The notes beneath the pieces are model-generated. The model worked only from the letters and a program-made list of their open reading frames with translations, did no database searches and was not told where the DNA came from. A stretch of DNA of 64,000 nt from Eubacteriales bacterium (GTDB lineage Bacteria > Bacillota > Clostridia > Tissierellales > GPF-1), in assembly GCA_030625815.1 (NCBI GenBank), contig DAOUQF010000016.1:1-64000 (forward strand). The letters run 5' to 3'. This document shows positions 1-64,000 of this stretch, in pieces (the stretch's first letter is position 1; the number at the start of each line of letters is the position of its first letter). Both the position numbers and the translations under genes were made by a program.

Positions 1-87
1 TTCAGCCAAAGTGTTTTCTTCCCGAAGGAGTTCCAGCACAATTGCTGCTTTCTCTTCGGGGCTCCATTTTCTTCTTGTATTCTTCAT
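1..87 (-). CDS. IS3-family transposase OrfA, N-terminal 29 residues (partial)
   Basis: ATG at 87 opens a frame beginning MKNTRRKWSPEEKAAIVLEL that runs out of the window. The pattern 'RRKWSPEEKAAIVLELL' is the start of the helix-turn-helix DNA-binding domain of OrfA in IS3-family elements. OrfA binds the element ends and is joined to OrfB (DDE catalytic domain) by programmed frameshifting. Only the beginning is visible, so activity cannot be judged. Position and orientation fit the terminal repeat at 117-136. Confidence 0.7.
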   Translation of the reverse strand, partial: MKNTRRKWSPEEKAAIVLELLREENTLAE

Positions 88-136
88 AGTCTTATTATCT
101 TATTTTCTAGAAGATGTGTCCAACCCTATGTGTACA
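1..136 (-). mobile_element. End of an IS3-family (IS150-like) insertion sequence, cut by the window edge
   Basis: Read on the minus strand the element starts TGTACACATAGGGTTGGACA (136 to 117), which has the TGTAC...GTTGGAC form of IS150-group terminal inverted repeats. An OrfA reading frame starts 49 bases inside this end. The rest of the element lies outside the window, so the other end and the target duplication cannot be seen. The element abuts the 3' end of the reverse transcriptase gene. The family call rests on the repeat form and the OrfA start. Confidence 0.7.
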
Positions 137-138
137 TT

Positions 139-1179
139 TTACTCTTTCCTATACTCTTCAAGTTTGTCTTTATATAAATCGCTCAAATCTTCAAGTTGCT
201 TGTTAACGTCATTTATTTTTTCTGCCAATTCATTTACATTTTCCAAATTATTCGTGTAAATCACTGAGTCATCAACATAATAGAAAGCTTTTCCATCCTC
301 ACCAGCAATGACTTTTTGAAAAATTTCTGCAACTTTTACCATACATATATTTCCAAAAAAATATGCGTGTGGCAAACCTTGTGGAATACCTTTAGTCCAT
401 ACTTCACCATTCAAGAAATCAATCTCATTAGAGTCATAATACATCTTTATGAAATCATCTGACTTCAAATTAATAATTTTGAATACCAATAATTTTGATA
501 ATATTGTTTTGATACACTGGATATCGACAGCATCATACTTTACAGAATACTTGCTCATTATTTCATCATAAATAATTGCAGGATTTATTGAAGGAAAAAA
601 GTTCTTCAAGTCAAGCGTTACCTCGAACTTATATTCCTTCGTCTTGGTATATTTATAGTAGGAGCTTGTAATAATTTCGGTATATTCTTTAAACTGATAT
701 TGCCACGGTTTGAACAAATATTCAGGTCGATCTGATGGAATGTTACCATAAAAATTTGAAGGTAACATTCTAGCAAGTTCCGTCAATTCAATTGTTGTTT
801 CATCTTTATCAATCTCAATTAAAAAGGTATTAAGTAATACAACACTTGCTATCAACGTAATTAAAGATGCAGAATGAAGCGGTCTTGATTCAAGTTGATC
901 AGTTTCTTTATCAACCTTTTTGGGCCTGAAATAAACTTGTGCTTCGAAAAATTTACCATTGATAAGTACATCATCAATTATGACTTTAACATTTTTGATA
1001 GTTTCATCGATGATTTTATGATTAAATGGATCTCTTAGTTTCAGCATCAAAATATAATCATCTTCATTAAGCAAATCCTTTTCAAACACATAACTCTCTA
1101 ATGAATAGATTGCCTTATATATAAAGTCATTTTGAATTATTCTGTTGTAAATAGTGCTATCTCTTATTCCAGTCGCCAT
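139..1179 (-). CDS. Reverse transcriptase of the defence-associated (UG/Abi-like) kind, probably C-terminally short
   Basis: 346 residues. RT core motifs are visible: RPLHSASL near residue 99, the catalytic aspartate in LDLKNFFPSIN (D190), GIPQGLPHA near 264-272 and YVDD at 301-304. The polar residue usual after QGLP is replaced by HA. The long non-RT N-terminus and RPLH block are typical of unknown-group/abortive-infection RTs rather than group II intron RTs; no maturase domain is seen. Only 42 residues follow YVDD, so a normal thumb domain is absent. The TAA stop lies 3 bases before the IS end at 136, so the gene was either short already or was rearranged when the IS arrived. SD GGAGG precedes the ATG and the upstream gene ends 3 bases away, so the two form an operon. 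The exact RT class could not be assigned. Confidence 0.75.
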   Translation of the reverse strand: MATGIRDSTIYNRIIQNDFIYKAIYSLESYVFEKDLLNEDDYILMLKLRDPFNHKIIDETIKNVKVIIDDVLINGKFFEAQVYFRPKKVDKETDQLESRPLHSASLITLIASVVLLNTFLIEIDKDETTIELTELARMLPSNFYGNIPSDRPEYLFKPWQYQFKEYTEIITSSYYKYTKTKEYKFEVTLDLKNFFPSINPAIIYDEIMSKYSVKYDAVDIQCIKTILSKLLVFKIINLKSDDFIKMYYDSNEIDFLNGEVWTKGIPQGLPHAYFFGNICMVKVAEIFQKVIAGEDGKAFYYVDDSVIYTNNLENVNELAEKINDVNKQLEDLSDLYKDKLEEYRKE

Positions 1180-1182
1180 ATA

Positions 1183-1713
1183 CTAAGCCTCCAGTCTATC
1201 TACAAAAGATTTAACAGCATCAATTGCGAATTTTTTCAGTTTTTCATTATCTTCTGATGTCAAATAGTCTGAAAACGCACTTCCCTGACCATTGCTAAAC
1301 TGGCATTTCACATAAGTTTTTTTTGTGTCGATAGAGTTGAGCTTTGGCGTTTCGCTAATCATTCTTTTCCATTTACCAGTACTCCCTTTAGAAACATTGT
1401 CAAATCTCAATTCCCAAGTTTCATCGATTTGAATGTTTAACCACCACTCAACATTTTCCGCAATTTTACATTTTTGAATTTCTTCCAAGATTTTTTCGCG
1501 AAATTCTACTTTTGAATTGTACTTATCAACATTTCTCCAAAATCCAGGAATCATGTCTTTTAAATATGTTTCATTGTACTTATAGTCTGGGTTAGTCATA
1601 TATACATAAGTTGCGAACAAATCAAGCAACTCAGTTTTTTGTGGCGTTTTCTTGTGCTTACTCAGTTCTGTTAATTTATTAAGACACTTTAATCTGTAAT
1701 CTTTATCTCCCAT
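1183..1713 (-). CDS. Hypothetical protein paired with the reverse transcriptase
   Basis: 176 residues, not recognised. It is a soluble, lysine-rich, mixed-charge protein with no signal peptide or membrane segment. A tryptophan-rich middle (VEWWLNIQ, ETWELRF, KWKRM) suggests a compact beta-containing domain. GAGGTG lies 6 bases before the ATG. The stop is followed after 3 bases by the RT start, so the pair is almost certainly cotranscribed and may act together. By analogy with two-gene RT defence systems it could be an accessory factor, but nothing in the sequence proves that. Confidence 0.6.
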   Translation of the reverse strand: MGDKDYRLKCLNKLTELSKHKKTPQKTELLDLFATYVYMTNPDYKYNETYLKDMIPGFWRNVDKYNSKVEFREKILEEIQKCKIAENVEWWLNIQIDETWELRFDNVSKGSTGKWKRMISETPKLNSIDTKKTYVKCQFSNGQGSAFSDYLTSEDNEKLKKFAIDAVKSFVDRLEA

Positions 1714-1738
1714 AAATTCACCTCATTCAACGTACAAT

Positions 1739-1990
1739 CTATCCCAAACAGCCTTTTCCATCTTGAGATACGTGATACCATTCATCAACATCTCTTTCAC
1801 AATTCACAGTCCGCAGTCTTACGAATTCACCTTCAAGAACATGAATATCCATCATCAAGCCATAATCTCTGTAATAAATTCTTTTCTATTTCGCAAATCA
1901 TTTCTATACTATAAATTCAAAACAACATATCAATGCTTCAACGGGGGCATTTACTACTTCGTAAATCTGTTCCAAAAAATCGCTTAACCA
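1739..1990 (-). pseudogene. Decayed coding remnant upstream of the RT operon
   Basis: The 394-base gap 1714-2107 has no intact gene. On the minus strand ATG 1855 to TAG 1739 encodes 38 residues containing LEGEFVRLRTVNCERDVDEW, which looks like real protein, possibly the start of a GNAT-type acetyltransferase. Further upstream other frames give coding-like scraps (QIYEVVNAPVEALI) broken by stops. No ribosome binding site precedes the 38-residue frame. The same gap could carry a noncoding RNA, as in some RT defence systems, but no clear structure was found. Confidence 0.35.
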
Positions 1991-2107
1991 TACATTTTCA
2001 AAAATTGAGAATCATTGAAAAAACACCGTAAACTAACATGTTTCGATATGTTTTTGGCTGTTTTACCCGATATTTTAATAAATGCATCTGAGACAATTTT
2101 CAAATAT

Positions 2108-2590
2108 TTATTCCTCCACTAATTGAAGATGTCTCTTCAGATCAACCTTCCTTAGAAAACTTTCCTCTTCAGTTACCCGTTCTCTTTCTTTAAAAATCGC
2201 ATTAACAATTTCAGCATTTATACCTATCCCTTCAAGCAAACCAGCTTCAAACCAATCATAGAAATGTTCAACGTCTTCATCCTCAGCTTTTTTCAGAAAA
2301 TCATAAAACATATTTAGATCACTAATATCGAACTCATCAGCATAATACTTTTTAAATGTATCAATAGGGTCAAAGAATTTATCAAACTCTTCATAGATCT
2401 TTGTTTTTATATGATTAATGCTACTTGTTGCATATTGATATCCATCTAGCGGTAATCTTTTTTCTTCATGTAATTCATCGCGATAATTAGTAATTTCGAC
2501 TAAAAATTGCATGTATGCCTTTTGCAAGTCAAGCGGAAAATGTCTCCCATCCTCTTCTACAAAGTCAATAAAATATTTATCTAATTTCAT
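2108..2590 (-). CDS. Hypothetical acidic helical protein
   Basis: 160 residues, not recognised. It is predicted mainly helical and acidic, with FYDWFEAGLLEGIG in the middle and a charged C-terminus. It lacks a signal peptide, membrane segment or zinc motif. A near-perfect AAAGGAGGT precedes the ATG by 8 bases, so it is a genuinely translated gene. It reads in the same direction as the RT pair but is separated by the decayed gap. It sits in accessory DNA between mobile-element remains, so a defence or immunity role is possible but unproven. Confidence 0.6.
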   Translation of the reverse strand: MKLDKYFIDFVEEDGRHFPLDLQKAYMQFLVEITNYRDELHEEKRLPLDGYQYATSSINHIKTKIYEEFDKFFDPIDTFKKYYADEFDISDLNMFYDFLKKAEDEDVEHFYDWFEAGLLEGIGINAEIVNAIFKERERVTEEESFLRKVDLKRHLQLVEE

Positions 2591-3261
2591 ATACTCATAC
2601 CTCCTTTAAGTTTTCATTTTGCGATCCTTTAGTTTTTAATAAAGCCATAACAATTGATATTTGAATTCTTTAACATAGTTTTTATAGCAATTTTAAAAAT
2701 ATTTGCACCAACTCTCTTCTATTTTTCTACACTTATCAATGCTTCTCTCTTGAGTTCCTTACAGTATATTTTTGAACATGACCCTTTCTAGATGATTTTG
2801 CATTATCAGTATAATCTTCTTCAAAATTTAAAATACAAAAATCTTGGATAATCTGGAGTACTTTCCCTACCTAATCCGATTCAGGTTCCCATTGCATCTA
2901 AAACATAATTATAGGTATTCCTTTATTCTTTAAATGATGCTTCGCACATATGTTGTGACAAGCCTTTGATTGAACTGAAGAACTCAAATAACGAGCATTT
3001 AAGAAGCATTTAGAACCTAGTCAGATTTGAAGGAACATAATATCAGATCAACTGAGGACGATAAATCGGATCGTATGGAATTTTGAATCGGTATTTGCAA
3101 ATGTCTACTTTTATATTTGAATGAACAATAATACTATATGAAGGTTGATTGATATAGGACGTAAATGGAGTGAATTCGAAAAAACAAAAAAATGAGCGAC
3201 TTAACATCAACCTCGGTAAAAAGAATTGCGAAAAATCATCAATCCGAGGAGAAAATACCAA
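2591..3261. other. 671 bases without an intact gene; decayed coding on the minus strand
   Basis: From about 2985 down to 2733 the minus strand reads like decayed protein: SKACHNICAKHHLKNKGIP, then QWEPESD, a stop, and LQIIQDFCILNFEEDYTDN, a stretch with scattered stops. The CHNIC..HH pattern hints at an HNH-like or zinc-ribbon nuclease remnant. From 3000 to 3261 is the AT-rich leader of the broken IS256-like element. No RNA gene was recognised. Confidence 0.35.
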
Positions 3262-4010
3262 ATGACTCAGATAAATGTTCGCGTAAATTCTGAAATCTTA
3301 CGCGTACTTCTTACATCTAACGGCAAAGATGAAGCTTTTGCCAAGCTTTCAGAATGTCTTCTAACCAAGTCTTAAATGCCCAGACGATTGAACTAGTAGG
3401 AGCTGAACGCTATGAATGATCTGAAGATCTTTACGATTACCGAAATAGTTTTCGAATGCGTCCAATAACGACTCGTGTTGGAACAATTGAATTACAATAA
3501 AAAGTCGTGGACTTACAGGGGTTGACCTTGTCGTCTCTGGTAATCGTGGCAGTCTTGTCGCTGCTATGAAAAAGCAGTTTCACAACGTTTTGTTGCAACG
3601 ATGCCAAACTAATTTCTAGCGGAATGTTCTCGATGAAACACCAATAAACTGCAACCGGAAATCAATCAATACTTGAAGGACATTCAACCTACTCCAAAAT
3701 TGAAATCGCCCGATCAATTCGGGATGAATTACTTGAAACCTATACTGGTTCAGCACCAAAAGCAACGGATGTGTTGGAGAAAGGATTCGATAACGTGATA
3801 GCCGTGATGAGCCTGCTTATGAACTATCGCAAACATTTTCAAACCAGTAACAGTATTGAAAGGCTAAACCAAGAGGTTCATCGCAGACAACGGGTAATTC
3901 TGATCTTTCAGAATGAATCATCCCTTCTTCGTTTAATCGGAGCACTTTTGGTTGAGCAAGATGGGAAATGGTCGTCCTGCAAGAAGTACCTCTAGATGGA
4001 GGAATAATAC
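3262..4010 (+). pseudogene. Broken IS256-family (Mutator-type) transposase
   Basis: ATG 3262, preceded by GAGGAG, starts MTQINVRVNSEILRVLLTSN, followed by DEAFAKL, the usual start of IS256 transposases. The frame breaks at 3373-3375 and continues with NAQTIELVGAERYE and RNSFRMRPITTRVGTIELQ. The sequence then jumps to LTGVDLVVSGNRGSLVAAMK and ends with SIERLNQEVHRRQRV and SLLRLIGALLVEQD. About 125 residues in the middle, covering part of the DDE catalytic core, are deleted and there are several stops. The element is dead; its ends were not located precisely, though the right end is probably near 4080-4110. Confidence 0.8.
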
Positions 4011-4124
4011 CTATTTCGATCAACTCATCGAATCACTGCTGTTGCCTAATTGAATAACCGAGGGAAAGTACACACTTTATCCGACTTGACTTTAGAGTCA
4101 TTTTGTTTTCTGTTTACAAAATAA

Positions 4125-5186
4125 CTAGAAATATATAACTTCTTCTTTACTAACTATCTTGATTGTATTAATTAATGACATAACTGAAATTAGACACAAC
4201 GAAGCATCATTTTTTGTCGCAGTTCTTTTATGTGTTAAGTAGTTTGCTAATGCAAGAGTAGACTTAACATTTCTTCGCAGCAATTCGTTTTTTCCACCTC
4301 CAAGTTCATTAGCAATAAAAGCTTCTAGCATTCTATTCGCATCTGTTTTACTTGGTTCAATAGTATCTAATCCTTTATGGATATCAGGTTTGTAAACCTC
4401 TTGTGCAAGTGAAATTATTGATTCTCTTGATAGTAGTCCGATAGTTTGAAATTGTTCTTCATTAGTAGCTTCATTAATACGCTTTCTTAGTTCTGTTACT
4501 GAGCGATCAACTCGTTCCCACCCAGTGGGTTCATATGGATGACTCGTTCCTTGTCTATCAGGAGAAGAGTTAATAACATTTAGCATATTCGAATACATAT
4601 CATTGATAAAGATACGACGTGACTGATAAGATGTTAAATCGCCAGCACTCCACTTTCCATACCATTTCCATAAATCATCATATGGATTAGGATTTTCTAT
4701 AATTAATGATTTAAAGATATCTGAAAGTTTGTAATAAATATTCTTATACTCATCATTTACAGTTTGAATTTTTGGTCCATTTGTTGCGACTGAAATCATC
4801 AATGATTTTATATTATCAATTAATTTTATTAAATCTGATTTCATAATTGATACATCAATTGCTCCCCAGTTGATAGAGTTTTGCATATTCGGTTTTATTA
4901 CCAAGTTAGAAAAAACATTATTTTCATCATCACGAATCAAAAATGAAAACTCATCAAGTATGGATTTTTCATATTCCTCTAATTTATCTTCAATCTCGGA
5001 ATAAAGATAAATATCTAAACTAACCGTTATGGTGTAAATATCTATACCGCCGTTCCAATTGTCATAGTCAGTTATTTCTGCAGATACCTTACTTGATTGA
5101 AGAATATTTGAGTATAATTTGTTTTTCTTATCAAGTAAGGCTGTAACCGTATTAACTAAAACCTCAAATTCGGTATTTAAGCTCAA
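4125..5186 (-). CDS. Abortive-infection-like protein with a HEPN-like C-terminus
   Basis: 353 residues. The start is TTG, overlapping the TGA of the upstream decayed frame (TTGA), with GGAAG 9 bases before it, so translation was coupled. Residues about 230-345 contain RVDRSVTELRKRINEA, QTIGLLSRESIISLAQEVY and LALANYLTHKRTATKNDASL. That block recurs in phage-defence proteins related to the AbiJ N-terminal families (family match from memory). The ANYLTHKR segment is helical and histidine-containing, as in HEPN domains, but a strict RxxxxxH is not clear. The N-terminal 200 residues are unrecognised. It is the last gene of the leftward defence operon. The role is inferred from context and this block. 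Confidence 0.6.
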   Translation of the reverse strand: MSLNTEFEVLVNTVTALLDKKNKLYSNILQSSKVSAEITDYDNWNGGIDIYTITVSLDIYLYSEIEDKLEEYEKSILDEFSFLIRDDENNVFSNLVIKPNMQNSINWGAIDVSIMKSDLIKLIDNIKSLMISVATNGPKIQTVNDEYKNIYYKLSDIFKSLIIENPNPYDDLWKWYGKWSAGDLTSYQSRRIFINDMYSNMLNVINSSPDRQGTSHPYEPTGWERVDRSVTELRKRINEATNEEQFQTIGLLSRESIISLAQEVYKPDIHKGLDTIEPSKTDANRMLEAFIANELGGGKNELLRRNVKSTLALANYLTHKRTATKNDASLCLISVMSLINTIKIVSKEEVIYF

Positions 5187-5290
5187 ATGTAATCACTTCC
5201 TTTCAGCAGTTTTAAAGCTTTTTCTCCAAGGTTATCAATGAAAAATCCTTCAAATTCACAACCCAATGCTTTTGCAATTTCAGTTTATCA
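5183..5290 (-). pseudogene. Decayed 3' end of a small gene translationally coupled to the abortive-infection-like gene
   Basis: Minus-strand codons ending at TGA 5185-5183 read TEIAKALGCEFEGFFIDNL then GEKALKLLKGSDYI. Just upstream, another frame reads VYDGLDKL, so a frameshift has probably split YDGLDKLTEIAKALGCEF. That string resembles the C-terminal half of a small XRE-type helix-turn-helix regulator. No intact start remains and the upstream part is missing. The TTGA overlap with the next gene shows it was once a full operon member. Confidence 0.4.
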
Positions 5291-5296
5291 AGACCA

Positions 5297-6457
5297 TCAT
5301 ATACTTTGATCAGGAAAATCAAGCTTCCGGAATAAATTATAAGGTGGTCTCACATCTAGGCAATTTTTATATTCCAAACTATCCGGAGCAAGCATCGTGT
5401 TATGCTCTAATCTCGGAAAATCACCGAGGAGTCTAGTATTAAAAGCTTGTTTCTGATACTCCGATAATCTTTCCCAAAATAAGGGCGCAAACACCACATT
5501 CTCCGAGTATTCAGGGATCAAATTATTGAATAGCAGTTTAATTTCACGTACTGACATCGTGTTTAATTTGGACTTTAATGACTCGAAAAATTCATCATCT
5601 TCTTTCAACCAACTATAAAGAATATATGACTTATCTCTTTGTGGTAGTACTGTTACAAAATTCATTTTTAATCGTTGTTCATCAAATTCAATCATACTTT
5701 TCACATTTAGCGGTTTTTTATCAAAGTCATATAATGGCGAACATCCAAATGCTGTAGCAATGGGAACTCTATAATCAAACTCAACAACGTATGTACACAA
5801 AGCTGAATAATTTTCACTTAATAACGCCTCATTAAAAATCGTCTCATATGCTCTCATATCCTTTTCAGCTAATTGATAATTCCTATATGTACTGACGAAA
5901 AATTCATTTTCCAATCCAGAAGGAATTTTGCGTATCGTTTGTTGAAAAGATTTGAATGCTACCTTTTTTTTATAATACTCTAGTGCGAAAATTCTATAAG
6001 CGAAAAGAAAATGTTGTTCGTTTGTTTTCGAATACTCAATAGTTTCGATAGGCTTAAAAACCTCTCTATCATGGTAAGCACAAAATCCCGTAAATGTTGT
6101 TGCTTGATTTTTGCCTTTGGTTCTGTAATCGATTTTCAATCCATTTTCGCCGACCCCAGGTTCAATTATTATTACTTCACTGTCTTTTGACAAAAGTGAT
6201 AATACACCATTATTTTGAATTGAATGAGCATTTATTATTTTCTTATGACATTCATCCTTATTTGGGTGCATGCATGCACTGAATTTATTCCGCTTCAGCG
6301 TATTAATGATATAAGCATTCATACGATGCTCATTTCCCATGGATTTACTAATCTCAGTAACTTTATCTTTCCTGTTTTTGCAGCATTTCTGATATTGTAA
6401 CCCGCTTCCACATGGACAATTTTCTTTATCGCTAATCATATTACTACAAAATAGCAT
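5297..6457 (-). CDS. SEC-C motif protein with HNH-like zinc residues, defence operon member
   Basis: 386 residues from ATG 6457, which has AGGGGTG 6 bases upstream; a TTG at 6511 overlaps the helicase stop but lacks a binding site, so 6457 is preferred. A SEC-C zinc motif (CPCGSGLQYQKCC) lies near residues 15-27. It is followed by CMHPNKDEC, INAHSIQ and FTGFCAYHDREVF, a second set of Cys/His residues spaced like a treble-clef or HNH-type fold. The C-terminal half is unrecognised. SEC-C motifs mediate metal-dependent protein contacts in many unrelated proteins. It follows the helicase closely, which suggests it works with the OLD/UvrD pair, perhaps as nuclease, sensor or adaptor. Confidence 0.65.
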   Translation of the reverse strand: MLFCSNMISDKENCPCGSGLQYQKCCKNRKDKVTEISKSMGNEHRMNAYIINTLKRNKFSACMHPNKDECHKKIINAHSIQNNGVLSLLSKDSEVIIIEPGVGENGLKIDYRTKGKNQATTFTGFCAYHDREVFKPIETIEYSKTNEQHFLFAYRIFALEYYKKKVAFKSFQQTIRKIPSGLENEFFVSTYRNYQLAEKDMRAYETIFNEALLSENYSALCTYVVEFDYRVPIATAFGCSPLYDFDKKPLNVKSMIEFDEQRLKMNFVTVLPQRDKSYILYSWLKEDDEFFESLKSKLNTMSVREIKLLFNNLIPEYSENVVFAPLFWERLSEYQKQAFNTRLLGDFPRLEHNTMLAPDSLEYKNCLDVRPPYNLFRKLDFPDQSI

Positions 6458-6507
6458 TTGAACACCCCTATCTATTTTCTCAGATATACAATCACTACTA
6501 GTCCTTA

Positions 6508-8376
6508 TCAAATCGAAAGATTATTTAACACTCTTACTTCTTCAGTATTAAACCATCCGCTAGTCACTATATTTTCTTTTGCTTCTTCTGGGTTAGATGT
6601 ATAAAGCACAATCGCTAGACTTTTTTCAGCACGAGAACAACCCACGTAAAAAAGCCTTTTGGTTCTCTCTATTGTAGTTTCTTTACCTTCTTTTTCGTTT
6701 CTTATATCCGTGTCACTTCTTTCCTTTATGCTAAACAATTTCTCATATGAAAACATAAATCCACGCGCTTCGCTATCATTAATTATTAACATAACTCTAG
6801 GATATTCAAGACCTTTAACCCCTTGATGAGTAGCAAATCCAGCTTCTTCATTCATATATTTAGTATATTTTTCAACTTGGGTAATTTCAAGATTCAAGAC
6901 TTTTTCGAGTGCCTCAAAATCATTATCAATCTCTAGTTCATCATTTTGGTATTCTTTTTGTTCATCTTGTAATTCAAGTACTATTTCAAGACTATCCGGT
7001 AACTGTATTGCATCTCTTTCCTTAATGATACGTAATAAGTCAAAACCATTCGGTGCATGAGCTTCAGTCCAAGCATTTGACAATGCCTCTACGCTCTCTT
7101 TAACATATTGAATACGATTAACGTTTAGATCTTCTTTCCCTTCATTAAATTGCTTGAAGTACTTTTTAGCCAACTTTGCTAGTTCATATTTTTCATCATT
7201 TTTATAGGCTCCTACTAAGGGGAGCACTTGCTCACCAAAAAACTTCGCTTCGACTACTTTGCCCTCAGTTACTTTGTTCTTATATTTGTTACTACTATGT
7301 AAATGTGAGTAAAATTCACCAAACCCTAGTCTTTCCGCAGCCATTTGATGCTCTAAAATTAACGACTGAACTGAATTTATCCACCCATCATCAGATGTAA
7401 GTGAGTGCATTTCACTACATATCAATTTTTCTACATCTATTTTATTTATACTTGAAGAACATAGAAAAATACGTATAACCCCTTCTTCATTACGGTCATT
7501 AGGATACTGTACCAGACCATCAACGTCTTCACGAAGTTTGTTTAATGTTCTAACAATCCTTTTCGGGCATCGATAATTCATTTGTTTCATAGGACTCTTC
7601 CAGCCATGTAAAACCTTGTTTAAATCATGCTTCCCATCCGAATAAATCCTCTGCATCATATCACCAAAAAGACCAATGGAAATTCGGTCACTATTCGATT
7701 CCTGTAATTTAAGAATAGCCTCCATTACATGCTTATTTGTATCCTGACATTCATCAATGAGCAGCATCGGATACATCCTAATTAAAATCCTTTGCATGAG
7801 GGGCTCTTCAAGGAATTTCACAAATATCTTAAGTACTTGCGAATGATTTAACGAATTTTTTGAAGTGTTATCTCCATCAGGACTATAGATAAATTTCTTT
7901 ATTGAATCTAAATTCATTAACTTCTTGCTCTTATTTTTAAGTTTCAACTCTCTTTCTATATATGTTTTCGTTGTTGTGTTATGTGCTTTTACTTGCTTTT
8001 TTTGTAATTCATCGATGTCATTTTCAAGTTCTATTCGCACATAATTCTTAATATCTCTCTGGAAGCTACATATAAGTCGCCATGAAAAACTATGAATTGT
8101 GGATACAGAAAATAAATCACTATTTTTTAATCGGCTTATTATTTCATTACATGCGGCATTTGTATATGTTATAACTGCAATTTTTCTTCCATATAAATAT
8201 AGTTCTTCTCCATATCTCTTTTCAACTTCCTCCAAAACCTCAACTAAGGTGCGGGTCTTCCCAGATCCTGCACCGGCTAACATGAAAAAGCTTTGTGGGT
8301 TTTTCATGTTAAGGCAGCTCAATATTTCATTATTAACTTCATTATCTTTATTCTGAATTTCTTGAATTCTGGCCAT
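6508..8376 (-). CDS. UvrD/Rep-like superfamily 1 helicase (GajB-like)
   Basis: 622 residues. Walker A is GAGSGKT (35-41), motif Ia lies in AVITYTNAACNEI, and Walker B with the DEAD-like box is LLIDECQD (205-212). Later motifs are MNYRCP, QGVKGLEYPRVM near 520 and RLFYVGCSRAEK near 585, the order of SF1A UvrD/PcrA helicases. The start shares one base with the OLD-nuclease stop (TAATG), showing coupled translation. OLD nuclease plus UvrD helicase is the composition of the Gabija anti-phage system, in which GajB helps GajA attack phage DNA. This protein is longer than the 494-residue reference GajB. Catalytic motifs look intact. Confidence 0.85.
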   Translation of the reverse strand: MARIQEIQNKDNEVNNEILSCLNMKNPQSFFMLAGAGSGKTRTLVEVLEEVEKRYGEELYLYGRKIAVITYTNAACNEIISRLKNSDLFSVSTIHSFSWRLICSFQRDIKNYVRIELENDIDELQKKQVKAHNTTTKTYIERELKLKNKSKKLMNLDSIKKFIYSPDGDNTSKNSLNHSQVLKIFVKFLEEPLMQRILIRMYPMLLIDECQDTNKHVMEAILKLQESNSDRISIGLFGDMMQRIYSDGKHDLNKVLHGWKSPMKQMNYRCPKRIVRTLNKLREDVDGLVQYPNDRNEEGVIRIFLCSSSINKIDVEKLICSEMHSLTSDDGWINSVQSLILEHQMAAERLGFGEFYSHLHSSNKYKNKVTEGKVVEAKFFGEQVLPLVGAYKNDEKYELAKLAKKYFKQFNEGKEDLNVNRIQYVKESVEALSNAWTEAHAPNGFDLLRIIKERDAIQLPDSLEIVLELQDEQKEYQNDELEIDNDFEALEKVLNLEITQVEKYTKYMNEEAGFATHQGVKGLEYPRVMLIINDSEARGFMFSYEKLFSIKERSDTDIRNEKEGKETTIERTKRLFYVGCSRAEKSLAIVLYTSNPEEAKENIVTSGWFNTEEVRVLNNLSI

Positions 8377-10592
8377 TACTCTTTATCTCCATTCTCGATG
8401 TCAAATGAAAAATTATTATTCCGCTCAGTGAGCTTGCTTTCTAACCATGTTAATCCATCTTCAATATATGTTGGAATCTTAAGCTCATCAATATTCTTTG
8501 CTAACAAAACATCCAGAGAAAATTCGGCTTTCTTAAAATTTTTATCAGAAAAAAGATTGTAAATATCTTTGTTTAAACTTTTCATTCCTTTCGAATTGTC
8601 TATCGTTTTTTTTACTTTCTTAGTTGGTCCAAAGCTTTGAAGTGTAGAAGTAAAGAACGTTGTATTTTCCAATACTAGAGCATCCTCAAAAGTACTTGGA
8701 ATCACTTTTGAACTTCTAGAAAAAGGACCTTTCACCATAAGCTCTTTTTGGTAAGTAATAAATACGTTATTCGCTAATCGTCCATCATTATTGGTTATAT
8801 CCATAAGATCATCTATTGAACTTTTTTGAGGTGCCCACTTTACAAGAGTACTGTTTTTCGTCATATATTCTTTCCCTTTTTCAGGAAACACTTTCTTAAG
8901 TTTGCTTTCATTCGTTTTTTTACATGGGTCTAAATCACTAATCACAAGTGTATATATACCTAATTTATCAATGAGAGGTTTCAATCTAAAAGCATGACTT
9001 CCTCCAATTTCCAATATTGTTAAATATGCACGATTCAACATTTCGCTTCTTCCGACAAACTCCGGTAATAGCATTCGTTCCGCACTACCTTCAACTAATA
9101 TTACAGCATCGGCAAAAAACAAATCACAGTGTGTGGTTTTAATATATCTGCTCACAAATCTGGTCGTCTCATCTTCACTTCCGAATACATCAGCTAGATT
9201 AATGATTTCTGATTTTGGAGATTTAGTATCGCTGTCACATTCCAACCTTCTAAAATATCTTAGTTTCGAGAAGTCTAGTTCTTCAATGATATAACTTGAA
9301 TGAGTGCTGACTAACAACTGTGTCGAAAACCGTGCGTCACCTTTCAATAATTCGTGATTTCTTAATACTTCATACGCTTTTTTAATGAACACCTGTTGAA
9401 CTTGTGTATGAAGATGCGCTTCAGGTTCTTCGATGATCACGAGGTGTAAAGGTTGAATAACCGGTTTAGCCGTATTCAATTTATTTTTTTTACCAGCACT
9501 CATCCATTCATCTCTATAGCTCATAAGCATAAAAACCATTGAAATTAAGTTCTGATATCCTAATCCTGTATAGTCTTCAGGAAGTCGTGTATGTTTTGCA
9601 TCATCCTTAGTAGTTGAGTATTGAACTGCAGAAGAATGATCTAGACCATCTGTATAACTCATTTTTGTAGATATATGGATTTGGGGATCCGTAAAACCTG
9701 GATAACCTAATGAACGAAGCTCACTGATCGGCTTGCTAAAACTGCATTTCAACTTATTGTCAAATCTAGTTTCTGCTTTCCAAACTTCTTCAATAAACTC
9801 AAGGTCACTTTCTTCTAGTAATTCTTCTTGTGGGCATAGCTGATTATCAAAATAGTCACGTAATTGCTTTGATAAGTTACCGCTAGATATGGTAGCAGAA
9901 GTCTCATCGTTTGAATCAGAAAATCCTCTTTGTGCATTTATAACATCAATTTTCACTAGATCTTTTAGCGGATTAGTGTCTAACACTTCAAGGTTTTTAT
10001 TTATAGGTACAACCTGATTATCATAGAATGTTGGATCTAATGTGTAATAAGACAGATTGAAGTATGAATTCATTTTTCGTTTCAGAAAATGGCACATATC
10101 ATGTGGCCAAAGATATAACTCACTCTTATTCCCTTTAAGTTTCTTTGTGTTTTCGATGATTTGTTTATAATTAGAGAATAATTTATCTAGCTTTTGAGGT
10201 TCAAATGAAAATCTAAGACCCAAAGTCCCTCCAGTCCAATCAAGTGTAGGTATTAATGAAATTACATGATGCAACTCATTCTCAGTGACTTGAAACCATA
10301 AATCTAACGTAGGGCATATATTAACCCATTTATCATAAAATTCCTCCGGATCATAAACGTTTTTCTGCTCAATGTATTCACCAATAGCATTAATCTCATC
10401 CCAATTTGAGATAGACCAATCATATAAAACGAGTTTCTTACTATCTTTATGAAAGAATTTCCTTAAAGCCTCTATAGCAGACGTTTTGCCACTGTTATTT
10501 GCTCCTACCAATAATGTGGTTTCCTCATTTAAGAGAACTTTTACATTTTCCAATTTCCTGAAATTTCTAATGTCAATTCTTTTAATTTTCAT
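8376..10592 (-). CDS. OLD-family ATPase/TOPRIM nuclease (GajA-like)
   Basis: 738 residues. It begins MKIKRIDIRNFRKLENVKVL, the usual start of OLD/SMC-like ATPases. Walker A is GANNSGKT (30-37). A GLGYQNLI block near 343-350, Walker B VIIEEPEAHLH (385-394) and H-loop VSTHSS (428-433) complete the ABC-type ATPase. The C-terminal TOPRIM nuclease has AVILVEGSAERMLLPEF with E501 and SDLD (552-555). It heads the coupled pair with the helicase, as in Gabija. It is about 160 residues longer than the reference GajA (578), with extra sequence between the Walker motifs and after the DLD motif, so it may be a divergent branch. AGGGG lies before the ATG. Confidence 0.85.
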   Translation of the reverse strand: MKIKRIDIRNFRKLENVKVLLNEETTLLVGANNSGKTSAIEALRKFFHKDSKKLVLYDWSISNWDEINAIGEYIEQKNVYDPEEFYDKWVNICPTLDLWFQVTENELHHVISLIPTLDWTGGTLGLRFSFEPQKLDKLFSNYKQIIENTKKLKGNKSELYLWPHDMCHFLKRKMNSYFNLSYYTLDPTFYDNQVVPINKNLEVLDTNPLKDLVKIDVINAQRGFSDSNDETSATISSGNLSKQLRDYFDNQLCPQEELLEESDLEFIEEVWKAETRFDNKLKCSFSKPISELRSLGYPGFTDPQIHISTKMSYTDGLDHSSAVQYSTTKDDAKHTRLPEDYTGLGYQNLISMVFMLMSYRDEWMSAGKKNKLNTAKPVIQPLHLVIIEEPEAHLHTQVQQVFIKKAYEVLRNHELLKGDARFSTQLLVSTHSSYIIEELDFSKLRYFRRLECDSDTKSPKSEIINLADVFGSEDETTRFVSRYIKTTHCDLFFADAVILVEGSAERMLLPEFVGRSEMLNRAYLTILEIGGSHAFRLKPLIDKLGIYTLVISDLDPCKKTNESKLKKVFPEKGKEYMTKNSTLVKWAPQKSSIDDLMDITNNDGRLANNVFITYQKELMVKGPFSRSSKVIPSTFEDALVLENTTFFTSTLQSFGPTKKVKKTIDNSKGMKSLNKDIYNLFSDKNFKKAEFSLDVLLAKNIDELKIPTYIEDGLTWLESKLTERNNNFSFDIENGDKE

Positions 10593-10687
10593 GATATACC
10601 CCTTCTACAAGCACTTAACGGCTCTATAAAAATTCTTATTTTAGAAACCAAATCCCATTAAAATTTCAATACGTTTTATTTACCAAT

Positions 10688-11749
10688 TTACACCGTCAAT
10701 TCAACCATATCAGATAATTCTTCTAGTGATAATCCAGAATTTCGGTGAATCATCCTATGGCAATTTGCACATAACATCGCGATATCTTCAACTTTAGTTT
10801 TGTCACCTTCTTTTAACTCAGAAACAGGAATCACATGATGGCCTTCGATATATCCTTCTCCGAGTTCTCCGTACACTTTAGAAAAATCAAACCCGCATAC
10901 CTCACAATAAATGCTTCCATCATGATTTTGCTTAAACCGAGCTTTTGCCTTTTCAACGACCTTAGGATTTCGCTCTCTAATCTTATGATTTCGATAAGCA
11001 ATCTGTCCTTCTGCAAAATCATTTTCACCTTCATCCACATATTCTTTGTCAGCAAATATTGGAGTAAAAACAAAATGATTCAAATCTCCCCCATACTCGA
11101 TTGAAAATTCACCTCTTACATCCGGAAAAACTTTTTGAAACTCATTTTTCAATTCTCTTCTAAACCTTATACTTTGCAGCTCTATCTCTTTATTTTTCTG
11201 TCCTTCATAGCGATATTCTGCATCAAATATCTTATTGTTAAAGAGAACCTTTATCTTTCTAGCCGCTCCCCTTTTAACAAAATATTTTGAGCCTGGTGGA
11301 TTAAGAATCGAATGATACCTTTTTTCAATTCGCACACCATCAGTAAACTGCGAATTACCAACTCTTTTTATTATCTTTGGCGAATCAATCGATAGGACAA
11401 AAGATTCATACCGATCATTTACATGCTGATCCCGATAATATCTTAGTAATGCCATTTTTATCTCTTTAAAATCTGAAGCTGTAGACTCTTCAAATAAAGT
11501 AATACTCTCCATTATCTCTAGCCCAATAAAAATCCCTTTATGATCGTTCACTAGCCCTAAATGATGAAGTATTCCCATCGCAATATATCCGCGACTAACA
11601 TCTGGATCCTCCGAAATGACATACTCATCCAACCATCTATGGGAACGCCCCTCAAATAAATAATGGTATACAACACTATCTCTCATACGTTCTGAACATG
11701 AATCATATTCACGCTTTCGCACACTTGGCTCTAACGCAGAAATATTCAA
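10688..11749 (-). CDS. HNH endonuclease heading the defence operon
   Basis: 353 residues from a TTG start with AGGAGG 5 bases upstream. The C-terminal HNH domain (about 280-337) has CEVCGFDF, EGHHVIPVSEL, VEDIAMLCANCHRMIH: two CxxC zinc pairs and the catalytic HH followed by N and H. The first 250 residues are unrecognised and may bind DNA or sense a target. The domain order (unknown N-terminus plus McrA-like HNH) is common in type IV restriction-like enzymes. The OLD gene follows after 95 bases in the same direction, so this may be part of the same system or an independent defence gene beside it. Confidence 0.75.
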   Translation of the reverse strand: MNISALEPSVRKREYDSCSERMRDSVVYHYLFEGRSHRWLDEYVISEDPDVSRGYIAMGILHHLGLVNDHKGIFIGLEIMESITLFEESTASDFKEIKMALLRYYRDQHVNDRYESFVLSIDSPKIIKRVGNSQFTDGVRIEKRYHSILNPPGSKYFVKRGAARKIKVLFNNKIFDAEYRYEGQKNKEIELQSIRFRRELKNEFQKVFPDVRGEFSIEYGGDLNHFVFTPIFADKEYVDEGENDFAEGQIAYRNHKIRERNPKVVEKAKARFKQNHDGSIYCEVCGFDFSKVYGELGEGYIEGHHVIPVSELKEGDKTKVEDIAMLCANCHRMIHRNSGLSLEELSDMVELTV

Positions 11750-12175
11750 TTCGTCCTCCTACATATTCATGTTATTATTTTACAGTTTACCAAATCACCC
11801 GATATTTCCTAGCTGATTTAAGTGTCTCAAAGCTGAGTATTTCTTAAATCTCTTACAACTCAAATATTACTCAGCAGATCACTCACACGCGAAACCGTCA
11901 ACCGATTTTGAATACTTACTCTTTTACATTTTCCGCCGCAACTATTTATCTCAATCATACGCTTATTCCTATTTTTTGTCTATTTTTCAATATAAAGTTA
12001 AACATAAAGAACCTTCACCATTCCCCCTACTCGAGAAAAGAGATATATCCATTCGAATATTCTTTTCATACTATCCTTCTCTTGACAGCTCCTAGATAAA
12101 TCTAGCTTGCTCAAATTAGATATTCTACCAAATTATTAAGATAACTATTTGTTACTCTATAAACGCATTTCTATA

Positions 12176-12267
12176 CCCCCCATAGTCTAATTTGCGGGAG
12201 TGTTTCTGAAGCCCTACCCAACGGTCCCCTTGCGACCGTCTCTAGAGATTTGACCCCCCCTCCCCCT
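12176..12267 (-). repeat. Packaging-site-like G-tract element, copy A
   Basis: On the minus strand it runs from GGGGGAGGGGGGTCAAAT through a central GGGGACCG to a GGGGGG tract. A second copy of nearly equal length lies at 16251-16343. The order G-tract, TCAAA, pyrimidine stretch, GACCG and closing G-tract resembles the leader just before small-terminase genes of many Firmicutes phages, where cos or pac cleavage occurs (family knowledge from memory). No terminase gene follows here. The function is inferred. Confidence 0.5.
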
Positions 12268-12422
12268 ATTTGCATGTATGTATAAAACAAAGCCCCACGA
12301 AGCCATATACGGCCCGTACGCACGTTCTAGTTACCAATATGTGGTTATTGTCCTAGAAGATACTCAACCGCCTCTAATCGCATCCTGCGTCCACACGGCT
12401 GATATATAGCTGTTCAGACAAC

Positions 12423-12480
12423 AAAAAAGATCAGCGCATCGCTTGTCCGGTAGTTATCCGGATCAACATGCTGCTGATCT
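12423..12480 (-). terminator. Rho-independent terminator of the recombinase transcript
   Basis: On the minus strand AGATCAGC pairs with GCTGATCT (8 bp, extended by ATGC/GCAT with a one-base bulge). It encloses a 30-40 base loop and is followed by TTTTTT. It lies about 330 bases beyond the small recombinase stop and would end leftward transcription from the phage-like element before the defence operon. Confidence 0.55.
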
Positions 12481-12810
12481 ATATTCATTATTCCGTTCTC
12501 TATTCTTCTTTGTGGAACCCTTATTCAACCCTCGAAACAAGGACATTTCACCTGGTATTATTCACGATTTCCTAGATCACTTGGCGATTTTCCCAAAATC
12601 ACCTCTTCAACCATAGGACAGCCCGCATGGTTACTGGCTTAGAATGTGTTTTCCTAGCACCTCTTTGAGCTTGTCGTTTCTAACATTTTGACAAATCCGT
12701 AAAAAAGCACTCAATCCCTGTCATATCAACGCCTTTCCTCCTGTCGTAAAAAACCAATTTGTAATAGACTGCAATACGACAAACTAAACAGAAATACATG
12801 CCTAAATTAA

Positions 12811-13362
12811 TCAAAATCTAAAGTTTCTCAACGTCCTATCAATATACTCTTGCTCCACTCCAATATACAGTAAAGTATGCGTTTCTCTTGAATGACCATA
12901 AATCTTCATCAACATTGGCAACGCGTGCCTTTCTCCATACTGTACATAGAAATGATAGCCGAATGTTTTCCGCAATGAATGCGCAGTCAAGTGAACATTA
13001 TATTTATCCCCAACATCTTCAAGAATCTGATTAACCCTTTGCCTTGATATTGGCCGATTATAATTCTCCCTGGAACGTATGAGATAATCTTCGTCATCTT
13101 TTCCAGTAATATAGATCGCGATCTCCCGTTGCAATTCCGGATTAATTATAATCTTCCGTACATTCCCAGTCTTTTGCTCAGTCACTATAAAATGATCTTG
13201 CCCCCGAACATCAGAAACTTTCAATTTTAAAATATCACTAATCCTCAACCCTGAATAAATTCCCAACATAAAAAGGATGTAATCCCTTTCGTTTTGTTTC
13301 CTCAAATACCCTGCTATATCATAAATTAATTGCTTATCACGAATTGGATTTGCCGCTGCCAT
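12811..13362 (-). CDS. Small tyrosine recombinase, catalytic domain only
   Basis: 183 residues. Catalytic residues of the tyrosine recombinase family are visible: R in GIYSGLRISDILKLK (near 55), HSLRKTFGYH (HxxR), GHSRETHTLLYI (H and the nucleophilic Y). The usual N-terminal SAM-like core-binding domain is absent. Short recombinases like this often lie near the terminase region of Firmicutes prophages, in addition to the main integrase; their job is not well defined. GAGGTG lies 5 bases before the ATG. A perfect inverted repeat with a 6-base centre lies 67 bases upstream and may be its site or operator. Confidence 0.8.
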   Translation of the reverse strand: MAAANPIRDKQLIYDIAGYLRKQNERDYILFMLGIYSGLRISDILKLKVSDVRGQDHFIVTEQKTGNVRKIIINPELQREIAIYITGKDDEDYLIRSRENYNRPISRQRVNQILEDVGDKYNVHLTAHSLRKTFGYHFYVQYGERHALPMLMKIYGHSRETHTLLYIGVEQEYIDRTLRNFRF

Positions 13363-13429
13363 ATTTCACCTCACATAAGTATCTCTACAACTTCTCTGAA
13401 TTTTACATATTTCGTACAATATCCTCGAT

Positions 13430-13455
13430 TTACTAAGTACAATCTTACTTAGTAA
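13430..13455. repeat. Perfect 10-6-10 inverted repeat before the small recombinase
   Basis: TTACTAAGTA (13430-13439), six bases, then TACTTAGTAA (13446-13455). Ten-base arms around a six-base centre match the geometry of dif-type recombination core sites used by tyrosine recombinases. It could instead be an operator or a hairpin; there is no T-run, so it is not a terminator. Confidence 0.55.
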
Positions 13456-13493
13456 TGTAATTACACCTCGAATATTTTAATTGATCAAACCAT

Positions 13494-14411
13494 TTATGGT
13501 AACTCATTCCAATCTATCACCGGCTGTCCATCAATTTTCCATAAGGGTTCAAGATTCTGTGAACTACCAATATAAAAATTAATCCCACCATCATGTTTGA
13601 AAGAAAGATTTGTTGCTACAATACCATCTTCACGTCTCGAATAAGTAGCTTTACAACCATTAGAAAAATGTACATTGAAACCGTATACACCATTATCACC
13701 TACCAATAATTCAAAAACTCGATATTCAGGCCATTTGTGATAACGCTTCCCCTTGGAAAGTCGAATAAGCCATAATCTATGCAACCTCATAAATTGACTA
13801 TAGAAATCAAAACATGACATTATTATCTCATGCAATTCTTCAATCGGTATCTGTTGGGATATCCGATTTTCAGTGTACCTAAAAAACTCATCAGTTAATA
13901 CATAATCAGAATGCGTAAATGAGTTTCTTATGTTATCCGAATAAATATGTCCAATAGCTACTTTGAGATCAAATTCATTACACTTTTCAGCTTGTTCATT
14001 AATATATCTAAATTTCGTTTTTGCACTCGGCGGGACATATATAGATGGCTTTTTCTTCTTATTATTAGTCCTTCCAAGATGTCTTAATGGCTGAATTTTA
14101 TACCCCCCACCATCAATACAACTTAATAAGTTCGTCATTATTTCATGAGGTGCTGTCATTTCTATCAGTTGGCAATACATCAATAATGCGATTCTAATTT
14201 GAGAAATTGCCGACCTTTCAGTCCTTGTTTTCTCTAAGATCCAGTTATAATCCTCAAGAGCTTTTCTTGACTCTTCAAAAGGATCCCAGTTTGCATCACT
14301 CATCCCACCTGCTCTTAAAAGAGAACATAATGTATCGAATGGGTTTACATTATAAGCCTTTTCAATAAGTGTATTAAATAGATCATAGTATTTACTCTTT
14401 TCAAGCTCCAT
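13494..14411 (-). CDS. HEPN-like protein, putative toxin or RNase of a two-gene cassette
   Basis: 305 residues, not recognised as a named family. Residues 159-170 read DNIRNSFTHSDY, a clear RNxxxH motif (R162, H167) in a helical context, the hallmark of HEPN nucleases found in abortive-infection and toxin-antitoxin systems. The C-terminal 80 residues look beta-rich (YRVFELLVGDNGVYGFNV). GAGGTGATGAA precedes the ATG and the nuclease-like gene upstream ends 18 bases away, so they are an operon. The likely role is RNA cleavage or sensing in phage defence; this is inferred from the motif and from its place between two packaging-like elements. Confidence 0.65.
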   Translation of the reverse strand: MELEKSKYYDLFNTLIEKAYNVNPFDTLCSLLRAGGMSDANWDPFEESRKALEDYNWILEKTRTERSAISQIRIALLMYCQLIEMTAPHEIMTNLLSCIDGGGYKIQPLRHLGRTNNKKKKPSIYVPPSAKTKFRYINEQAEKCNEFDLKVAIGHIYSDNIRNSFTHSDYVLTDEFFRYTENRISQQIPIEELHEIIMSCFDFYSQFMRLHRLWLIRLSKGKRYHKWPEYRVFELLVGDNGVYGFNVHFSNGCKATYSRREDGIVATNLSFKHDGGINFYIGSSQNLEPLWKIDGQPVIDWNELP

Positions 14412-14429
14412 TTCATCACCTCGTCTCCA

Positions 14430-16016
14430 TTACAACTCTGTTAAAATGCCTCGAGCTTCCTCAGCAAATTTCATATAGTTATCATCTATCCACTGCAAGG
14501 CATTATCATTTATTCCTTTTGATTCAAGAAAATTCACTAGCGGCGAAAGGTTTTTTCTATCGCAAAATTCTTCTAAAAAATCAAATAATTCTACACCTTT
14601 TTTTGTAACGCCACATAGATATTCAAATTCTTCGATACTCAAATTTATATGGCCCTTCAATTTTTCTCCAAGCTTATTGGAAATTAAATCGTCAACATAT
14701 TTTTGGATTTCCGATACTCTAGGCACATTTAACAAAGTTACAGATAGTACATAGATCTCCTCGACTCCATCGAATATCGTCCGCTCTCTACTTTCCAATA
14801 TCGCTTCATGAGCATCTATAGCTTGGTTAATCGGAGATATATATACTTTCTTAATTCCTTCCATCAGTTTTGCAAGATCATGGGTATAATATATTTCAAA
14901 ATTCGGTCTCTTAGATTTCGCTTCAATTATCAACAATTTCTTGCCAGAACGAATATATGCATCGGACGAATCTCTTTTTGTTTTTCCAAATTTAAACTCA
15001 GGGATAAATGTATATTTAGTATTTTTTGCTTCTGCCACAGCATGTGCTGTCAATCTATCAACATATTTCTCATAGGGACTTCCTAAAAATGTCAATATAC
15101 TCTTATCCTCCTCGGGATATACTTCGCGAATCCTATAGAATAATCCCTCAAAATATTGATTAATTACAAAATCCTCATGAAGTGATAAGATCCATCCATC
15201 ACCAATATCGATAAACGGAATTGAAAGAAATAAAGAATAATCCCACGTATTTTCTATCGTCGATTGGCACCAATCAGTAAAATCATAAGCACATTGAGCT
15301 TTTGATCTTATTAAAGCAATAAACTCTTGCTTTATTTTCATTTTTGACGAGAATTTGTCAATGTTAATAATCGGAATCTTCCCAGGCCTTTCAGTAAAAT
15401 GTAATTCTACCATTGGAAACATCATAGCGAGATACTCATTAATCGAATGACTATATACCGTTTTATAATCCTCATAAAAATCGATATACTCTTTTTCGTT
15501 ATAAAGGTCTTTTTGCCTAGAAAGTTCAATGAACATTTGATAGGATCGTGCAAGATCGTTCTTAATATTACGCTTGCTATTTATTGCTACATTTTTAAAC
15601 ATATAACTTTCCGCTGAATCAATATTGTCAGAGGGTAAGTAGTCTGCTAGCATTATTTGAGTGATAATTGTTTTATTGATAAGTTCTTCGCTTATTTCAA
15701 CGCAAAAAAGTTCATTTATGATTCTTCCGTAAGCAATTATCCATTTGGCAAAATATAGCAACCCTTGCTTTGAATATAACTCAAATTCAAGAAATTTATT
15801 TATTACACTTTTGCTATATGGCTTTCCCCTCAAGTATTTAAGTTTATGTGCAGGTCCCAGTTCAAGATTATTAAGCAGATACCCTATTGTAATCAACCAG
15901 CTTCGTTGATCTTCGCTTCTAATACTTTTTATAATCTGTTCGCGCCTGTATATACCCGTTTCGAATATCGTGTCATAAGTTGCAATAGTCATTCTCTTTA
16001 TATTATTCGCCTTCAT
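14430..16016 (-). CDS. PD-(D/E)XK nuclease-like protein, first gene of the cassette
   Basis: 528 residues, no named family recognised. Residues 314-367 show a PD-(D/E)XK arrangement: E316 in GSPYEKYVDRL, then FIPEFKFGKTKRDSSDAYI with D349/D352, then LLIIEAKSKR with E365 and K367. The N-terminal 300 residues are helical with several aromatics and could be a regulatory or DNA-binding part; the last 100 residues are also helical. The HEPN-like gene follows after 18 bases. GGGAG precedes the ATG by about 10 bases. The active-site residues appear intact. The substrate is unknown. Confidence 0.7.
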   Translation of the reverse strand: MKANNIKRMTIATYDTIFETGIYRREQIIKSIRSEDQRSWLITIGYLLNNLELGPAHKLKYLRGKPYSKSVINKFLEFELYSKQGLLYFAKWIIAYGRIINELFCVEISEELINKTIITQIMLADYLPSDNIDSAESYMFKNVAINSKRNIKNDLARSYQMFIELSRQKDLYNEKEYIDFYEDYKTVYSHSINEYLAMMFPMVELHFTERPGKIPIINIDKFSSKMKIKQEFIALIRSKAQCAYDFTDWCQSTIENTWDYSLFLSIPFIDIGDGWILSLHEDFVINQYFEGLFYRIREVYPEEDKSILTFLGSPYEKYVDRLTAHAVAEAKNTKYTFIPEFKFGKTKRDSSDAYIRSGKKLLIIEAKSKRPNFEIYYTHDLAKLMEGIKKVYISPINQAIDAHEAILESRERTIFDGVEEIYVLSVTLLNVPRVSEIQKYVDDLISNKLGEKLKGHINLSIEEFEYLCGVTKKGVELFDFLEEFCDRKNLSPLVNFLESKGINDNALQWIDDNYMKFAEEARGILTEL

Positions 16017-16250
16017 AAAAAATCAAACTCCCTTAATTTTTTCTAGATTATACATTGAGAACCGTTTGTTTTTTTAATATTATTTACAACAACAACTAAA
16101 CTCTTATATATAGTTTAATTATTGCAAAGACAAATTACAAGACATCCCGATGATTCACATAATAAATTTACCGCCAGCATTTTGAACCTCAGGATCCCCA
16201 ATCATTTTTATAGAACCAATTCAATGTTTTTTCATACGCACCACCCTAAT

Positions 16251-16343
16251 CCCCCCCCTTAATCAAATTTCACGGGTGTGTGAAAAACACCACCCGCTCG
16301 GTCTCCTCGCTTTGGCCAAAAGTTTGAACACCCCCCTACCCCC
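16251..16343 (-). repeat. Packaging-site-like G-tract element, copy B
   Basis: On the minus strand it reads GGGGGTAGGGGGGTGTTCAAA, then a middle with GACCG, a GGGTGGTG block and a final run of eight G. Copy A at 12176-12267 has the same order at almost the same spacing (93 versus 92 bases). The two copies bracket the nuclease/HEPN/recombinase cassette. Confidence 0.5.
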
Positions 16344-16374
16344 TTGCTGCCAGGCCCGGCTATGATCATCCGGA

Positions 16375-16464
16375 TCAGTCTTTCCAGTAATCATTTTGAG
16401 GCATGATGCCAGGGTATTCTTCCGAACCCAGGGTGCAATGCAACCACGGCTTATTGATCTCCAT
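16375..16464 (-). pseudogene. Coding remnant of an unknown phage gene
   Basis: The minus strand encodes MEINKPWLHCTLGSEEYPGI and ends MPQNDYWKD, a protein-like 29-residue string with no ribosome binding site. Upstream in another frame is NKWQECDIDEIGVIRA, which suggests one gene split by a frameshift. The function is unknown. Confidence 0.35.
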
Positions 16465-16757
16465 TAGATACACATACAAACTCAAGCGCGAATCACTCCG
16501 ATCTCGTCTATATCACACTCCTGCCACTTATTGACTATCTGACTTGGCCACTATCCTCACCGATGCACCAGGTATGCCTAAGCATAAGACCACGATGCAT
16601 GGCCATAATTCACTCGATCATTCTTCCCGTTTCCATTGCTCCATATCCCATGAGAAATGAATAGCCAATGATCAATCAAGTCTCCAATTTGCTTCAAAAA
16701 ACATGCAAAGGGGGGATCACTACCAAACTCAACAAAAACACCTTAAAATAGCCTTTT

Positions 16758-16790
16758 GAGTTAAACATATCTTATTATTGTGTTTAACTC
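16758..16790. repeat. Perfect 10-bp inverted repeat
   Basis: GAGTTAAACA (16758-16767), a 13-base AT-rich spacer, then TGTTTAACTC (16781-16790). Neither strand has a following T-run, so it is not an intrinsic terminator. It may be an operator or a replication or packaging signal of the element. Confidence 0.5.
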
Positions 16791-16881
16791 GTAAAACCCA
16801 CTTCACTCCTTGTATTCATCAGGGATTGAGGCACTTCGCCAAAACCCAGTTACACATTCCCTAAATATGGTGAACTGAGTT

Positions 16882-17004
16882 TCAAAACATCCAAAAATCA
16901 CTCGCTTTTAGACTGTTTCTTGCAAATATCTCACAAAGCTTTTCATGCTGAATTCTACCTTTGAAATAAGAGATGCCCCAATCCAGGGCACCCTCACTCT
17001 CCAT
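16882..17004 (-). CDS. Possible small phage gene, 40 residues
   Basis: ATG 17004 to TGA 16882 encodes MESEGALDWGISYFKGRIQH and a further LCEIFARNSLKASDFWMF-like tail. The composition looks like protein and it lies just downstream of the 60-residue phage gene in the same direction. No good ribosome binding site is visible, so it may be a remnant. Confidence 0.35.
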   Translation of the reverse strand: MESEGALDWGISYFKGRIQHEKLCEIFARNSLKASDFWMF

Positions 17005-17033
17005 ATCAATTCTAAATATCTCGTTGCAGTTCC

Positions 17034-17216
17034 CTAAGAAAGCAAATCCCAATTATCTCTTACTTCTGCAAGATCATAGGTTAGCCTCGGCTTCATCCGT
17101 ATCCTTTTGAAATCCGGATCCTGATAATCAAGAACAATTTCCTCTGGAGTAATTCCCGCTGCAACTAACGCTTTCTTGAGAACTTGTAAACGTGTATTTT
17201 CACTCTTCCTTTTCAT
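17034..17216 (-). CDS. Small hypothetical phage protein
   Basis: 60 residues from ATG 17216, which shares one base with the stop of the antirepressor gene (TGATG). GGAGG lies 7 bases upstream, which favours this ATG over a TTG one codon earlier. The protein is charged and soluble (TPEEIVLDYQDPDFKRIRMK), with no recognised family. Tight coupling suggests a function linked to the antirepressor. Confidence 0.6.
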   Translation of the reverse strand: MKRKSENTRLQVLKKALVAAGITPEEIVLDYQDPDFKRIRMKPRLTYDLAEVRDNWDLLS

Positions 17217-17980
17217 CAAGACACCTCCAAACCAAACTGAACCTTCAGCTTTTCATAAAAGTAAATCTGCCCTTTCCCAGTAAGAAGCGTAGTTAATATC
17301 GGCTTCTCGCCCTTCCTGGTATGAATAATCGTCTCTGTTACCTCGAATAATCCCTGATCTAAGTACTTCTGTATCGGACTGTTTTTTCGTCTTCCGGATC
17401 CAATTAAATACCCATTCCCGCGCATCCAGGCAAACAGTTTGTTTTGTCCGATCTCAATGCCATCAGAACCCAGCAATTTCGCATACTCCCCAATTAATAT
17501 CCCATCTTCGACCCTGGACACCGCCTTGCCAAAGTTTGTATAGATTTGATTCGAGTTGATATTATGCTGTAACTTTTGCTTTTGCTCCCGTTCCTTTTTC
17601 AACTTCTGTAAAAGCTGAATTGCCAGATCCGGATTCTCCAACAACTCATCCGTGGCATAAAGGCCATGCTTGCGAATTGCAGGAAGCACTTCCTTCGTCA
17701 CCCACCGCTTGAAGCTTTTTGCCGAATCCAATTTACTCGACATGATCAACGAATACAGTCCAGATTCATTTATCGTTGTCATGTTCCTATTTTGGCTACC
17801 GTCGTGAATTGCGACGTTAGCTTTGTCCTCTTCATCAACATGCTTTGCAAGAGCATCTCTAGTATTCAAATAACCTAGTGCTACTGCAACATCCTTCCCC
17901 ACAAACCACGGTTCTTTATTGATTATCTGTGTTCGAATTTCGCCCAATTCCTTATTTGTAAATATCATCATTTCATTCAC
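17216..17980 (-). CDS. Phage antirepressor, Bro-N plus KilAC (ANT) domains
   Basis: 254 residues from GTG 17980: the binding site GAGAGGAGG ends about 7 bases before this GTG and lies inside the longer upstream frame, so the longer start is unlikely. The Bro-N domain covers roughly 10-110 (WFVGKDVAVALGY, KRWVTKEVLPAIRKHGLYAT). The C-terminal KilAC/ANT domain has LIGEYAKLLGSDGIEIGQNK and LFAWMRGNGYLI. Such proteins relieve repressor control and trigger lytic growth, or in satellites respond to a helper phage. It belongs to the leftward early operon. Confidence 0.85.
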   Translation of the reverse strand: MNEMMIFTNKELGEIRTQIINKEPWFVGKDVAVALGYLNTRDALAKHVDEEDKANVAIHDGSQNRNMTTINESGLYSLIMSSKLDSAKSFKRWVTKEVLPAIRKHGLYATDELLENPDLAIQLLQKLKKEREQKQKLQHNINSNQIYTNFGKAVSRVEDGILIGEYAKLLGSDGIEIGQNKLFAWMRGNGYLIGSGRRKNSPIQKYLDQGLFEVTETIIHTRKGEKPILTTLLTGKGQIYFYEKLKVQFGLEVS

Positions 17981-18021
17981 AATACCCCTCCTCTCAAATT
18001 CCATGAATACAAACTCTCTTT

Positions 18022-18459
18022 CTACCCGACACGCATCTTCCCAAGTTTCTTACTTGAAATATTCCGGATGTAATTGTATGAGTAATTGAGTTCTTCAGAA
18101 ATCACTAGCAACGACTTGCCTTCAACCATTTTCTTGAAAGCGATCTTATAGACAATGTCCGTTGTCCCATCGATGCAAACTTTCATCCGATCTCGGCATT
18201 CCCTCAACTTATTTAGCAATGTTTCGTATTTCTCAATTCCCTCTTCTGCAGCAGCCAGATGAACTAATTCTTCTTCCATGTCGATTCGCTTCTTGCCACC
18301 TTGAACCTTTGGTCTGGCATAGTTAATTCCGGAAACATCACTAAGCGGTTGCAGCCATCTTTCAACCATCGATTCTTTTCGCGCCATTAGCGATTCAAGT
18401 CTCTCTTCGTACCTTTCAATCTCCCTGCATAAATCCATATAGCATCTCACTACTTCCAC
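18022..18459 (-). CDS. Sigma-70 region 4-like phage regulator (DUF1492-like)
   Basis: 145 residues from GTG 18459, with GAAGGGAG about 8 bases upstream. The N-terminal two thirds form a coiled coil (CREIERYEERLESLMARKES). The C-terminus, VEGKSLLVISEELNYSYNYI, is a helix-turn-helix like sigma region 4. Proteins of this type control late or packaging genes in Firmicutes phages (ArpU/RinA-like role). A second sigma-like gene lies at 20329-20793. Confidence 0.7.
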   Translation of the reverse strand: MEVVRCYMDLCREIERYEERLESLMARKESMVERWLQPLSDVSGINYARPKVQGGKKRIDMEEELVHLAAAEEGIEKYETLLNKLRECRDRMKVCIDGTTDIVYKIAFKKMVEGKSLLVISEELNYSYNYIRNISSKKLGKMRVG

Positions 18460-18540
18460 CCGAACATCTCCCTTCGTAATTCTATAAACTCTCCTGACAT
18501 AATTACTCCATTGAATCCGCCGGCATGTCCGGTAGGACCG

Positions 18541-18717
18541 CTATATTCTCTTTCTCTCTTTTAGCAACAGATTGCAATTCAAGCTATTCTCGTGAACACT
18601 TATCGAAATGTCGAAGTGCTCCAATCCGTCCTGGGCCTCGATCATCGATAAGGATACCTGAATATACTCAATTATCTGTTCCTCAAGCTTCTGTTTCTTT
18701 TCTATCTCTCTTGGCAT
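18541..18717 (-). CDS. Small coiled-coil phage protein, 58 residues
   Basis: ATG 18717 to TAG 18541 encodes MPREIEKKQKLEEQIIEYIQ followed by VSLSMIEAQDGLEHFDISIS. It fills the 306-base gap between two phage genes, reads the same way and looks like genuine protein. A GGTGAGGT string just before the ATG is a weak, closely spaced binding site. In the other frames after the stop, coding-like sequence (GHAGGFNGVIMSGEFIELRR) continues to the next gene, so a frameshift may have shortened the original protein. Confidence 0.55.
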   Translation of the reverse strand: MPREIEKKQKLEEQIIEYIQVSLSMIEAQDGLEHFDISISVHENSLNCNLLLKERKRI

Positions 18718-18765
18718 ACCTCACCATCCATTGATTATTTTGTGCTGCATCTCATTCGCCCTTCC

Positions 18766-19203
18766 TCAATTCACCAGCATCACTGATTCTGGATCCAGTT
18801 CCAGCATCGGCTTCGGCCCTTCCTCGATCTGCATAGTCTTTTTTTCATCCCCATCTGAAAAATGTATATCAAACTCTTCTCGAGTGATCAAAACATTCTC
18901 GACATAAGCATCATAGATCACCTCATGCATGATCGGATAAAAATCCGGATTGATATAAACCTTCTGCGAGACAATCCATACGTTCCCCTCATCAAGCAAG
19001 GCATCAATCACCTTTTGCTCATCCAGATCAAAACTAGGCGCTGTATTATTCACCAAGCAATCATGCAAATGGTTATACACCCTTGCTTCTCGGTCCATCA
19101 ACGACCGTCCTATTTCTGCCTCAAAGAACTTCTTCGTCTCCTCAGAAACCATACCTCGCCTAAATCCCAATTTCCTTCTTGATACTGGTACATGTGTCAA
19201 CAT
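18766..19203 (-). CDS. Hypothetical phage protein
   Basis: 145 residues, not recognised. It starts MLTHVPVSRRKLGF after a GAGGAGGAG binding site. The middle is predicted helical (ETKKFFEAEIGRSLMDREA) and the C-terminus acidic. It follows the replication-type gene after 29 bases in the same operon, so a role in replication or its control is plausible. There is no signal or membrane segment. Confidence 0.6.
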   Translation of the reverse strand: MLTHVPVSRRKLGFRRGMVSEETKKFFEAEIGRSLMDREARVYNHLHDCLVNNTAPSFDLDEQKVIDALLDEGNVWIVSQKVYINPDFYPIMHEVIYDAYVENVLITREEFDIHFSDGDEKKTMQIEEGPKPMLELDPESVMLVN

Positions 19204-19232
19204 GATTCACTCCTCCTCATCTCATTCTCAAA

Positions 19233-20324
19233 CTACCACTTGTTCCAATCCCGATCGGCGAATTCCTCTTCGTTCTTCTTGTGAGCATTCTCCTTTTTGA
19301 TAGGGATCTGCCCTTTTGCTAGGCGCTCCCTATACGCACTGATCACCCAATTACGCATGACATGATAGTCACTTTTATAGGCTTTCTCCTTGCCATAGCC
19401 GATCTTGTAATCGTTCAGATACTCAACCACCCATTTAGCTCCTGAATCACCAATCTCATCAATGATCTTCTGATACTCAGCTTCAGTAAGGGTTACATGT
19501 TCTGCATATGAGCGTTTGGATGGCGCGGGTGCGCGTTTCTTTTCTACTTTGCTCTTCTTTGCTCTACTATTCTTTTCTATGCTATTCTTTGCTATGCTAT
19601 GCTTTCCGCGCGCACGTGTATGCACTTCTGCTGCAGAAACTTCACCGAAACTCGGGTTCATATCGGATTTCTGTTGGGTTTCCGTTTTATTTCCGTCTGG
19701 TTTCTGTAACGATTCCGTTTCGTTTCCGTCTGGTTCCCGTTGGGTTTCGGTTGCAGAAACTCCGCAGTAACTATCATTCTCGTCTGGTTTCTGATGGGTT
19801 ATCGATTCGGAAACCTCACAAGAACTCGGGTTTTCGTCTTGTTTCTGTTGGATTTCTTCCGAAGAAACCTCACCTTTGTCATGGTTTCTGTTCGGATTTT
19901 TCTGCGTTTCTGCTTTCGTTGCTTTGCAAAAATATCTCTTCATCTTTTCAAAAAGAACATATTTTTCAATGACCTCTACTTCTTCTCGACGCTTGGCCAC
20001 TTCAAAATATCGCTTCTGAATCCCGCGTGAGGTTAAAACCTGATACTCGTTGTATAGATCTTCATCAAAGAGTTTCGCTTCGATACAAGCCTCCACAATC
20101 TCTTGGATCCGCTCGACACTCACTCCCTCTGAATCTCGCTTCAAGTTCACTGTCGTAACCTTAGTCCACTCAAGGTAGTATCCTTTTTCATATATTCGTT
20201 GAAGGAGCTTCAGCCAAACGTAAATTCCATCAGCTCCATATAGGCCTTCAATGAAGCCTACTTTTTCATCAAAGTAAACATCCATTGGAAAGTAATCCAG
20301 TCCTTCTTTTCTTGGTCTCGCCAT
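19233..20324 (-). CDS. Replication-type phage protein (DUF4373/Lin1244-like N-terminus) with a repetitive linker
   Basis: 363 residues. The N-terminal 100 residues (LDYFPMDVYFDEKVGFIEGL, GIYVWLKLLQRIYEKGYYLEW) match the Lin1244/Lin1753-type domain found before DnaD-like replication proteins. Residues about 135-240 are a run of imperfect repeats built on 'QKPDGNETE' and 'CEVSATETQ', then a basic stretch (RAKKSKVEKKRAPAPSKR). The C-terminal 90 residues (LTEAEYQKIIDEIGDSGAKW) resemble the end of DnaD-type replisome organisers. It probably binds the element's origin or loads helicase. The linker repeats are unusually long. Confidence 0.75.
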   Translation of the reverse strand: MARPRKEGLDYFPMDVYFDEKVGFIEGLYGADGIYVWLKLLQRIYEKGYYLEWTKVTTVNLKRDSEGVSVERIQEIVEACIEAKLFDEDLYNEYQVLTSRGIQKRYFEVAKRREEVEVIEKYVLFEKMKRYFCKATKAETQKNPNRNHDKGEVSSEEIQQKQDENPSSCEVSESITHQKPDENDSYCGVSATETQREPDGNETESLQKPDGNKTETQQKSDMNPSFGEVSAAEVHTRARGKHSIAKNSIEKNSRAKKSKVEKKRAPAPSKRSYAEHVTLTEAEYQKIIDEIGDSGAKWVVEYLNDYKIGYGKEKAYKSDYHVMRNWVISAYRERLAKGQIPIKKENAHKKNEEEFADRDWNKW

Positions 20325-20328
20325 CTTC

Positions 20329-20793
20329 TCACCCTACCTTCGATTGTTCTTCTTGATCCTCTTTATAAAAGAATCTTTCAATTCCTGCGTGATAAACCCT
20401 GTAATAGCTGTTATGATCTATTCCTAATTTCAATAGAATATCTTTCGTTCTCATCCCTTGATACTCCCGATAATAGTAGATCCGGAAGAATACCCGGTCC
20501 TGGTCTGTTAATTCACATCCCCTTGAAACCTTCCTGAATTCCTTTTCAAAAGCTTTCAGCACATACCTTTCAAAATTCATGGGCTGGCAGTCATCAAGAT
20601 GTTTTTGAATAATCTCCAGTTGCTCATCTTTAATTTCTACATCTGTATATTCATGACGAGCAAGGCTAAGCCGGATTCCACTTTGAATCTTCAAAATCTC
20701 ACAGTTCAACTCATTGACCTTATTTTCATAATCATGCTTTCTATTCATGCAGTATTTTTCCCATTTTGCCCTTAACTCACGATTCCCGTTCAT
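20329..20793 (-). CDS. Sigma-like/ArpU-like phage transcription regulator
   Basis: 154 residues. The N-terminal 70 residues are helical; the C-terminus (LTDQDRVFFRIYYYREYQGM, RTKDILLKLGIDHNSYYRVY) is a sigma region 4-like helix-turn-helix. It has GAGGAG before the ATG and ends 4 bases before the replication-type gene. As an early gene it may switch on downstream genes of the element. Family assignment is by pattern only. Confidence 0.65.
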   Translation of the reverse strand: MNGNRELRAKWEKYCMNRKHDYENKVNELNCEILKIQSGIRLSLARHEYTDVEIKDEQLEIIQKHLDDCQPMNFERYVLKAFEKEFRKVSRGCELTDQDRVFFRIYYYREYQGMRTKDILLKLGIDHNSYYRVYHAGIERFFYKEDQEEQSKVG

Positions 20794-20916
20794 ACCACTC
20801 CTCTTCCCTAATCCGTTCTTTACAGCTCTACAATCAATACCGTTGCATCGCTTACACTTCCATTTCCAATATGTCTATAAAGCTCTATAAGCTTAAAATA
20901 AGCCTGTCTCGCTCGA

Positions 20917-21120
20917 TCATTCACCCATAGCTTCTTCATGCTGCTTCTCATCCAGTTCAACGATCTCAATACTCTCGCCATCAACGAGCTTAATTATTCC
21001 TTCATACATATCAAATACTGCCAATGCACCCGTTTCTGAAGAACGAACAATCCAAAACGACTCGTCTACATTCACTCTTTCATCAAATGTATCTAGAACT
21101 TTTCCTTTTATTGCTCTCAT
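20917..21120 (-). CDS. Small hypothetical phage protein, 67 residues
   Basis: It starts MRAIKGKVLDTFDERVNVDE after AAGGAGG and reads ESFWIVRSSETGALAVFDMY, a likely small beta-barrel or OB-like fold, with an acidic C-terminus. No family recognised. It lies between the excisionase and sigma-like genes of the leftward operon. Confidence 0.6.
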   Translation of the reverse strand: MRAIKGKVLDTFDERVNVDESFWIVRSSETGALAVFDMYEGIIKLVDGESIEIVELDEKQHEEAMGE

Positions 21121-21219
21121 CGTGAGCCTCCTTTATCTCAGGGGATTCAAGGTTCTCAACCAATTGAAATCACCTTGCTCCATTCAAACTCCCTAGATCT
21201 CTTACAAACTGTTAATTTG

Positions 21220-21468
21220 TTATACGGCTTTTTGCTCGCTTTGGTCTGAAGCTACAGACCTCACCGGAATCTCTACAATCTCATCAAGATTTGTTAGATC
21301 TTTTCCTTCGAATTTTGCCAGGAAATCTAAAAGGGTTACTCGTCTTACTTTATAACTTCCTAGCTTCAATGCTGGAAGATACCCTTTCCTGATTAGATCA
21401 TAGACATATGTCGGATTTGTCTTGATCAACTTCGAGATCTCTTGAACTGTGTATAATACATCTTCCAT
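21220..21468 (-). CDS. Excisionase/AlpA-type helix-turn-helix protein
   Basis: 82 residues. LYTVQEISKLIKTNPTYVYD followed by LIRKGYLPALKLGSYKVRR is a MerR-like winged helix (HTH_17/AlpA) as in phage excisionases and satellite activators. Strong SD AAGGAGGG. It is the second gene of the leftward operon after the Cro-like gene. It probably directs excision by the 410-residue integrase, or activates the operon as AlpA does in satellites. Confidence 0.8.
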   Translation of the reverse strand: MEDVLYTVQEISKLIKTNPTYVYDLIRKGYLPALKLGSYKVRRVTLLDFLAKFEGKDLTNLDEIVEIPVRSVASDQSEQKAV

Positions 21469-21526
21469 TTGCCGCCCTCCTTTTATTCTTAAAAATCACA
21501 TTTTAATCGAATTAATTTATTTTATC

Positions 21527-21541
21527 GTGATTATTAGTCAT
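21527..21541. promoter_or_regulatory. Candidate operator between the Cro-like and excisionase genes
   Basis: GTGATTATTAGTCAT is an imperfect copy of GTGATTTTAAGTCAC at 21774-21788 (12 of 15 bases shared). Both sites flank the Cro-like gene, and this one lies before the excisionase start and overlaps the Cro-like stop. Confidence 0.45.
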
Positions 21542-21752
21542 GTTTTTGATCAAAAAAAATTCCGCTTAGTTCCTTCAAATTCTCAATACCAAGTAAATCA
21601 ACAAGCTTTGCAAGCTCCTTTGTTCGGAATTCAGATTGATTATTAATCTTCTTATACAAGCTCATAGTCGATATACCCAATTCTTTAAAAATAGCTTTCT
21701 TTGTTAGATTTGCACGTTTAATCATCACTTCTAATTCAATAGTATCAACCAT
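21534..21752 (-). CDS. Cro-like XRE regulator
   Basis: 72 residues, with a helix-turn-helix in LTKKAIFKELGISTMSLYKK followed by ELAKLVDLLGIENLKEL. SD GAAAGGGG. It is transcribed divergently from the 287-residue repressor, the usual cI/Cro arrangement, and heads the leftward operon. Candidate operator copies lie at both of its ends. Confidence 0.8.
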   Translation of the reverse strand: MVDTIELEVMIKRANLTKKAIFKELGISTMSLYKKINNQSEFRTKELAKLVDLLGIENLKELSGIFFDQKHD

Positions 21753-21773
21753 TTTATCACCCCTTTCGAAATT

Positions 21774-21788
21774 GTGATTTTAAGTCAC
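21774..21788. promoter_or_regulatory. Candidate operator upstream of the Cro-like gene
   Basis: GTGATTTTAAGTCAC has GTGA/TCAC arms and a near-palindromic middle, in the 5' region of the leftward transcript. It resembles the site at 21527-21541. Confidence 0.45.
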
Positions 21789-21841
21789 TTTATACACGCA
21801 AGCACACCGCATGTAGTATGATTATTAATCTATTATCTTCG

Positions 21842-21884
21842 ATACTACTCTTGATTTGATTATCTGTCAACACTTTTTTATATA
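21842..21884. promoter_or_regulatory. Overlapping divergent promoters of the lysogeny switch
   Basis: Leftward: -35 TTGACA (complement of 21865-21870), 17-base spacer, -10 TAGTAT (complement of 21842-21847), driving the Cro-like operon. Rightward: -35 TTGATT (21856-21861), 17-base spacer, -10 TATATA (21879-21884), driving the repressor. The two overlap, so polymerase or repressor binding at one blocks the other. Confidence 0.6.
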
Positions 21885-21965
21885 TTATTAACGAAAACGT
21901 TGACTAATAAGCTAATGAATGATAAGTTTAACCTATCAAATCTTGAATAATTAGGTGGCGATTAA

Positions 21966-22829
21966 ATGACTTCTAAAAGAAATAATGATGAAAACATTGT
22001 TGGACAAAACATTATGGATCAGCGAAAACGATTAGGTATGTCTCAGATTGAATTAGCAAAGAAACTTGGTTACAAATCTTCATCGACAATTGCAAAGATT
22101 GAATCGGGCGTAAATGATGTTCCACTAACAAAGCTAGAGGAAATCGCGCACGCACTAGACAGTACACCTATGAAACTTATGGGATGGGACAAAGACGACT
22201 CACCAAAAGAGTATAATGGCATGCCCATTATTACGAGAAGAGAACAGTATGTTTTAATACCCTCTTATGGAGATGTAGTAATGGATGAGCAAAGCACAAC
22301 TGGATATACTTTAAAAAATGAAAAATTGAACTCTGTTGAGATTCCGCTAGAAATTGCAAAAGAAGGCGAAGTAATCTCTCTTTTATCAAATCCAGTATCC
22401 CCATTTGACATAACTGTTAAAAACATCCCTCAAAACGCTTTCGATTTTTTCGTTAAAAAGATCGACTGCTTTGAAGATTTTAAAGAAGAGCTTTTCATGG
22501 GTGAAATATATTTGTACTTTGACAAAAACAAAAAAAAATCACGTCCCAAAATTGACTGTCTGACTTCTTACGAGACCTTGAATTCAGAAAACGGACAACC
22601 TCAGCTTTTATTTTATTTTGAAAACAATGTGCCAAGTTCTTCAATTCCCTTCCAAAATCGGGGCTCAAAATTGAATGATATTTGGGAAAACTATGTTATA
22701 GTAGGAAGAATTATAGGATACCAAACTACTATTTTTGGATTAAGAGAATCCAAACCTGTTTTTAGTAAAACACGCTATGGTAAATTATCTAACACTATCG
22801 GTTTTAAAGATATATTCGATTCTATATGA
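21966..22829 (+). CDS. CI-like XRE repressor with an unusual C-terminus
   Basis: 287 residues. The N-terminal helix-turn-helix is classic (MDQRKRLGMSQIELAKKLGY, SSSTIAKIESG). The remaining 220 residues are poorly conserved; the end (NYVIVGRIIGYQT) recalls the last strand of LexA/CI S24 peptidases, but the expected catalytic Ser and Lys could not be pointed out. It may be a non-cleaved or degenerate S24 repressor, which would respond to an antirepressor rather than RecA. The antirepressor at 17216-17980 fits that. AGGTGG precedes the ATG. Confidence 0.75.
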   Translation: MTSKRNNDENIVGQNIMDQRKRLGMSQIELAKKLGYKSSSTIAKIESGVNDVPLTKLEEIAHALDSTPMKLMGWDKDDSPKEYNGMPIITRREQYVLIPSYGDVVMDEQSTTGYTLKNEKLNSVEIPLEIAKEGEVISLLSNPVSPFDITVKNIPQNAFDFFVKKIDCFEDFKEELFMGEIYLYFDKNKKKSRPKIDCLTSYETLNSENGQPQLLFYFENNVPSSSIPFQNRGSKLNDIWENYVIVGRIIGYQTTIFGLRESKPVFSKTRYGKLSNTIGFKDIFDSI

Positions 22830-23062
22830 TTCCAAATTCCTAACTATGGTGCATTCAGTTACTGCTGAATTTATTTATCGACTTTAATCATGATGATATT
22901 TGGCTTAGAAGGTATAGTAATCACGATAGTCTTCTGATGATGTAGCATCGAGAACATGAAGATGGCAATCAAACAGACTTAAGCCGGAAATGATATAACA
23001 ACTCAAGCTAGGCTGTTATGCCTTTTCTAGCTACCCATTAAAATGAAAGGAATGATAATTAG

Positions 23063-24295
23063 ATGGAAGGTCATGTACGTAAACGAGGCAACAAGTGGTA
23101 TTACGGCTTTGAAGCATCCAATGTGAACGGTAGTAGAAAAAGGATTGAGCGCGTTGGTGGATATACCAAAAAAGAAGCAGAGTCAGCTCTACGTAAAGCT
23201 CTAACGGAATATGAAAACGCTGGCATGCATTTTCAACCTACTGAAATCTCAGTTGCTGACTACATGGATTACTGGGTTAATAACTACGTATTGATTAACT
23301 GTAAATATAATACGCGATCCAATTATAAGGCTCTTATAAAAACACACATCAAACCTTCCCTCGGTATCTACAAACTAAAAACAATAACTCCAACTATTCT
23401 CCAAGAGTTTGTAAATAAAAAGTATCGTTCTGGATTGAGTCAAAATAGCCTATCGTGCATTATGAATGTCTTAAGCAGTTCTCTCAGATACGCGGTCTAC
23501 CCTGCAGCCTTTATCAAAGAGAATCCAATGCAATACATTAAGAAACCAAAATATGATCATGCAACACATGCCAAGCCACATAAGGTAATCAGTCCGGAAG
23601 ACTTTACTCGCATCATCCAACAATTCCCACAAGGATCCGATTATCATATTCCAATCATGATTGGGTATTACACTGGATGTAGAATCGGAGAAGTCATGGG
23701 ACTGACCTGGGATAACATTGATCTCAGGAACAAAACAATAAGTATCAATAAAATAATTTTGAATCGACCGTCTGGCTGGTTTTTCGGTTCGACTAAAACA
23801 AACTCCTCTGTTAGAACTATCAAGATCGGAGGAACGCTTGTAAATCTTCTTCAAAAACATAAGAAATGTCAAATCGAAAATAGGCTGGAGTATGGTCATC
23901 ACTACATGCTCTATTACGAGTCCAAGGTGAAGGATCCGAAAACCGGAAAATCAATCCGGAAAATCATTTCTTTGAAAGCAAATGAGACCCCTAACTCCTC
24001 CGACCCAATAAGCATGGTTTGCACCAGAGAGAATGGTAAAATCGTCACACCAACACAATTTAAAAGTGCTGCCAAAATCATCCGCGAATCATTGAAAATC
24101 GACTTCAACTTCCATTCCTTGCGTCATACACATGCCACTAGGCTGATCGAAAATGGAGCAGATATCAAGGATGTTCAAGCACGGCTCGGCCATAGCAATA
24201 TTCGAACTACCCTAGATACTTACACCCACGTTACTCAATCTATGGCAGAAAAATCAGTAGAAATATTCGAATTGGCAGCTGTAAAAATAAAATAA
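23063..24295 (+). CDS. Tyrosine integrase of the phage-like element
   Basis: 410 residues with three domains. An N-terminal arm-binding domain has VRKRGNKWYYGFEA. A SAM-like core-binding domain spans about 60-165. The catalytic domain has TGCRIGEVMGLTW (R207), HSLRHTHATRL, LGHSNIRTTLDTYTH with the HxxR, H and nucleophilic Y. All catalytic residues are present. It follows the repressor in the same direction and lies at the element's right end, 183 bases before the first host gene. SD GAAAGGA. Confidence 0.9.
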   Translation: MEGHVRKRGNKWYYGFEASNVNGSRKRIERVGGYTKKEAESALRKALTEYENAGMHFQPTEISVADYMDYWVNNYVLINCKYNTRSNYKALIKTHIKPSLGIYKLKTITPTILQEFVNKKYRSGLSQNSLSCIMNVLSSSLRYAVYPAAFIKENPMQYIKKPKYDHATHAKPHKVISPEDFTRIIQQFPQGSDYHIPIMIGYYTGCRIGEVMGLTWDNIDLRNKTISINKIILNRPSGWFFGSTKTNSSVRTIKIGGTLVNLLQKHKKCQIENRLEYGHHYMLYYESKVKDPKTGKSIRKIISLKANETPNSSDPISMVCTRENGKIVTPTQFKSAAKIIRESLKIDFNFHSLRHTHATRLIENGADIKDVQARLGHSNIRTTLDTYTHVTQSMAEKSVEIFELAAVKIK

Positions 24296-24339
24296 ATTGA
24301 TTATTTTGAAAGGCTATCAGATAATAATTTCGGATACAT

Positions 24340-24382
24340 TTTGCCAACCAATCACTTTTTCCGTTGGCAAACCGTTGGCAAA
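24340..24382. repeat. Integrase arm-type repeats near the right end of the element
   Basis: CCGTTGGCAAA occurs twice in tandem (24361-24371, 24372-24382) and TTTGCCAAC lies inverted at 24340-24348. Three copies of GTTGGCAAA just after an integrase gene fit arm-binding sites of the N-terminal integrase domain. The crossover core is probably between here and 24,470; the partner end was not found in the window. Confidence 0.55.
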
Positions 24383-24477
24383 ACCGAATATTTGAGGCTA
24401 CAAAATCGCTGAAAGCATTGGAATTCCTAGATTCCTTAAAACGCTTCTCTATATACTACCCATAATGAGGTGATACG

Positions 24478-25128
24478 ATGAATTATTCAACGATATTATT
24501 TGATCTTGACGGCACCCTGACCGACCCCAAAATTGGAATTACCAGCGCGGTGCAATACGCCCTTCGCCATTTTGGAATCGATGTAGAAGATTTGGATCTT
24601 CTAGAACCCTTTATCGGTCCTCCCTTGGCGGATTCCTTCCAAGAATTCTATGGATTGAGCGAGTCGGAATCCATGAAGGCCATTCTCGTCTATCGCGAAT
24701 ATTTCAGCGACCGCGGATTATTTGAAAACCAGGTCTACCCGGGAATTCCGGAATTACTGACCCGCTTGCAAGCCGCAGGACACACCCTGATTGTTGCAAC
24801 ATCGAAACCCACTGAGTTTGCAGAACGCATCCTGGTTCGTTTTGATCTCGACCAATATTTCTCTTTTGTAGGCGGCAGCACCTTTGATGGCTCCCGCTCC
24901 CTCAAAGCAGATGTCATCGCCCATGTCCGAAAAGAATACGGCTTCGATCCGGCATCCACAATCATGATCGGAGATCGGAAACACGACTTGATCGGCGCAA
25001 AAGAAGCAGGCTTGCCGGCAATTGGCGTCAGCTATGGATATGGCTCCATCGCCGAATTGGAAAAGGAACATCCCCTTGCGATTATCGATACGCCCCAGGC
25101 TTTGGAAGCATACTTGCTCCATCAATAA
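24478..25128 (+). CDS. HAD-family phosphatase (phosphoglycolate phosphatase-like)
   Basis: 216 residues. Motif I is FDLDGTLTD (D9 and D11), motif II VATSKP, motif III the K of LKADVI, and motif IV MIGDRKHDL. The helical cap between residues 16 and 80 is the C1 type of Gph/PpaX-like enzymes, which remove phosphate from small molecules such as phosphoglycolate. The exact substrate is unknown. SD GAGGTGAT. It is the first gene with host-like base composition after the phage element, and its promoter region lies next to the presumed attachment site. Confidence 0.8.
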   Translation: MNYSTILFDLDGTLTDPKIGITSAVQYALRHFGIDVEDLDLLEPFIGPPLADSFQEFYGLSESESMKAILVYREYFSDRGLFENQVYPGIPELLTRLQAAGHTLIVATSKPTEFAERILVRFDLDQYFSFVGGSTFDGSRSLKADVIAHVRKEYGFDPASTIMIGDRKHDLIGAKEAGLPAIGVSYGYGSIAELEKEHPLAIIDTPQALEAYLLHQ

Positions 25129-25140
25129 GAGAGGCCAACT

Positions 25141-25815
25141 ATGAAAACAATTCATTCCCCGAAATTGCTCGAAACCTATATCCATCAATACGGCCTTGAA
25201 GAAGTCTTTCCTGCTTCCCTGCGCTCGCAGCTGGCACTTCATCAATTTGCCCCAAACGAGCATGTCTGTTTTTCCGGGGATGCCGTTTTGTTTTTGTATT
25301 TCTTGGTAGACGGACAATTGAATGTTTCCTCGGCCAACGAAGACGGCGCAACGATCACGATCACTCGAATTTCTCCCCTGGCTTCTATTGGCGCCATGGA
25401 GTTTTTCTCCAAATCCGATTTTTGTCAAACCGTCCTTGCAACCGACAAATCCATTCTGATTGCCATTCCAGTCTCCCTGATCAAGCAAAAGTTGAACGAC
25501 AACATCGCCTTCTATCGATTGCTTTGTCGACACCTGAGTCAAAGACGGATGGATTCTTCGAAAAAATACGCGGAAACCTTGCTCTACCCTGCAAAGACGA
25601 GGTTGTTGATTTACTTTACTCATCAGGCGGATGCAAAAGGCGTTGTCTCGCACTATCGAAATGAGGATGCCGCCAACTACCTGAGTATCTCAACCAGGCA
25701 TCTGCGGCGCTTGCTGGCTTCCTGCGAGAAGGAAGACCTTCTTCATCGCGAGGGTCAGGGATTAGTTTTGCATTTGGCGTTGATCAGGCGGACACAGGTC
25801 CTCCTCCCCTTCTGA
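25141..25815 (+). CDS. Crp/Fnr-family transcription regulator (YeiL-like)
   Basis: 224 residues. The N-terminal cyclic-nucleotide-binding-type beta roll reads FAPNEHVCFSGDAVLFLYFL and VDGQLNVSSANEDGATITIT. The C-terminal helix-turn-helix reads ANYLSISTRHLRRLLASCEK. No FNR-type N-terminal cysteine cluster is seen, so it is probably not an FNR-like oxygen sensor. It starts 12 bases after the HAD gene and 40 bases before the nucleoside phosphorylase, so it may regulate nucleoside use; YeiL lies near a nucleoside hydrolase in E. coli. Confidence 0.75.
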   Translation: MKTIHSPKLLETYIHQYGLEEVFPASLRSQLALHQFAPNEHVCFSGDAVLFLYFLVDGQLNVSSANEDGATITITRISPLASIGAMEFFSKSDFCQTVLATDKSILIAIPVSLIKQKLNDNIAFYRLLCRHLSQRRMDSSKKYAETLLYPAKTRLLIYFTHQADAKGVVSHYRNEDAANYLSISTRHLRRLLASCEKEDLLHREGQGLVLHLALIRRTQVLLPF

Positions 25816-25855
25816 TTTTTGACGTATACTGAAATCAAAAAGGAGATTGATAGAA

Positions 25856-26572
25856 ATGGCAACGGTTCATATTGGCGCCGAGAAAGGCGATATCGCAAAA
25901 ACTGTTTTGATGCCCGGAGATCCGCTTCGCGCAAAATTTGTCGCAGATCATTATTTAACAGAGGTCACTCTATTCAATGACGTACGAAATATGCTGGGCT
26001 ACACAGGGTTTTATAAAGACCATCGCGTATCTGTTATGGGCTCCGGAATGGGCATGTGTTCCATCGGCATCTATTCCTACGAACTCTACCACTTTTACGA
26101 TGTGGAAAATATCATTCGCATTGGAAGCACCGGTGCTTATGATCCGAATTTGAAGGTGTATGATCTGGTCATCGCCGATAGCGCTTACTCGGAATCCACC
26201 TATGCCCTGGCGCAATGCGGCAAGGATCGCGACTTCGCATATCCGTCGAAAAGCCTAAACGAGCGCTTGATAGAATTGGCGCATCAAAGCGGACATCATC
26301 CGGTAATCGCTCCAATCCATACCCACGATACCTTTTATGTGGAAAATACAGCTGAGCACTTCAGTGAAAAGTTCAAAAAATATGGCTGTGTCTGCGTGGA
26401 GGATGAAAGCTTTGCCCTCTTCCATAATGCGGAAATTCTAGGCAAAAACGCAGCGACCATCCTAACCGTATCCAACAACCTGGTGGACAACAGCTCTGTT
26501 GATTCGAAGAAACGGCAAAATGCCTTTACCGCCATGATGGAAATTGCTCTGGAAACGGCCATCAGCCTATAA
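25856..26572 (+). CDS. deoD: Purine nucleoside phosphorylase, DeoD type
   Basis: 238 residues from ATG 25856; AAGGAG lies 10 bases upstream, and a TTG three codons earlier is too close to it. The sequence MATVHIGAEKGDIAKTVLMP plus GDPLRAKFVA, GMGMCSIGIYSYEL, IIRIGSTGAY and VEDESFALF is typical of the hexameric DeoD family, with the phosphate-binding loop and the purine-site aspartate region. It splits purine (deoxy)nucleosides with phosphate to base and sugar 1-phosphate. It is the last gene before a terminator. Confidence 0.9.
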   Translation: MATVHIGAEKGDIAKTVLMPGDPLRAKFVADHYLTEVTLFNDVRNMLGYTGFYKDHRVSVMGSGMGMCSIGIYSYELYHFYDVENIIRIGSTGAYDPNLKVYDLVIADSAYSESTYALAQCGKDRDFAYPSKSLNERLIELAHQSGHHPVIAPIHTHDTFYVENTAEHFSEKFKKYGCVCVEDESFALFHNAEILGKNAATILTVSNNLVDNSSVDSKKRQNAFTAMMEIALETAISL

Positions 26573-26575
26573 CGC

Positions 26576-26613
26576 AAAAAGGAAACCTACTGATTCAGAG
26601 GTTTCCTTTTTTT
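26576..26613 (+). terminator. Terminator after the nucleoside phosphorylase gene
   Basis: GGAAACCT pairs with AGGTTTCC around a 10-base loop, followed by seven T. It starts right after the deoD stop. Confidence 0.85.
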
Positions 26614-26685
26614 ATGCCTGGAATTAAGGAAAAGTTCATTCTTTCCAGCCCTCACTTGTGGTTCAATAAAAGAGAGGAGTTTATC

Positions 26686-27513
26686 ATGAAGAAAAAACTA
26701 ATAAAAATTCTAATTTTCCTGCTCATTCTAGCCGCCTTTGTTTGGACACAGAATGAGTGGATTCAAATAACAAACCTAAGCTATCAATCAAAGGAATTGC
26801 CGGAAGCTTTTGATGGTTTCAGAATCCTGCAGATCAGCGATCTCCACAACCATCAATTCGGCTCCAATCAAGAGCGATTGCTGAAGTCCATCAAAGCAAT
26901 CTCCCCTGATTTAATTGTGGTGACCGGCGACTTGATTGATCGAAGGCGCTACAATCTTGAACCGATTCAAGAACTCTTGGCGAATTTCCCCGATCTGCCC
27001 ACCTATTCTGTTTCCGGCAACCATGAAATCTGGAGCGGAAACTACCCGGAAGTCAAAGCATTAATCGAAACGAACGGCTGGCATGCCTTGGACAATCAGT
27101 CCGCTATCATCAGCCGAGACAACGACTCCATCCAAATCATCGGGTTGATGGACCCCGCCTCCCGGGATCAAGGCGACATTCAAGCGAATGTTACCCAAAA
27201 TCTGAACGCACTTTCCATTCAAAGCGACAAATTCACCATTCTTTTGTCTCATCGTCCCAATCCTTTTGAAACCTACGCGAACTATTCCATCGACCTGGTC
27301 TTCAGCGGTCATGCCCATGGCGGCCAATTCCGTCTCCCTTTTCTCGGTGGATTCATCGCTCCGGATCAAGGTCTGTTCCCGGAATATACGGAAGGTATGC
27401 ATACCCTCAACCAAACAACGATGGTGGTCAGCCGGGGACTCGGCAACAGCATCATTCCCTTACGTGTCTTCAATCGCCCCGAGCTGGTTGTGGTTACCTT
27501 GCAAAAAAAATAA
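26686..27513 (+). CDS. Membrane-anchored metallophosphoesterase (YkuE/YaeI-like)
   Basis: 275 residues from ATG 26686 (SD GAGAGGAG). A single N-terminal membrane segment (LIKILIFLLILAAFVW) precedes the calcineurin-like domain. Metal-binding motifs are DLHNHQFG, VVTGDLIDRR, SGNHE, LLSHRP and FSGHAHGGQ, in the usual order. Related proteins act on the outer face of the membrane, some on lipid A-like or phospholipid substrates; the substrate here is unknown. An earlier in-frame start lacks a binding site. Confidence 0.85.
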   Translation: MKKKLIKILIFLLILAAFVWTQNEWIQITNLSYQSKELPEAFDGFRILQISDLHNHQFGSNQERLLKSIKAISPDLIVVTGDLIDRRRYNLEPIQELLANFPDLPTYSVSGNHEIWSGNYPEVKALIETNGWHALDNQSAIISRDNDSIQIIGLMDPASRDQGDIQANVTQNLNALSIQSDKFTILLSHRPNPFETYANYSIDLVFSGHAHGGQFRLPFLGGFIAPDQGLFPEYTEGMHTLNQTTMVVSRGLGNSIIPLRVFNRPELVVVTLQKK

Positions 27514-27536
27514 GAGAGCCCGATTGGGGCTCTCTT
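27503..27536 (-). terminator. Terminator of the flavodoxin-like gene
   Basis: On the minus strand AAGAGAGCCC pairs with GGGCTCTCTT and is followed by TTTTTTTT (complement of 27503-27510). It overlaps the end of the convergent phosphoesterase gene. Confidence 0.75.
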
Positions 27537-27549
27537 AGCCCAGTCGGGC

Positions 27550-28026
27550 TTATGCGTTTCGCACTTGTTCCAATACCGTTTGAAATTTTTGCTCGGCGAT
27601 CTCCTCTGAATCCTTCAGCCGGGTAATTACCGTCACCTTATCCGCCTTTGGAAAAATCTTCTGAAACTTAGGTAGAAACCCTTCGGGATCGCTTCTCTTA
27701 TGATTGATCAATAAAAATAAACTCGCATTTCGAATCTTATACGTAAACGCAAACTCACGTACTGCCGGCGGCACATTCCCTGCCCATACCGGAGAAACCA
27801 CAACAATCTTCGTAAATGGATCCAACAATGTCAACCCGCTTAAGTGAATGCTTCGCTTTCTCTCCTTTTGACTGTCGTAGCCAGCCTTTAAAAAACCCAT
27901 CGGACCCAAGAAACGTCGTTGTACCTCAACGATTTCCCGCAAATCTGCATTCAATTCCTTGGCTAGCCGCTTGGCGTATGCTTTGGAATGGCCACTTCTT
28001 GAATAGTAACAAACTAGCGTGTCCAT
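27550..28026 (-). CDS. Flavodoxin-like protein
   Basis: 158 residues. TLVCYYSRSGHSKAYAKRLA is the FMN phosphate-binding loop of flavodoxins, and VVVSPVWAGNVPPAVREFAF forms the second flavin loop. It probably binds FMN and carries electrons or acts as a small oxidoreductase. SD GGAGG precedes the ATG. It follows the thioesterase gene in the same direction. Confidence 0.8.
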   Translation of the reverse strand: MDTLVCYYSRSGHSKAYAKRLAKELNADLREIVEVQRRFLGPMGFLKAGYDSQKERKRSIHLSGLTLLDPFTKIVVVSPVWAGNVPPAVREFAFTYKIRNASLFLLINHKRSDPEGFLPKFQKIFPKADKVTVITRLKDSEEIAEQKFQTVLEQVRNA

Positions 28027-28061
28027 AAAACCTCCTTTTCTTTTCCGCTTCGCTTATTCCC

Positions 28062-28808
28062 CTATTCCTTCTCCACCGACTCCCATTCAATTCCCACAAT
28101 AGCAGCCAATTTCCCATCCTCTTTTTTTACTCGATGGATAGATTGTTCTTCCCGTTGTTTTGTTTCAATTCGTATTTTTTCCCCCAAACGAGTTTCGCAC
28201 TTGAAAATAATATTCGCACGCCTCACTCGATGTTTCCGAATCCAATCCAAGGACATCCCTTCAATCGCCCAAACCAAATATCTCGCGTTGTTCGCATGGC
28301 GATTGATATCAATGTCCGCATATCCCACCTTAACTTCATGGGTATGCTCCGTCTCAAACCGAGTCGGTATCTTGGAAAAAGACAGCTTTTCCTTTTCCTC
28401 GCCGCTCAACCCGTAGGCTTCCAACAGCCAATCCGGTTTTTTCGCAATTTTTCTTTCCTCAAAATCAAACAACACCCATTTGGATTTTGCTTCTCCGATG
28501 ATTTCCCCGTCCCGGTTCCGCAACCAAAACTTTCGATAGGCATAGAGGGCGTCAAAAGCCGTTGCCGCCGTCGAAAGCTCAATGGTGTCATATCCATTGA
28601 AATCTTTTGTAAGGGTATAATCCATTTGATATAGCATCCATCCAAATCGATTCTCTCGCAACCGCGCAATCCCTACGCCGCATTCCTCACTCTGAAGGGT
28701 TGCAAGATCCTGCATGTACAAAAGGATCGCCTGAGGCAATACACGGTTCCACGCGTCCACCTCGTAGGAGTGCACCAGATACGCCCTATTCGCTTGTATT
28801 CCCGCCAT
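28062..28808 (-). CDS. Acyl-ACP thioesterase
   Basis: 248 residues with a double hotdog fold typical of the family: RAYLVHSYEVDAWNRVLPQA, GYDTIELSTAATAFDALYAY, RKFWLRNRDGEIIGEAKSKW, then VGYADIDINRHANNARYLVW. The DINRHANN block is the conserved second-half active-site region with Asn and His. It releases fatty acids from acyl carrier protein. It overlaps the 78-residue gene upstream by 23 bases, so the two are coupled. Confidence 0.85.
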   Translation of the reverse strand: MAGIQANRAYLVHSYEVDAWNRVLPQAILLYMQDLATLQSEECGVGIARLRENRFGWMLYQMDYTLTKDFNGYDTIELSTAATAFDALYAYRKFWLRNRDGEIIGEAKSKWVLFDFEERKIAKKPDWLLEAYGLSGEEKEKLSFSKIPTRFETEHTHEVKVGYADIDINRHANNARYLVWAIEGMSLDWIRKHRVRRANIIFKCETRLGEKIRIETKQREEQSIHRVKKEDGKLAAIVGIEWESVEKE

Positions 28809-29022
28809 CGACGCCCTCTTTCAACTCTTTATATGCCTGCAACACCCATTCTTTATGCTCTGGTTCCACTTCCAGATGGCCCCAGCCGTATTCCAATTGA
28901 AAGATCCCGTTCAATCCCACTTGATGATAGGACTGAATATGATAAGGAATCCCCTCTTCATCCAGAATCTCGGCCATCCATTCCGCTTCAAATTCATGAT
29001 CAAAAACCAATACTTTCTTCAT
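28786..29022 (-). CDS. Small hypothetical protein (DUF2007-like)
   Basis: 78 residues: MKKVLVFDHEFEAEWMAEIL, then DEEGIPYHIQSYHQVGLNGI and a GWGHLEVEPEHKEWVLQAYK C-terminus. This is the short beta-alpha-beta form of putative signal-transducing DUF2007 proteins. It overlaps the thioesterase start. SD GGAG. Confidence 0.6.
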   Translation of the reverse strand: MKKVLVFDHEFEAEWMAEILDEEGIPYHIQSYHQVGLNGIFQLEYGWGHLEVEPEHKEWVLQAYKELKEGVDGGNTSE

Positions 29023-29025
29023 CGC

Positions 29026-29646
29026 TTACTCCAATCGATAGTTAGCCTCAAACTCTTTCAAGAACGATTCAAAGTCAAGATAGTGAATCGCTTCCATCCC
29101 TACGGCGCGCGCGCCTTCCACATTAACTGCAGAATCATCAATAAATAAACACTCCGCCGGCAACAAACCGAGTTCAGCAGCCACCCGCATATAGATATCC
29201 CGCTCCGGCTTCACCAAATGAACATCACAGGACCATAGGGCATAATCAAACCATTCGATCCAATCAAAATTCTTTTGGATCGATGGAAGAAAATCAACCG
29301 GCATATTCGACAGGATCCCCAGCTTTTCCATCAAGCCTCGGTTTCCTCGAATAAAATCAATCATTTGACCATTTTCCGAAACCCAGCTTTCCTCATCGAC
29401 GAGTATCAAGGTTTCAAAAATTTCCTCCGAAATCTCAATCTCTACTCGCGCCAAAACTTCCGTCCAATATTCTCTCCGAGACAAGGTTCCCCGGTCATAT
29501 TCGCTTCTCACATCAAAATAACTTTGGAAAAACGACTTTTCATCGATACCGACCGCGGCCATCATCCCCTGCCGCGCTTCATCCTTTTGAGGTAGTCCCA
29601 GAACACCGCCAAAATCAAAAATCATTCCTCTAATCCATTTTTTCAT
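29026..29646 (-). CDS. HAD-IA family hydrolase
   Basis: 206 residues. Motif I is MIFDFGGVLG, with glycine in place of the second aspartate (DFGG), as in a subset of HAD-IA enzymes. Motif II is LGILSNMPVDF, motif III LVKPERDIY and motif IV FIDDSAVNVEGA. It resembles YihX-type phosphatases. The missing second Asp weakens a phosphatase assignment. It sits first in a four-gene leftward cluster ending in the flavodoxin gene. Confidence 0.75.
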   Translation of the reverse strand: MKKWIRGMIFDFGGVLGLPQKDEARQGMMAAVGIDEKSFFQSYFDVRSEYDRGTLSRREYWTEVLARVEIEISEEIFETLILVDEESWVSENGQMIDFIRGNRGLMEKLGILSNMPVDFLPSIQKNFDWIEWFDYALWSCDVHLVKPERDIYMRVAAELGLLPAECLFIDDSAVNVEGARAVGMEAIHYLDFESFLKEFEANYRLE

Positions 29647-29757
29647 TTCGTCACGCCCCTTCCCTCATGGTATATTATACCAAATATAATCAATTCTTGC
29701 TTGCGCGAATTGATGTTTTCCTTTATCCTGATTAAAGGATTTTAAGGAGGACTATTT

Positions 29758-29997
29758 ATGACAACTATAGCAACGCAAGGCGTTTGTGCCCGCGCCATCG
29801 AATTCGATGTACAAGACGGCATCGTAAAATCTGTAAACTTTATCGGCGGCTGCCCCGGCAATCTCATTGGGATCTCCGAATTGGTCAAGGACAAGCCGGT
29901 CGATTTCGTCATTGAAAAATTGGAAGGCATCCGATGCGGCGGCAAGCTTACCTCGTGCCCCGATCAATTTGCCAAAGCTTTAAAAGCACATCGTTAA
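29758..29997 (+). CDS. TSCPD-domain protein (TIGR03905-like)
   Basis: 79 residues: VQDGIVKSVNFIGGCPGNLI, then IEKLEGIRCGGKLTSCPDQF. The TSCPD motif near the C-terminus and GGCPGN match the short stand-alone TSCPD family, related to a domain of class II ribonucleotide reductases. Its role is unknown; the cysteines could bind a metal. SD AAGGAGG and a strong bidirectional terminator follow. Confidence 0.8.
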   Translation: MTTIATQGVCARAIEFDVQDGIVKSVNFIGGCPGNLIGISELVKDKPVDFVIEKLEGIRCGGKLTSCPDQFAKALKAHR

Positions 29998-30003
29998 AAA
30001 AAT

Positions 30004-30063
30004 TGGAGCATTGAATCACAACCAGTTTATTTGACTGTGTATGATTCAATGCTCCAGATTTTT
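30004..30063. terminator. Strong bidirectional terminator
   Basis: TGGAGCATTGAATCA (30004-30018) pairs perfectly with TGATTCAATGCTCCA (30042-30056). T-rich runs follow on both strands, ending the TSCPD gene and the leftward genes. Confidence 0.85.
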
Positions 30064-30133
30064 ATTCTTTCCATGCAATCATCAACGCGCCAATACCCGT
30101 GGCAAATCCTCCGACAAACTTTCTTCCGTTCAT
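30062..30133 (-). CDS. Possible 23-residue glycine-rich peptide
   Basis: ATG 30133 to TAA 30062 encodes MNGRKFVGGFATGIGALMIA plus WKE, a single short hydrophobic helix with glycine-rich spacing. It starts 3 bases after the stop of the ACT-like gene and ends in the terminator stem. No clear binding site; it could be translated by coupling. Confidence 0.3.
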   Translation of the reverse strand: MNGRKFVGGFATGIGALMIAWKE

Positions 30134-30136
30134 CGT

Positions 30137-30385
30137 CTAGATAATAACCAATTGTGCCGTTACCAGCGGCAAGACATTCAACCGATCCACCAATTCTTGA
30201 ATTTCCGCCTCTTCCGCAACAACTTCCAACACCAAAAGTCCCGATGGCGAGCAAACATCAGCCGGCACATCATGAAGTCCCAATCGCACTTTGATGTAAC
30301 ATCCAAAATCTGTTAGCATCTGTTGCATTCTTGTTGCCGATTCTTCTCGATTCTCATTTTTGATAATTACCAACTTATAATTCAT
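30137..30385 (-). CDS. Small ACT-like (NikR C-terminal-like) regulator
   Basis: 82 residues: YKLVIIKNENREESATRMQQ, then TDFGCYIKVRLGLHDVPADV, then LLVLEVVAEEAEIQELVDRL. The beta-alpha-beta-beta-alpha-beta pattern is that of the small ferredoxin-like proteins related to the iron-only hydrogenase regulator TM1266. The ligand is unknown. It is transcribed away from typA. Confidence 0.6.
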   Translation of the reverse strand: MNYKLVIIKNENREESATRMQQMLTDFGCYIKVRLGLHDVPADVCSPSGLLVLEVVAEEAEIQELVDRLNVLPLVTAQLVII

Positions 30386-30478
30386 GCTAAACCTCCTATT
30401 TTTTCTACCTATAACTTACCCGGAAATCGATTTTTTCACACAATTCTGTTTTTTCCCCTTTTCAATGTATGAAATAGC

Positions 30479-30507
30479 TTGCTCTTCCCCAGGGAAACAG
30501 GTATAAT
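30479..30507 (+). promoter_or_regulatory. Sigma-A-type promoter of typA
   Basis: -35 TTGCTC (30479-30484), 17-base spacer, -10 TATAAT (30502-30507), 33 bases before the typA ATG. Confidence 0.65.
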
Positions 30508-30539
30508 TGAACACTGTGCAACAGAATTGGAGGAAATTC

Positions 30540-32354
30540 ATGAAACGAAACGAAAAGATCCGCAATATCGCCATCATCGCTCACGTCGACCATGGCAAAA
30601 CGACATTAGTCGATGAACTACTGAAGCAGAGTGGCGCCTATCGAACCAACGAGGCCATTGTTGAACGAGCAATGGATTCTAACGCTCTAGAAAAAGAACG
30701 TGGGATTACAATCCTATCAAAAAACACTGCTGTCTTATATAATGACGTAAAAATAAATATTGTCGACACCCCAGGCCATGCCGACTTCGGCGGCGAAGTA
30801 GAACGTGTTTTGAAAATGGTAGACGGTGTCATCCTTTTGGTCGATGCATTTGAAGGCCCTATGCCGCAAACGCGTTTCGTTCTGAAGAACGCCTTGGCAT
30901 TGGAATTGCCCGTTATTGTCTGCGTCAACAAGATTGACCGGCCAGATGCGCGTCCAGAAGCCGTAATCGACGAAGTCTATGACCTATTTATCACCTTGGA
31001 TGCCAATGATGAGCAGATTGAATTTCCAATCGTTTATACATCGGCTAAAAACGGAACCGGCAGCTTGACACCAGACGGCGAGCAAAAAGACTTGACTGTT
31101 CTTTTTGAACAAATCATCGAAAATATGCCAGCCCCGGAAGCCGATACAGAAGCGCCTGTACAGGTATTGATCTCCACCATCGATTACAACCCTTACGTGG
31201 GACGAATCGGCATTGGGAAAATCGAGCGCGGTATTCTCTCCGTGGGCGATGAGACCATCATCGTCAATCAAGACAATGATCAATCCAAAAAAATACGAAT
31301 CACCAAGCTCTTCACCTTTGACGGCTTAAAGCGTATTCCCGTTGAAACCACGACTTCCGGCGATATTATCGCCTTGGCCGGAATTGAAGATCTTCAAATC
31401 GGAGATACGGTTTGCGATCCGAAAGATCCAAGCCCATTGGACTTCGTCAAGATTTCAGAGCCAACCCTATCCATGGTATTCTCTGTCAACAACAGTCCTT
31501 TTGCTGGGCGCGACGGCAAATTCGTAACATCTCGACAAGTACGCGACCGTTTGATGCGCCAATTGAATACGGATGTATCTTTGCGGGTTGAAGAAACGGC
31601 AGCGACGGACGCCTTTAAGGTCTTCGGCCGTGGCGAACTTCATCTTTCCATCTTGATCGAAACTATGCGTCGAGAAGGCTATGAATTTATGATTTCGAAA
31701 CCGCAGGTCGTAAACAAAGAGATCAACGGCAAGAAACACGAGCCGATTGAGCATGTCACGGTAGACTTGCCGAATGAATACGCTGGATCAGTCATCGAAC
31801 GATTGGGCCGCCGCAAGGGCGAACTGGTCAACCTGCTTCCGGTTGGCGACGACTATACCCGCTTGGAATTCAATATTCCAGCTCGCGGATTGATTGGCTA
31901 TCGATCACAATTTATGACCGACACCAAAGGAACTGGCGTAATGAACTCCATCTTTGACGGCTATGAGCCATTCAAAGGCGAGATTCCACATCGCGATACG
32001 GGTTCACTAGTGGCTACAGAGCCAGGCGTATCTGTCACCTATGCCCTGTACAACCTGCAGGATCGTGGTATTCTCTTTATCGGTGCTGGGGAAGATGTTT
32101 ACGAAGGAATGGTAGTTGGACAATCCAATCGACCTGAAAACATTGAAGTGAATGTTTGCAAGCGAAAAAAATTGACAAGTGTACGTTCCGTACAAGCCGA
32201 TGAAAAACAGATTATGGTACCACCAGTGAAGTTATCCTTGGAAGGGGTTATGGAATATTTGGGTGATGACGAATTGATCGAAATCACACCAAAGGTTTAC
32301 CGTCTCCGCAAAAAATTCTTGAATCGCGATGAGCGAAAAAGAGCCAATCGATAA
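30540..32354 (+). CDS. typA: Translation-associated GTPase TypA/BipA
   Basis: 604 residues from ATG 30540 (SD TGGAGG); an upstream in-frame TTG lies in the promoter and is excluded. G1 is AHVDHGKTT, G3 DTPGHADFGGE, G4 NKID, with the switch block ERGITI. Domain order is GTPase, EF-Tu-like barrel, EF-G-like III and V, then the TypA-specific C-terminus. It binds ribosomes, shaping 50S assembly and stress or cold responses. Length matches the family. A terminator follows. Confidence 0.97.
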   Translation: MKRNEKIRNIAIIAHVDHGKTTLVDELLKQSGAYRTNEAIVERAMDSNALEKERGITILSKNTAVLYNDVKINIVDTPGHADFGGEVERVLKMVDGVILLVDAFEGPMPQTRFVLKNALALELPVIVCVNKIDRPDARPEAVIDEVYDLFITLDANDEQIEFPIVYTSAKNGTGSLTPDGEQKDLTVLFEQIIENMPAPEADTEAPVQVLISTIDYNPYVGRIGIGKIERGILSVGDETIIVNQDNDQSKKIRITKLFTFDGLKRIPVETTTSGDIIALAGIEDLQIGDTVCDPKDPSPLDFVKISEPTLSMVFSVNNSPFAGRDGKFVTSRQVRDRLMRQLNTDVSLRVEETAATDAFKVFGRGELHLSILIETMRREGYEFMISKPQVVNKEINGKKHEPIEHVTVDLPNEYAGSVIERLGRRKGELVNLLPVGDDYTRLEFNIPARGLIGYRSQFMTDTKGTGVMNSIFDGYEPFKGEIPHRDTGSLVATEPGVSVTYALYNLQDRGILFIGAGEDVYEGMVVGQSNRPENIEVNVCKRKKLTSVRSVQADEKQIMVPPVKLSLEGVMEYLGDDELIEITPKVYRLRKKFLNRDERKRANR

Positions 32355-32367
32355 ATAGAAACGTATT

Positions 32368-32401
32368 AAAAAAGTCTAGGATTTATTTCCTAGACTTTTT
32401 T
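32368..32401. terminator. Terminator between typA and the convergent small gene
   Basis: AAAAAAGTCTAGG pairs with CCTAGACTTTTTT across a short loop, with T-runs on both strands. It overlaps the last codons of the leftward small membrane protein gene. Confidence 0.8.
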
Positions 32402-32559
32402 CTTTTTATCTCTGTAATTGTCATAATCAAAAATCCACCACCTGCAAAGAGGAAAACCCCTCCACGGATCCATGCCCCATTCTCCAGATAGGAAAACGCC
32501 AAAAAGAATAACGCCACGCTTACGATGATATGAAACTCCTGCTTTCCCCGTGCCTTCAT
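32383..32559 (-). CDS. Small membrane protein
   Basis: 58 residues from ATG 32559, chosen because AAGGAGGG lies 7 bases upstream. Two hydrophobic segments (IIVSVALFFLAFSYL and GGVFLFAGGGFLIMTI) and a basic tail (KRKKSRK) predict a two-helix inner-membrane protein with the tail inside. No family recognised. Confidence 0.65.
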   Translation of the reverse strand: MKARGKQEFHIIVSVALFFLAFSYLENGAWIRGGVFLFAGGGFLIMTITEIKRKKSRK

Positions 32560-32599
32560 AAGCAGCCCTCCTTGGGTCATAGATACCCAAGCCTTAAGC

Positions 32600-33175
32600 T
32601 TATTCCGCATCCAATTGAAAGGCCTTTGGCGTGACTCCAGTCATCCGCTTAAAGATTCGGCTAAAATAATGCTGACTTTTATAGCCGCAGGCTTCTGCCA
32701 CCTCGTAGATCTTCACCTCACGACTCAATTTCAACATTTCCTGCGCTGCGTCTATGCGGAACCGATTCAGGACTTCCACAAAGCCGCCTCCAGTTTCCTT
32801 TCTTAAAAGGTTGCTGAGATAATTGGGGCTGAGTTCAAATTCCTCTGCCACTCGAGTCAGATCCAACTCCTCGTCTTGATAATTCGCTTGCAAATATCGC
32901 ATCACTCTCGTGATAAAGGGCGAATACAGGCTCGTCTCCGGCTCTTTAGCCGCTTGGCATGCTACGATCACCCGCCTCAGCTCTTCCTCTTCAACAGGCT
33001 TTAGGAGGTAATCTGAAACCCCAAGGCGCATCGCCTTTTGCGCGTATTCAAATTCCTCGTAGCCGAAAACAATCACCAATTCCGTCCGTAGCTGCAGGGC
33101 TCTTATATCTTGAATCAATTCAATCCCATTTCGCTTCGGCATGTTGATATCAATAAAGGCAAGATCCGCCCGCAA
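32600..33175 (-). pseudogene. YesN-type response regulator lacking its N-terminus
   Basis: 191 residues remain. They begin at DLAFIDINMPKRNGIELIQD, with the phosphoacceptor Asp, followed by the receiver C-terminus (GVSDYLLKPV). An AraC-type double helix-turn-helix comes next (DLTRVAEEFELSPNYLSNLL and IYEVAEACGYKSQHYFSRIF). The first ~50 receiver residues, including the acidic pocket, are missing. The missing part is replaced by the start of a lipoprotein gene, so a deletion fused two genes. The partner histidine kinase is absent. Confidence 0.8.
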
Positions 33176-33224
33176 GCGTCATAATCAGCATCAATACAAG
33201 TAGTACGGATAAGTTTCGCTTCAT
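33150..33224 (-). pseudogene. Lipoprotein signal peptide left by a deletion
   Basis: ATG 33224 encodes MKRNLSVLLVLMLIMTLAGG followed by SC, a complete lipoprotein signal with lipobox cysteine, then runs out of frame into the truncated response regulator. SD GGGGG precedes it. The parent was probably a sugar-binding lipoprotein of an ABC importer, which often neighbours YesN-type regulators. Confidence 0.65.
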
Positions 33225-33381
33225 GATTTATTCCCCCAATTGTTTTTAATTTCACAATCGCTTATATCGGGAATCAACTTCCTTGTATTTACATAAATCA
33301 CGGTTTTTTTGCACAAATCAACACAAGTGAAAAAGCTAAATTTTCTATGATGCAAGCATTTTTTCTAATTCAATTGATTGC

Positions 33382-34302
33382 CTATTCGTGTACGATCAGT
33401 TCAAAAACATCGGGACGGCTATAATGACCGCATGGATCAAAATCAATTCTGCTGAGAACAACCTGGTCCAAATTCAGATCTGCAATAACGAGTTCCTCTC
33501 TGTTCCATACCGGCTCTACCACATATTTCCCAAATGGATCGACGATACAACTACCGCCTGGACACATGTTATCCGGTTGGTTTTCAAGTTCGTCATAACA
33601 ATTTAAATCAGTGGGATACATGTCTTTCGTCACATATTGGTTACATCCAATGACGAAACATCTTCCCTCCAGGGCAATATGCTTCATGGTTGCCTGCCAC
33701 TCCTCTCTTGAGTCGGCAGTTGGTGCAATATAAATCGTAATCCCCTTTGCATACATGGCAGCCCTTGCAAGCGGCATATAATTTTCCCAACAAATCAGGG
33801 ACCCCATTACTCCGAACGGGGTATCAAGGGTTGTCAGTGTACTGCCATCTCCCTCGCCCCAAATGCATCTTTCCGTTCCCGTCGGTTTTAGCTTCCTGTG
33901 TTTCCCCAAGTATTTTCCATCTGGCCCAAAAAAGATATTAGTACAATACAACGAGCAGCTTACAGCATCTCGTTCAGTCACACCCATTGACAGGTAGACA
34001 CCAGCTGCCTTGGCAGCTTCTCCTAGGCGATCCGTTTCATCGCTTGGAACAATAATGGAATTGTCATAATACCGCTTCCAATCCAACCGACCTTCCATGG
34101 TTCTGCTCCCCACAACAAACCCATAAGAAAACCCCCTGGGATATGCGGGAATAAAAGACTCTGGAAATACAACAAGCTCAGCGCCTTTTTCTCCGGCTTC
34201 TTTTATGATGCTTAGTGCTTTTTGGATCGTTTTCTCCATATCCAAAATGACTGGAGATACCTGTGCAACTGCAATCCGAAACGTCTGTTCTGTCTGTTTC
34301 AT
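33382..34302 (-). CDS. Nitrilase-family carbon-nitrogen hydrolase
   Basis: 306 residues from ATG 34302 (SD GAGGGGAG 9 bases upstream; a TTG three codons earlier abuts it). The catalytic triad is visible: E in VVFPESFIPAYPRG, K in KHRKLKPTGTERCIWGEGDG, C in GSLICWENYMPLAR. PAYPRGF and the WGEGDG block are typical of aliphatic or aromatic nitrilases that turn nitriles into acids and ammonia; the true substrate is unknown. It is a single-gene unit. Confidence 0.85.
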   Translation of the reverse strand: MKQTEQTFRIAVAQVSPVILDMEKTIQKALSIIKEAGEKGAELVVFPESFIPAYPRGFSYGFVVGSRTMEGRLDWKRYYDNSIIVPSDETDRLGEAAKAAGVYLSMGVTERDAVSCSLYCTNIFFGPDGKYLGKHRKLKPTGTERCIWGEGDGSTLTTLDTPFGVMGSLICWENYMPLARAAMYAKGITIYIAPTADSREEWQATMKHIALEGRCFVIGCNQYVTKDMYPTDLNCYDELENQPDNMCPGGSCIVDPFGKYVVEPVWNREELVIADLNLDQVVLSRIDFDPCGHYSRPDVFELIVHE

Positions 34303-34351
34303 CCGATTCAACTCCCCTCAAGAATATGATCCATATCTTACCATTTTTATT

Positions 34352-35005
34352 CTAGCATAAAAGATCATCCTCATGGACATTGATACTGACAACTTCAATA
34401 ACCTTTCCATTGTTGTCAATCCGAATCGCTGTCAGCTTTGCGCCATATACGGCGGCTGTGTCAATATTCCAAGCATTGCTGTCCTCATCATAACGCGGAC
34501 CGACCGGATTAGGCGTATGCCCAATGACTTGCATCTTGCCGATCGCTTTCAGTTTGCTTCGATTCCAAATGATGCTATGCTCGCCGTCAAGCCGGTATGG
34601 ATTATCACAGTTTTCAGCGATTCCCGCATGGCTGACAAAGACATGTTCGTCTTCAAAGAAGAGCGGCAGCGTTTTAAACCATGCCAGGTCTTTCAATGGA
34701 TCGCAGCCCTTGCGTTCATAATCCATGAGGGTTTTCTCCCCGCATTGCCGCAGCCAATTGTCATTGGGCCCATGATCAAAGTGTTCAATAAATTCATATT
34801 CATGGTTTCCTAAAAGCACCCTTACACGATCCTTATAGCGGTTTTTCAAATCCTTTACATATTCGACAGTCTCAGGCACGTAACATCCCCTGTCAATCAA
34901 ATCCCCTAGAAAGATCAAGGTCTCTTCCTTTCTCCAGTATTGATTGATCAGCGCAATTAGTGTGTTCAAACATCCGTGCACATCACCAACAATGAATAAT
35001 CTCAT
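34352..35005 (-). CDS. Metallophosphoesterase, Ser/Thr phosphatase or Ap4A hydrolase type
   Basis: 217 residues from ATG 35005, with GAGGAG upstream; an earlier in-frame start lacks a site. Motifs GDVHGCLNTL, FLGDLIDRG, LLGNHEYEF, VSHAGI and VIGHTP in order identify a PPP-family phosphoesterase close to PrpE/ApaH and phage lambda phosphatase. All metal ligands are present. The substrate may be a phosphoprotein or dinucleoside polyphosphate. Confidence 0.85.
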   Translation of the reverse strand: MRLFIVGDVHGCLNTLIALINQYWRKEETLIFLGDLIDRGCYVPETVEYVKDLKNRYKDRVRVLLGNHEYEFIEHFDHGPNDNWLRQCGEKTLMDYERKGCDPLKDLAWFKTLPLFFEDEHVFVSHAGIAENCDNPYRLDGEHSIIWNRSKLKAIGKMQVIGHTPNPVGPRYDEDSNAWNIDTAAVYGAKLTAIRIDNNGKVIEVVSINVHEDDLLC

Positions 35006-35168
35006 CTCACTCTCCTCGTTACTTCTATTTATATCCATACTATCACGTTGAAATGGTTGAATTCCTGAATCGCATCCATGCGTTTTTCCATCAAAAAAGA
35101 AGCCCGCTCCATCGAGATGACCTCTTTAACTGATCGCAGGACCGAAATTCAAGAAAGCCTGCGCTTGA

Positions 35169-35822
35169 TCATTCGATTTTTTTCCAAAACATTCGATTTT
35201 CTCTTTCTGGCAGGGGCAGGGATCCTTTGCCTCGTACCGTGACTTCCGATTCTTTTATATTCATTTCCCGCGCAATAATTTTTGTGACTCTTGGTGTGCA
35301 ATAATTCCCCTGGCACCGCCCCATGGTACACCTTGTCCTTCTTTTAACCCCATCGATGTGATCGATCTCAATCCCCCGGTGAAGTGAATCAACAATCTCC
35401 GCTTCCGTGACTTGCTCGCATCTGCAGATGATATTTTTCTTTGGATCAGGATCGTCGATCGCCCCGTCAAAATTCTCCTCTTTCGGGACAATAATCGGCT
35501 TCCGATTGGGGTAAAAGGACTCGTTCTTTTCAAGCACAAATCCACTACCTTCAAGAATTTTCACCACATGTACCGCGATCGCCGGACTCGATGTGATTCC
35601 AGGCGATTCAATCCCCGCAACATTGATAAATCCTTCGATCTTGCTCTCTTCCACAATAAAATCATGCCTTGAACTAGACGCTCGAATCCCCGCAAAGGAG
35701 GTCAGCGTATATTTTACATCAAAATCCTTCACGGACCGTCTTGCTGTATTGACAATATAGACAAGTGCATCCAGACTGGTTCCAACCACTTCTGTATCAT
35801 CGACCTCTTGTGCATTAGTCAC
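35169..35822 (-). pseudogene. FAD-dependent oxidoreductase with BFD-like [2Fe-2S] domain, 5' truncated
   Basis: 217 residues remain. They begin at the TNAQEVDD segment and include TSFAGIRASSSRHDFIVEES and VAGIESPGITSSPAIAVHVV, the late part of a GlpA/LhgO-type DAO domain. A BFD-like iron-sulfur domain follows (CRCEQVTEAEIVDSLHRG, RCTMGRCQGNYCTPRV, four cysteines). The N-terminal FAD-binding GxGxxG part of about 270 residues is missing, so it cannot work as the normal enzyme. The start codon listed is only the first available GTG. This is a deletion relic. Confidence 0.75.
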
Positions 35823-35938
35823 ACTGCTTTCTTCTGTTCTACTTACCCCAACGCCAAAAAATCCCCCAAAAGCATTCAGATTTGTCAGTTAATCTGTCAA
35901 CGATTAGGAGATCCTATATGATTGTTACTAGCAGGCGG

Positions 35939-37678
35939 TTAAAGTTTCTTAATCAGCTCTTCCAACTCTTCAGATAATATTTTTGCACCTTCAAAATCAG
36001 TTGCTTTTAAAGCCAAAGCAATTTCCATTTCTACCGCTTTCTTCTTTTGTTCCATTGCCAAATAGTCTTTATCAAAATAATTCGCATAAATCATCTTTCT
36101 GAATTTTCGCATACTCATTTTTCGAATCGTCTTGTTTTCAATGAGTAACACATAGTCCATACAATTCATAATCGAATAGTAATCATGCGAAATCATCAAA
36201 ATCGCTCCGGTATAGTTCTCGATGGCTGTTTCAAGGGCAATTTGCGAATAGATGTCTAGATGACTGGTCGGTTCATCAAGGAGCAACAAGTTTGCTTGAC
36301 CGGCAGAGACTTTCGCCAATTGAAGAATAGTCTTCTCTCCCCCCGATAAAGAGCCAATTCTTTGTTCAACCGCTTCTCCTTCGAACCCATAGTTTGAAAG
36401 ATGGTCTTGAATCTCATCATAGGAGTGAAATCCCGCTTCGAAGAATTCATCATTGATTGTGTTTGAATCATTCAGAACTTCCCCTTGCTGCTGAGACAAG
36501 TAGGCAACTTCAACACCGTTGTTGATTTCAATGGCATCATTGGTATTTTTAAAGATTTCTCTCAATAAGGTGGTTTTTCCAGTGCCATTGGCTCCGATCA
36601 GCGCTACCTTATCCGTAGATTTCATCTCAAAATTCACATTTTCCAAAAGCATCTCATCAAAGGTAACACTGTACGCATTCACATTCAAGGCAACAGCGTC
36701 CTCGATTTTCCGATCCGTGGATAAGCCGATGTCCGGTTGTTTGATCTCGACAAACGGCGCGTTGATTTTCCGTTCTTCCAATCTTTCTTGAATCTTCACG
36801 CGCGCTTTTAGCTTTCTTCCATTTGAGACATCATCAAAAATTGTTGCGCGAAACCGCAGCTTGTTGATGAGATGCTCATTTCTTTCAATTTCTTCTTCAT
36901 CGGCCATCGCAAGTTCTTGCAACTCGATTTTCGTTTGAAGCAAAGAGAAATTATAGTCGATGTATCTGCCATCGAACTCTTGCAACTCCCTGTTTTCAAG
37001 GTGAATCATCTTATTAAAACAATGATTCAATAGATATCTATTATGCGTAACAACCAAAAGTATTTCTTTGTGCGAATTAATGAGATTTTTAAGGGCATTC
37101 AAGTTTTCAAAATCCAAAAAAACATCCGGTTCATCCATAATCATCAGGTCTGGACGATTCAGCATTTCCTTGATCACTTGAATCAGCTTGAACTCCCCGC
37201 CACTGAGTTCCGAAATCTTAAGGTCTTTGTGCTTGATTAGATCGGCAAGACTAAGTTTCTTATTGATGTTGCTTTCGAAATCATCCCCGCCCATTGCATC
37301 AAATGCATCCAACGCTTCTTGATACTTTTCCAACAGGGGTTCTATTTCCGAAGCGGTTTCCATTTCCGTACAGATCGCGGTGATTTCATTCTGTATTTTT
37401 AGATATTCTTCCCCGATATATTCAAATACCGTCATTTCTTTCGCTTTGTCTTTCTGTAAAAACTGGCTGACATATCCGATTCTAGAATTGGGTTCAATCT
37501 CCAACCGTCCATCGAATAGATGTTTTTCCGGATCCATTATTATGTCTATTAGCGTACTCTTCCCACTACCGCTTGTTCCAATAAACGCGCAATGCTGACC
37601 CGCGTCCAATGAAAATGAAATCTTATTATAAAGATCCTTCTGCGGAAATGAATAGGATAAATTATCAACTTTTATCAT
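35939..37678 (-). CDS. ABC-F family ATPase, possibly ribosome protection
   Basis: 579 residues with two nucleotide-binding domains and no membrane segment. Domain 1: GTSGSGKS, LSGGEFKL, MIMDEPDVFLD. Domain 2: GANGTGKT, LSGGEKTI, LLLDEPTSHLD. The linker of about residues 240-320 is the region that reaches into the ribosome in ABC-F proteins. Some members protect ribosomes from lincosamides, streptogramins, pleuromutilins or macrolides (Lsa, Vga, Vml types). The 5' leader with attenuator and short frame supports antibiotic-linked control. It is not clear which subfamily it belongs to. Confidence 0.85.
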   Translation of the reverse strand: MIKVDNLSYSFPQKDLYNKISFSLDAGQHCAFIGTSGSGKSTLIDIIMDPEKHLFDGRLEIEPNSRIGYVSQFLQKDKAKEMTVFEYIGEEYLKIQNEITAICTEMETASEIEPLLEKYQEALDAFDAMGGDDFESNINKKLSLADLIKHKDLKISELSGGEFKLIQVIKEMLNRPDLMIMDEPDVFLDFENLNALKNLINSHKEILLVVTHNRYLLNHCFNKMIHLENRELQEFDGRYIDYNFSLLQTKIELQELAMADEEEIERNEHLINKLRFRATIFDDVSNGRKLKARVKIQERLEERKINAPFVEIKQPDIGLSTDRKIEDAVALNVNAYSVTFDEMLLENVNFEMKSTDKVALIGANGTGKTTLLREIFKNTNDAIEINNGVEVAYLSQQQGEVLNDSNTINDEFFEAGFHSYDEIQDHLSNYGFEGEAVEQRIGSLSGGEKTILQLAKVSAGQANLLLLDEPTSHLDIYSQIALETAIENYTGAILMISHDYYSIMNCMDYVLLIENKTIRKMSMRKFRKMIYANYFDKDYLAMEQKKKAVEMEIALALKATDFEGAKILSEELEELIKKL

Positions 37679-37701
37679 AGGAGTTCCTCTCTTTATCCAA
37701 T

Positions 37702-37725
37702 AAAAAAAGCCTATATAAATAAGCT
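37702..37725 (-). terminator. Attenuator in the ABC-F leader
   Basis: On the minus strand AGCTTAT pairs with ATAGGCT (one G-T pair), followed by seven T (complement of 37702-37708), only 24 bases before the ABC-F ATG. It is a premature terminator in the leader RNA. Confidence 0.6.
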
Positions 37726-37738
37726 CTTCAATGGTTAA

Positions 37739-37789
37739 TCATTTCAATCGTAATTTTTCAATTGAGTATGATGTGTTTATGACCTTCAT
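37739..37789 (-). CDS. Putative leader peptide of the ABC-F gene
   Basis: ATG 37789 to TGA 37739 encodes MKVINTSYSIEKLRLK (16 residues), ending 14 bases before the attenuator stem. The position fits a regulatory upstream frame whose stalled translation would favour antitermination. No clear binding site precedes it; an overlapping 3-codon frame (MFQ) could serve instead. Confidence 0.4.
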   Translation of the reverse strand: MKVINTSYSIEKLRLK

Positions 37790-37806
37790 TGGAACATACA
37801 GGTTGT

Positions 37807-37835
37807 AGCATAACATGTTTTGCGACAACTTTCAA
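37807..37835 (-). promoter_or_regulatory. Promoter of the ABC-F gene
   Basis: On the minus strand -35 TTGAAA (complement of 37830-37835), 17-base spacer, -10 TATGCT (complement of 37807-37812). It gives a leader of roughly 120 nt that contains the leader peptide and attenuator. Confidence 0.55.
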
Positions 37836-37918
37836 TCATTTCATTGTCAGATAATTCTTAACGCCACCCAAAAGCCCTCTAAGATCTACAAGAATTCAGA
37901 CGGTTAAGCTTCGATATG

Positions 37919-37960
37919 CAAAAAAAATTTGCCAATAGATGATTTTTCTCCTTGGCAAAT
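37919..37960 (-). terminator. Terminator of the surface protein/protease operon
   Basis: On the minus strand ATTTGCCAA pairs with TTGGCAAAT around a 16-base loop, followed by a run of T (complement of 37919-37927). Confidence 0.8.
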
Positions 37961-38009
37961 CCTTAAAATCCGCTTGATTGTTGCCCTCTTTCCAGCAAGC
38001 CTTCTTTAC

Positions 38010-38894
38010 CTATTTGTAGCGTGACATACTCAAATCTCGCAAGGTACTTGTTGCAGCATTTAAATTCAACGCGCCCCACCCACTAATCGTGTCATATCCC
38101 ACCTGATTTAAATCAACAGCCGATTCACAAAGAATATGCCGAACCTCTTCCGGGGTAAGCTCTGGATCTTCAGAAAGCAGCAAAGCCACTGCACCCGACA
38201 CATAGGCCGTCGCATAGGAGGTGCCAGATCCAAAAGTGGTTTTCCCCTCTGTGGTGGATGCAAGCTTAAGCCGATCCCCAGGGGCACAAATGAAAACAGA
38301 ATCATTGCACTGGGAAAAGCGGGCGACTTCCCCGTTTCTTTTTAATGCGGAAACACCCAACACAGTCTCATAGGCCGCAGGATAGTAGATGTTATCTGGG
38401 AAATATCGATTGTCATTCCCCACCGAAGAAATTAAGATAACGCCCTTTTCCTCCGCGTATTCCACCGCTGATTGAAGATGTTCCCCTGTCGACAACGCGC
38501 CCGCGCTAATGTTGATAATCTGACAGTCGTAAAGGTCGATGGCATCGCGAATCGCCTGCGCCAACAACTCACTGTCGCCAATAAGCTTTTCGCCATCTAC
38601 CGTTTTTGTTGCGATAACAAGGGGAACAAGCTTTGCCTTTGGTGCAACGCCTTTAATATAAACCTTTTCAGCACCCAGAATAATACCAGCCACCGCCGTT
38701 CCATGGCCGATCAGATCGTTGGTACCAGTGGTAGGACTCAAGTAATTGGCCCCGGCGATCAAATTCACTGGGGTAAAGGAGTCAACAGCGATCCCTGTAT
38801 CAATAACCGCGATTCGTACCTCCGACCCTTCTGCATAGGCAGCCTGCCAAAACAGCAGACAAAGCAGGATACAAACCATCCATCGTTTTTTCAT
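38010..38894 (-). CDS. Secreted subtilisin-like serine protease (S8)
   Basis: 294 residues from ATG 38894 (SD GGAGGAGGGG). A signal peptide (KKRWMVCILLCLLFWQAAYA) leads straight into the catalytic domain. Catalytic residues: D in IAVIDTGIAVD, H in GHGTAVAGIILG, S in GSGTSYATAYVSGAV, with N in ISSVGNDNRY. There is no pro-domain of normal size, which is unusual since most secreted subtilisins need one to fold. It follows the giant surface protein after 58 bases, so it may trim or release that protein. Confidence 0.85.
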   Translation of the reverse strand: MKKRWMVCILLCLLFWQAAYAEGSEVRIAVIDTGIAVDSFTPVNLIAGANYLSPTTGTNDLIGHGTAVAGIILGAEKVYIKGVAPKAKLVPLVIATKTVDGEKLIGDSELLAQAIRDAIDLYDCQIINISAGALSTGEHLQSAVEYAEEKGVILISSVGNDNRYFPDNIYYPAAYETVLGVSALKRNGEVARFSQCNDSVFICAPGDRLKLASTTEGKTTFGSGTSYATAYVSGAVALLLSEDPELTPEEVRHILCESAVDLNQVGYDTISGWGALNLNAATSTLRDLSMSRYK

Positions 38895-38952
38895 CGAATC
38901 CCCTCCTCCCAAGGCCCCCGCCCGTCATCCGGGCAGGGACTAAAATTTGTGA

Positions 38953-41900
38953 TTAGTTGCACAAGTCCTTAACATTTGCTAAGTTATCGACGATCGTATT
39001 GGCCTTTGTCGGTGCCGTTCCGCCGTATCCGCTTACGGTTCCTTCAAAATACAAGACGTTGGTGCCAAGTCCACCCGTCAGGGCAAAGGCTGTTGGTGAT
39101 AACGCGGTTCGAATTTTAACATTGTAAGCACTGTTTACGATCTCGTCAAATACCAAGGCGATCACAATTTTGTCTCCGTTGTTATAGGTCGCATTCGCCA
39201 TGGGTGCTACCGCAAGCAGACTCGGCTCTTTCACGTCCTTCGGTAGGGCAGAAAGTGTTGCACTTCTAAAGCACCACTCATGATTCAACCATCCACTACA
39301 ATACCCAGCAAGTGATATGCCGCAGGTTTCATCAAACCCGTAGAGGACATAATCTCCACGGTCCTGTCCGCTTGCCCATTCGATATCAAATATTTTAACA
39401 CCTCGACTGGTGCCGCTTGCCGACACGTAACCCGCATTGGCAGGGAAATCAACGCTGAAAGGAGATTTATCATCAACATCTGATGCGAATCCAAATACCA
39501 AAGCGGCTTTTGTTTCGCTCGGCAGATTGGGTATTGTTGTTTCTTTATCACTATTAAAACTTGGACTCCCCGTGCCGCTGTTGAACAAGACAAATCGGTA
39601 CATGCGATCTCCATTATCTCGACTATTAAAATCGGTCAACCTGACCTTCATGGCAGAAGCCGTATTTCGGATATAGGATTGTTGATTCGCGAGATATATG
39701 CTGTTGTTCAGAACTGGACTACTGAGTCTAACATATTCCGTCGTATTCCAATCACCACCTGCATCTTCATAAACTTCCCAATCCCCATAGTTAACACTTG
39801 CGAGCGGTTGGTAATCGTTTAATAACCTGCTGTCAACGTAAAAGCTGCCATCCTTTGTCATGGTTCTCCTTGCACGGGTCGTGCTCCCTAAAGCACCGCC
39901 CCCCGCTACCTTGTAAAGATCAAGGAAGTAAACCCTGTCCGCATTGGCATATCGGGTTGCCACCTTCCCCGCATAGGCCGTACTGACGGCATTTTCAGCT
40001 ATCGTGATTGTTTTGAATGAATCTCCCTGTCCAAAGACCACGGACCCATTCGCATGGGTGAAGTGGGTACCACCAAGGGCAGATCCATTTTGCGTGCGGT
40101 AGTATACGGTTTGACTTTCATCAAAGCCATCGGTGCGGGTAATGGTAAACGAAGAACCACTTCCTATTGATACCGCAAATATACCATAGTGCTTCCACAT
40201 CGCATATAAGCTTAGGTTGCCCGTTGTACCCGCTTCAATACGTGTCAATCGCCCACCCGAGAACTCCGGATTATTGTACCAACCACTAAAGACATAACCG
40301 CCACTACGCGTTGCATCCCTCAAGGTGATCCCTTGCGTTTCCACCGTGTAGGTTGTCGTATTTGCCCCATTGATACCGCCGTTAAGTTCGTAGGATACCG
40401 TATAGTTTATGGGGATCCATAACGCATAAAGATTGACGGATCCGTTGTTTACAAGGGTTGCATTTATCATTGACGCCTGGTTGTCGTAGACCTTCCCGCC
40501 ATTGGCAGACGTGGCCCAGCCGGCAAAATCATATCCCTCACGGGTAAAGCTGTTAGGAACTAATTTTTTCCCTTCATCAACGGTAAAGCCCTGAGGACTC
40601 ATCGCGCCTTCCCCCTCATTTGCATTGAAGACAACCGCATATTGATTGGCCGTCCACTTGGCGTAGAACGTGACCTCCCCTATACTTCCCGCACGAATGG
40701 CAGGGCTTGCCGCCGGCGCTTCAAAACCACTGTCTTTGAACCAACCGTCGAACGCATATCCTGCTTTTGCAGGATTTCCCAACTGAATGTCCGCAGAGGT
40801 AATATCATATCCGTCTGGTTGATCCGTACCATTGACGCCGCCACCTAGCACATAAGATATCCGATAGGTTACGGCCACCCACGTCGCCGTATAGGATTGA
40901 TATCCCGTACGATTCGATGGAATTTCTACAACGATTCTATTTCCATCGCTCCAACCGGCAAAAGCATACCCAACCTTGCTGATATTCTCACTTGCAGGAA
41001 GTACCGTCACAACACCATAGGTGTAGGCAAAGAGCTCGCTTCCTTCAGTCAATCTGCCGCCATCCGTATTCAATGTAACCTGGTAAACCTTCGGCACCCA
41101 CTTTGCGTAGAGGGCAACAGGACCCATTTCAGTAGTAGAAATGGACGTGATGACATTGCCAAGGGATTCGTCTGTATACCAGCCGCCAAAATCATGTCCG
41201 ACTCTGCTTGGCGACCCAAGGACCAGACCGATTTCAAATACATAGACGTCTGCATTGCTTTCATGGTTTACTGCGTCCGCCATATTGTGATACGTGATTG
41301 GATAAGAATTTGCGGACCATTTTGCAAGTAAGGTTCGATCTCCCACATCTGTTTCCAGAATCTTATCGATCTTTCTTTCGCCATCGTACCAGCCCGTAAA
41401 GGTGTATCCTACTCGAACAACCTCTACTGGAAGCACGGCACCAACCCCATACGTATAGGCTTCAACGCTCCCATTTTCGATTGCGCCGCCATTTGGATTC
41501 AATGCAACGTGATATGTTATGGGTGTCCAAAGCGCCGTGTAGGTTAGATTTTCCGTTGGCATTGTGCTTCTTACAACGGCATCCCATCCATCAAATACAT
41601 GGCCTTCTTTTTGTGGAACTGGCGCAATAATATGGGTTCCATATGCAACATCACCCCTTGTATAGTCGCCTTGGACCGTTCCGCCTGACAACGCCCAAGT
41701 CAGGGTGTAAATCTCAGCCTCCCAATGTGCGTACAACATTTGATCGATGGTGATGCCGACCCTCGTATCCGCAGTGATTTCTTCACCGCCAATCGCCGAT
41801 GTAAACCAGCCGGCGAAACCATAGCCCGTCATGCTTGGAACAGGCAGAGTCCCGTAGGTTTCATCATAGGTCACGATTATGCTGTCAAACCCGTCTTCAT

Positions 41901-44900
41901 TAAAGAATACGGCAGCTGTTTTTGGTGTCCATACGGCTGTATAGATCAGATCCTCAGCTGGCATTGTGGTTCTTACCGCGATATCCCAGCCAATAAATCC
42001 ATAGCCTGTCTTGGTTGGAATAGGTGCTACCAGTGGCGTATCGAAGGCAACATCGCCCCTTGTATACGCCCCTTGTGCTGTACCACCGAACAAATCCCAA
42101 GTCAAACTATACTCCTTGGCGATCCAATGGGCGTACAAGGTATGATCCATCGCAAGGGTCACGATATTACGTGCTTCGATTTTTTCACCATCATCTGCAG
42201 CGCTTGTATACCAACCATTAAAACGATAACCGATCTTGCTCGGAACAGGTAGGGTCCCGTAGGCTTCGCCATAGGTTACAGTCATGCTATCAAGCCCGTC
42301 TTCACTGAATCCTAGCCGATACGAATTTGCCGACCAGTCTGCCGTATATGCCAACTCTTCAGCAGGCATTGTTTCGGCTATTGATCGATCCCAGGCATAG
42401 CTTTCCCCTACTTTGACAAGGATCGGCGCTATAATCGGTGTATTAAAACTGATCATTCCGCTATGGGTGTAAGAATTACTTGGGTTTCCCCCGTTCACAA
42501 TCCAATCTAGCCCATATTGGTTGCGCGTATAGTAGAAATCCACCGTCGAACATTCGCTATTTAAGGTAACCTCCTGTGCCTCCGGTGTCTGAAAGCCAAC
42601 AAATTGTTTATCAGGCATCACTTGTATGGTTGAATCGAAGGTACCAGATTCGACCGTACTCTCCTCCGTCATTAGCCCCCACCGGTCCAACTCGCCCGAA
42701 TGGTTTAATCGTTCTTGATAAACCCGCACCGTATAGGATTTTTCTCCCGCCGACCACGTCGCTGTAAGCGTAATGTTTTCAATCGGCATGGTGCCAGTAA
42801 AGCTTTCCCCCTCCAGCTGCCATGCATCAAAGAAATAGCCTTCCTTCTCTGGCGAATTTGGATAATGCAGGGTTTCGCCATGCCTGTAGCTCGCTTGCTC
42901 GCCATAAACATCTCCATCAACAACATAGTCAACGGTGAAAGTTTCTCGATCATAATACAGCTTTAAGGCAAGGCTGCCGTCAGCTTTGATAATCCCCGAA
43001 GCCTGCGACTGGTTATCCGCGTCAAAAATAAAGTTTTCATAACCTCTTCCCATCGCGACAACCGCTTCATCCGTATACCCCGTCAGCATTTCCGTTTCAG
43101 CTACCGTATATCCGTCATCATCAGCATTTTGAAGCTCATGCATGATGCGATACACAATCCCGCTATCCGCCGTGATTGTTCCATAAACAATCAGATCCTC
43201 TGCCAGCATGGTTGCAGGAATCTCTACCCCCGTTTCAAGGCTTGGTTCTGCATACCATTCCGAGAAGGTATAACCGTCTTTTTCCACCCGTGGCTGGGTA
43301 ATTGGCGTACCAAATTTTACGATGCCTTCGGTATAATAACCACGCAGACTGCCCTCAATCAGATTCCAGGTCAATAGATACTCGTTTCGCTGATATTGAA
43401 TTTCTATTACGGTGCTGCCATCACCCGATATTGTGCTTTGGGTAACAACGCCTGCCGTAAAGCCGGTATATTCATTCACAGACGCCTCAGTTTCCGTATC
43501 CGTTATACCCGTTTTCATTTCCAGCTCTTCAATCGTGTATCTGCCATGTAAATCTTCACGGATGTGTTTCACCGTATATGCTGTATCACTTTCAGGCGAC
43601 CACTTGGCAGTGTAGGTCTTGCTGCCCATTTCGTATTCCGCAATAAAGATGACTTGTGCGTTTCCTTCAAACCAGCCATCAAAGATATATCCGGCTCGCG
43701 AAATGTCGGTAGGCAATGGCGCGCTAATGCCATAGGTGTATGCCGTACAATCTCCGCTGTTGATCATACCGCCCGCTATGTCCAAGTCTACGTTATAGAT
43801 ATTCCGGGCATACTCGATACGAATTATCGTTTGTCCATCCCCCGAAATCAAAGATTGATCCCATACTTTTGCCGTAAAACCCGCATAGTCATTGGCAATT
43901 GCCATGGTTTCCGTATCGGTAACCCCAGCGAGCTGATCCACATCGATCAAGGTGGTTCCACCACCTGTCACATTCTCTTGATAATGCTCGACCCGATAAG
44001 TCGTATCGCTATTTGGTACATATTCGCCATAAACCGTACGATTTTCGCTTGGCATTGTTTCTAACTGGACCTCTTCTGTAAGAGACGCGTTACTCTTCCA
44101 TCCAGAGAAATGATATCCGGCCTTTGCAGGTGCAACAGGCAAAACAATGGGCTCTCCAAAGCGATAACTTTTTTGACTATCCTCTCCATTCATGATTTGA
44201 TGCGTCATCATGTATTCATTTCGTGTGTAAACCATCTGAATCACCAAAGAACCGTCGCCAGCAATAGTCGCACGTTCAACCGCTTTGCCGTCCACTTCCG
44301 ATTTCTCGTAACTCATTCCCTCTTCTGCTCTTGCAAAGCTTCTCAATTCAAGGCTTTCGTCGGTCACACCCGCCCCTTGATCTGTCTGTACCAGATCATA
44401 GTCATCCCCTGAGGTGTTTTGCTCGTAATGCTCGACAAGGAATGGGGTTCCGCTATTTGGTATAAGGGCACCATAAACGGTCAACGCCTCAGCTGGCATG
44501 GTTTCGCCAAAAACAAAGACTTTCGTAAGCTCCTGATTGATGTTCCATCCTGAAAATGTATAGCCATCTTTTGCCGGGGTCATCGGTTCTGCAACGCGCT
44601 CCCCATAGCGATAGAATTCTTGCGTGTTCTCCCCATTTTCAACAACATAGGCGATCTCATAGTCATTTCTTTGATAATACAACTTCACGACTAGGTTTCC
44701 ATCACCTTTAATCTGGGTGCTGGCAACGATTTTTCCCTCTACGGTTGATTTTTCAAACCTCATACCTTCGTCATGCCGCACAAAGCCATCAAGAATTAGC
44801 TTTTGATCCGTCGTGCCGCCTTCTTCTTCAATCTGATATAAGCTGTATCTTTCACCCGCGGTGTTTTGGTAATAATGCTCAACACGATACGGCGTATCCT

Positions 44901-47900
44901 TTTCGGGATTCCATCGAGCGATAAACTCCAGATTTTCTGCTGGCATGGTCATCGGAACTTCTTGATCCCAAGACGTAAATAGATACCCGGTTCCACTGAG
45001 TTGAGGCGCTACAATGGTTTTCCCAAACTTGTACTTGGAACGCGTTGGTTCCCCGCCGGCTTGACCGGGATCAAAGCTTGCCATATAGCTCTCACGGAAG
45101 TAATAATACTTGACAACAGCACTACCGTCCGCCAACACAGTTACGTTCTTCGCTTCTGGAGAACGGAACCCGGCATAGGTCTTTAGCACAGGCCGAACAA
45201 CACTGTCCGTTGTCCCAGTAAGAATTTGGGTGTCCGTGTCCAGCAAGGTATAAAGATTATTATTCAGATTCTGCTGATAATGCGCGACCTTGTATGGCGT
45301 ATCCTCCCTCGGGATCCACTTGGCATATGCAACCGTATCCTGATCTGGCATTGTTGCCGGAATTTCATAAGGGATGCTAAGGGTATTGTCCGTGTACCAG
45401 CTGTCAAAATCATACCCTCTCTTTATAGGCAGGGCCGTTTCTGTAATCGGCGCATTGTACCGTTTTAAAATCATCGGTACCGCACTTCCCCCATTGGTAT
45501 CAAAAATAATCGTATATCCATTGTTTAGATTATCCCAATACACATCGATCGTTCGCCTGATCGGTGCCGATGTAAAGGCCAACGGCGCCCCAGCCCAGGT
45601 GATCACAAGCTGTCCTTCTTCGACCGGATCGCCTTCATCCGGCGTTACTGTTAACTTGTTAGTTTTAGGATCATAGACAAAAGCGTCATTTGTCGTTTCG
45701 ATCGTAAAATGGGTCGCATCATCGAATACTTGATCGTCCACATCTCCTGTTTTAAGATCCATGTAACTCATCCTAAATAGGTCGTCGGGAACTGTGAGGG
45801 ATCGGATCAGTTTTTTCAAGAGCAGCTCACTAGCCTCTTCGTACTCAAAGTCCTGAACATTATTCTGCTCACCTGCCGACCACAATGGCCACTCATTTTC
45901 GTAAATCGTCGGATTGTAGGAGAAGGTTCCGGCAAATGCCTGCGCCTCAAATTGGATCTCCAGATAGATTCCCAGTTCAAAAAACAGCGCTCCCGCATAC
46001 CCACTGCTCCGCCCTTTCGAGGCTGTATATTCCAATTGGTAGTAGAAATATCCCCAGACGCGGGTATAAACCCCCGCTTCCGCTGAGAATCCGACACTGG
46101 CAACCTTGGTAGAAAAGAGTCCGACCTTGATTTCCGCGATAATACCGGCTTTCAGTCCCATGGTGCCCATGACGTAGAAGGTAAACTCATAGTGCTCTTC
46201 CACCATGTCAATCACATCGCTGGTCACATTCTTTCCAAAGACTTCAACGGTATAGGAATACCGCTTTGCATTTTCATAGTAGAAGTCGCATCCTATAGAG
46301 ATGTTCATGTCCACCGAAACTGCAAATTTCACACCAAGTTCAACCACGATAATATAGATCGGCGGAATCTGAATTTCTTTACTGAAGATATCTTTTTCAA
46401 AGAGATTGACCCAGTCGCTTTCCGTGTCAATCATCGCCTTGTACTTATCTGCCAAGCCATCGGCTACGGTATCTTCACCACCGCCGATCAGCGGATCCTT
46501 TTTATCCAGAAGTTTCCTTAGCTCGTTGCTGATATTTTGAAGTTCCTTGTTATCTGTCCATACATTGTCTTTCTTTTCCTTTGTCACGATGCTGGCGTTA
46601 ATCCCAATCCCCGTGAAGTTAAACAGGTCGGTATTGGCCGTCACTTCGTATTCAGAGATGTATGGGAAAATTCCCCACCATTTCCAGACCGCTCCTCCGT
46701 CCACATTGATGGCGATCCGCACTTCTTCTTCGAAGGTACCGGTCACTGTAATGACAATTGCTGTATCGTCATTGACCGAGATTTTGATTTTGACTCCCAC
46801 ATCAAGGGTAAGCCGCACGCCAGAGGCATCAAAATGCTGCAAGTGAGTGGAAATATTCGCCTGCAATTTATCCAATTCCACCTCGACTTTGTTTCCGCTA
46901 CCCAGCAGTTGCAATTCCTCGGGGTCGATCGGATTCCCATCTTCAGACATTAACTCATAGCTGGTCAGCTCAAAATCTTCGCTTAATTCCGTGAACGAAT
47001 CCGTTTTCAAAGCAAGTTCAGACAAATACAAGGCCGCTTCATCCGCAAACCCACTGTCGATGGCCTGCTGCTCGATATCGGCTTCCAATGCCGCCACATC
47101 GACTTCTTCCAACAGCGATTCTCCACTCACGGAATCAGTATTGTACATATCCATCGCCGAAAGAATTTCATCCATTGTAGCATCCGTATATTCGATGACC
47201 ACAAATCCATTTTCACGGCTCAGCGAGGTGATCAATCCGTATCCTGTCACATTGGCATTCGGGCCAAACTCTCCCTCATAAAAAGCGACATAGTCGCCAA
47301 TATCAACCGCTGTCTGAGAGTCCAGTTGCATCGGCCCATAACGGTCGTCAGAAAACTCCATCGCGGTTTCATTGACCGTAAGCGAATGATCCATGGGATT
47401 TCCGTCGGTATCCTCTACTCGATTCAACGGAAGCACATCCGGCGTAAACAAGACGTCTTCTGCTTCCGCACTTGTAAATGTGTATGTATTCCCGTTTGCT
47501 GCTGTAATGGTCACATAGGCAATCTCGCCATCCGCACCCGCTCTCGTATCGTCCAATACGCGTTGATCGGGGCGAATCCCTTCATAGATCGTAACCGTAT
47601 CGCCAATTTTCAGCGTTTTATCATAGGTAAAAGTACCTTCTGTAAGATCGGAAATCGCAGAACTGTTTGTGCCACCTACTGAAGCCAGGGGAGTCGACAA
47701 GGTTTGAACCCTTCGCCCCTCTTGGCTAAGACTGCCAACCTGGTCAAATGGGATATAGATCATATCCGGGCTTAGGGCCAGGTTCATCACATCCTCTTTG
47801 GCGATGGTAAAGTTGTAATTGCGGACAGAAGCCCCAAACCCTTGAAAATATAATGCCTCGTTTTCAAGCGTAATTCTATAGGTCGCCCCCGCTTCAAATC

Positions 47901-49023
47901 CACCGATACCTGAAAGAACAAAGTTACCGCCGTTCCCTGTCACTTGAATAAAGTTCTTTTGGTTGGGACTGTTCAAGTTTTTGATCGCAACAGATGCTTT
48001 TACCTGCTCATTGGTCATCACACTCAGGGCTTCCACAGTGATAGAAAAATTTGTATCCTGATCCAAGGCGCTAGCGAAAGACGGAGTTTCTGACTCTGCT
48101 AAAGGTGCCACTTCTCCGTATTTTGCGTAAAGAGTGATGTCCATTGTTAGGATATCGTTGCTATAAACACGATTTTCAAAGTTTTTATCATAGTACCACC
48201 CGGAAAATATTTCATTTTCCTTATACGGGATCGGCAGCATCTCAAGGGACGAACCCTTTCTAAGGTGCTGCGTTTCAATATCACTACCGCCGTTAGAAAC
48301 ATATTTAATGTTGTAATTGATTGCATAAGTTCTCATTTTCCCCGGTTCTTCCGGTGTTTGAGACTGTGCTATTGCACTTGCAAAAATCTGATTCATCCGT
48401 ACCGAAAAGGTTGCCCCTTCGGCGCGTGTTGCATTGCCTTTTGGATTAAAAAACCCCTCTCCATCTCCAACAAACAACCCACTGTTCCAAAGCTTCATGA
48501 CTGCACCCTTTGCATAGTCTTCGATCTTGTCGAAATCCGCAGGAGCCGCTTTGGCTATAGTCTGTGGATATGGGATCCCGTAGGCATCAAAAAAACGGAC
48601 GGTAAAAGTTGCCATCTGCTCCCGTGTAATCAGACCATCGGGACTGAATATATGGCTCCCCACCCCTTGACTAATCCCTTTATCAGCTGCCCACATGACA
48701 TAGGGTGCGTAGGCGGCATTTGCCTTCACATCTGAAAAGAATCCTTCTTGCACTGGGTAGCTGTTTTCAACTTCTGCAATATGTCCGATCGCCGTTACAT
48801 ACATGGCACGGGTCATCGGATCATTCGGTGCAAAAGTATCGGAATTTATACCCGAAAAAAACTCGTTTTCCACTGCGTACAGAACGGAATCATAAAACCA
48901 GTCATTTTGATTGACATCGTCAAACGGTTCACTCTTGTTTCTCTCCATTGCAAAAGCCGATAAAGGTACCATATTCAATAACATTGACAAGCAAAGCAAA
49001 ATACTTACGATTCGTTTCTTCAT
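38953..49023 (-). CDS. Giant SLH-anchored surface protein with about 19 InlB-type repeats
   Basis: 3,356 residues from ATG 49023, which starts a signal peptide (MKKRIVSILLCLSMLLNMVP); longer upstream starts lie before the signal. Three SLH domains (about 34-80, 95-145, 163-212; TRAMYVTAIG, TREQMATF, TRAEGATF) bind secondary wall polymer. A first GW-type repeat is near 238-305. Residues 310-1110 are a large unrecognised region. From about 1175 to 2940 is a tandem array of Listeria-Bacteroides (InlB B-type) repeats recognised by GYxFxGW, many alternating with MucBP-like YxVEHYxQN units. A Calx-beta-like segment (TVYYRTQNGSALGGTHFTHA) lies near 2960 and a non-repeated end completes it. It is probably an adhesin. 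There is no sortase signal; anchoring is by SLH. Confidence 0.9.
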   Translation of the reverse strand: MKKRIVSILLCLSMLLNMVPLSAFAMERNKSEPFDDVNQNDWFYDSVLYAVENEFFSGINSDTFAPNDPMTRAMYVTAIGHIAEVENSYPVQEGFFSDVKANAAYAPYVMWAADKGISQGVGSHIFSPDGLITREQMATFTVRFFDAYGIPYPQTIAKAAPADFDKIEDYAKGAVMKLWNSGLFVGDGEGFFNPKGNATRAEGATFSVRMNQIFASAIAQSQTPEEPGKMRTYAINYNIKYVSNGGSDIETQHLRKGSSLEMLPIPYKENEIFSGWYYDKNFENRVYSNDILTMDITLYAKYGEVAPLAESETPSFASALDQDTNFSITVEALSVMTNEQVKASVAIKNLNSPNQKNFIQVTGNGGNFVLSGIGGFEAGATYRITLENEALYFQGFGASVRNYNFTIAKEDVMNLALSPDMIYIPFDQVGSLSQEGRRVQTLSTPLASVGGTNSSAISDLTEGTFTYDKTLKIGDTVTIYEGIRPDQRVLDDTRAGADGEIAYVTITAANGNTYTFTSAEAEDVLFTPDVLPLNRVEDTDGNPMDHSLTVNETAMEFSDDRYGPMQLDSQTAVDIGDYVAFYEGEFGPNANVTGYGLITSLSRENGFVVIEYTDATMDEILSAMDMYNTDSVSGESLLEEVDVAALEADIEQQAIDSGFADEAALYLSELALKTDSFTELSEDFELTSYELMSEDGNPIDPEELQLLGSGNKVEVELDKLQANISTHLQHFDASGVRLTLDVGVKIKISVNDDTAIVITVTGTFEEEVRIAINVDGGAVWKWWGIFPYISEYEVTANTDLFNFTGIGINASIVTKEKKDNVWTDNKELQNISNELRKLLDKKDPLIGGGEDTVADGLADKYKAMIDTESDWVNLFEKDIFSKEIQIPPIYIIVVELGVKFAVSVDMNISIGCDFYYENAKRYSYTVEVFGKNVTSDVIDMVEEHYEFTFYVMGTMGLKAGIIAEIKVGLFSTKVASVGFSAEAGVYTRVWGYFYYQLEYTASKGRSSGYAGALFFELGIYLEIQFEAQAFAGTFSYNPTIYENEWPLWSAGEQNNVQDFEYEEASELLLKKLIRSLTVPDDLFRMSYMDLKTGDVDDQVFDDATHFTIETTNDAFVYDPKTNKLTVTPDEGDPVEEGQLVITWAGAPLAFTSAPIRRTIDVYWDNLNNGYTIIFDTNGGSAVPMILKRYNAPITETALPIKRGYDFDSWYTDNTLSIPYEIPATMPDQDTVAYAKWIPREDTPYKVAHYQQNLNNNLYTLLDTDTQILTGTTDSVVRPVLKTYAGFRSPEAKNVTVLADGSAVVKYYYFRESYMASFDPGQAGGEPTRSKYKFGKTIVAPQLSGTGYLFTSWDQEVPMTMPAENLEFIARWNPEKDTPYRVEHYYQNTAGERYSLYQIEEEGGTTDQKLILDGFVRHDEGMRFEKSTVEGKIVASTQIKGDGNLVVKLYYQRNDYEIAYVVENGENTQEFYRYGERVAEPMTPAKDGYTFSGWNINQELTKVFVFGETMPAEALTVYGALIPNSGTPFLVEHYEQNTSGDDYDLVQTDQGAGVTDESLELRSFARAEEGMSYEKSEVDGKAVERATIAGDGSLVIQMVYTRNEYMMTHQIMNGEDSQKSYRFGEPIVLPVAPAKAGYHFSGWKSNASLTEEVQLETMPSENRTVYGEYVPNSDTTYRVEHYQENVTGGGTTLIDVDQLAGVTDTETMAIANDYAGFTAKVWDQSLISGDGQTIIRIEYARNIYNVDLDIAGGMINSGDCTAYTYGISAPLPTDISRAGYIFDGWFEGNAQVIFIAEYEMGSKTYTAKWSPESDTAYTVKHIREDLHGRYTIEELEMKTGITDTETEASVNEYTGFTAGVVTQSTISGDGSTVIEIQYQRNEYLLTWNLIEGSLRGYYTEGIVKFGTPITQPRVEKDGYTFSEWYAEPSLETGVEIPATMLAEDLIVYGTITADSGIVYRIMHELQNADDDGYTVAETEMLTGYTDEAVVAMGRGYENFIFDADNQSQASGIIKADGSLALKLYYDRETFTVDYVVDGDVYGEQASYRHGETLHYPNSPEKEGYFFDAWQLEGESFTGTMPIENITLTATWSAGEKSYTVRVYQERLNHSGELDRWGLMTEESTVESGTFDSTIQVMPDKQFVGFQTPEAQEVTLNSECSTVDFYYTRNQYGLDWIVNGGNPSNSYTHSGMISFNTPIIAPILVKVGESYAWDRSIAETMPAEELAYTADWSANSYRLGFSEDGLDSMTVTYGEAYGTLPVPSKIGYRFNGWYTSAADDGEKIEARNIVTLAMDHTLYAHWIAKEYSLTWDLFGGTAQGAYTRGDVAFDTPLVAPIPTKTGYGFIGWDIAVRTTMPAEDLIYTAVWTPKTAAVFFNEDGFDSIIVTYDETYGTLPVPSMTGYGFAGWFTSAIGGEEITADTRVGITIDQMLYAHWEAEIYTLTWALSGGTVQGDYTRGDVAYGTHIIAPVPQKEGHVFDGWDAVVRSTMPTENLTYTALWTPITYHVALNPNGGAIENGSVEAYTYGVGAVLPVEVVRVGYTFTGWYDGERKIDKILETDVGDRTLLAKWSANSYPITYHNMADAVNHESNADVYVFEIGLVLGSPSRVGHDFGGWYTDESLGNVITSISTTEMGPVALYAKWVPKVYQVTLNTDGGRLTEGSELFAYTYGVVTVLPASENISKVGYAFAGWSDGNRIVVEIPSNRTGYQSYTATWVAVTYRISYVLGGGVNGTDQPDGYDITSADIQLGNPAKAGYAFDGWFKDSGFEAPAASPAIRAGSIGEVTFYAKWTANQYAVVFNANEGEGAMSPQGFTVDEGKKLVPNSFTREGYDFAGWATSANGGKVYDNQASMINATLVNNGSVNLYALWIPINYTVSYELNGGINGANTTTYTVETQGITLRDATRSGGYVFSGWYNNPEFSGGRLTRIEAGTTGNLSLYAMWKHYGIFAVSIGSGSSFTITRTDGFDESQTVYYRTQNGSALGGTHFTHANGSVVFGQGDSFKTITIAENAVSTAYAGKVATRYANADRVYFLDLYKVAGGGALGSTTRARRTMTKDGSFYVDSRLLNDYQPLASVNYGDWEVYEDAGGDWNTTEYVRLSSPVLNNSIYLANQQSYIRNTASAMKVRLTDFNSRDNGDRMYRFVLFNSGTGSPSFNSDKETTIPNLPSETKAALVFGFASDVDDKSPFSVDFPANAGYVSASGTSRGVKIFDIEWASGQDRGDYVLYGFDETCGISLAGYCSGWLNHEWCFRSATLSALPKDVKEPSLLAVAPMANATYNNGDKIVIALVFDEIVNSAYNVKIRTALSPTAFALTGGLGTNVLYFEGTVSGYGGTAPTKANTIVDNLANVKDLCN

Positions 49024-49228
49024 TTCCAGTACGCCCTCTCTTTTTTTATTCACACCCTGTATTTTTAGATGCAACCGATGCCATGAGCCCATAACTTTTC
49101 CATCACAGACACGCTGCTACTCGGCATTCATAAACCATTATTTTCGTTTCATTTTGCAAAATTATAAACAAATATACCCAATTATCTACCATTTAATTTA
49201 TCACAAAGGAAGCATCGCAACAGATTTT

Positions 49229-49261
49229 GGGGTAATTGCCCTATTTTTTGGGGCAATTGCC
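49229..49261. promoter_or_regulatory. Tandem palindromic boxes upstream of the giant surface gene
   Basis: GGGGTAATTGCCC (49229-49241) and GGGGCAATTGCC (49250-49261) are nearly the same palindrome, with start points 21 bases apart (two helical turns). They lie between the kinase terminator and the surface gene, about 210 bases before its ATG. A dimeric regulator bound on one face of the helix is the simplest reading. Confidence 0.5.
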
Positions 49262-49270
49262 TATAACCAA

Positions 49271-49314
49271 AAAAAAGGCAAACCGTCAGTTTGAATCGAC
49301 AGCTTGCCTTTATC
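49271..49314 (-). terminator. Terminator after the histidine kinase gene
   Basis: On the minus strand AAAGGCAA pairs with TTGCCTTT, with GTC/GAC pairing further in, followed by a run of seven or more T. It lies 17 bases beyond the kinase stop. Confidence 0.8.
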
Positions 49315-49330
49315 ATTTCTTATAAATTTT

Positions 49331-50635
49331 TCACCTTGCATTCAACACAATTTGCGTGATGAAATACCCATTTTTAACCGAGAATCCCGCTGCGCCATCG
49401 TACGCCTCCGCCGTATAAAGAATACTCTTCGTCCCCGTTCCCCCTCCTTGTTTTTGAGTGACTGGCAATTCCCCATTGAACTCGATATCAGAGATGCAAG
49501 TATTCTCCAGCTGGATACGTAAACGTCGATCAAAAAATTTAGCCGTAACAATAATTTCTTTTTTATCTTTTCCCGGAAGTCTCAAACAACCTTCCAGTGC
49601 ATTTTCTAAAGCATTTCCAAGGACACAAGTGAGATCAACATTCTCGACGCCTATATCCTCCGGTATCATTACATGAAATTCCGATCTGATCTCTTCCTTC
49701 TCTGCCCGATCGGCATAGAGGTTGAACAAACTATTGGCAATTGGATTTTTACAAAATTCATTTGAATAATTGACATCCAACGCAGCGTCACAGCTTTTCA
49801 TGTATGCCTTCAGTTCTTCTAGTTGTTCACTTTGAAGCATCCCGCTGATCACCGCATTGTGATGATGCATATTATGCCGTTGCTCAAAGGCCAACTCCGT
49901 AGCAATCTTTTGTCGTTCCAATTCGGATTCCCAAAGTTTTTCCTGTTGTGACATCAGCAGCTGTCTCTTTTCCAAGAGGTACTTTTCAACGATAGCATTG
50001 GCCTGTATGTACAATAGATAGTAAACCGCCATAAACAGCACATAAACAGCGAATGTGATCGTTTTATACCAACTGTCACTTTCCCAATTCCAGTAGGGTA
50101 CTGGATAGTAGAGCAGCAAGATTTGAAGGAGTAAAAAAACGAAGGGGACAAGTGTCGCCGCCCGCCATTCCTTGTCAAGGATCTCTACCAGCCGATGGAT
50201 TCGAGGCCGAACCCATTTGAAGAGCAGAAATATAACGCTCGCATAAATGAGCGTGCGTAGGATAATGTACACCATAACTTTTTGAACGCCTTCCAAGTGC
50301 ACGGACAGATCATCACAGATATAACTGATAGCAATATAGATGTTTACGAAGGTGAGAAAATTAAATAGAGAGACATACAGGGTATTCCCCGAGCAAATCA
50401 AATACCAGATCGAAAATGCGATAAGAATAATCACAATGGCAAATCCTGACACCGCTTGCGCTCCAAAAGTAGCAAGCGCATAAAAAAACACGCTCATACT
50501 CAGGACCATAAAGAATAAAGCTACAATAATTCGCTTTTTCACCGGCTCCCGAAACTCCATAACCGAGGCCGACATCAGTGAAAAACCGACGATCGATTCC
50601 AAAAACGAAAAAAATATGAGTATCGCATAGAACAT
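49331..50635 (-). CDS. GHKL-type sensor histidine kinase (AgrC-like)
   Basis: 434 residues from ATG 50635, preceded by AAGGTGG. About six hydrophobic segments fill residues 1-200. The cytoplasmic part has a dimerisation helix with ERQKIATELAFEQRHNMHHH (the phosphoacceptor His region) and a GHKL ATPase with TCVLGNALENALEGC (N box) and GGGTGTKS (G box). This is the layout of peptide-sensing AgrC/VirS kinases. It follows the LytTR regulator, its obvious partner. No AgrD-like peptide gene was found nearby. Confidence 0.85.
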   Translation of the reverse strand: MFYAILIFFSFLESIVGFSLMSASVMEFREPVKKRIIVALFFMVLSMSVFFYALATFGAQAVSGFAIVIILIAFSIWYLICSGNTLYVSLFNFLTFVNIYIAISYICDDLSVHLEGVQKVMVYIILRTLIYASVIFLLFKWVRPRIHRLVEILDKEWRAATLVPFVFLLLQILLLYYPVPYWNWESDSWYKTITFAVYVLFMAVYYLLYIQANAIVEKYLLEKRQLLMSQQEKLWESELERQKIATELAFEQRHNMHHHNAVISGMLQSEQLEELKAYMKSCDAALDVNYSNEFCKNPIANSLFNLYADRAEKEEIRSEFHVMIPEDIGVENVDLTCVLGNALENALEGCLRLPGKDKKEIIVTAKFFDRRLRIQLENTCISDIEFNGELPVTQKQGGGTGTKSILYTAEAYDGAAGFSVKNGYFITQIVLNAR

Positions 50636-50703
50636 ATTCCACCTTCTTCCACCCATTTGTCCTGCACAGCATTCATGAATCACTCATTTGGGATCCATTG
50701 CGC

Positions 50704-51423
50704 CTACATTTGAAAACGCAAAAACTCCTCTTTGAGCTTTTTATAGGACCTGTAGGGGTATACAATCTGCTCCCCCGTATCAAAGGAAATCGTGTTCTTG
50801 GATATTTGACGAATATATTTTAGATTCAAGTTCAAGGATACTCCGCATCTTATAAAAAATTTATTCACAGAAAGCAGCGTAAAAAGCTCCGCCGATGTCA
50901 TGCGGACCTCCAACTTTTGACCTTGAATGGTATGAATCCACTGATAGTTATTCCGACTTGTTTCGGTATACACCACGTCTCTAGGTGCTATGCGGGAGAT
51001 CCCCTCTGAAGTCTTAAGCACGATCTTCGCTCGCCGATCTACCTCAATGCGCTTCATCACCTTGTTCAAAGCTGCAAAAAGAGATTCTTCCAGATACGGC
51101 TTCACCAGATATTGTGCAGCATTCACTTCGAAAGCTTCAAGGGAATGGTCGCGGGAGGTGGTGAGAAATATAATCTCACCCTCATCGCCAAGGCTGCGCA
51201 GCTCTCTTGCTGCATCGGTCCCTTTGATACCACTCATATATATATCAAGGAGCAGCACATCAAAACCGCCATTCTCCTCCACGAAGGATAAGAGCTCCAA
51301 TGGCGCAGAGAAGGTATGAATCTTAATTTCATATTGTGGATGTGCTTTTATATATTGTAGAATCATCCCTCTGGTGCGTTCAATCTCTTGGGATTCATCG
51401 TCACAGATTGCAAGTTCAATCAT
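50704..51423 (-). CDS. LytTR-family response regulator (AgrA-like)
   Basis: 239 residues. The receiver domain starts MIELAICDDESQEIERTRGM, with phosphoacceptor D in VLLLDIYMSGIKGTDAA and the K in AAQYLVKPYLEE. The C-terminal LytTR DNA-binding domain covers about 140-239 (VVYTETSRNNYQWIHTIQGQ, FIRCGVSLNLNLKYIRQI). Such regulators bind tandem direct repeats and control surface and virulence genes. With the kinase it forms an operon just upstream of the giant surface protein gene, its likely target. Confidence 0.9.
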   Translation of the reverse strand: MIELAICDDESQEIERTRGMILQYIKAHPQYEIKIHTFSAPLELLSFVEENGGFDVLLLDIYMSGIKGTDAARELRSLGDEGEIIFLTTSRDHSLEAFEVNAAQYLVKPYLEESLFAALNKVMKRIEVDRRAKIVLKTSEGISRIAPRDVVYTETSRNNYQWIHTIQGQKLEVRMTSAELFTLLSVNKFFIRCGVSLNLNLKYIRQISKNTISFDTGEQIVYPYRSYKKLKEEFLRFQM

Positions 51424-51620
51424 TTAATCACAGCCCTTCTACTTGTTAATATATTACATATCAGCCGCACCTTTCAATACCAACATCAGCTGATATTGTA
51501 TATTGACAAAACTTCGTCGCAAAACATACTGATTCGCTCGATATCGACCTCAAAGAGTGATCAAATGAAAAAAGGAATCAGACATCCCGCCAATTCTTAC
51601 CTGTAATCGAATTTTCAGTC

Positions 51621-52580
51621 CTATCGTTCCAACCGTTCCAAGTCAATCTTCAAGTCCTCGGTTTTCATCGTTTCCCAGGAGAAGATCCCGATGGCCTCCT
51701 CCAAGGATACCAGCTCTTTCTTTCCCATCATGCCTGATTCAAAAAGCAAAAGCCCCCAAAGTTCTTCCGGCTTCCAACCCTTACTTTTTAACTGCCCCAA
51801 ATCCAGGGATTGAAACCTCTTGCTCATCCGTCTCCCATCTCGTCCCACCAAAAGCGGGACATGTCCAAATTTGGGTGCGGTATAACCCAAGGTTTCATAT
51901 AACACTCTTTGACGATGTGTAGAAGACAAAAGATCCGCACCCCGCACCACCTCGGTGATCTCCATTAGAGCATCATCCACAACCACGGCCAATTGATAAG
52001 CATGGATCCCATCGGACCGCCGTAGAATAAAATCACCCGTTTCCGATTGCAGCTGCTGACATTGTTCCCCATAATTCAAATCCAAGAAACAATCTTCGCG
52101 ATTCGGCATCAAAAAGCGATAGCCCGGATTCTTTTTTTCAGCTCGGATTTTTTGTTCGCCCACGCTCAGCCCTCGGCAAAACCCGGGGTATACCCCGGCG
52201 TTCTCTCCCCGATGAGGCGCGCGAACCGCGGCAAGATCCTTTCTGGAACAATAACACGGATAGAGGAGCTCTTGCTCCTTTAATTGTTGTAAAGCATTCT
52301 CATAGTAATGCCGGCGCTGATCCTGCACATAAGGGGCGTAATCGCCCCCGCAATCGGGTCCCTCTTCATAGGTCAGACCCAGCCAGGCAAGATCCTCGAT
52401 AATCTGGTCGGCAAAGATCTGTTTGGATCGGGATGGATCCAAATCCTCCATCCGAAGTACCATGGTTCCCCCTTGTTTCCGCACCGACAGCCATGCCGCC
52501 AGCATGGCCCACACATTTCCCAGATGCATCCGGCCCGACGGACTCGGTGCAAAACGGCCTCGAATTTCTTTGTTTTCCAT
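51621..52580 (-). CDS. gluQ: Glutamyl-Q tRNA(Asp) synthetase
   Basis: 319 residues from ATG 52580 (SD GGAGG; a TTG upstream overlaps it). GRFAPSPSGRMHLGNVWAML is the class I HIGH region and RMSKRFQSL the KMSKS-like loop. Zinc-site cysteines appear in LYPCYCSRKDL. The short length without an anticodon-binding domain distinguishes it from GltX. It attaches glutamate to queuosine of tRNA-Asp. It lies right after leuS and its terminator. Confidence 0.85.
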   Translation of the reverse strand: MENKEIRGRFAPSPSGRMHLGNVWAMLAAWLSVRKQGGTMVLRMEDLDPSRSKQIFADQIIEDLAWLGLTYEEGPDCGGDYAPYVQDQRRHYYENALQQLKEQELLYPCYCSRKDLAAVRAPHRGENAGVYPGFCRGLSVGEQKIRAEKKNPGYRFLMPNREDCFLDLNYGEQCQQLQSETGDFILRRSDGIHAYQLAVVVDDALMEITEVVRGADLLSSTHRQRVLYETLGYTAPKFGHVPLLVGRDGRRMSKRFQSLDLGQLKSKGWKPEELWGLLLFESGMMGKKELVSLEEAIGIFSWETMKTEDLKIDLERLER

Positions 52581-52590
52581 ATGCTCCTCC

Positions 52591-52622
52591 AAAAAAGAAC
52601 CCTCTCACTTCGAGAGGGTTCT
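52591..52622 (-). terminator. Terminator after leuS
   Basis: On the minus strand AGAACCCTCTC pairs perfectly with GAGAGGGTTCT around a 5-base loop, followed by TTTTTT. It overlaps the gluQ binding-site region, so gluQ may depend on read-through. Confidence 0.9.
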
Positions 52623-52627
52623 GATGT

Positions 52628-55045
52628 TTATTTCGCAACGATGTTGAAAATTCTTCCCGGTACGAAGATCTCTTTAACAATATTCTTGCCTTCCAAATGC
52701 ATCATAATGTTTTCTTCCGCCATGGCAGCCGCTTTTGCAACTTCCTTGTCGGCATCCGTTGGAATTGTAATGGTGCCGCGCACCTTGCCGTTGATTTGGA
52801 CAGCCATTTCAATGACATCATCAACGGTTTTGGCTTCCTCGTAGGTCGGCCATTGCGATTCGTGCAAATACCCTTTATATCCATTCTCTACCCACATTTC
52901 TTCCGTTACATGCGGAGAAACCGGGTTCAACAAAACGAGAAGGGTTTTAAACTCGGCTCGATTGATCTTGCCAACCTTCAACACTTCATTAACAAAGCTC
53001 ATCATCTGCGCAACGGCTGTATTGTATTTCAATGTTTCAAAATCATTTGAAACCTTCTTGATGGTCTTGTGCATGATTGTCTCCAATTCCTTGGAGTACT
53101 CATCGCCGTCCACCAACATGCCCTGCAACTTCCAAACCTTATCCAAGAATCGACGGCAGCCTTTTACCCCGTTCATGGACCAAGGCACGCTCTTCTCAAA
53201 GTCGCCGATAAACATCTCGTACATGCGAAGGGTATCCGCGCCATATTCATCAATGACTTCATCCGGGTTCACCACGTTTCCACGGGACTTGCTCATCTTT
53301 TCCCCGTTCGCTCCCATGATCATGCCATGACTTGTACGCTTCTGATACGGTTCTTTTGTTGGAACCGCTCCGATATCGTACAAGACTTTGTGCCAGAATC
53401 GAGAATACAACAAGTGAAGGGTTGTATGCTCCATGCCGCCGTTGTACCAGTCAACCGTCAACCAGTATTTCAGCAACTCCGGATCGGCCAAAGCATCGTT
53501 GTTGTCCGGATCAATATAGCGCAAGAAATACCAGCTGGATCCCGCCCATTGCGGCATGGTATCCGTTTCCCGAAGGGCTTCCCCACCGCAATGCGGACAA
53601 GTCGTGCGTCGCCAGTCCATCATGCCGGCCAAAGGAGATTCTCCCGTATGAGACGGTTCGTAAGACTCAACCTCCGGCAACAACAATGGCAATTCCGATT
53701 CGTCGATTGGCTGCCAACCACACTTCTCGCAATAAACCATAGGGATCGGCTCTCCCCAGTATCGCTGACGCGAGAAGACCCAGTCGCGTAATTTATAATT
53801 GGTTTTGCTCTCGCCGATTCCCTTTTCTACCAGGTACTCGGCAATCTTAATCTTTCCGTCTGCAACAGACAATCCGTCGATCACCGGCGAATTGATCATG
53901 ATGCCTTCCGCGATATCCGTAAATGCTTCTTCGTCCACGTTGCCGCCCGCAACCACTTCCACGATTGGCAAATCAAATTTCTTTGCAAATTCCCAGTCAC
54001 GGGTATCATGAGCCGGTACGGCCATAATCGCGCCGGTTCCATAGCTCATCAACACATAATCAGAAATCCAGATTGGAATCTCTTGATCATTCACTGGGTT
54101 AATGGCCATCAAGCCTTCAATGGCAACCCCGGTTTTCTCTTTCACCAATTCGGTTCGCTCAAACTCCGATTTCTTCGAAGCAAATTCCTTGTATTCCTGA
54201 AGCGCCGCCATATTGGATATGCGGTTCGCATACTTCTCGATATAAGGATGTTCAGGAGACATAACCATATACGTCGCTCCGTACAGGGTATCTGGACGAG
54301 TCGTATAAACACGCAACTTGTCATCGGTTCCAGAGACGGTGAAATCAACTTCCATCCCCTTGGATTTTCCGATCCAGTTCTTTTGTTGGATTTTGACTCT
54401 TTCGATATAGTCCACTTCATCCAAGTCTTGAATCAAACGATCCGCATACTCCGTGATCTTCAACATCCATTGGTTCTTCACCTTTTGAACGACTTCAGAT
54501 CCGCATCGCTCGCAAACTCCGTTGACCACTTCTTCATTGGCCAAACCAACCTTGCAGCTTGTACACCAGTTGATCGGGAATTCTTTTTTGTACGCCAGTC
54601 CCTTCTTGAACAATTGCAAGAAGATCCATTGGGTCCACTTGTAGTAGTTCGGATCCGTCGTATTGACTTCGCGCGACCAGTCAAAGGAGAAACCCAATGA
54701 TTTCAATTGCGCCTTGAAACGCGCCACATTCTGCTTCGTTACCTCGGCAGGATGAATCTTGTTTTTGATGGCGTAGTTTTCCGTCGGCAGGCCGAATGCA
54801 TCCCATCCCATCGGGAACAAGACATTATATCCTTCCAAACGTCGTTTTCTCGCCACAATGTCCAACGCTGTATAAGGACGCGGGTGTCCAACATGAAGTC
54901 CCTTTCCTGATGGATACGGAAATTCAATCAATGCATAGAATTTTTCCTTGTCCAAATCATTGGTTGCTGCATAACATTGCAATTCATCCCAACGGTCTTG
55001 CCATTTTTTCTCAATCGCGCTAGGTTCATAAGCCTTAATTTGCAT
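52628..55045 (-). CDS. leuS: Leucyl-tRNA synthetase
   Basis: 805 residues from ATG 55045 (SD GGAGAGGAG); longer upstream frames fall inside the T-box leader. HIGH box is [23 protein letters not shown] is [10 protein letters not shown], and the CP1 editing domain carries [15 protein letters not shown] zinc region ([10 protein letters not shown] and CPHCGG) is present. Length is normal for bacterial LeuRS. Expression is controlled by the T-box leader. Confidence 0.97.
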
Positions 55046-55066
55046 AATTTTTCTCCTCTCCGGTCT

Positions 55067-55299
55067 ATAAAAAAAGAGCCTTCTTGTCTTGTTTAGAGAC
55101 GAGAAAGCCCGCGGTACCACTCTACTTGGCATAAATGCCCACTTCATTTAGATAACGGTTTTCACCGATCCTTGATTCAAGGATTGACTCCCGGCTGAGT
55201 TCAAGGGAAAAGTTGTCGTTTCACACCACCCAACGACTCGCTTGATAACTTTTCGACCCCTACTAGGTCCGTTCACAGTCTCTTCTATTCAACGGTCCA
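55067..55299 (-). promoter_or_regulatory. T-box riboswitch of leuS
   Basis: The minus-strand leader contains the T-box sequence AGAGTGGTACCGCGGGC (55107-55123). After it comes a terminator stem (GC.TTCTTGTCT paired with AGACGAGAA.GC) ending in seven T (55069-55075). Upstream, ACCTAGTAGGGG resembles the AGUA loop side and GAACTC offers a CUC leucine specifier, which is inferred. Uncharged tRNA-Leu binding would favour the antiterminator and leuS expression. Confidence 0.9.
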
Positions 55300-55328
55300 A
55301 TTCTATCAAAAAAGAATTTCCTTGTCTA
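55300..55328 (-). promoter_or_regulatory. Promoter of the leuS T-box transcript
   Basis: On the minus strand -35 TAGACA (complement of 55323-55328), 17-base spacer, -10 TAGAAT (complement of 55300-55305). It sits just before the leader. Confidence 0.6.
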
Positions 55329-55333
55329 GTCTT

Positions 55334-55606
55334 CTAGTAAGAATCAACCAGCGAAGCTATGGAAATAACGTTAATGACCAACAAGACGATATAGATCCCG
55401 ATAATAATCAAAGCCCAAAGCAACATCGCCTTCGCCCAGTTCTTTTTGCTATCGGGGATATCACCGCCCCCGAAAGCCCAAACAAAAGGCATAACCAGAT
55501 TCACCAACGGGATACTCATCAACAGCATCACAAGCAGCCAATCCTTAACGGTCACCACGCTTTCCCTTTGCTCCGGATAAATGTCGTTATACTCCATATT
55601 ATTCAT
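55334..55606 (-). CDS. Small two-helix membrane protein
   Basis: 90 residues with two hydrophobic segments (VKDWLLVMLLMSIPLVNLVM and LLWALIIIGIYIVLLVINVI) around a short polar loop GGGDIPDSKKNWAK. This is like uncharacterised DUF4870-type or similar small proteins. It follows the 482-residue acidic protein after 8 bases, so it shares the patB operon. The function is unknown. Confidence 0.65.
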   Translation of the reverse strand: MNNMEYNDIYPEQRESVVTVKDWLLVMLLMSIPLVNLVMPFVWAFGGGDIPDSKKNWAKAMLLWALIIIGIYIVLLVINVISIASLVDSY

Positions 55607-55614
55607 TGTTCCCC

Positions 55615-57063
55615 CTAGTCCGCAATCTCTGTCGACAGCAATTGATCCAAGATCTCTTTCAGCTTTTGCTTCTCAATCCAGCGTTCTTCCAAACGGCTTA
55701 GATAGCTTGGCTTAATCACTGAGAATTTAGAGATCTCCTTATAATACCCCTTGGAGAACATCTTTTTGTTTTCAATTACCGTCATCATGACCTTCATGCG
55801 ATACGTATCCATCAGCAGACTGTAGAATGGTGTCAACCGTCCATCATAATGATCCTTGGATCTAGACAGCATCTCATCGGTAAAATGCAAGAGTTTGTCG
55901 GCGAAATCATCCAAAGAACCCACCTTTGAAGCAACAGTAAAGATCGTCGAATGCTTGCGCTCCAGATCATAGGCAAGATTCGCAAATTCCTCCACAAATC
56001 CTTCCAACATTCCCTGGCCGGCAAAGAAATCAAATTCCGATTCCTTAAGCGTACCCAAGGCAGCCTGGGTGCGCGCGATGCTTCGTGTCATGCTTCGAGT
56101 CATGGACGCCCCCAACAAATCTTTCAGGAATGGAAGGGCTGCGCCCTTTTGTTCCTCAAAAGCCTTCATGGTTGTGGTCACCATTTGCTCCATACAACTA
56201 TAAATCTCGGTATCAAGACCGCGGTCGTAGTCCTTTTCAACGGCATCCACAAGCTCGCGAATTTCCTTGTCCTTCAGGTTCCGAATCACAATCTCTTGTC
56301 CGCGAACCATGGCCAATAATTTATCGATTGAAGAGACTTGTTCCGTCGACTCCATCTTGACGGTATTCACCAAATAATCCGCATACCTCGGCAATAGCGC
56401 ATAACCAAAAATCGGCGCTGTCAATTCCATCTCTTGCCCTGCCGCTTCGCGAACCGCCGTCATCCACAAAACCTGCCAGAATCCATTCACGACATCATGC
56501 ATGGACAATTCCGGATTCAACAGTCTCGCACGATTAAAATAAGCGCGCATCGTCAATAGCGTCTCGTCCCGCAGCAACCAATCCAGACTCTCATCGCTCA
56601 AATTCAAGCCTTTCTTCATCAGCTTCTTGATCTTTGCATAGGTCTCGGATCGATTGGCATGCCAATTCTCGGAAAGGGACAAAAGTTCTCCCTCTAATTT
56701 ATCCAGATTCCGCTGATTGAAGAATCGTCGAAAGCCCGATACGGTATCATCCGAGCTGTAGTAATCTTTCACAGAAAGACCAAACCAGCAATCTCGATAT
56801 TCCTGCTTCGCCTTTAAGAGCAAACCTGGATAATCCAAAAACACGATTTCCGCAGCAGCAACGGGCTGTTCGGTCTCTACTATCGCGGAAGCCTCTTCAA
56901 CAGTTTCGGTTTCTTCAAAGATTTCAGTTTCTTCAACGGCTTCAACCTCTTCCGTCTCTTCCACTTCCACGGTTTCGTCCATGATTTCCATTTCTATGGA
57001 TTCATTTAAAGGAAGTACGTCTCCCTCTTTCATACCGTTTGGATCTTTGGGATCTTTATTCAT
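55615..57063 (-). CDS. Hypothetical acidic helical protein
   Basis: 482 residues, not recognised. Residues 25-70 are an extreme run of glutamates with threonine and valine (VEETEEVEAVEETEIFEETE), followed by a largely helical body of about 400 residues (LLLKAKQEYRDCWFGLSVKD, FADKLLHFTDEMLSRS). There is no signal, membrane segment or enzyme motif. It starts 2 bases after the aminotransferase stop with GGAGGTG before its ATG. It might act as a scaffold or membrane-associated partner of the 90-residue protein downstream; this is a guess. Confidence 0.65.
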   Translation of the reverse strand: MNKDPKDPNGMKEGDVLPLNESIEMEIMDETVEVEETEEVEAVEETEIFEETETVEEASAIVETEQPVAAAEIVFLDYPGLLLKAKQEYRDCWFGLSVKDYYSSDDTVSGFRRFFNQRNLDKLEGELLSLSENWHANRSETYAKIKKLMKKGLNLSDESLDWLLRDETLLTMRAYFNRARLLNPELSMHDVVNGFWQVLWMTAVREAAGQEMELTAPIFGYALLPRYADYLVNTVKMESTEQVSSIDKLLAMVRGQEIVIRNLKDKEIRELVDAVEKDYDRGLDTEIYSCMEQMVTTTMKAFEEQKGAALPFLKDLLGASMTRSMTRSIARTQAALGTLKESEFDFFAGQGMLEGFVEEFANLAYDLERKHSTIFTVASKVGSLDDFADKLLHFTDEMLSRSKDHYDGRLTPFYSLLMDTYRMKVMMTVIENKKMFSKGYYKEISKFSVIKPSYLSRLEERWIEKQKLKEILDQLLSTEIAD

Positions 57064-57065
57064 GA

Positions 57066-58238
57066 TTACACCTCCATATCCTGATAAGCAGCTTCGATTT
57101 GCTCCAATGCTTTCCGAACCGTTTCACGGGAAGTGGCCGCATTGATTCGCATAAACCCGCTTCCTCCCTTGCCAAATTTATACCCGGGATTGATGCCGAC
57201 CTTCGCTTTGTTGTACATAAAATTCTGCAGTTTCGCATCACTGAATCCCCAAGCTCGGAAATCCAACCATCCCAAATAGGTTCCCTCTGGAATATGGAAT
57301 TGAACCCCCGGCAATCGCTCGTCCACGAAATTCTTAATGAATCGGAAATTTTCATAAATATAGGCTACAACTTCATCCAGCCAGGCTTCGCTATCATTGT
57401 ATGCCGCCTTCGCCAATTGGATCCCCAAATTATTGGGCTTGTGGATCCCCATGGTTTCCCGCTGACATTCGTATCGTTTCATCAATTCCGGATTCGAAAT
57501 GATAATATTCGAGATCTGTTGTCCCGCCATATTAAAGGACTTGGACGGTGCCGTCAGGGTAATGGTATTGTTGGCGAATTCTTCGCTCAAGGTTGCTGCG
57601 ATGGTGTGAGTCATTCCCGGTCGAATCAAGTCAAAATGGATTTCATCCGAAACCATCAAAACGCCCTCTTCCAAACAAATGGTCTGCACCTTCATCAACT
57701 CGTCTGCCGTCCATACCCGTCCGACGGGGTTATGGGGCGAACAGAAGATCATCATCTTGGCTTCTTTCGCCTTTTCCCGAAGATCATCGAAATCCATCTC
57801 ATAATAGCCGTCTGTTTCAATCAATACATTGTTCAACAATTTTCGATTGTTCATCTCTACCTGCATGCGGAAGGGATAGTACACCGGCTCTTGAATGATG
57901 ATTCCATCTCCCTCTTTTGTAAACTCATGAATCGCAATGGAGATCGCGGTCACGCAGCCTGGCGAATGGGCAATCCATTCCGGCTTTACCTTCCAGTCAA
58001 ATCGGCGATCCAACCAAGATTGCACCGCTTCAAAATAATCAGCCTCCCGATCCGCGTATCCATAAAGATTCCACTCCGCAACTATATGCGCTGCCTCTTT
58101 CATGGCGTCCGAACATTCAAAGTCCATATCCGCTACCCACATGGGGATGACATCTTCCCGTCCAAAATGCTTCATCATATGTGTAAGTTTTACTGAATTT
58201 GTTCCCCTACGATCCACTATCTGATCCAATCGATTCAT
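57066..58238 (-). CDS. patB: PLP-dependent aminotransferase, MalY/PatB type
   Basis: 390 residues. PLP-site features: SPGCVTAISIAIHEF near the phosphate-binding region, CSPHNPVGRVWTADEL with the substrate Asn, SDEIHFDL with the PLP Asp, and TAPSKSFNMAGQQ with the Schiff-base Lys. The C-terminal Arg region is GGSGFMRINAATSRE. The MalY/PatB branch cleaves cystathionine or cysteine C-S bonds and may also transaminate. It heads a three-gene operon. Confidence 0.85.
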   Translation of the reverse strand: MNRLDQIVDRRGTNSVKLTHMMKHFGREDVIPMWVADMDFECSDAMKEAAHIVAEWNLYGYADREADYFEAVQSWLDRRFDWKVKPEWIAHSPGCVTAISIAIHEFTKEGDGIIIQEPVYYPFRMQVEMNNRKLLNNVLIETDGYYEMDFDDLREKAKEAKMMIFCSPHNPVGRVWTADELMKVQTICLEEGVLMVSDEIHFDLIRPGMTHTIAATLSEEFANNTITLTAPSKSFNMAGQQISNIIISNPELMKRYECQRETMGIHKPNNLGIQLAKAAYNDSEAWLDEVVAYIYENFRFIKNFVDERLPGVQFHIPEGTYLGWLDFRAWGFSDAKLQNFMYNKAKVGINPGYKFGKGGSGFMRINAATSRETVRKALEQIEAAYQDMEV

Positions 58239-58401
58239 GTCTATTCCTCCTCGTATTCTCTGTTTTCCATTTTATCACAAATCCAAAAAAAAAGGCATGA
58301 GAAGCGGAATCAAAATCACGCAGGACAATCCCGACAGGTAAGAGATAAGCTCCGTCTCCCCCCGTTTATTGATATACTAAAAGAAAACAAAAGGACAGCC
58401 C

Positions 58402-58677
58402 ATGAAACCACTTACACAACTAATCATCATCTATTGTATTCTCGTCAACATTCTAGGCTTATTCGCCATGGGAATCGACAAACGAAAAGCAATCCGCAAT
58501 CAATGGCGAATCCCCGAAGGAAGCCTCTTTTTGCTTGGCTTTCTAGGAGGCGCCCTCGGACTGTTAACCGGAATGAATGTGTTCCGTCACAAAACTAAAA
58601 AGCCGAGATTCCAATACGGGATCCCCGCTCTGGGTTTGCTCAACCTGATTTTCATCTATTGTCTTTTTCGATTTTAG
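58402..58677 (+). CDS. DUF1294 membrane protein
   Basis: 91 residues with hydrophobic segments at both ends and the family block GIDKRKAIRNQWRIPEGSLF followed by GFLGGALGLLTGMNVFRHKT. The DKRKA and FRHKTKKPRF motifs are the DUF1294 signature. The function is unknown. SD AAGGAC. Confidence 0.85.
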   Translation: MKPLTQLIIIYCILVNILGLFAMGIDKRKAIRNQWRIPEGSLFLLGFLGGALGLLTGMNVFRHKTKKPRFQYGIPALGLLNLIFIYCLFRF

Positions 58678-58743
58678 ATTCAGATTCCGGTTTTTCGATA
58701 ATTTGGGTACAAGAAGAATAGTACAGGAAAAGGAAGTGAACCC

Positions 58744-59253
58744 ATGTATGTAGAACCCTTAACCACTGAACGGCTCCTATTGATTCCCATGACCCACGAG
58801 CAGGTTCGATCCGTTATCATTGGAGAAGAAATCCCGCATCATGGAATCAGCATTGAAAAGGATCCCCATTGGCCAAGAAAAGATACTCTTGATATCCTTC
58901 CGGTTGCGGATCAGATTCTGGAATCACTGGAACACCCCAGCGGATTTGAGATCTGGATGATTGTCAAACGCGACACCCAAACCGTCATTGGCGATATCGG
59001 ATTCCACGGTCCCCCAGATGAAACTGGCAACGTGGAGATTGGTTGCGGTCTGGTCGAATCCAAGCAAAGCCACGGCTTCGGTACAGAAGCCCTTCACGCC
59101 TTAATAGAATGGGCGTTAAAGCAACCGGAAGTCAACAGCATCAGTGCAACCTGCCTGCTGCTCAACCATCCTTCCCGTAAAATTCTCGAAAAGAATCAAA
59201 TGCGGGAAATCGCAAGAATTGATGACCATATAACTTATCGACGCACAAAATAA
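58744..59253 (+). CDS. GNAT acetyltransferase (RimJ/RimL-like)
   Basis: 169 residues. It starts MYVEPLTTERLLLIPMTHEQ; the acetyl-CoA loop is in GCGLVESKQSHGFGTEALHA, and the closing motif is LLNHPSRKILEKNQM. It probably acetylates a protein N-terminus or small amine. GGAAGTG precedes the ATG. A short hairpin follows. Confidence 0.85.
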   Translation: MYVEPLTTERLLLIPMTHEQVRSVIIGEEIPHHGISIEKDPHWPRKDTLDILPVADQILESLEHPSGFEIWMIVKRDTQTVIGDIGFHGPPDETGNVEIGCGLVESKQSHGFGTEALHALIEWALKQPEVNSISATCLLLNHPSRKILEKNQMREIARIDDHITYRRTK

Positions 59254-59275
59254 GGAGCCCAATCGGGCTCCTTTA
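59252..59275 (+). terminator. Hairpin after the acetyltransferase gene
   Basis: AAGGAGCCC pairs with GGGCTCCTT around a 4-base loop; the T-run is short (TTTA), so it may be a weak terminator. Confidence 0.55.
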
Positions 59276-59765
59276 CCATGCTATGCCCAAATCCACCGAT
59301 GAAATCAATTCACTTGATCTCCAACTAAATTTACACTTTTTCACAAATGCAATCCTAATCCTTGTTATTTATAGAACTATATCCCTTAATTTCAAAACAA
59401 TACTGGAATTTCGTTTTATTTTTCTCAAATTCAGATACCGTTTGAATTTTCTCCCGGGTATTAATGCTTTGTACAATAATCAAAAAGGAATAATGGAAGT
59501 CACCCCATCTGACATCTTATGTCAGTTTACATATATCGAAAATAAAATACAACTCTGCGAACCAATTATTAGCATTCCTGCGGATAATATTTTATTTTCA
59601 CGTTCAGAATTCAGACTTCCATTTCCTTGGGAGTCTTTTTTTGTTTGCATAAAAAGCAAAACAAAAAACAGCTCAACAGAGAATATGCCTTGAGGAGGTG
59701 ATATCGGGGAAAAATGAATGTTGCAAACAAACTACATTACATGAAAGTCAAAAAGGAGGAAAATG
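59276..59765 (+). other. 490-base AT-rich leader before the secreted cyclase-fold gene
   Basis: An open frame of 136 codons (59283-59693) crosses it, but there is no binding site and the composition looks noncoding. At its end GAGGAGGTGAT precedes ATG 59714, which opens a 21-codon frame (MNVANKLHYMKVKKEENDED plus F) overlapping the next gene's start; it could be a leader peptide. Confidence 0.35.
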
Positions 59766-61325
59766 ATGAAGACTTTTAAAAAGATCGTAGCTTTGATGCT
59801 TCTTATTTCTCTTGTTTTCTCAGGAGCTGCTTTTGCTGCACCTCCAGATGAAATTGCAGAATCAACCTATGCCGGCATGGAATGGCTGGCTAGAATGCAA
59901 AGTCCCGATGGATCTTGGGGAGATTACTATCCGGAGTCTCTTGCAAGAACCGGTTTGGCACTATTGAAATTCGAAACCCACGCCCTGAATGATCCGGAAT
60001 TTGACGGGCCTTTCGATCCGGACTATCCATTCAGGTCTACGGTTGTACATGGCTTGGATTACCTGTTATCTTCTGCTGCCGTCGTTTCGATTGGATTACA
60101 GCCTGCAGGCGATCCCGATTCCAACGGTAACGGAATGGGCATCAGCCTTGCTCCTGGTGTCCATCACGAAATTTACATCACCAGCATTGCATTGATGGCA
60201 GTCGCAGCGTCAAGCAATCCAGCTCGCATTGTAACTACCGGACCATTGTCCGGAATGAATTATGGCGATGTCGCCCAAGACATGGTTGATTTCCTTGCTT
60301 GGGGTCAAACTGATCCTGATTCACTATATCGAGGCGGTTGGAATTACCACGCCATGAACGCCGAAAACTTCCGAAGCGACAACTCCATTTCCGGTTACGC
60401 CGTTATGGGTTTGGCTTTTGCCGAACATCCCGTTTATGGATTCGAATCCACGATCCCAAGCTTTGTAAGAGACGAGTTGGATCTCTGGGTCAATTATATT
60501 CAAAATGATACCAGCGGTGGATCCGGGTACACACTCCCAACTGACTGGGTGAACCTATTAAAAACAGGCAATCTATTGCATCAAATGGCATTCCTTGGAT
60601 ACGCACCGGATGATCCAAGAGTAGAAGCTGCTATTGGCTATATCGAAGCGAATTGGAATGTACCAGACAACGATCCCGGATGGCAATCACCATCTGTGAA
60701 GAACTATCAAGCCACTTTCGCTATGATGAAGGGTTTTGAAGCCTATGGCATTGAAACTATAAATGTCGGCGGCGACCCAAATTTCGATTGGTTCGAAGAT
60801 GTTTCCAACAAACTGTTGGCAGAACAATTGCCTGATGACTCTTGGCCAATTACAAACTGGGACTATGAAGACAACCATGTTTTATCCACTACTTGGGCTC
60901 TTCTGACTCTTCAAAAAGTAGCACCTCCGCCACCAATAACAGCAATTGACATCAATATCAAGCCAGGAAGCGACCCGAATGCAGTCAAACCAAAACCTGT
61001 TGGTGTTTTGCCAGTTGCAATTTTGGGAAGCGAAGATTTTGATGCCGCATATGTCGATGCTACAACCATTCGATTGACGATGGAAGGATCGGCTATGGAG
61101 ATTGAACCGCTCCGCTGGGCTTATGAAGACGTTTCATCTGACTATGCGCCGTATCAAGGCGATGGATATATGGACATGATCTTGCATTTTGATATGGAAG
61201 ATGTTCTCGCATTGATCGGACCAGACCCTGAAGGCGTCATTGAGCTGATTCTCATTGGCGAAGACATGGGTGGCTTGGCATTCAGAGGCACCGATGTTAT
61301 TCTCGTTGTTCCAAAAGTAAAATAG
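59766..61325 (+). CDS. Secreted terpene-cyclase-fold (alpha/alpha toroid) protein
   Basis: 519 residues from ATG 59766; AAGGAGG lies 6 bases before it and only 3 before the preceding ATG. A signal peptide (KKIVALMLLISLVFSGAAFA) is followed by about 380 residues of repeats: GMEWLARMQSPDGSWGDYY, LTLQ- and TTWALLTLQ-type segments. That is the QW-like pattern of squalene/prenyltransferase alpha/alpha barrels. The catalytic DxDD of squalene cyclases is not seen. The C-terminus (IDINIKPGSDPNAVKPKPVG, VLPVAILGSEDFDAAYVDAT) is a beta module found in many secreted proteins. It may bind ligands or polymers outside the cell. Confidence 0.7.
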   Translation: MKTFKKIVALMLLISLVFSGAAFAAPPDEIAESTYAGMEWLARMQSPDGSWGDYYPESLARTGLALLKFETHALNDPEFDGPFDPDYPFRSTVVHGLDYLLSSAAVVSIGLQPAGDPDSNGNGMGISLAPGVHHEIYITSIALMAVAASSNPARIVTTGPLSGMNYGDVAQDMVDFLAWGQTDPDSLYRGGWNYHAMNAENFRSDNSISGYAVMGLAFAEHPVYGFESTIPSFVRDELDLWVNYIQNDTSGGSGYTLPTDWVNLLKTGNLLHQMAFLGYAPDDPRVEAAIGYIEANWNVPDNDPGWQSPSVKNYQATFAMMKGFEAYGIETINVGGDPNFDWFEDVSNKLLAEQLPDDSWPITNWDYEDNHVLSTTWALLTLQKVAPPPPITAIDINIKPGSDPNAVKPKPVGVLPVAILGSEDFDAAYVDATTIRLTMEGSAMEIEPLRWAYEDVSSDYAPYQGDGYMDMILHFDMEDVLALIGPDPEGVIELILIGEDMGGLAFRGTDVILVVPKVK

Positions 61326-61364
61326 TATAAACGAATGAGAGATTCAGCTCTCTCAAAAGCAAAA

Positions 61365-61400
61365 AAACAGCTTGTGAGATTATTTTCTCACAAGCTGTTT
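61365..61400. terminator. Bidirectional terminator between the cyclase-fold and nucleoside hydrolase genes
   Basis: AAACAGCTTGTGAGA pairs perfectly with TCTCACAAGCTGTTT around a 6-base loop, with an A-run before and TTT after, so it can end transcripts from both sides. Confidence 0.8.
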
Positions 61401-61435
61401 CTTTATGAATTCTAGAAGGCAATTGGCTCCTACTT

Positions 61436-62347
61436 TCATTTTATCCCAAACATATGCTCGAATACATATGCCTTGTACTTCGCAACATCCACACTCACCC
61501 CAAGAGAAACAGACTTTCCTTTCCCAGGTTCGATCAAAGTAGCTCCGCGCTTCTCCCCATCCGTTTCAACCCACACATCCTGGGTTTCAAAGGAAACAAT
61601 GGAGTCGTCAAAAATCGTCGCCGCTGTCAACAAATCATGAATGATGGCCCCATTAATTTTATCTCGTCTCATATAATGAGTCGTATAATGTTTTTGCATC
61701 TGATAATACAAAGACGCCACCCTACTTTCGCTCTGCTCCAATCGTCCAAATTCTTCCGGTGAAATGATGCATTGCTCCGTCACATTCAACCCTACCATGC
61801 GAATGGGAATTCCAGAATCAAAAACCAATTGCGTCGCCTCCGGGTCCACCCAATAATTAAACTCGGCAAAAGGAGTAATATTGCCCTGGTTCACGCCGCC
61901 CCCCATAGAATAAATCATCTTCACCTTTTTTATCGCTTCCGGTGCTTTTTGAATCGCCATAGCTAGATTTGTCAAAGGTCCCAATGCCAATATCTCAATA
62001 TCACCCTCAGAGGAACCTATTGTTTCAATCAAAAAATCCACGGCATGCTTTTCCTCAACAACCCGGCTTCCTACAGGCAAATAGGTATTCCCCATTCCAT
62101 CGGAACCATGGCATCCGTCTGATGTCCCCGATTCTCGCAAAATTGGTTTTCCAGCACCTTCATATACTAATATCTCAGGTCGCTTGAAAAAGTGAACCAA
62201 TCGCAAAGCATTGGTGGTCACCGAATCAATTCCATTGTTTCCAGACACCGTGGTAATCCCTAAAATTTCAATATCCGACTGCATCATCAGCCCAATGGCA
62301 AAGGCGTCGTCAATCCCTGGATCCGTATCAATAATAAATCGTCTCAT
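61436..62347 (-). CDS. Inosine/uridine-preferring nucleoside hydrolase
   Basis: 303 residues from ATG 62347; the earlier ATG at 62353 abuts the AAGGGGAG binding site. The calcium-binding DTDPGIDDAFAI lies at the N-terminus, with ILALGPLTNLAMAI, YSMGGGVNQGNITPFAEFNY and NGAIIHDLLTAA, all typical of IunH-type enzymes. It splits nucleosides to base and ribose. Two palindromic sites lie upstream and its own promoter overlaps the nearer one, so it is probably under a LacI-type repressor. Confidence 0.9.
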   Translation of the reverse strand: MRRFIIDTDPGIDDAFAIGLMMQSDIEILGITTVSGNNGIDSVTTNALRLVHFFKRPEILVYEGAGKPILRESGTSDGCHGSDGMGNTYLPVGSRVVEEKHAVDFLIETIGSSEGDIEILALGPLTNLAMAIQKAPEAIKKVKMIYSMGGGVNQGNITPFAEFNYWVDPEATQLVFDSGIPIRMVGLNVTEQCIISPEEFGRLEQSESRVASLYYQMQKHYTTHYMRRDKINGAIIHDLLTAATIFDDSIVSFETQDVWVETDGEKRGATLIEPGKGKSVSLGVSVDVAKYKAYVFEHMFGIK

Positions 62348-62380
62348 TCCCATTCTCCCCTTTAGATATTCCGTCTACTT

Positions 62381-62409
62381 ATCATACTTGATTCCTGTCA
62401 TTTCTGCAA
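62381..62409 (-). promoter_or_regulatory. Promoter of the nucleoside hydrolase gene
   Basis: On the minus strand -35 TTGCAG (complement of 62404-62409), 17-base spacer, -10 TATGAT (complement of 62381-62386). The -35 box overlaps the operator candidate. Confidence 0.6.
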
Positions 62410-62443
62410 AACGTTTGCACATTTGTTTACAAAAACGTTTTCC
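62406..62443. promoter_or_regulatory. Pair of LacI-type operator candidates
   Basis: GCAAAACGTTTGC (62406-62418) and AAAAACGTTTTCC (62431-62443) share the AAACGTTT centre, 25 bases apart. The form matches operators of LacI/RbsR/CcpA-type repressors. The site overlapping the promoter would block the hydrolase gene. Confidence 0.5.
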
Positions 62444-62504
62444 TTGCACTGTATGAATAAAACAAGCAGGAAAACGATTGATATTTTTAAGTTTTCTTAA
62501 CAAA

Positions 62505-62534
62505 TTACATTTCCTCGAATTGATCGGGTATACT
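62505..62534 (+). promoter_or_regulatory. Promoter of the small secreted protein gene
   Basis: -35 TTACAT (62505-62510), 18-base spacer, -10 TATACT (62529-62534), about 40 bases before the ATG. Confidence 0.45.
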
Positions 62535-62575
62535 GCACTTGAAGAAAAAAATATGCGTATGGAGGCATTAATATA

Positions 62576-62887
62576 ATGAGAAAAAATATACTTTTGATCG
62601 TAGCGGCAGTCGTTATCTGCCTAGGCTTAGCACCTCAAATCTTTGGATTGGAAACTACACCGGTACAGGCTGTAGCATGCAACGAAACATCACAACTTCT
62701 AAGCTTTGAAGAAGCTATGGAATCAATGCCGGCAAGAGAAATTCCTGCAGCAGACATGCCAATGCTAAAAAATCTGTACAATGATATCGCTCAAACAGAG
62801 CAAGCAAACCAACAAGCCGAAGCAAACAAGAAACTGGATGACTTCTGCTTCAAAATTGCTACCTATCCCTATACTGTTTCAAAATAA
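62576..62887 (+). CDS. Small secreted protein of unknown function
   Basis: 103 residues. A signal peptide (RKNILLIVAAVVICLGLAPQ) is followed by a mature part of about 70 residues with two cysteines (ACNETSQLLSF, DDFCFKIATYPY) that could form a disulfide. The middle is helical and rich in Gln, Asn and Ala. SD GGAGG, own promoter and a strong terminator make it a single-gene unit. No family recognised. Confidence 0.65.
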   Translation: MRKNILLIVAAVVICLGLAPQIFGLETTPVQAVACNETSQLLSFEEAMESMPAREIPAADMPMLKNLYNDIAQTEQANQQAEANKKLDDFCFKIATYPYTVSK

Positions 62888-62916
62888 TCGAAAAACCAAT
62901 AGCAATAAACACATAA

Positions 62917-62947
62917 CCCCCGAGACATCTTGTCTCGGGGGCTTTTT
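62917..62947 (+). terminator. Strong terminator after the small secreted protein gene
   Basis: CCCCCGAGACA pairs with TGTCTCGGGGG around a short loop, then CTTTTT. Confidence 0.9.
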
Positions 62948-63014
62948 GTATTCACCAATAGCGTTGCAAGAATCTTCCGACAAGCTTCAGAGGCTCAACT
63001 CCTTACAACCAGCC

Positions 63015-63593
63015 TTATGGTTTAATAAACAATGCATTCACCCAATACTCGCCTTTATGGCTCTCCCGGCTATCCTCAGTTTCTAGATAGTCCACCAGCT
63101 CCAGAGAACTAGCTTCAGTCACTGCTTCCACCAATGTTTCCTTGGTATAAAACTTAAAGTAACGCTCATTGCGAATCCCCTCAAAGTCTCCACGCTTCAT
63201 GGAAACATAGAACCAAGCGCCTTCCTGCAAGCTCTCTTCAATTCGAGCAATTGCAACCGCAAATTCCTCTTCGTTTAAGTGAAGCAGCGAGGCATTCGCC
63301 CATACCAAATCAAACTCCTCACTAAATGTCATTTCACAGACATCTTCAAGGATCACATCCGGCAGTAATTCTCGCCCGATGGCGACAAAGCGCTGTGATG
63401 TATCCATAGACGTGACCTCATACCCCATAGCAAGGAAAAACAGACTGTCCCGCCCGGAACCAAATCCCACATCCAGAATACGACCTTCTTCTTGCACCCC
63501 CGGCAGTACCCAGTCATAGATGTCGGACATGTCAACTTCCATGGTGCGTTGGATAAAGTCTTCTGCGTTTATATTATAATAATCTTTACTCAT
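63015..63593 (-). CDS. SAM-dependent methyltransferase (TehB-like)
   Basis: 192 residues. The SAM-binding motif is ILDVGFGSGRDSLFFLAMGY, then EVTSMDTS and FDLVWANASLLHL. It is a class I fold of the TehB/small-molecule kind (tellurite resistance or thiol methylation); the substrate is unknown. SD GAGGGAG. Its start lies 13 bases after the upstream gene's stop. Confidence 0.8.
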   Translation of the reverse strand: MSKDYYNINAEDFIQRTMEVDMSDIYDWVLPGVQEEGRILDVGFGSGRDSLFFLAMGYEVTSMDTSQRFVAIGRELLPDVILEDVCEMTFSEEFDLVWANASLLHLNEEEFAVAIARIEESLQEGAWFYVSMKRGDFEGIRNERYFKFYTKETLVEAVTEASSLELVDYLETEDSRESHKGEYWVNALFIKP

Positions 63594-63606
63594 GACATTC
63601 TCCCTC

Positions 63607-64000
63607 TTAAAAACCTTGATAATACGTATTCAAATCTGACTTCATCTTATCACGCAATCGATCAATACCATGATTTTCTACAAAATCATTCCAAATTCGA
63701 TGATGAATCGAAATTCGTTTCAAGTCTTTTGCATGATACATAAATCGTTTCCGTTCAAATTTCTCGAATGGATTTTGCAACATGCTATTTTTCAAAAACT
63801 TCTTATCATTCAATATCTCTTCTCGATTATAGGGTGACTTCGGACGATCAATTTGCAGTCGTTGTTCAAGCCGATCCAAATAGAACTGCTGATACCAGAA
63901 AAATACACGATCAACATCAGCTTCTCCAGCACTGTCCACCTCAGCAAGAAGCGCAAGCAAAAATGGCATTTTATAGCTGAAAGAATAATCCCCTTTATTA
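63607..64000 (-). CDS. 3' end of a larger gene leaving the window
   Basis: The frame is open to the window edge (NKGDYSFSYKMPFLLALLAE), so the ATG inside it at 63969 is not the true start. The visible 130 residues read EADVDRVFFWYQQFYLDRLE, then FEKFERKRFMYHAKDLKRIS. The pattern resembles the C-terminal tail of large helicase/nuclease-type proteins, but this is from memory and weak. It ends just before the methyltransferase gene. Confidence 0.5.
   Translation of the reverse strand, partial: NKGDYSFSYKMPFLLALLAEVDSAGEADVDRVFFWYQQFYLDRLEQRLQIDRPKSPYNREEILNDKKFLKNSMLQNPFEKFERKRFMYHAKDLKRISIHHRIWNDFVENHGIDRLRDKMKSDLNTYYQGF

Follow-up and report, generated by a model that had tools for sequence, protein, structure and literature searches.

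The left end of the window raises the question why a reverse transcriptase (RT) gene stops there shortly after its catalytic motif, next to an insertion sequence (IS), and what kind of system the complete gene would have formed. The window is the whole stretch of 64,000 bases that was analysed, namely, bases 1-64000 of contig C56 (68,514 bases), window base 1 being C56 base 1. The RT open reading frame (ORF; 139-1179, minus strand) encodes 346 amino acids. A sequence-only reading of this DNA had described a defence-type RT with intact catalytic residues and 42 residues after YVDD, and both statements hold: the motif-A aspartate D190 is present, YVDD is at residues 301-304 of 346, and 42 residues remain beyond it. 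The PADLOC profile that matched the RT fragment best was RT_UG24 (E 1.8e-111, model positions 2-317 of 1036), followed among the UG profiles by RT_UG6 (E 5.4e-13), and Pfam RVT_1 was found above its cut-off (E 1.4e-9). A group II intron RT was rejected because the NCBIfam group II RT/maturase model gave 23.6 bits against a cut-off of 300, and a retron RT was rejected because the one retron model that appeared among the matches at E<=1, St85, gave 34.1 bits against a cut-off of 235, although the length of the fragment explains part of both low scores. The earlier reading of a defence-type RT is thus supported, the type being UG/Abi. Since the RT matches RT_UG24 (PDLC03762), the gene beside it matches RTas1299 (PDLC03791), and the intron and retron scores are this low, both genes belong to a catalogued group of known or candidate defence-associated RTs, the PADLOC group UG24, and PADLOC labels both models DRT. 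These profile matches establish the family of the RT gene and of its partner. The features are listed in Table 1.

Table 1. Features of the UG24 locus, of its continuation on contig C15 and of the Gabija genes; positions are those of the window unless a contig is named
Feature	Position	Strand	Basis
IS3-type element end and OrfA start	1..141	-	ATG at 87; contig breaks off inside
GAG target duplication (3 bases), one of its two copies	142..144	-	contig ends, codon phase, blastn to L022
RT fragment, N-terminal third of UG24 reverse transcriptase	142..1179	-	PADLOC RT_UG24, RVT_1, motifs
Partner gene, RTas1299 family, first in the two-gene unit	1183..1713	-	PADLOC E 1.1e-12
GajB, Gabija system	6508..8376	-	PADLOC GajB E 6.7e-221
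GajA, Gabija system	8376..10592	-	PADLOC GajA E 1.1e-262
RT remainder	G000:C15:34677-37019	-	matches homologue residues 348-1121; HD-CE E 6e-27
Opposite IS end	C15:37053-37193		near-matching inverted terminus TATAATGTACAC; C15 itself ends at 37193

An uninterrupted homologous locus was sought and three intact RT genes were found. In L007, from a Pelosinus sp. metagenome-assembled genome (MAG), the RT has 1121 residues and matches RT_UG24 over positions 3-1035 of 1036 (E 6.4e-292), and a partner gene of 180 codons lies upstream and overlaps it by 8 bases. In L022 (genome G460) a partner of 176 residues is separated by 3 bases from an RT of 1140 residues, and in L021 (G477) a partner of 196 residues, counted from the ATG used here (209 from an upstream TTG), accompanies an RT of 1109 residues; both of these RTs match RT_UG24 over nearly the whole model. 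None of the three ends at the residue where the frame in the window stops and all continue for roughly 765-795 residues further. When the L007 RT was compared with the genome to which the window belongs, there were two matches only, of which one, on C56, covers its residues 1-343 and the other, on contig C15, its residues 348-1121. The part of the RT that the earlier reading expected beyond the IS is therefore found at the end of C15 in the same genome, and this part matches RT_UG24 with an E value of 3.7e-180. It contains the Pfam HD-CE domain (E 6e-27), as do all of the five sequences that reach this region (L007 1.2e-25, L022 2.4e-26, L021 6.6e-25, and the diverged L024 1.6e-25); five HD-type His/Asp patterns, the choice of which was fitted to these same sequences, are present in the same five. 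It had been stated that the thumb domain is missing. It is absent, but by comparison with the homologues the loss from the RT fragment is larger, about 790 residues including the HD-CE domain, and we infer that the truncated RT is inactive.

The ends of the two contigs bear on how the gene was divided. The C56 end reads ...AAAGAG and then TAAAATGTACAC, the first IS bases, while the C15 end, on the same strand as the C56 end, reads ...GTGTACATTATA and then GAGGCTGAA. The termini at the two ends are near-matching inverted repeats. A second GAG copy stands directly after the IS end on C15, and GAG is a glutamate codon in both frames and in the same phase; a 3-base match is expected by chance 1 time in 64. 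By blastn, the two pieces match L022 at 6212-7800 and 7797-10192 with 82-84% DNA identity, and this overlap of 4 bases on the intact gene (7797-7800) fits a target duplication at the break. The earlier assignment of the element to the IS3 family agrees with bases 1-87 of the minus strand, which encode the start of an OrfA with a match to Pfam HTH_Tnp_1 (E 0.0059) that reached 17.2 bits against a cut-off of 24.1 in a comparison that had 29 residues to work with. The same reading had put the RT stop codon 3 bases before the IS end; an IS-type end is there, but the distance from the stop codon to TGTACAC is 2 bases. The end chosen for the IS is supported by the right IS end, which recurs at C16:1-141 with TTATA included and after which the sequence diverges directly. 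Given the duplicated GAG and the recurrence of the IS end, it is most likely the IS, and not the RT gene, that contributes the stop codon at which the RT fragment ends. The right IS end is presumably the end of OrfB, and a Pfam scan of it gave no match. The C16 region of the same genome that holds the second copy of this end (L013 1-1713) has an AbiEii-type gene nearby (685-1713).

The IS3-type element would thus have inserted after the YVDD motif, duplicating GAG and breaking the RT gene, and we hold with high confidence that the locus is a two-gene UG24-type candidate DRT operon, the RTas1299 partner first and an RT-HD-CE protein of about 1,140 residues second, in which the RT gene is broken by this element. 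Since the assembly shows no IS body and has the left IS end at C56 only, we infer the adjacency of C56 and C15. If recombination between IS copies had separated the two halves, or if the contigs were a mixed assembly, the halves would not be adjacent in the chromosome. The absence of the IS body from the assembly would fit this, as would the right IS end at C16, by which there are at least two copies of that end, and the listed contamination of 3.13%. However, GAG and the codon phase match at both contig ends, the halves overlap by 4 bases on the intact L022, each half has a single match in the genome, and the two are similarly diverged from L022 (85.0% and 83.5% DNA identity), and such a separation is therefore unlikely. 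It is less likely still that the split leaves two working proteins, an RT part and an HD part, in a regulated or reversible state and not in decay: open frames and motifs are kept in both halves, but the RT fragment has nothing beyond the palm motif plus 42 residues, and the UG24 locus L023 has lost most of its RT gene in what looks like plain decay. That the RT is naturally short and the IS merely landed alongside is scarcely credible, because, although the frame does stop 42 residues past YVDD, the intact homologues run on, the residues flanking the junction are almost identical in L022, and the continuation exists on C15 in the same genome, the stop codon being most likely that of the IS. 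The earlier reading had left the choice between a short RT and one inactivated by the insertion; with the remainder on C15 and three uninterrupted homologues, inactivation by the insertion is supported and the natural short RT is rejected. Because the IS divides the RT gene between C56 and C15, the locus is, as judged from these comparisons, a broken member of an already catalogued and little-studied DRT group.

Neither the partner gene nor either half of the RT gene has further stops, and that both RT halves are without further damage suggests that the break is recent. The dN/dS values (NG86) against L022 were 0.154 for the partner, 0.118 for the N-terminal part of the RT and 0.102 for the C-terminal part. 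As an estimate from a sequence pair, a dN/dS of about 0.1 is a record of past constraint along both lineages and leaves the insertion undated.

The coupling of the RT to a gene of 176 codons, also claimed earlier, is confirmed in that the partner encodes 176 amino acids, its ORF lies 3 bases upstream of the RT ORF on the same minus strand, and it matches RTas1299. The earlier proposal to see whether such a gene stands beside uninterrupted homologues can be answered as well, since a small gene on the same strand lies directly upstream of the RT in all five loci with DNA there (the window, L007, L021, L022 and L023); L024, the sixth UG24 locus, was left out of this count because its contig ends inside the RT gene. 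On direct scanning, the sole PADLOC match of each of the five was RTas1299, with E values of 1.1e-12 (window), 8.6e-15 (L007), 3.5e-12 (L022), 3.1e-4 (L021) and 0.018 (L023). When genomes were searched with RTas1299 at E<=0.001, the window's own genome and G460 were the only ones listed (2/298), and the two weaker partners of L021 and L023 were thus missed. These two were picked by position and are 20% and 18% identical, respectively, to the protein in the window, and a profile built from the three close partners matched them with E values of 3.5e-6 (L021) and 6.4e-4 (L023), above all 2,000 shuffled sequences. On these scores L023 is the weakest case for an RTas1299 partner. A structure model of the window's partner had a mean pLDDT of 65.5 and gave no match at E<=0.001 in a fold search of the PDB, and a PDB sequence search with the partner family alignment gave 5 weak matches, the best with an E value of 0.82.

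Compared with the PADLOC UG24 group, the RT gene here is broken by an IS, whereas the three intact relatives have one RT gene of about 1,100-1,140 codons, and the partners of two relatives match RTas1299 weakly. In L023 (G648, 9100-10619) the partner has 178 residues and the RT breaks off after 289 residues when counted from the ATG used, or after 305 when counted from a TTG further upstream. After the cut another frame resembles, by eye, the extreme C-terminus of the family, and an internal deletion in this RT is therefore likely. L024 (G405, 3092-6049) encodes a diverged, HD-CE-containing RT that runs off the contig and has at least 985 residues; its best PADLOC profile was RT_UG24 (E 4.7e-53), followed by RT_UG36 and RT_UG19, and on this order of profiles it is possibly a separate subgroup. 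RT_UG24 is rarely found. At E<=1e-20 it was present in 1/398 genomes across the phylum, which was the window's own genome, and at E<=1e-10 in 4/249 genomes of the order, own genome included, in 5/298 relatives, in 4/297 relatives of G477 and in 1/8 genomes of the family of G460, in search sets that overlap and that each include their centre genome. Viral contigs scanned with single proteins gave no relatives, and phage records had no match to the intact RT, to window 1-1713 or to the partner. In plasmid records the partner matched nothing, and the single match of the intact RT, at 25.6% identity, was to the HD region of a Pantoea protein. A PDB sequence search with the RT family alignment gave 7 weak matches, the best of which was a sensor kinase (E 0.0046); one RT was among them (E 0.031).

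From the domain content and the operon structure a working order for the intact system can be proposed. On phage infection the RT domain would make a DNA product, damage would come from hydrolysis of nucleotides or nucleic acid by the fused HD-CE domain, and the small protein encoded upstream would serve as a dedicated cofactor or regulator. A coupling of RT and HD in any form is conceivable, although we lean against it. The more specific proposal, which we offer as a doubtful one, is that UG24 is a sensor and effector in a single chain, in which DNA made by the RT and held by or attached to the protein switches HD-CE hydrolysis on while the partner acts as a safety catch. If this were true, an enzyme that makes DNA would at the same time, through its own second domain, remove nucleotides or nucleic acid by depletion or destruction and so stop phage replication; the gene would be costly to its carriers, which would account for its disruption by an IS here and, in a second genome, for what appears to be an internal deletion. 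An AlphaFold model of the whole RT, for which the alignment held two sequences, had a mean pLDDT of 31.5 and was unusable, and it was too poor to show an alpha-helical repeat domain after the RT. Among the titles listed in searches of the literature there was no defence test of UG24, and none that fitted on HD domains with DRTs or on HD-CE with defence; Mestre 2022, reportedly the paper that defined the UG groups, was outside the search.

As described in parts of two papers (PMC13174585, PMC12632851), Class 1 UG RTs have an alpha-helical repeat domain and carry out template-independent synthesis, whereas Class 2 UG RTs copy noncoding RNAs. As the flanks gave no conserved DNA, UG24 may need no separate noncoding RNA for its DNA synthesis. 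The alternative to protein-primed or template-free synthesis, that UG24 works like the Class 2 DRTs and copies a noncoding RNA, appears rather unlikely but has to be taken seriously, because the RT fragments of the window and of G648 have weak secondary matches (E 5.8e-10 and 5.1e-8, respectively) to PADLOC RT_UG17, the RT of DRT10. Against it, the DNA that the window's locus shares with L022 (blastn) extends only 14 bases ahead of the partner gene and 10 bases past the RT gene, the 500-base flanks of five loci had no consistent similarity, and an Rfam scan of window 1-6000 gave no match, though an RNA inside the genes would escape these comparisons. Among the 16 pairs of 500-base flanks compared, taken from five upstream and four downstream flanks, 15 had scores reached by at least 12 of 100 shuffles. 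The score of the remaining pair, the upstream flanks of L007 and L021, was reached by 0 of 100, with the similarity at different distances from the gene, and given 16 pairs it was treated as a chance similarity.

Three known systems can be set beside UG24. DRT10, as given in part of PMC12632851, consists of a UG17 RT, a SLATT partner and a noncoding RNA, and resembles UG24 in having an RT with a tightly linked small partner gene. It differs in that no conserved flanking noncoding RNA was seen in the UG24 loci here, and the PADLOC, Pfam and NCBIfam profile matches of the window's partner included no SLATT match. AbiA, an Abi RT, resembles UG24 in that its RT carries at the C-terminus a kind of domain often met in defence proteins, as stated in part of PMC11077055. 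In UG24 that domain is HD-CE and not HEPN, and a small partner is encoded by a gene of its own. Since the HEPN domain of AbiA has, according to the same text, no enzymatic activity, although polymerase activity and dimer formation depend on it, the HD-CE domain of UG24 could by this closest analogy be structural rather than hydrolytic. The available text of PMC8934634 mentions UG24 once, among several class labels considered for an RT. The third is a protein in the Pelosinus MAG itself (L007 1186-4008), which shares the HD-CE domain with UG24 (E 6.5e-37) and differs in that the domain is joined to an HSP90-like ATPase and no RT domain was reported. Being a broken copy of a catalogued group, the locus itself changes little. 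It points to a rarely found DRT that has RT and HD-CE in one chain, and the intact relatives together with the defined two-gene unit could bear on the unexplained link between DNA synthesis and defence.

The surroundings of the locus look like a defence island, which, going by its gene content, may border a prophage. GajB and GajA match their PADLOC models over nearly their full length and are flanked by an ORF with a SEC-C domain (5297-6511) and one with an HNH domain (10688-11749). Beyond the RT half on C15, genes for a Pycsar-type cyclase, PycC, and for PycTM were found (L014 7531-8844, same genome). Window 3771-3995 holds a remnant of a Mutator-family transposase (Pfam Transposase_mut positions 311-377 of 379), and phage-type genes, namely, an integrase piece, a BRO-N/ANT antirepressor and a Lin1244-type protein, lie at 12811-20324. 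In L007 the HD-CE and HSP90-like ATPase protein (940 residues) and a Schlafen AlbA_2 protein are upstream of the UG24 operon (1186-5149), a DNA methylase/Eco47II-type protein is in the vicinity of L021, and a phage-type integrase is in the vicinity of L022.
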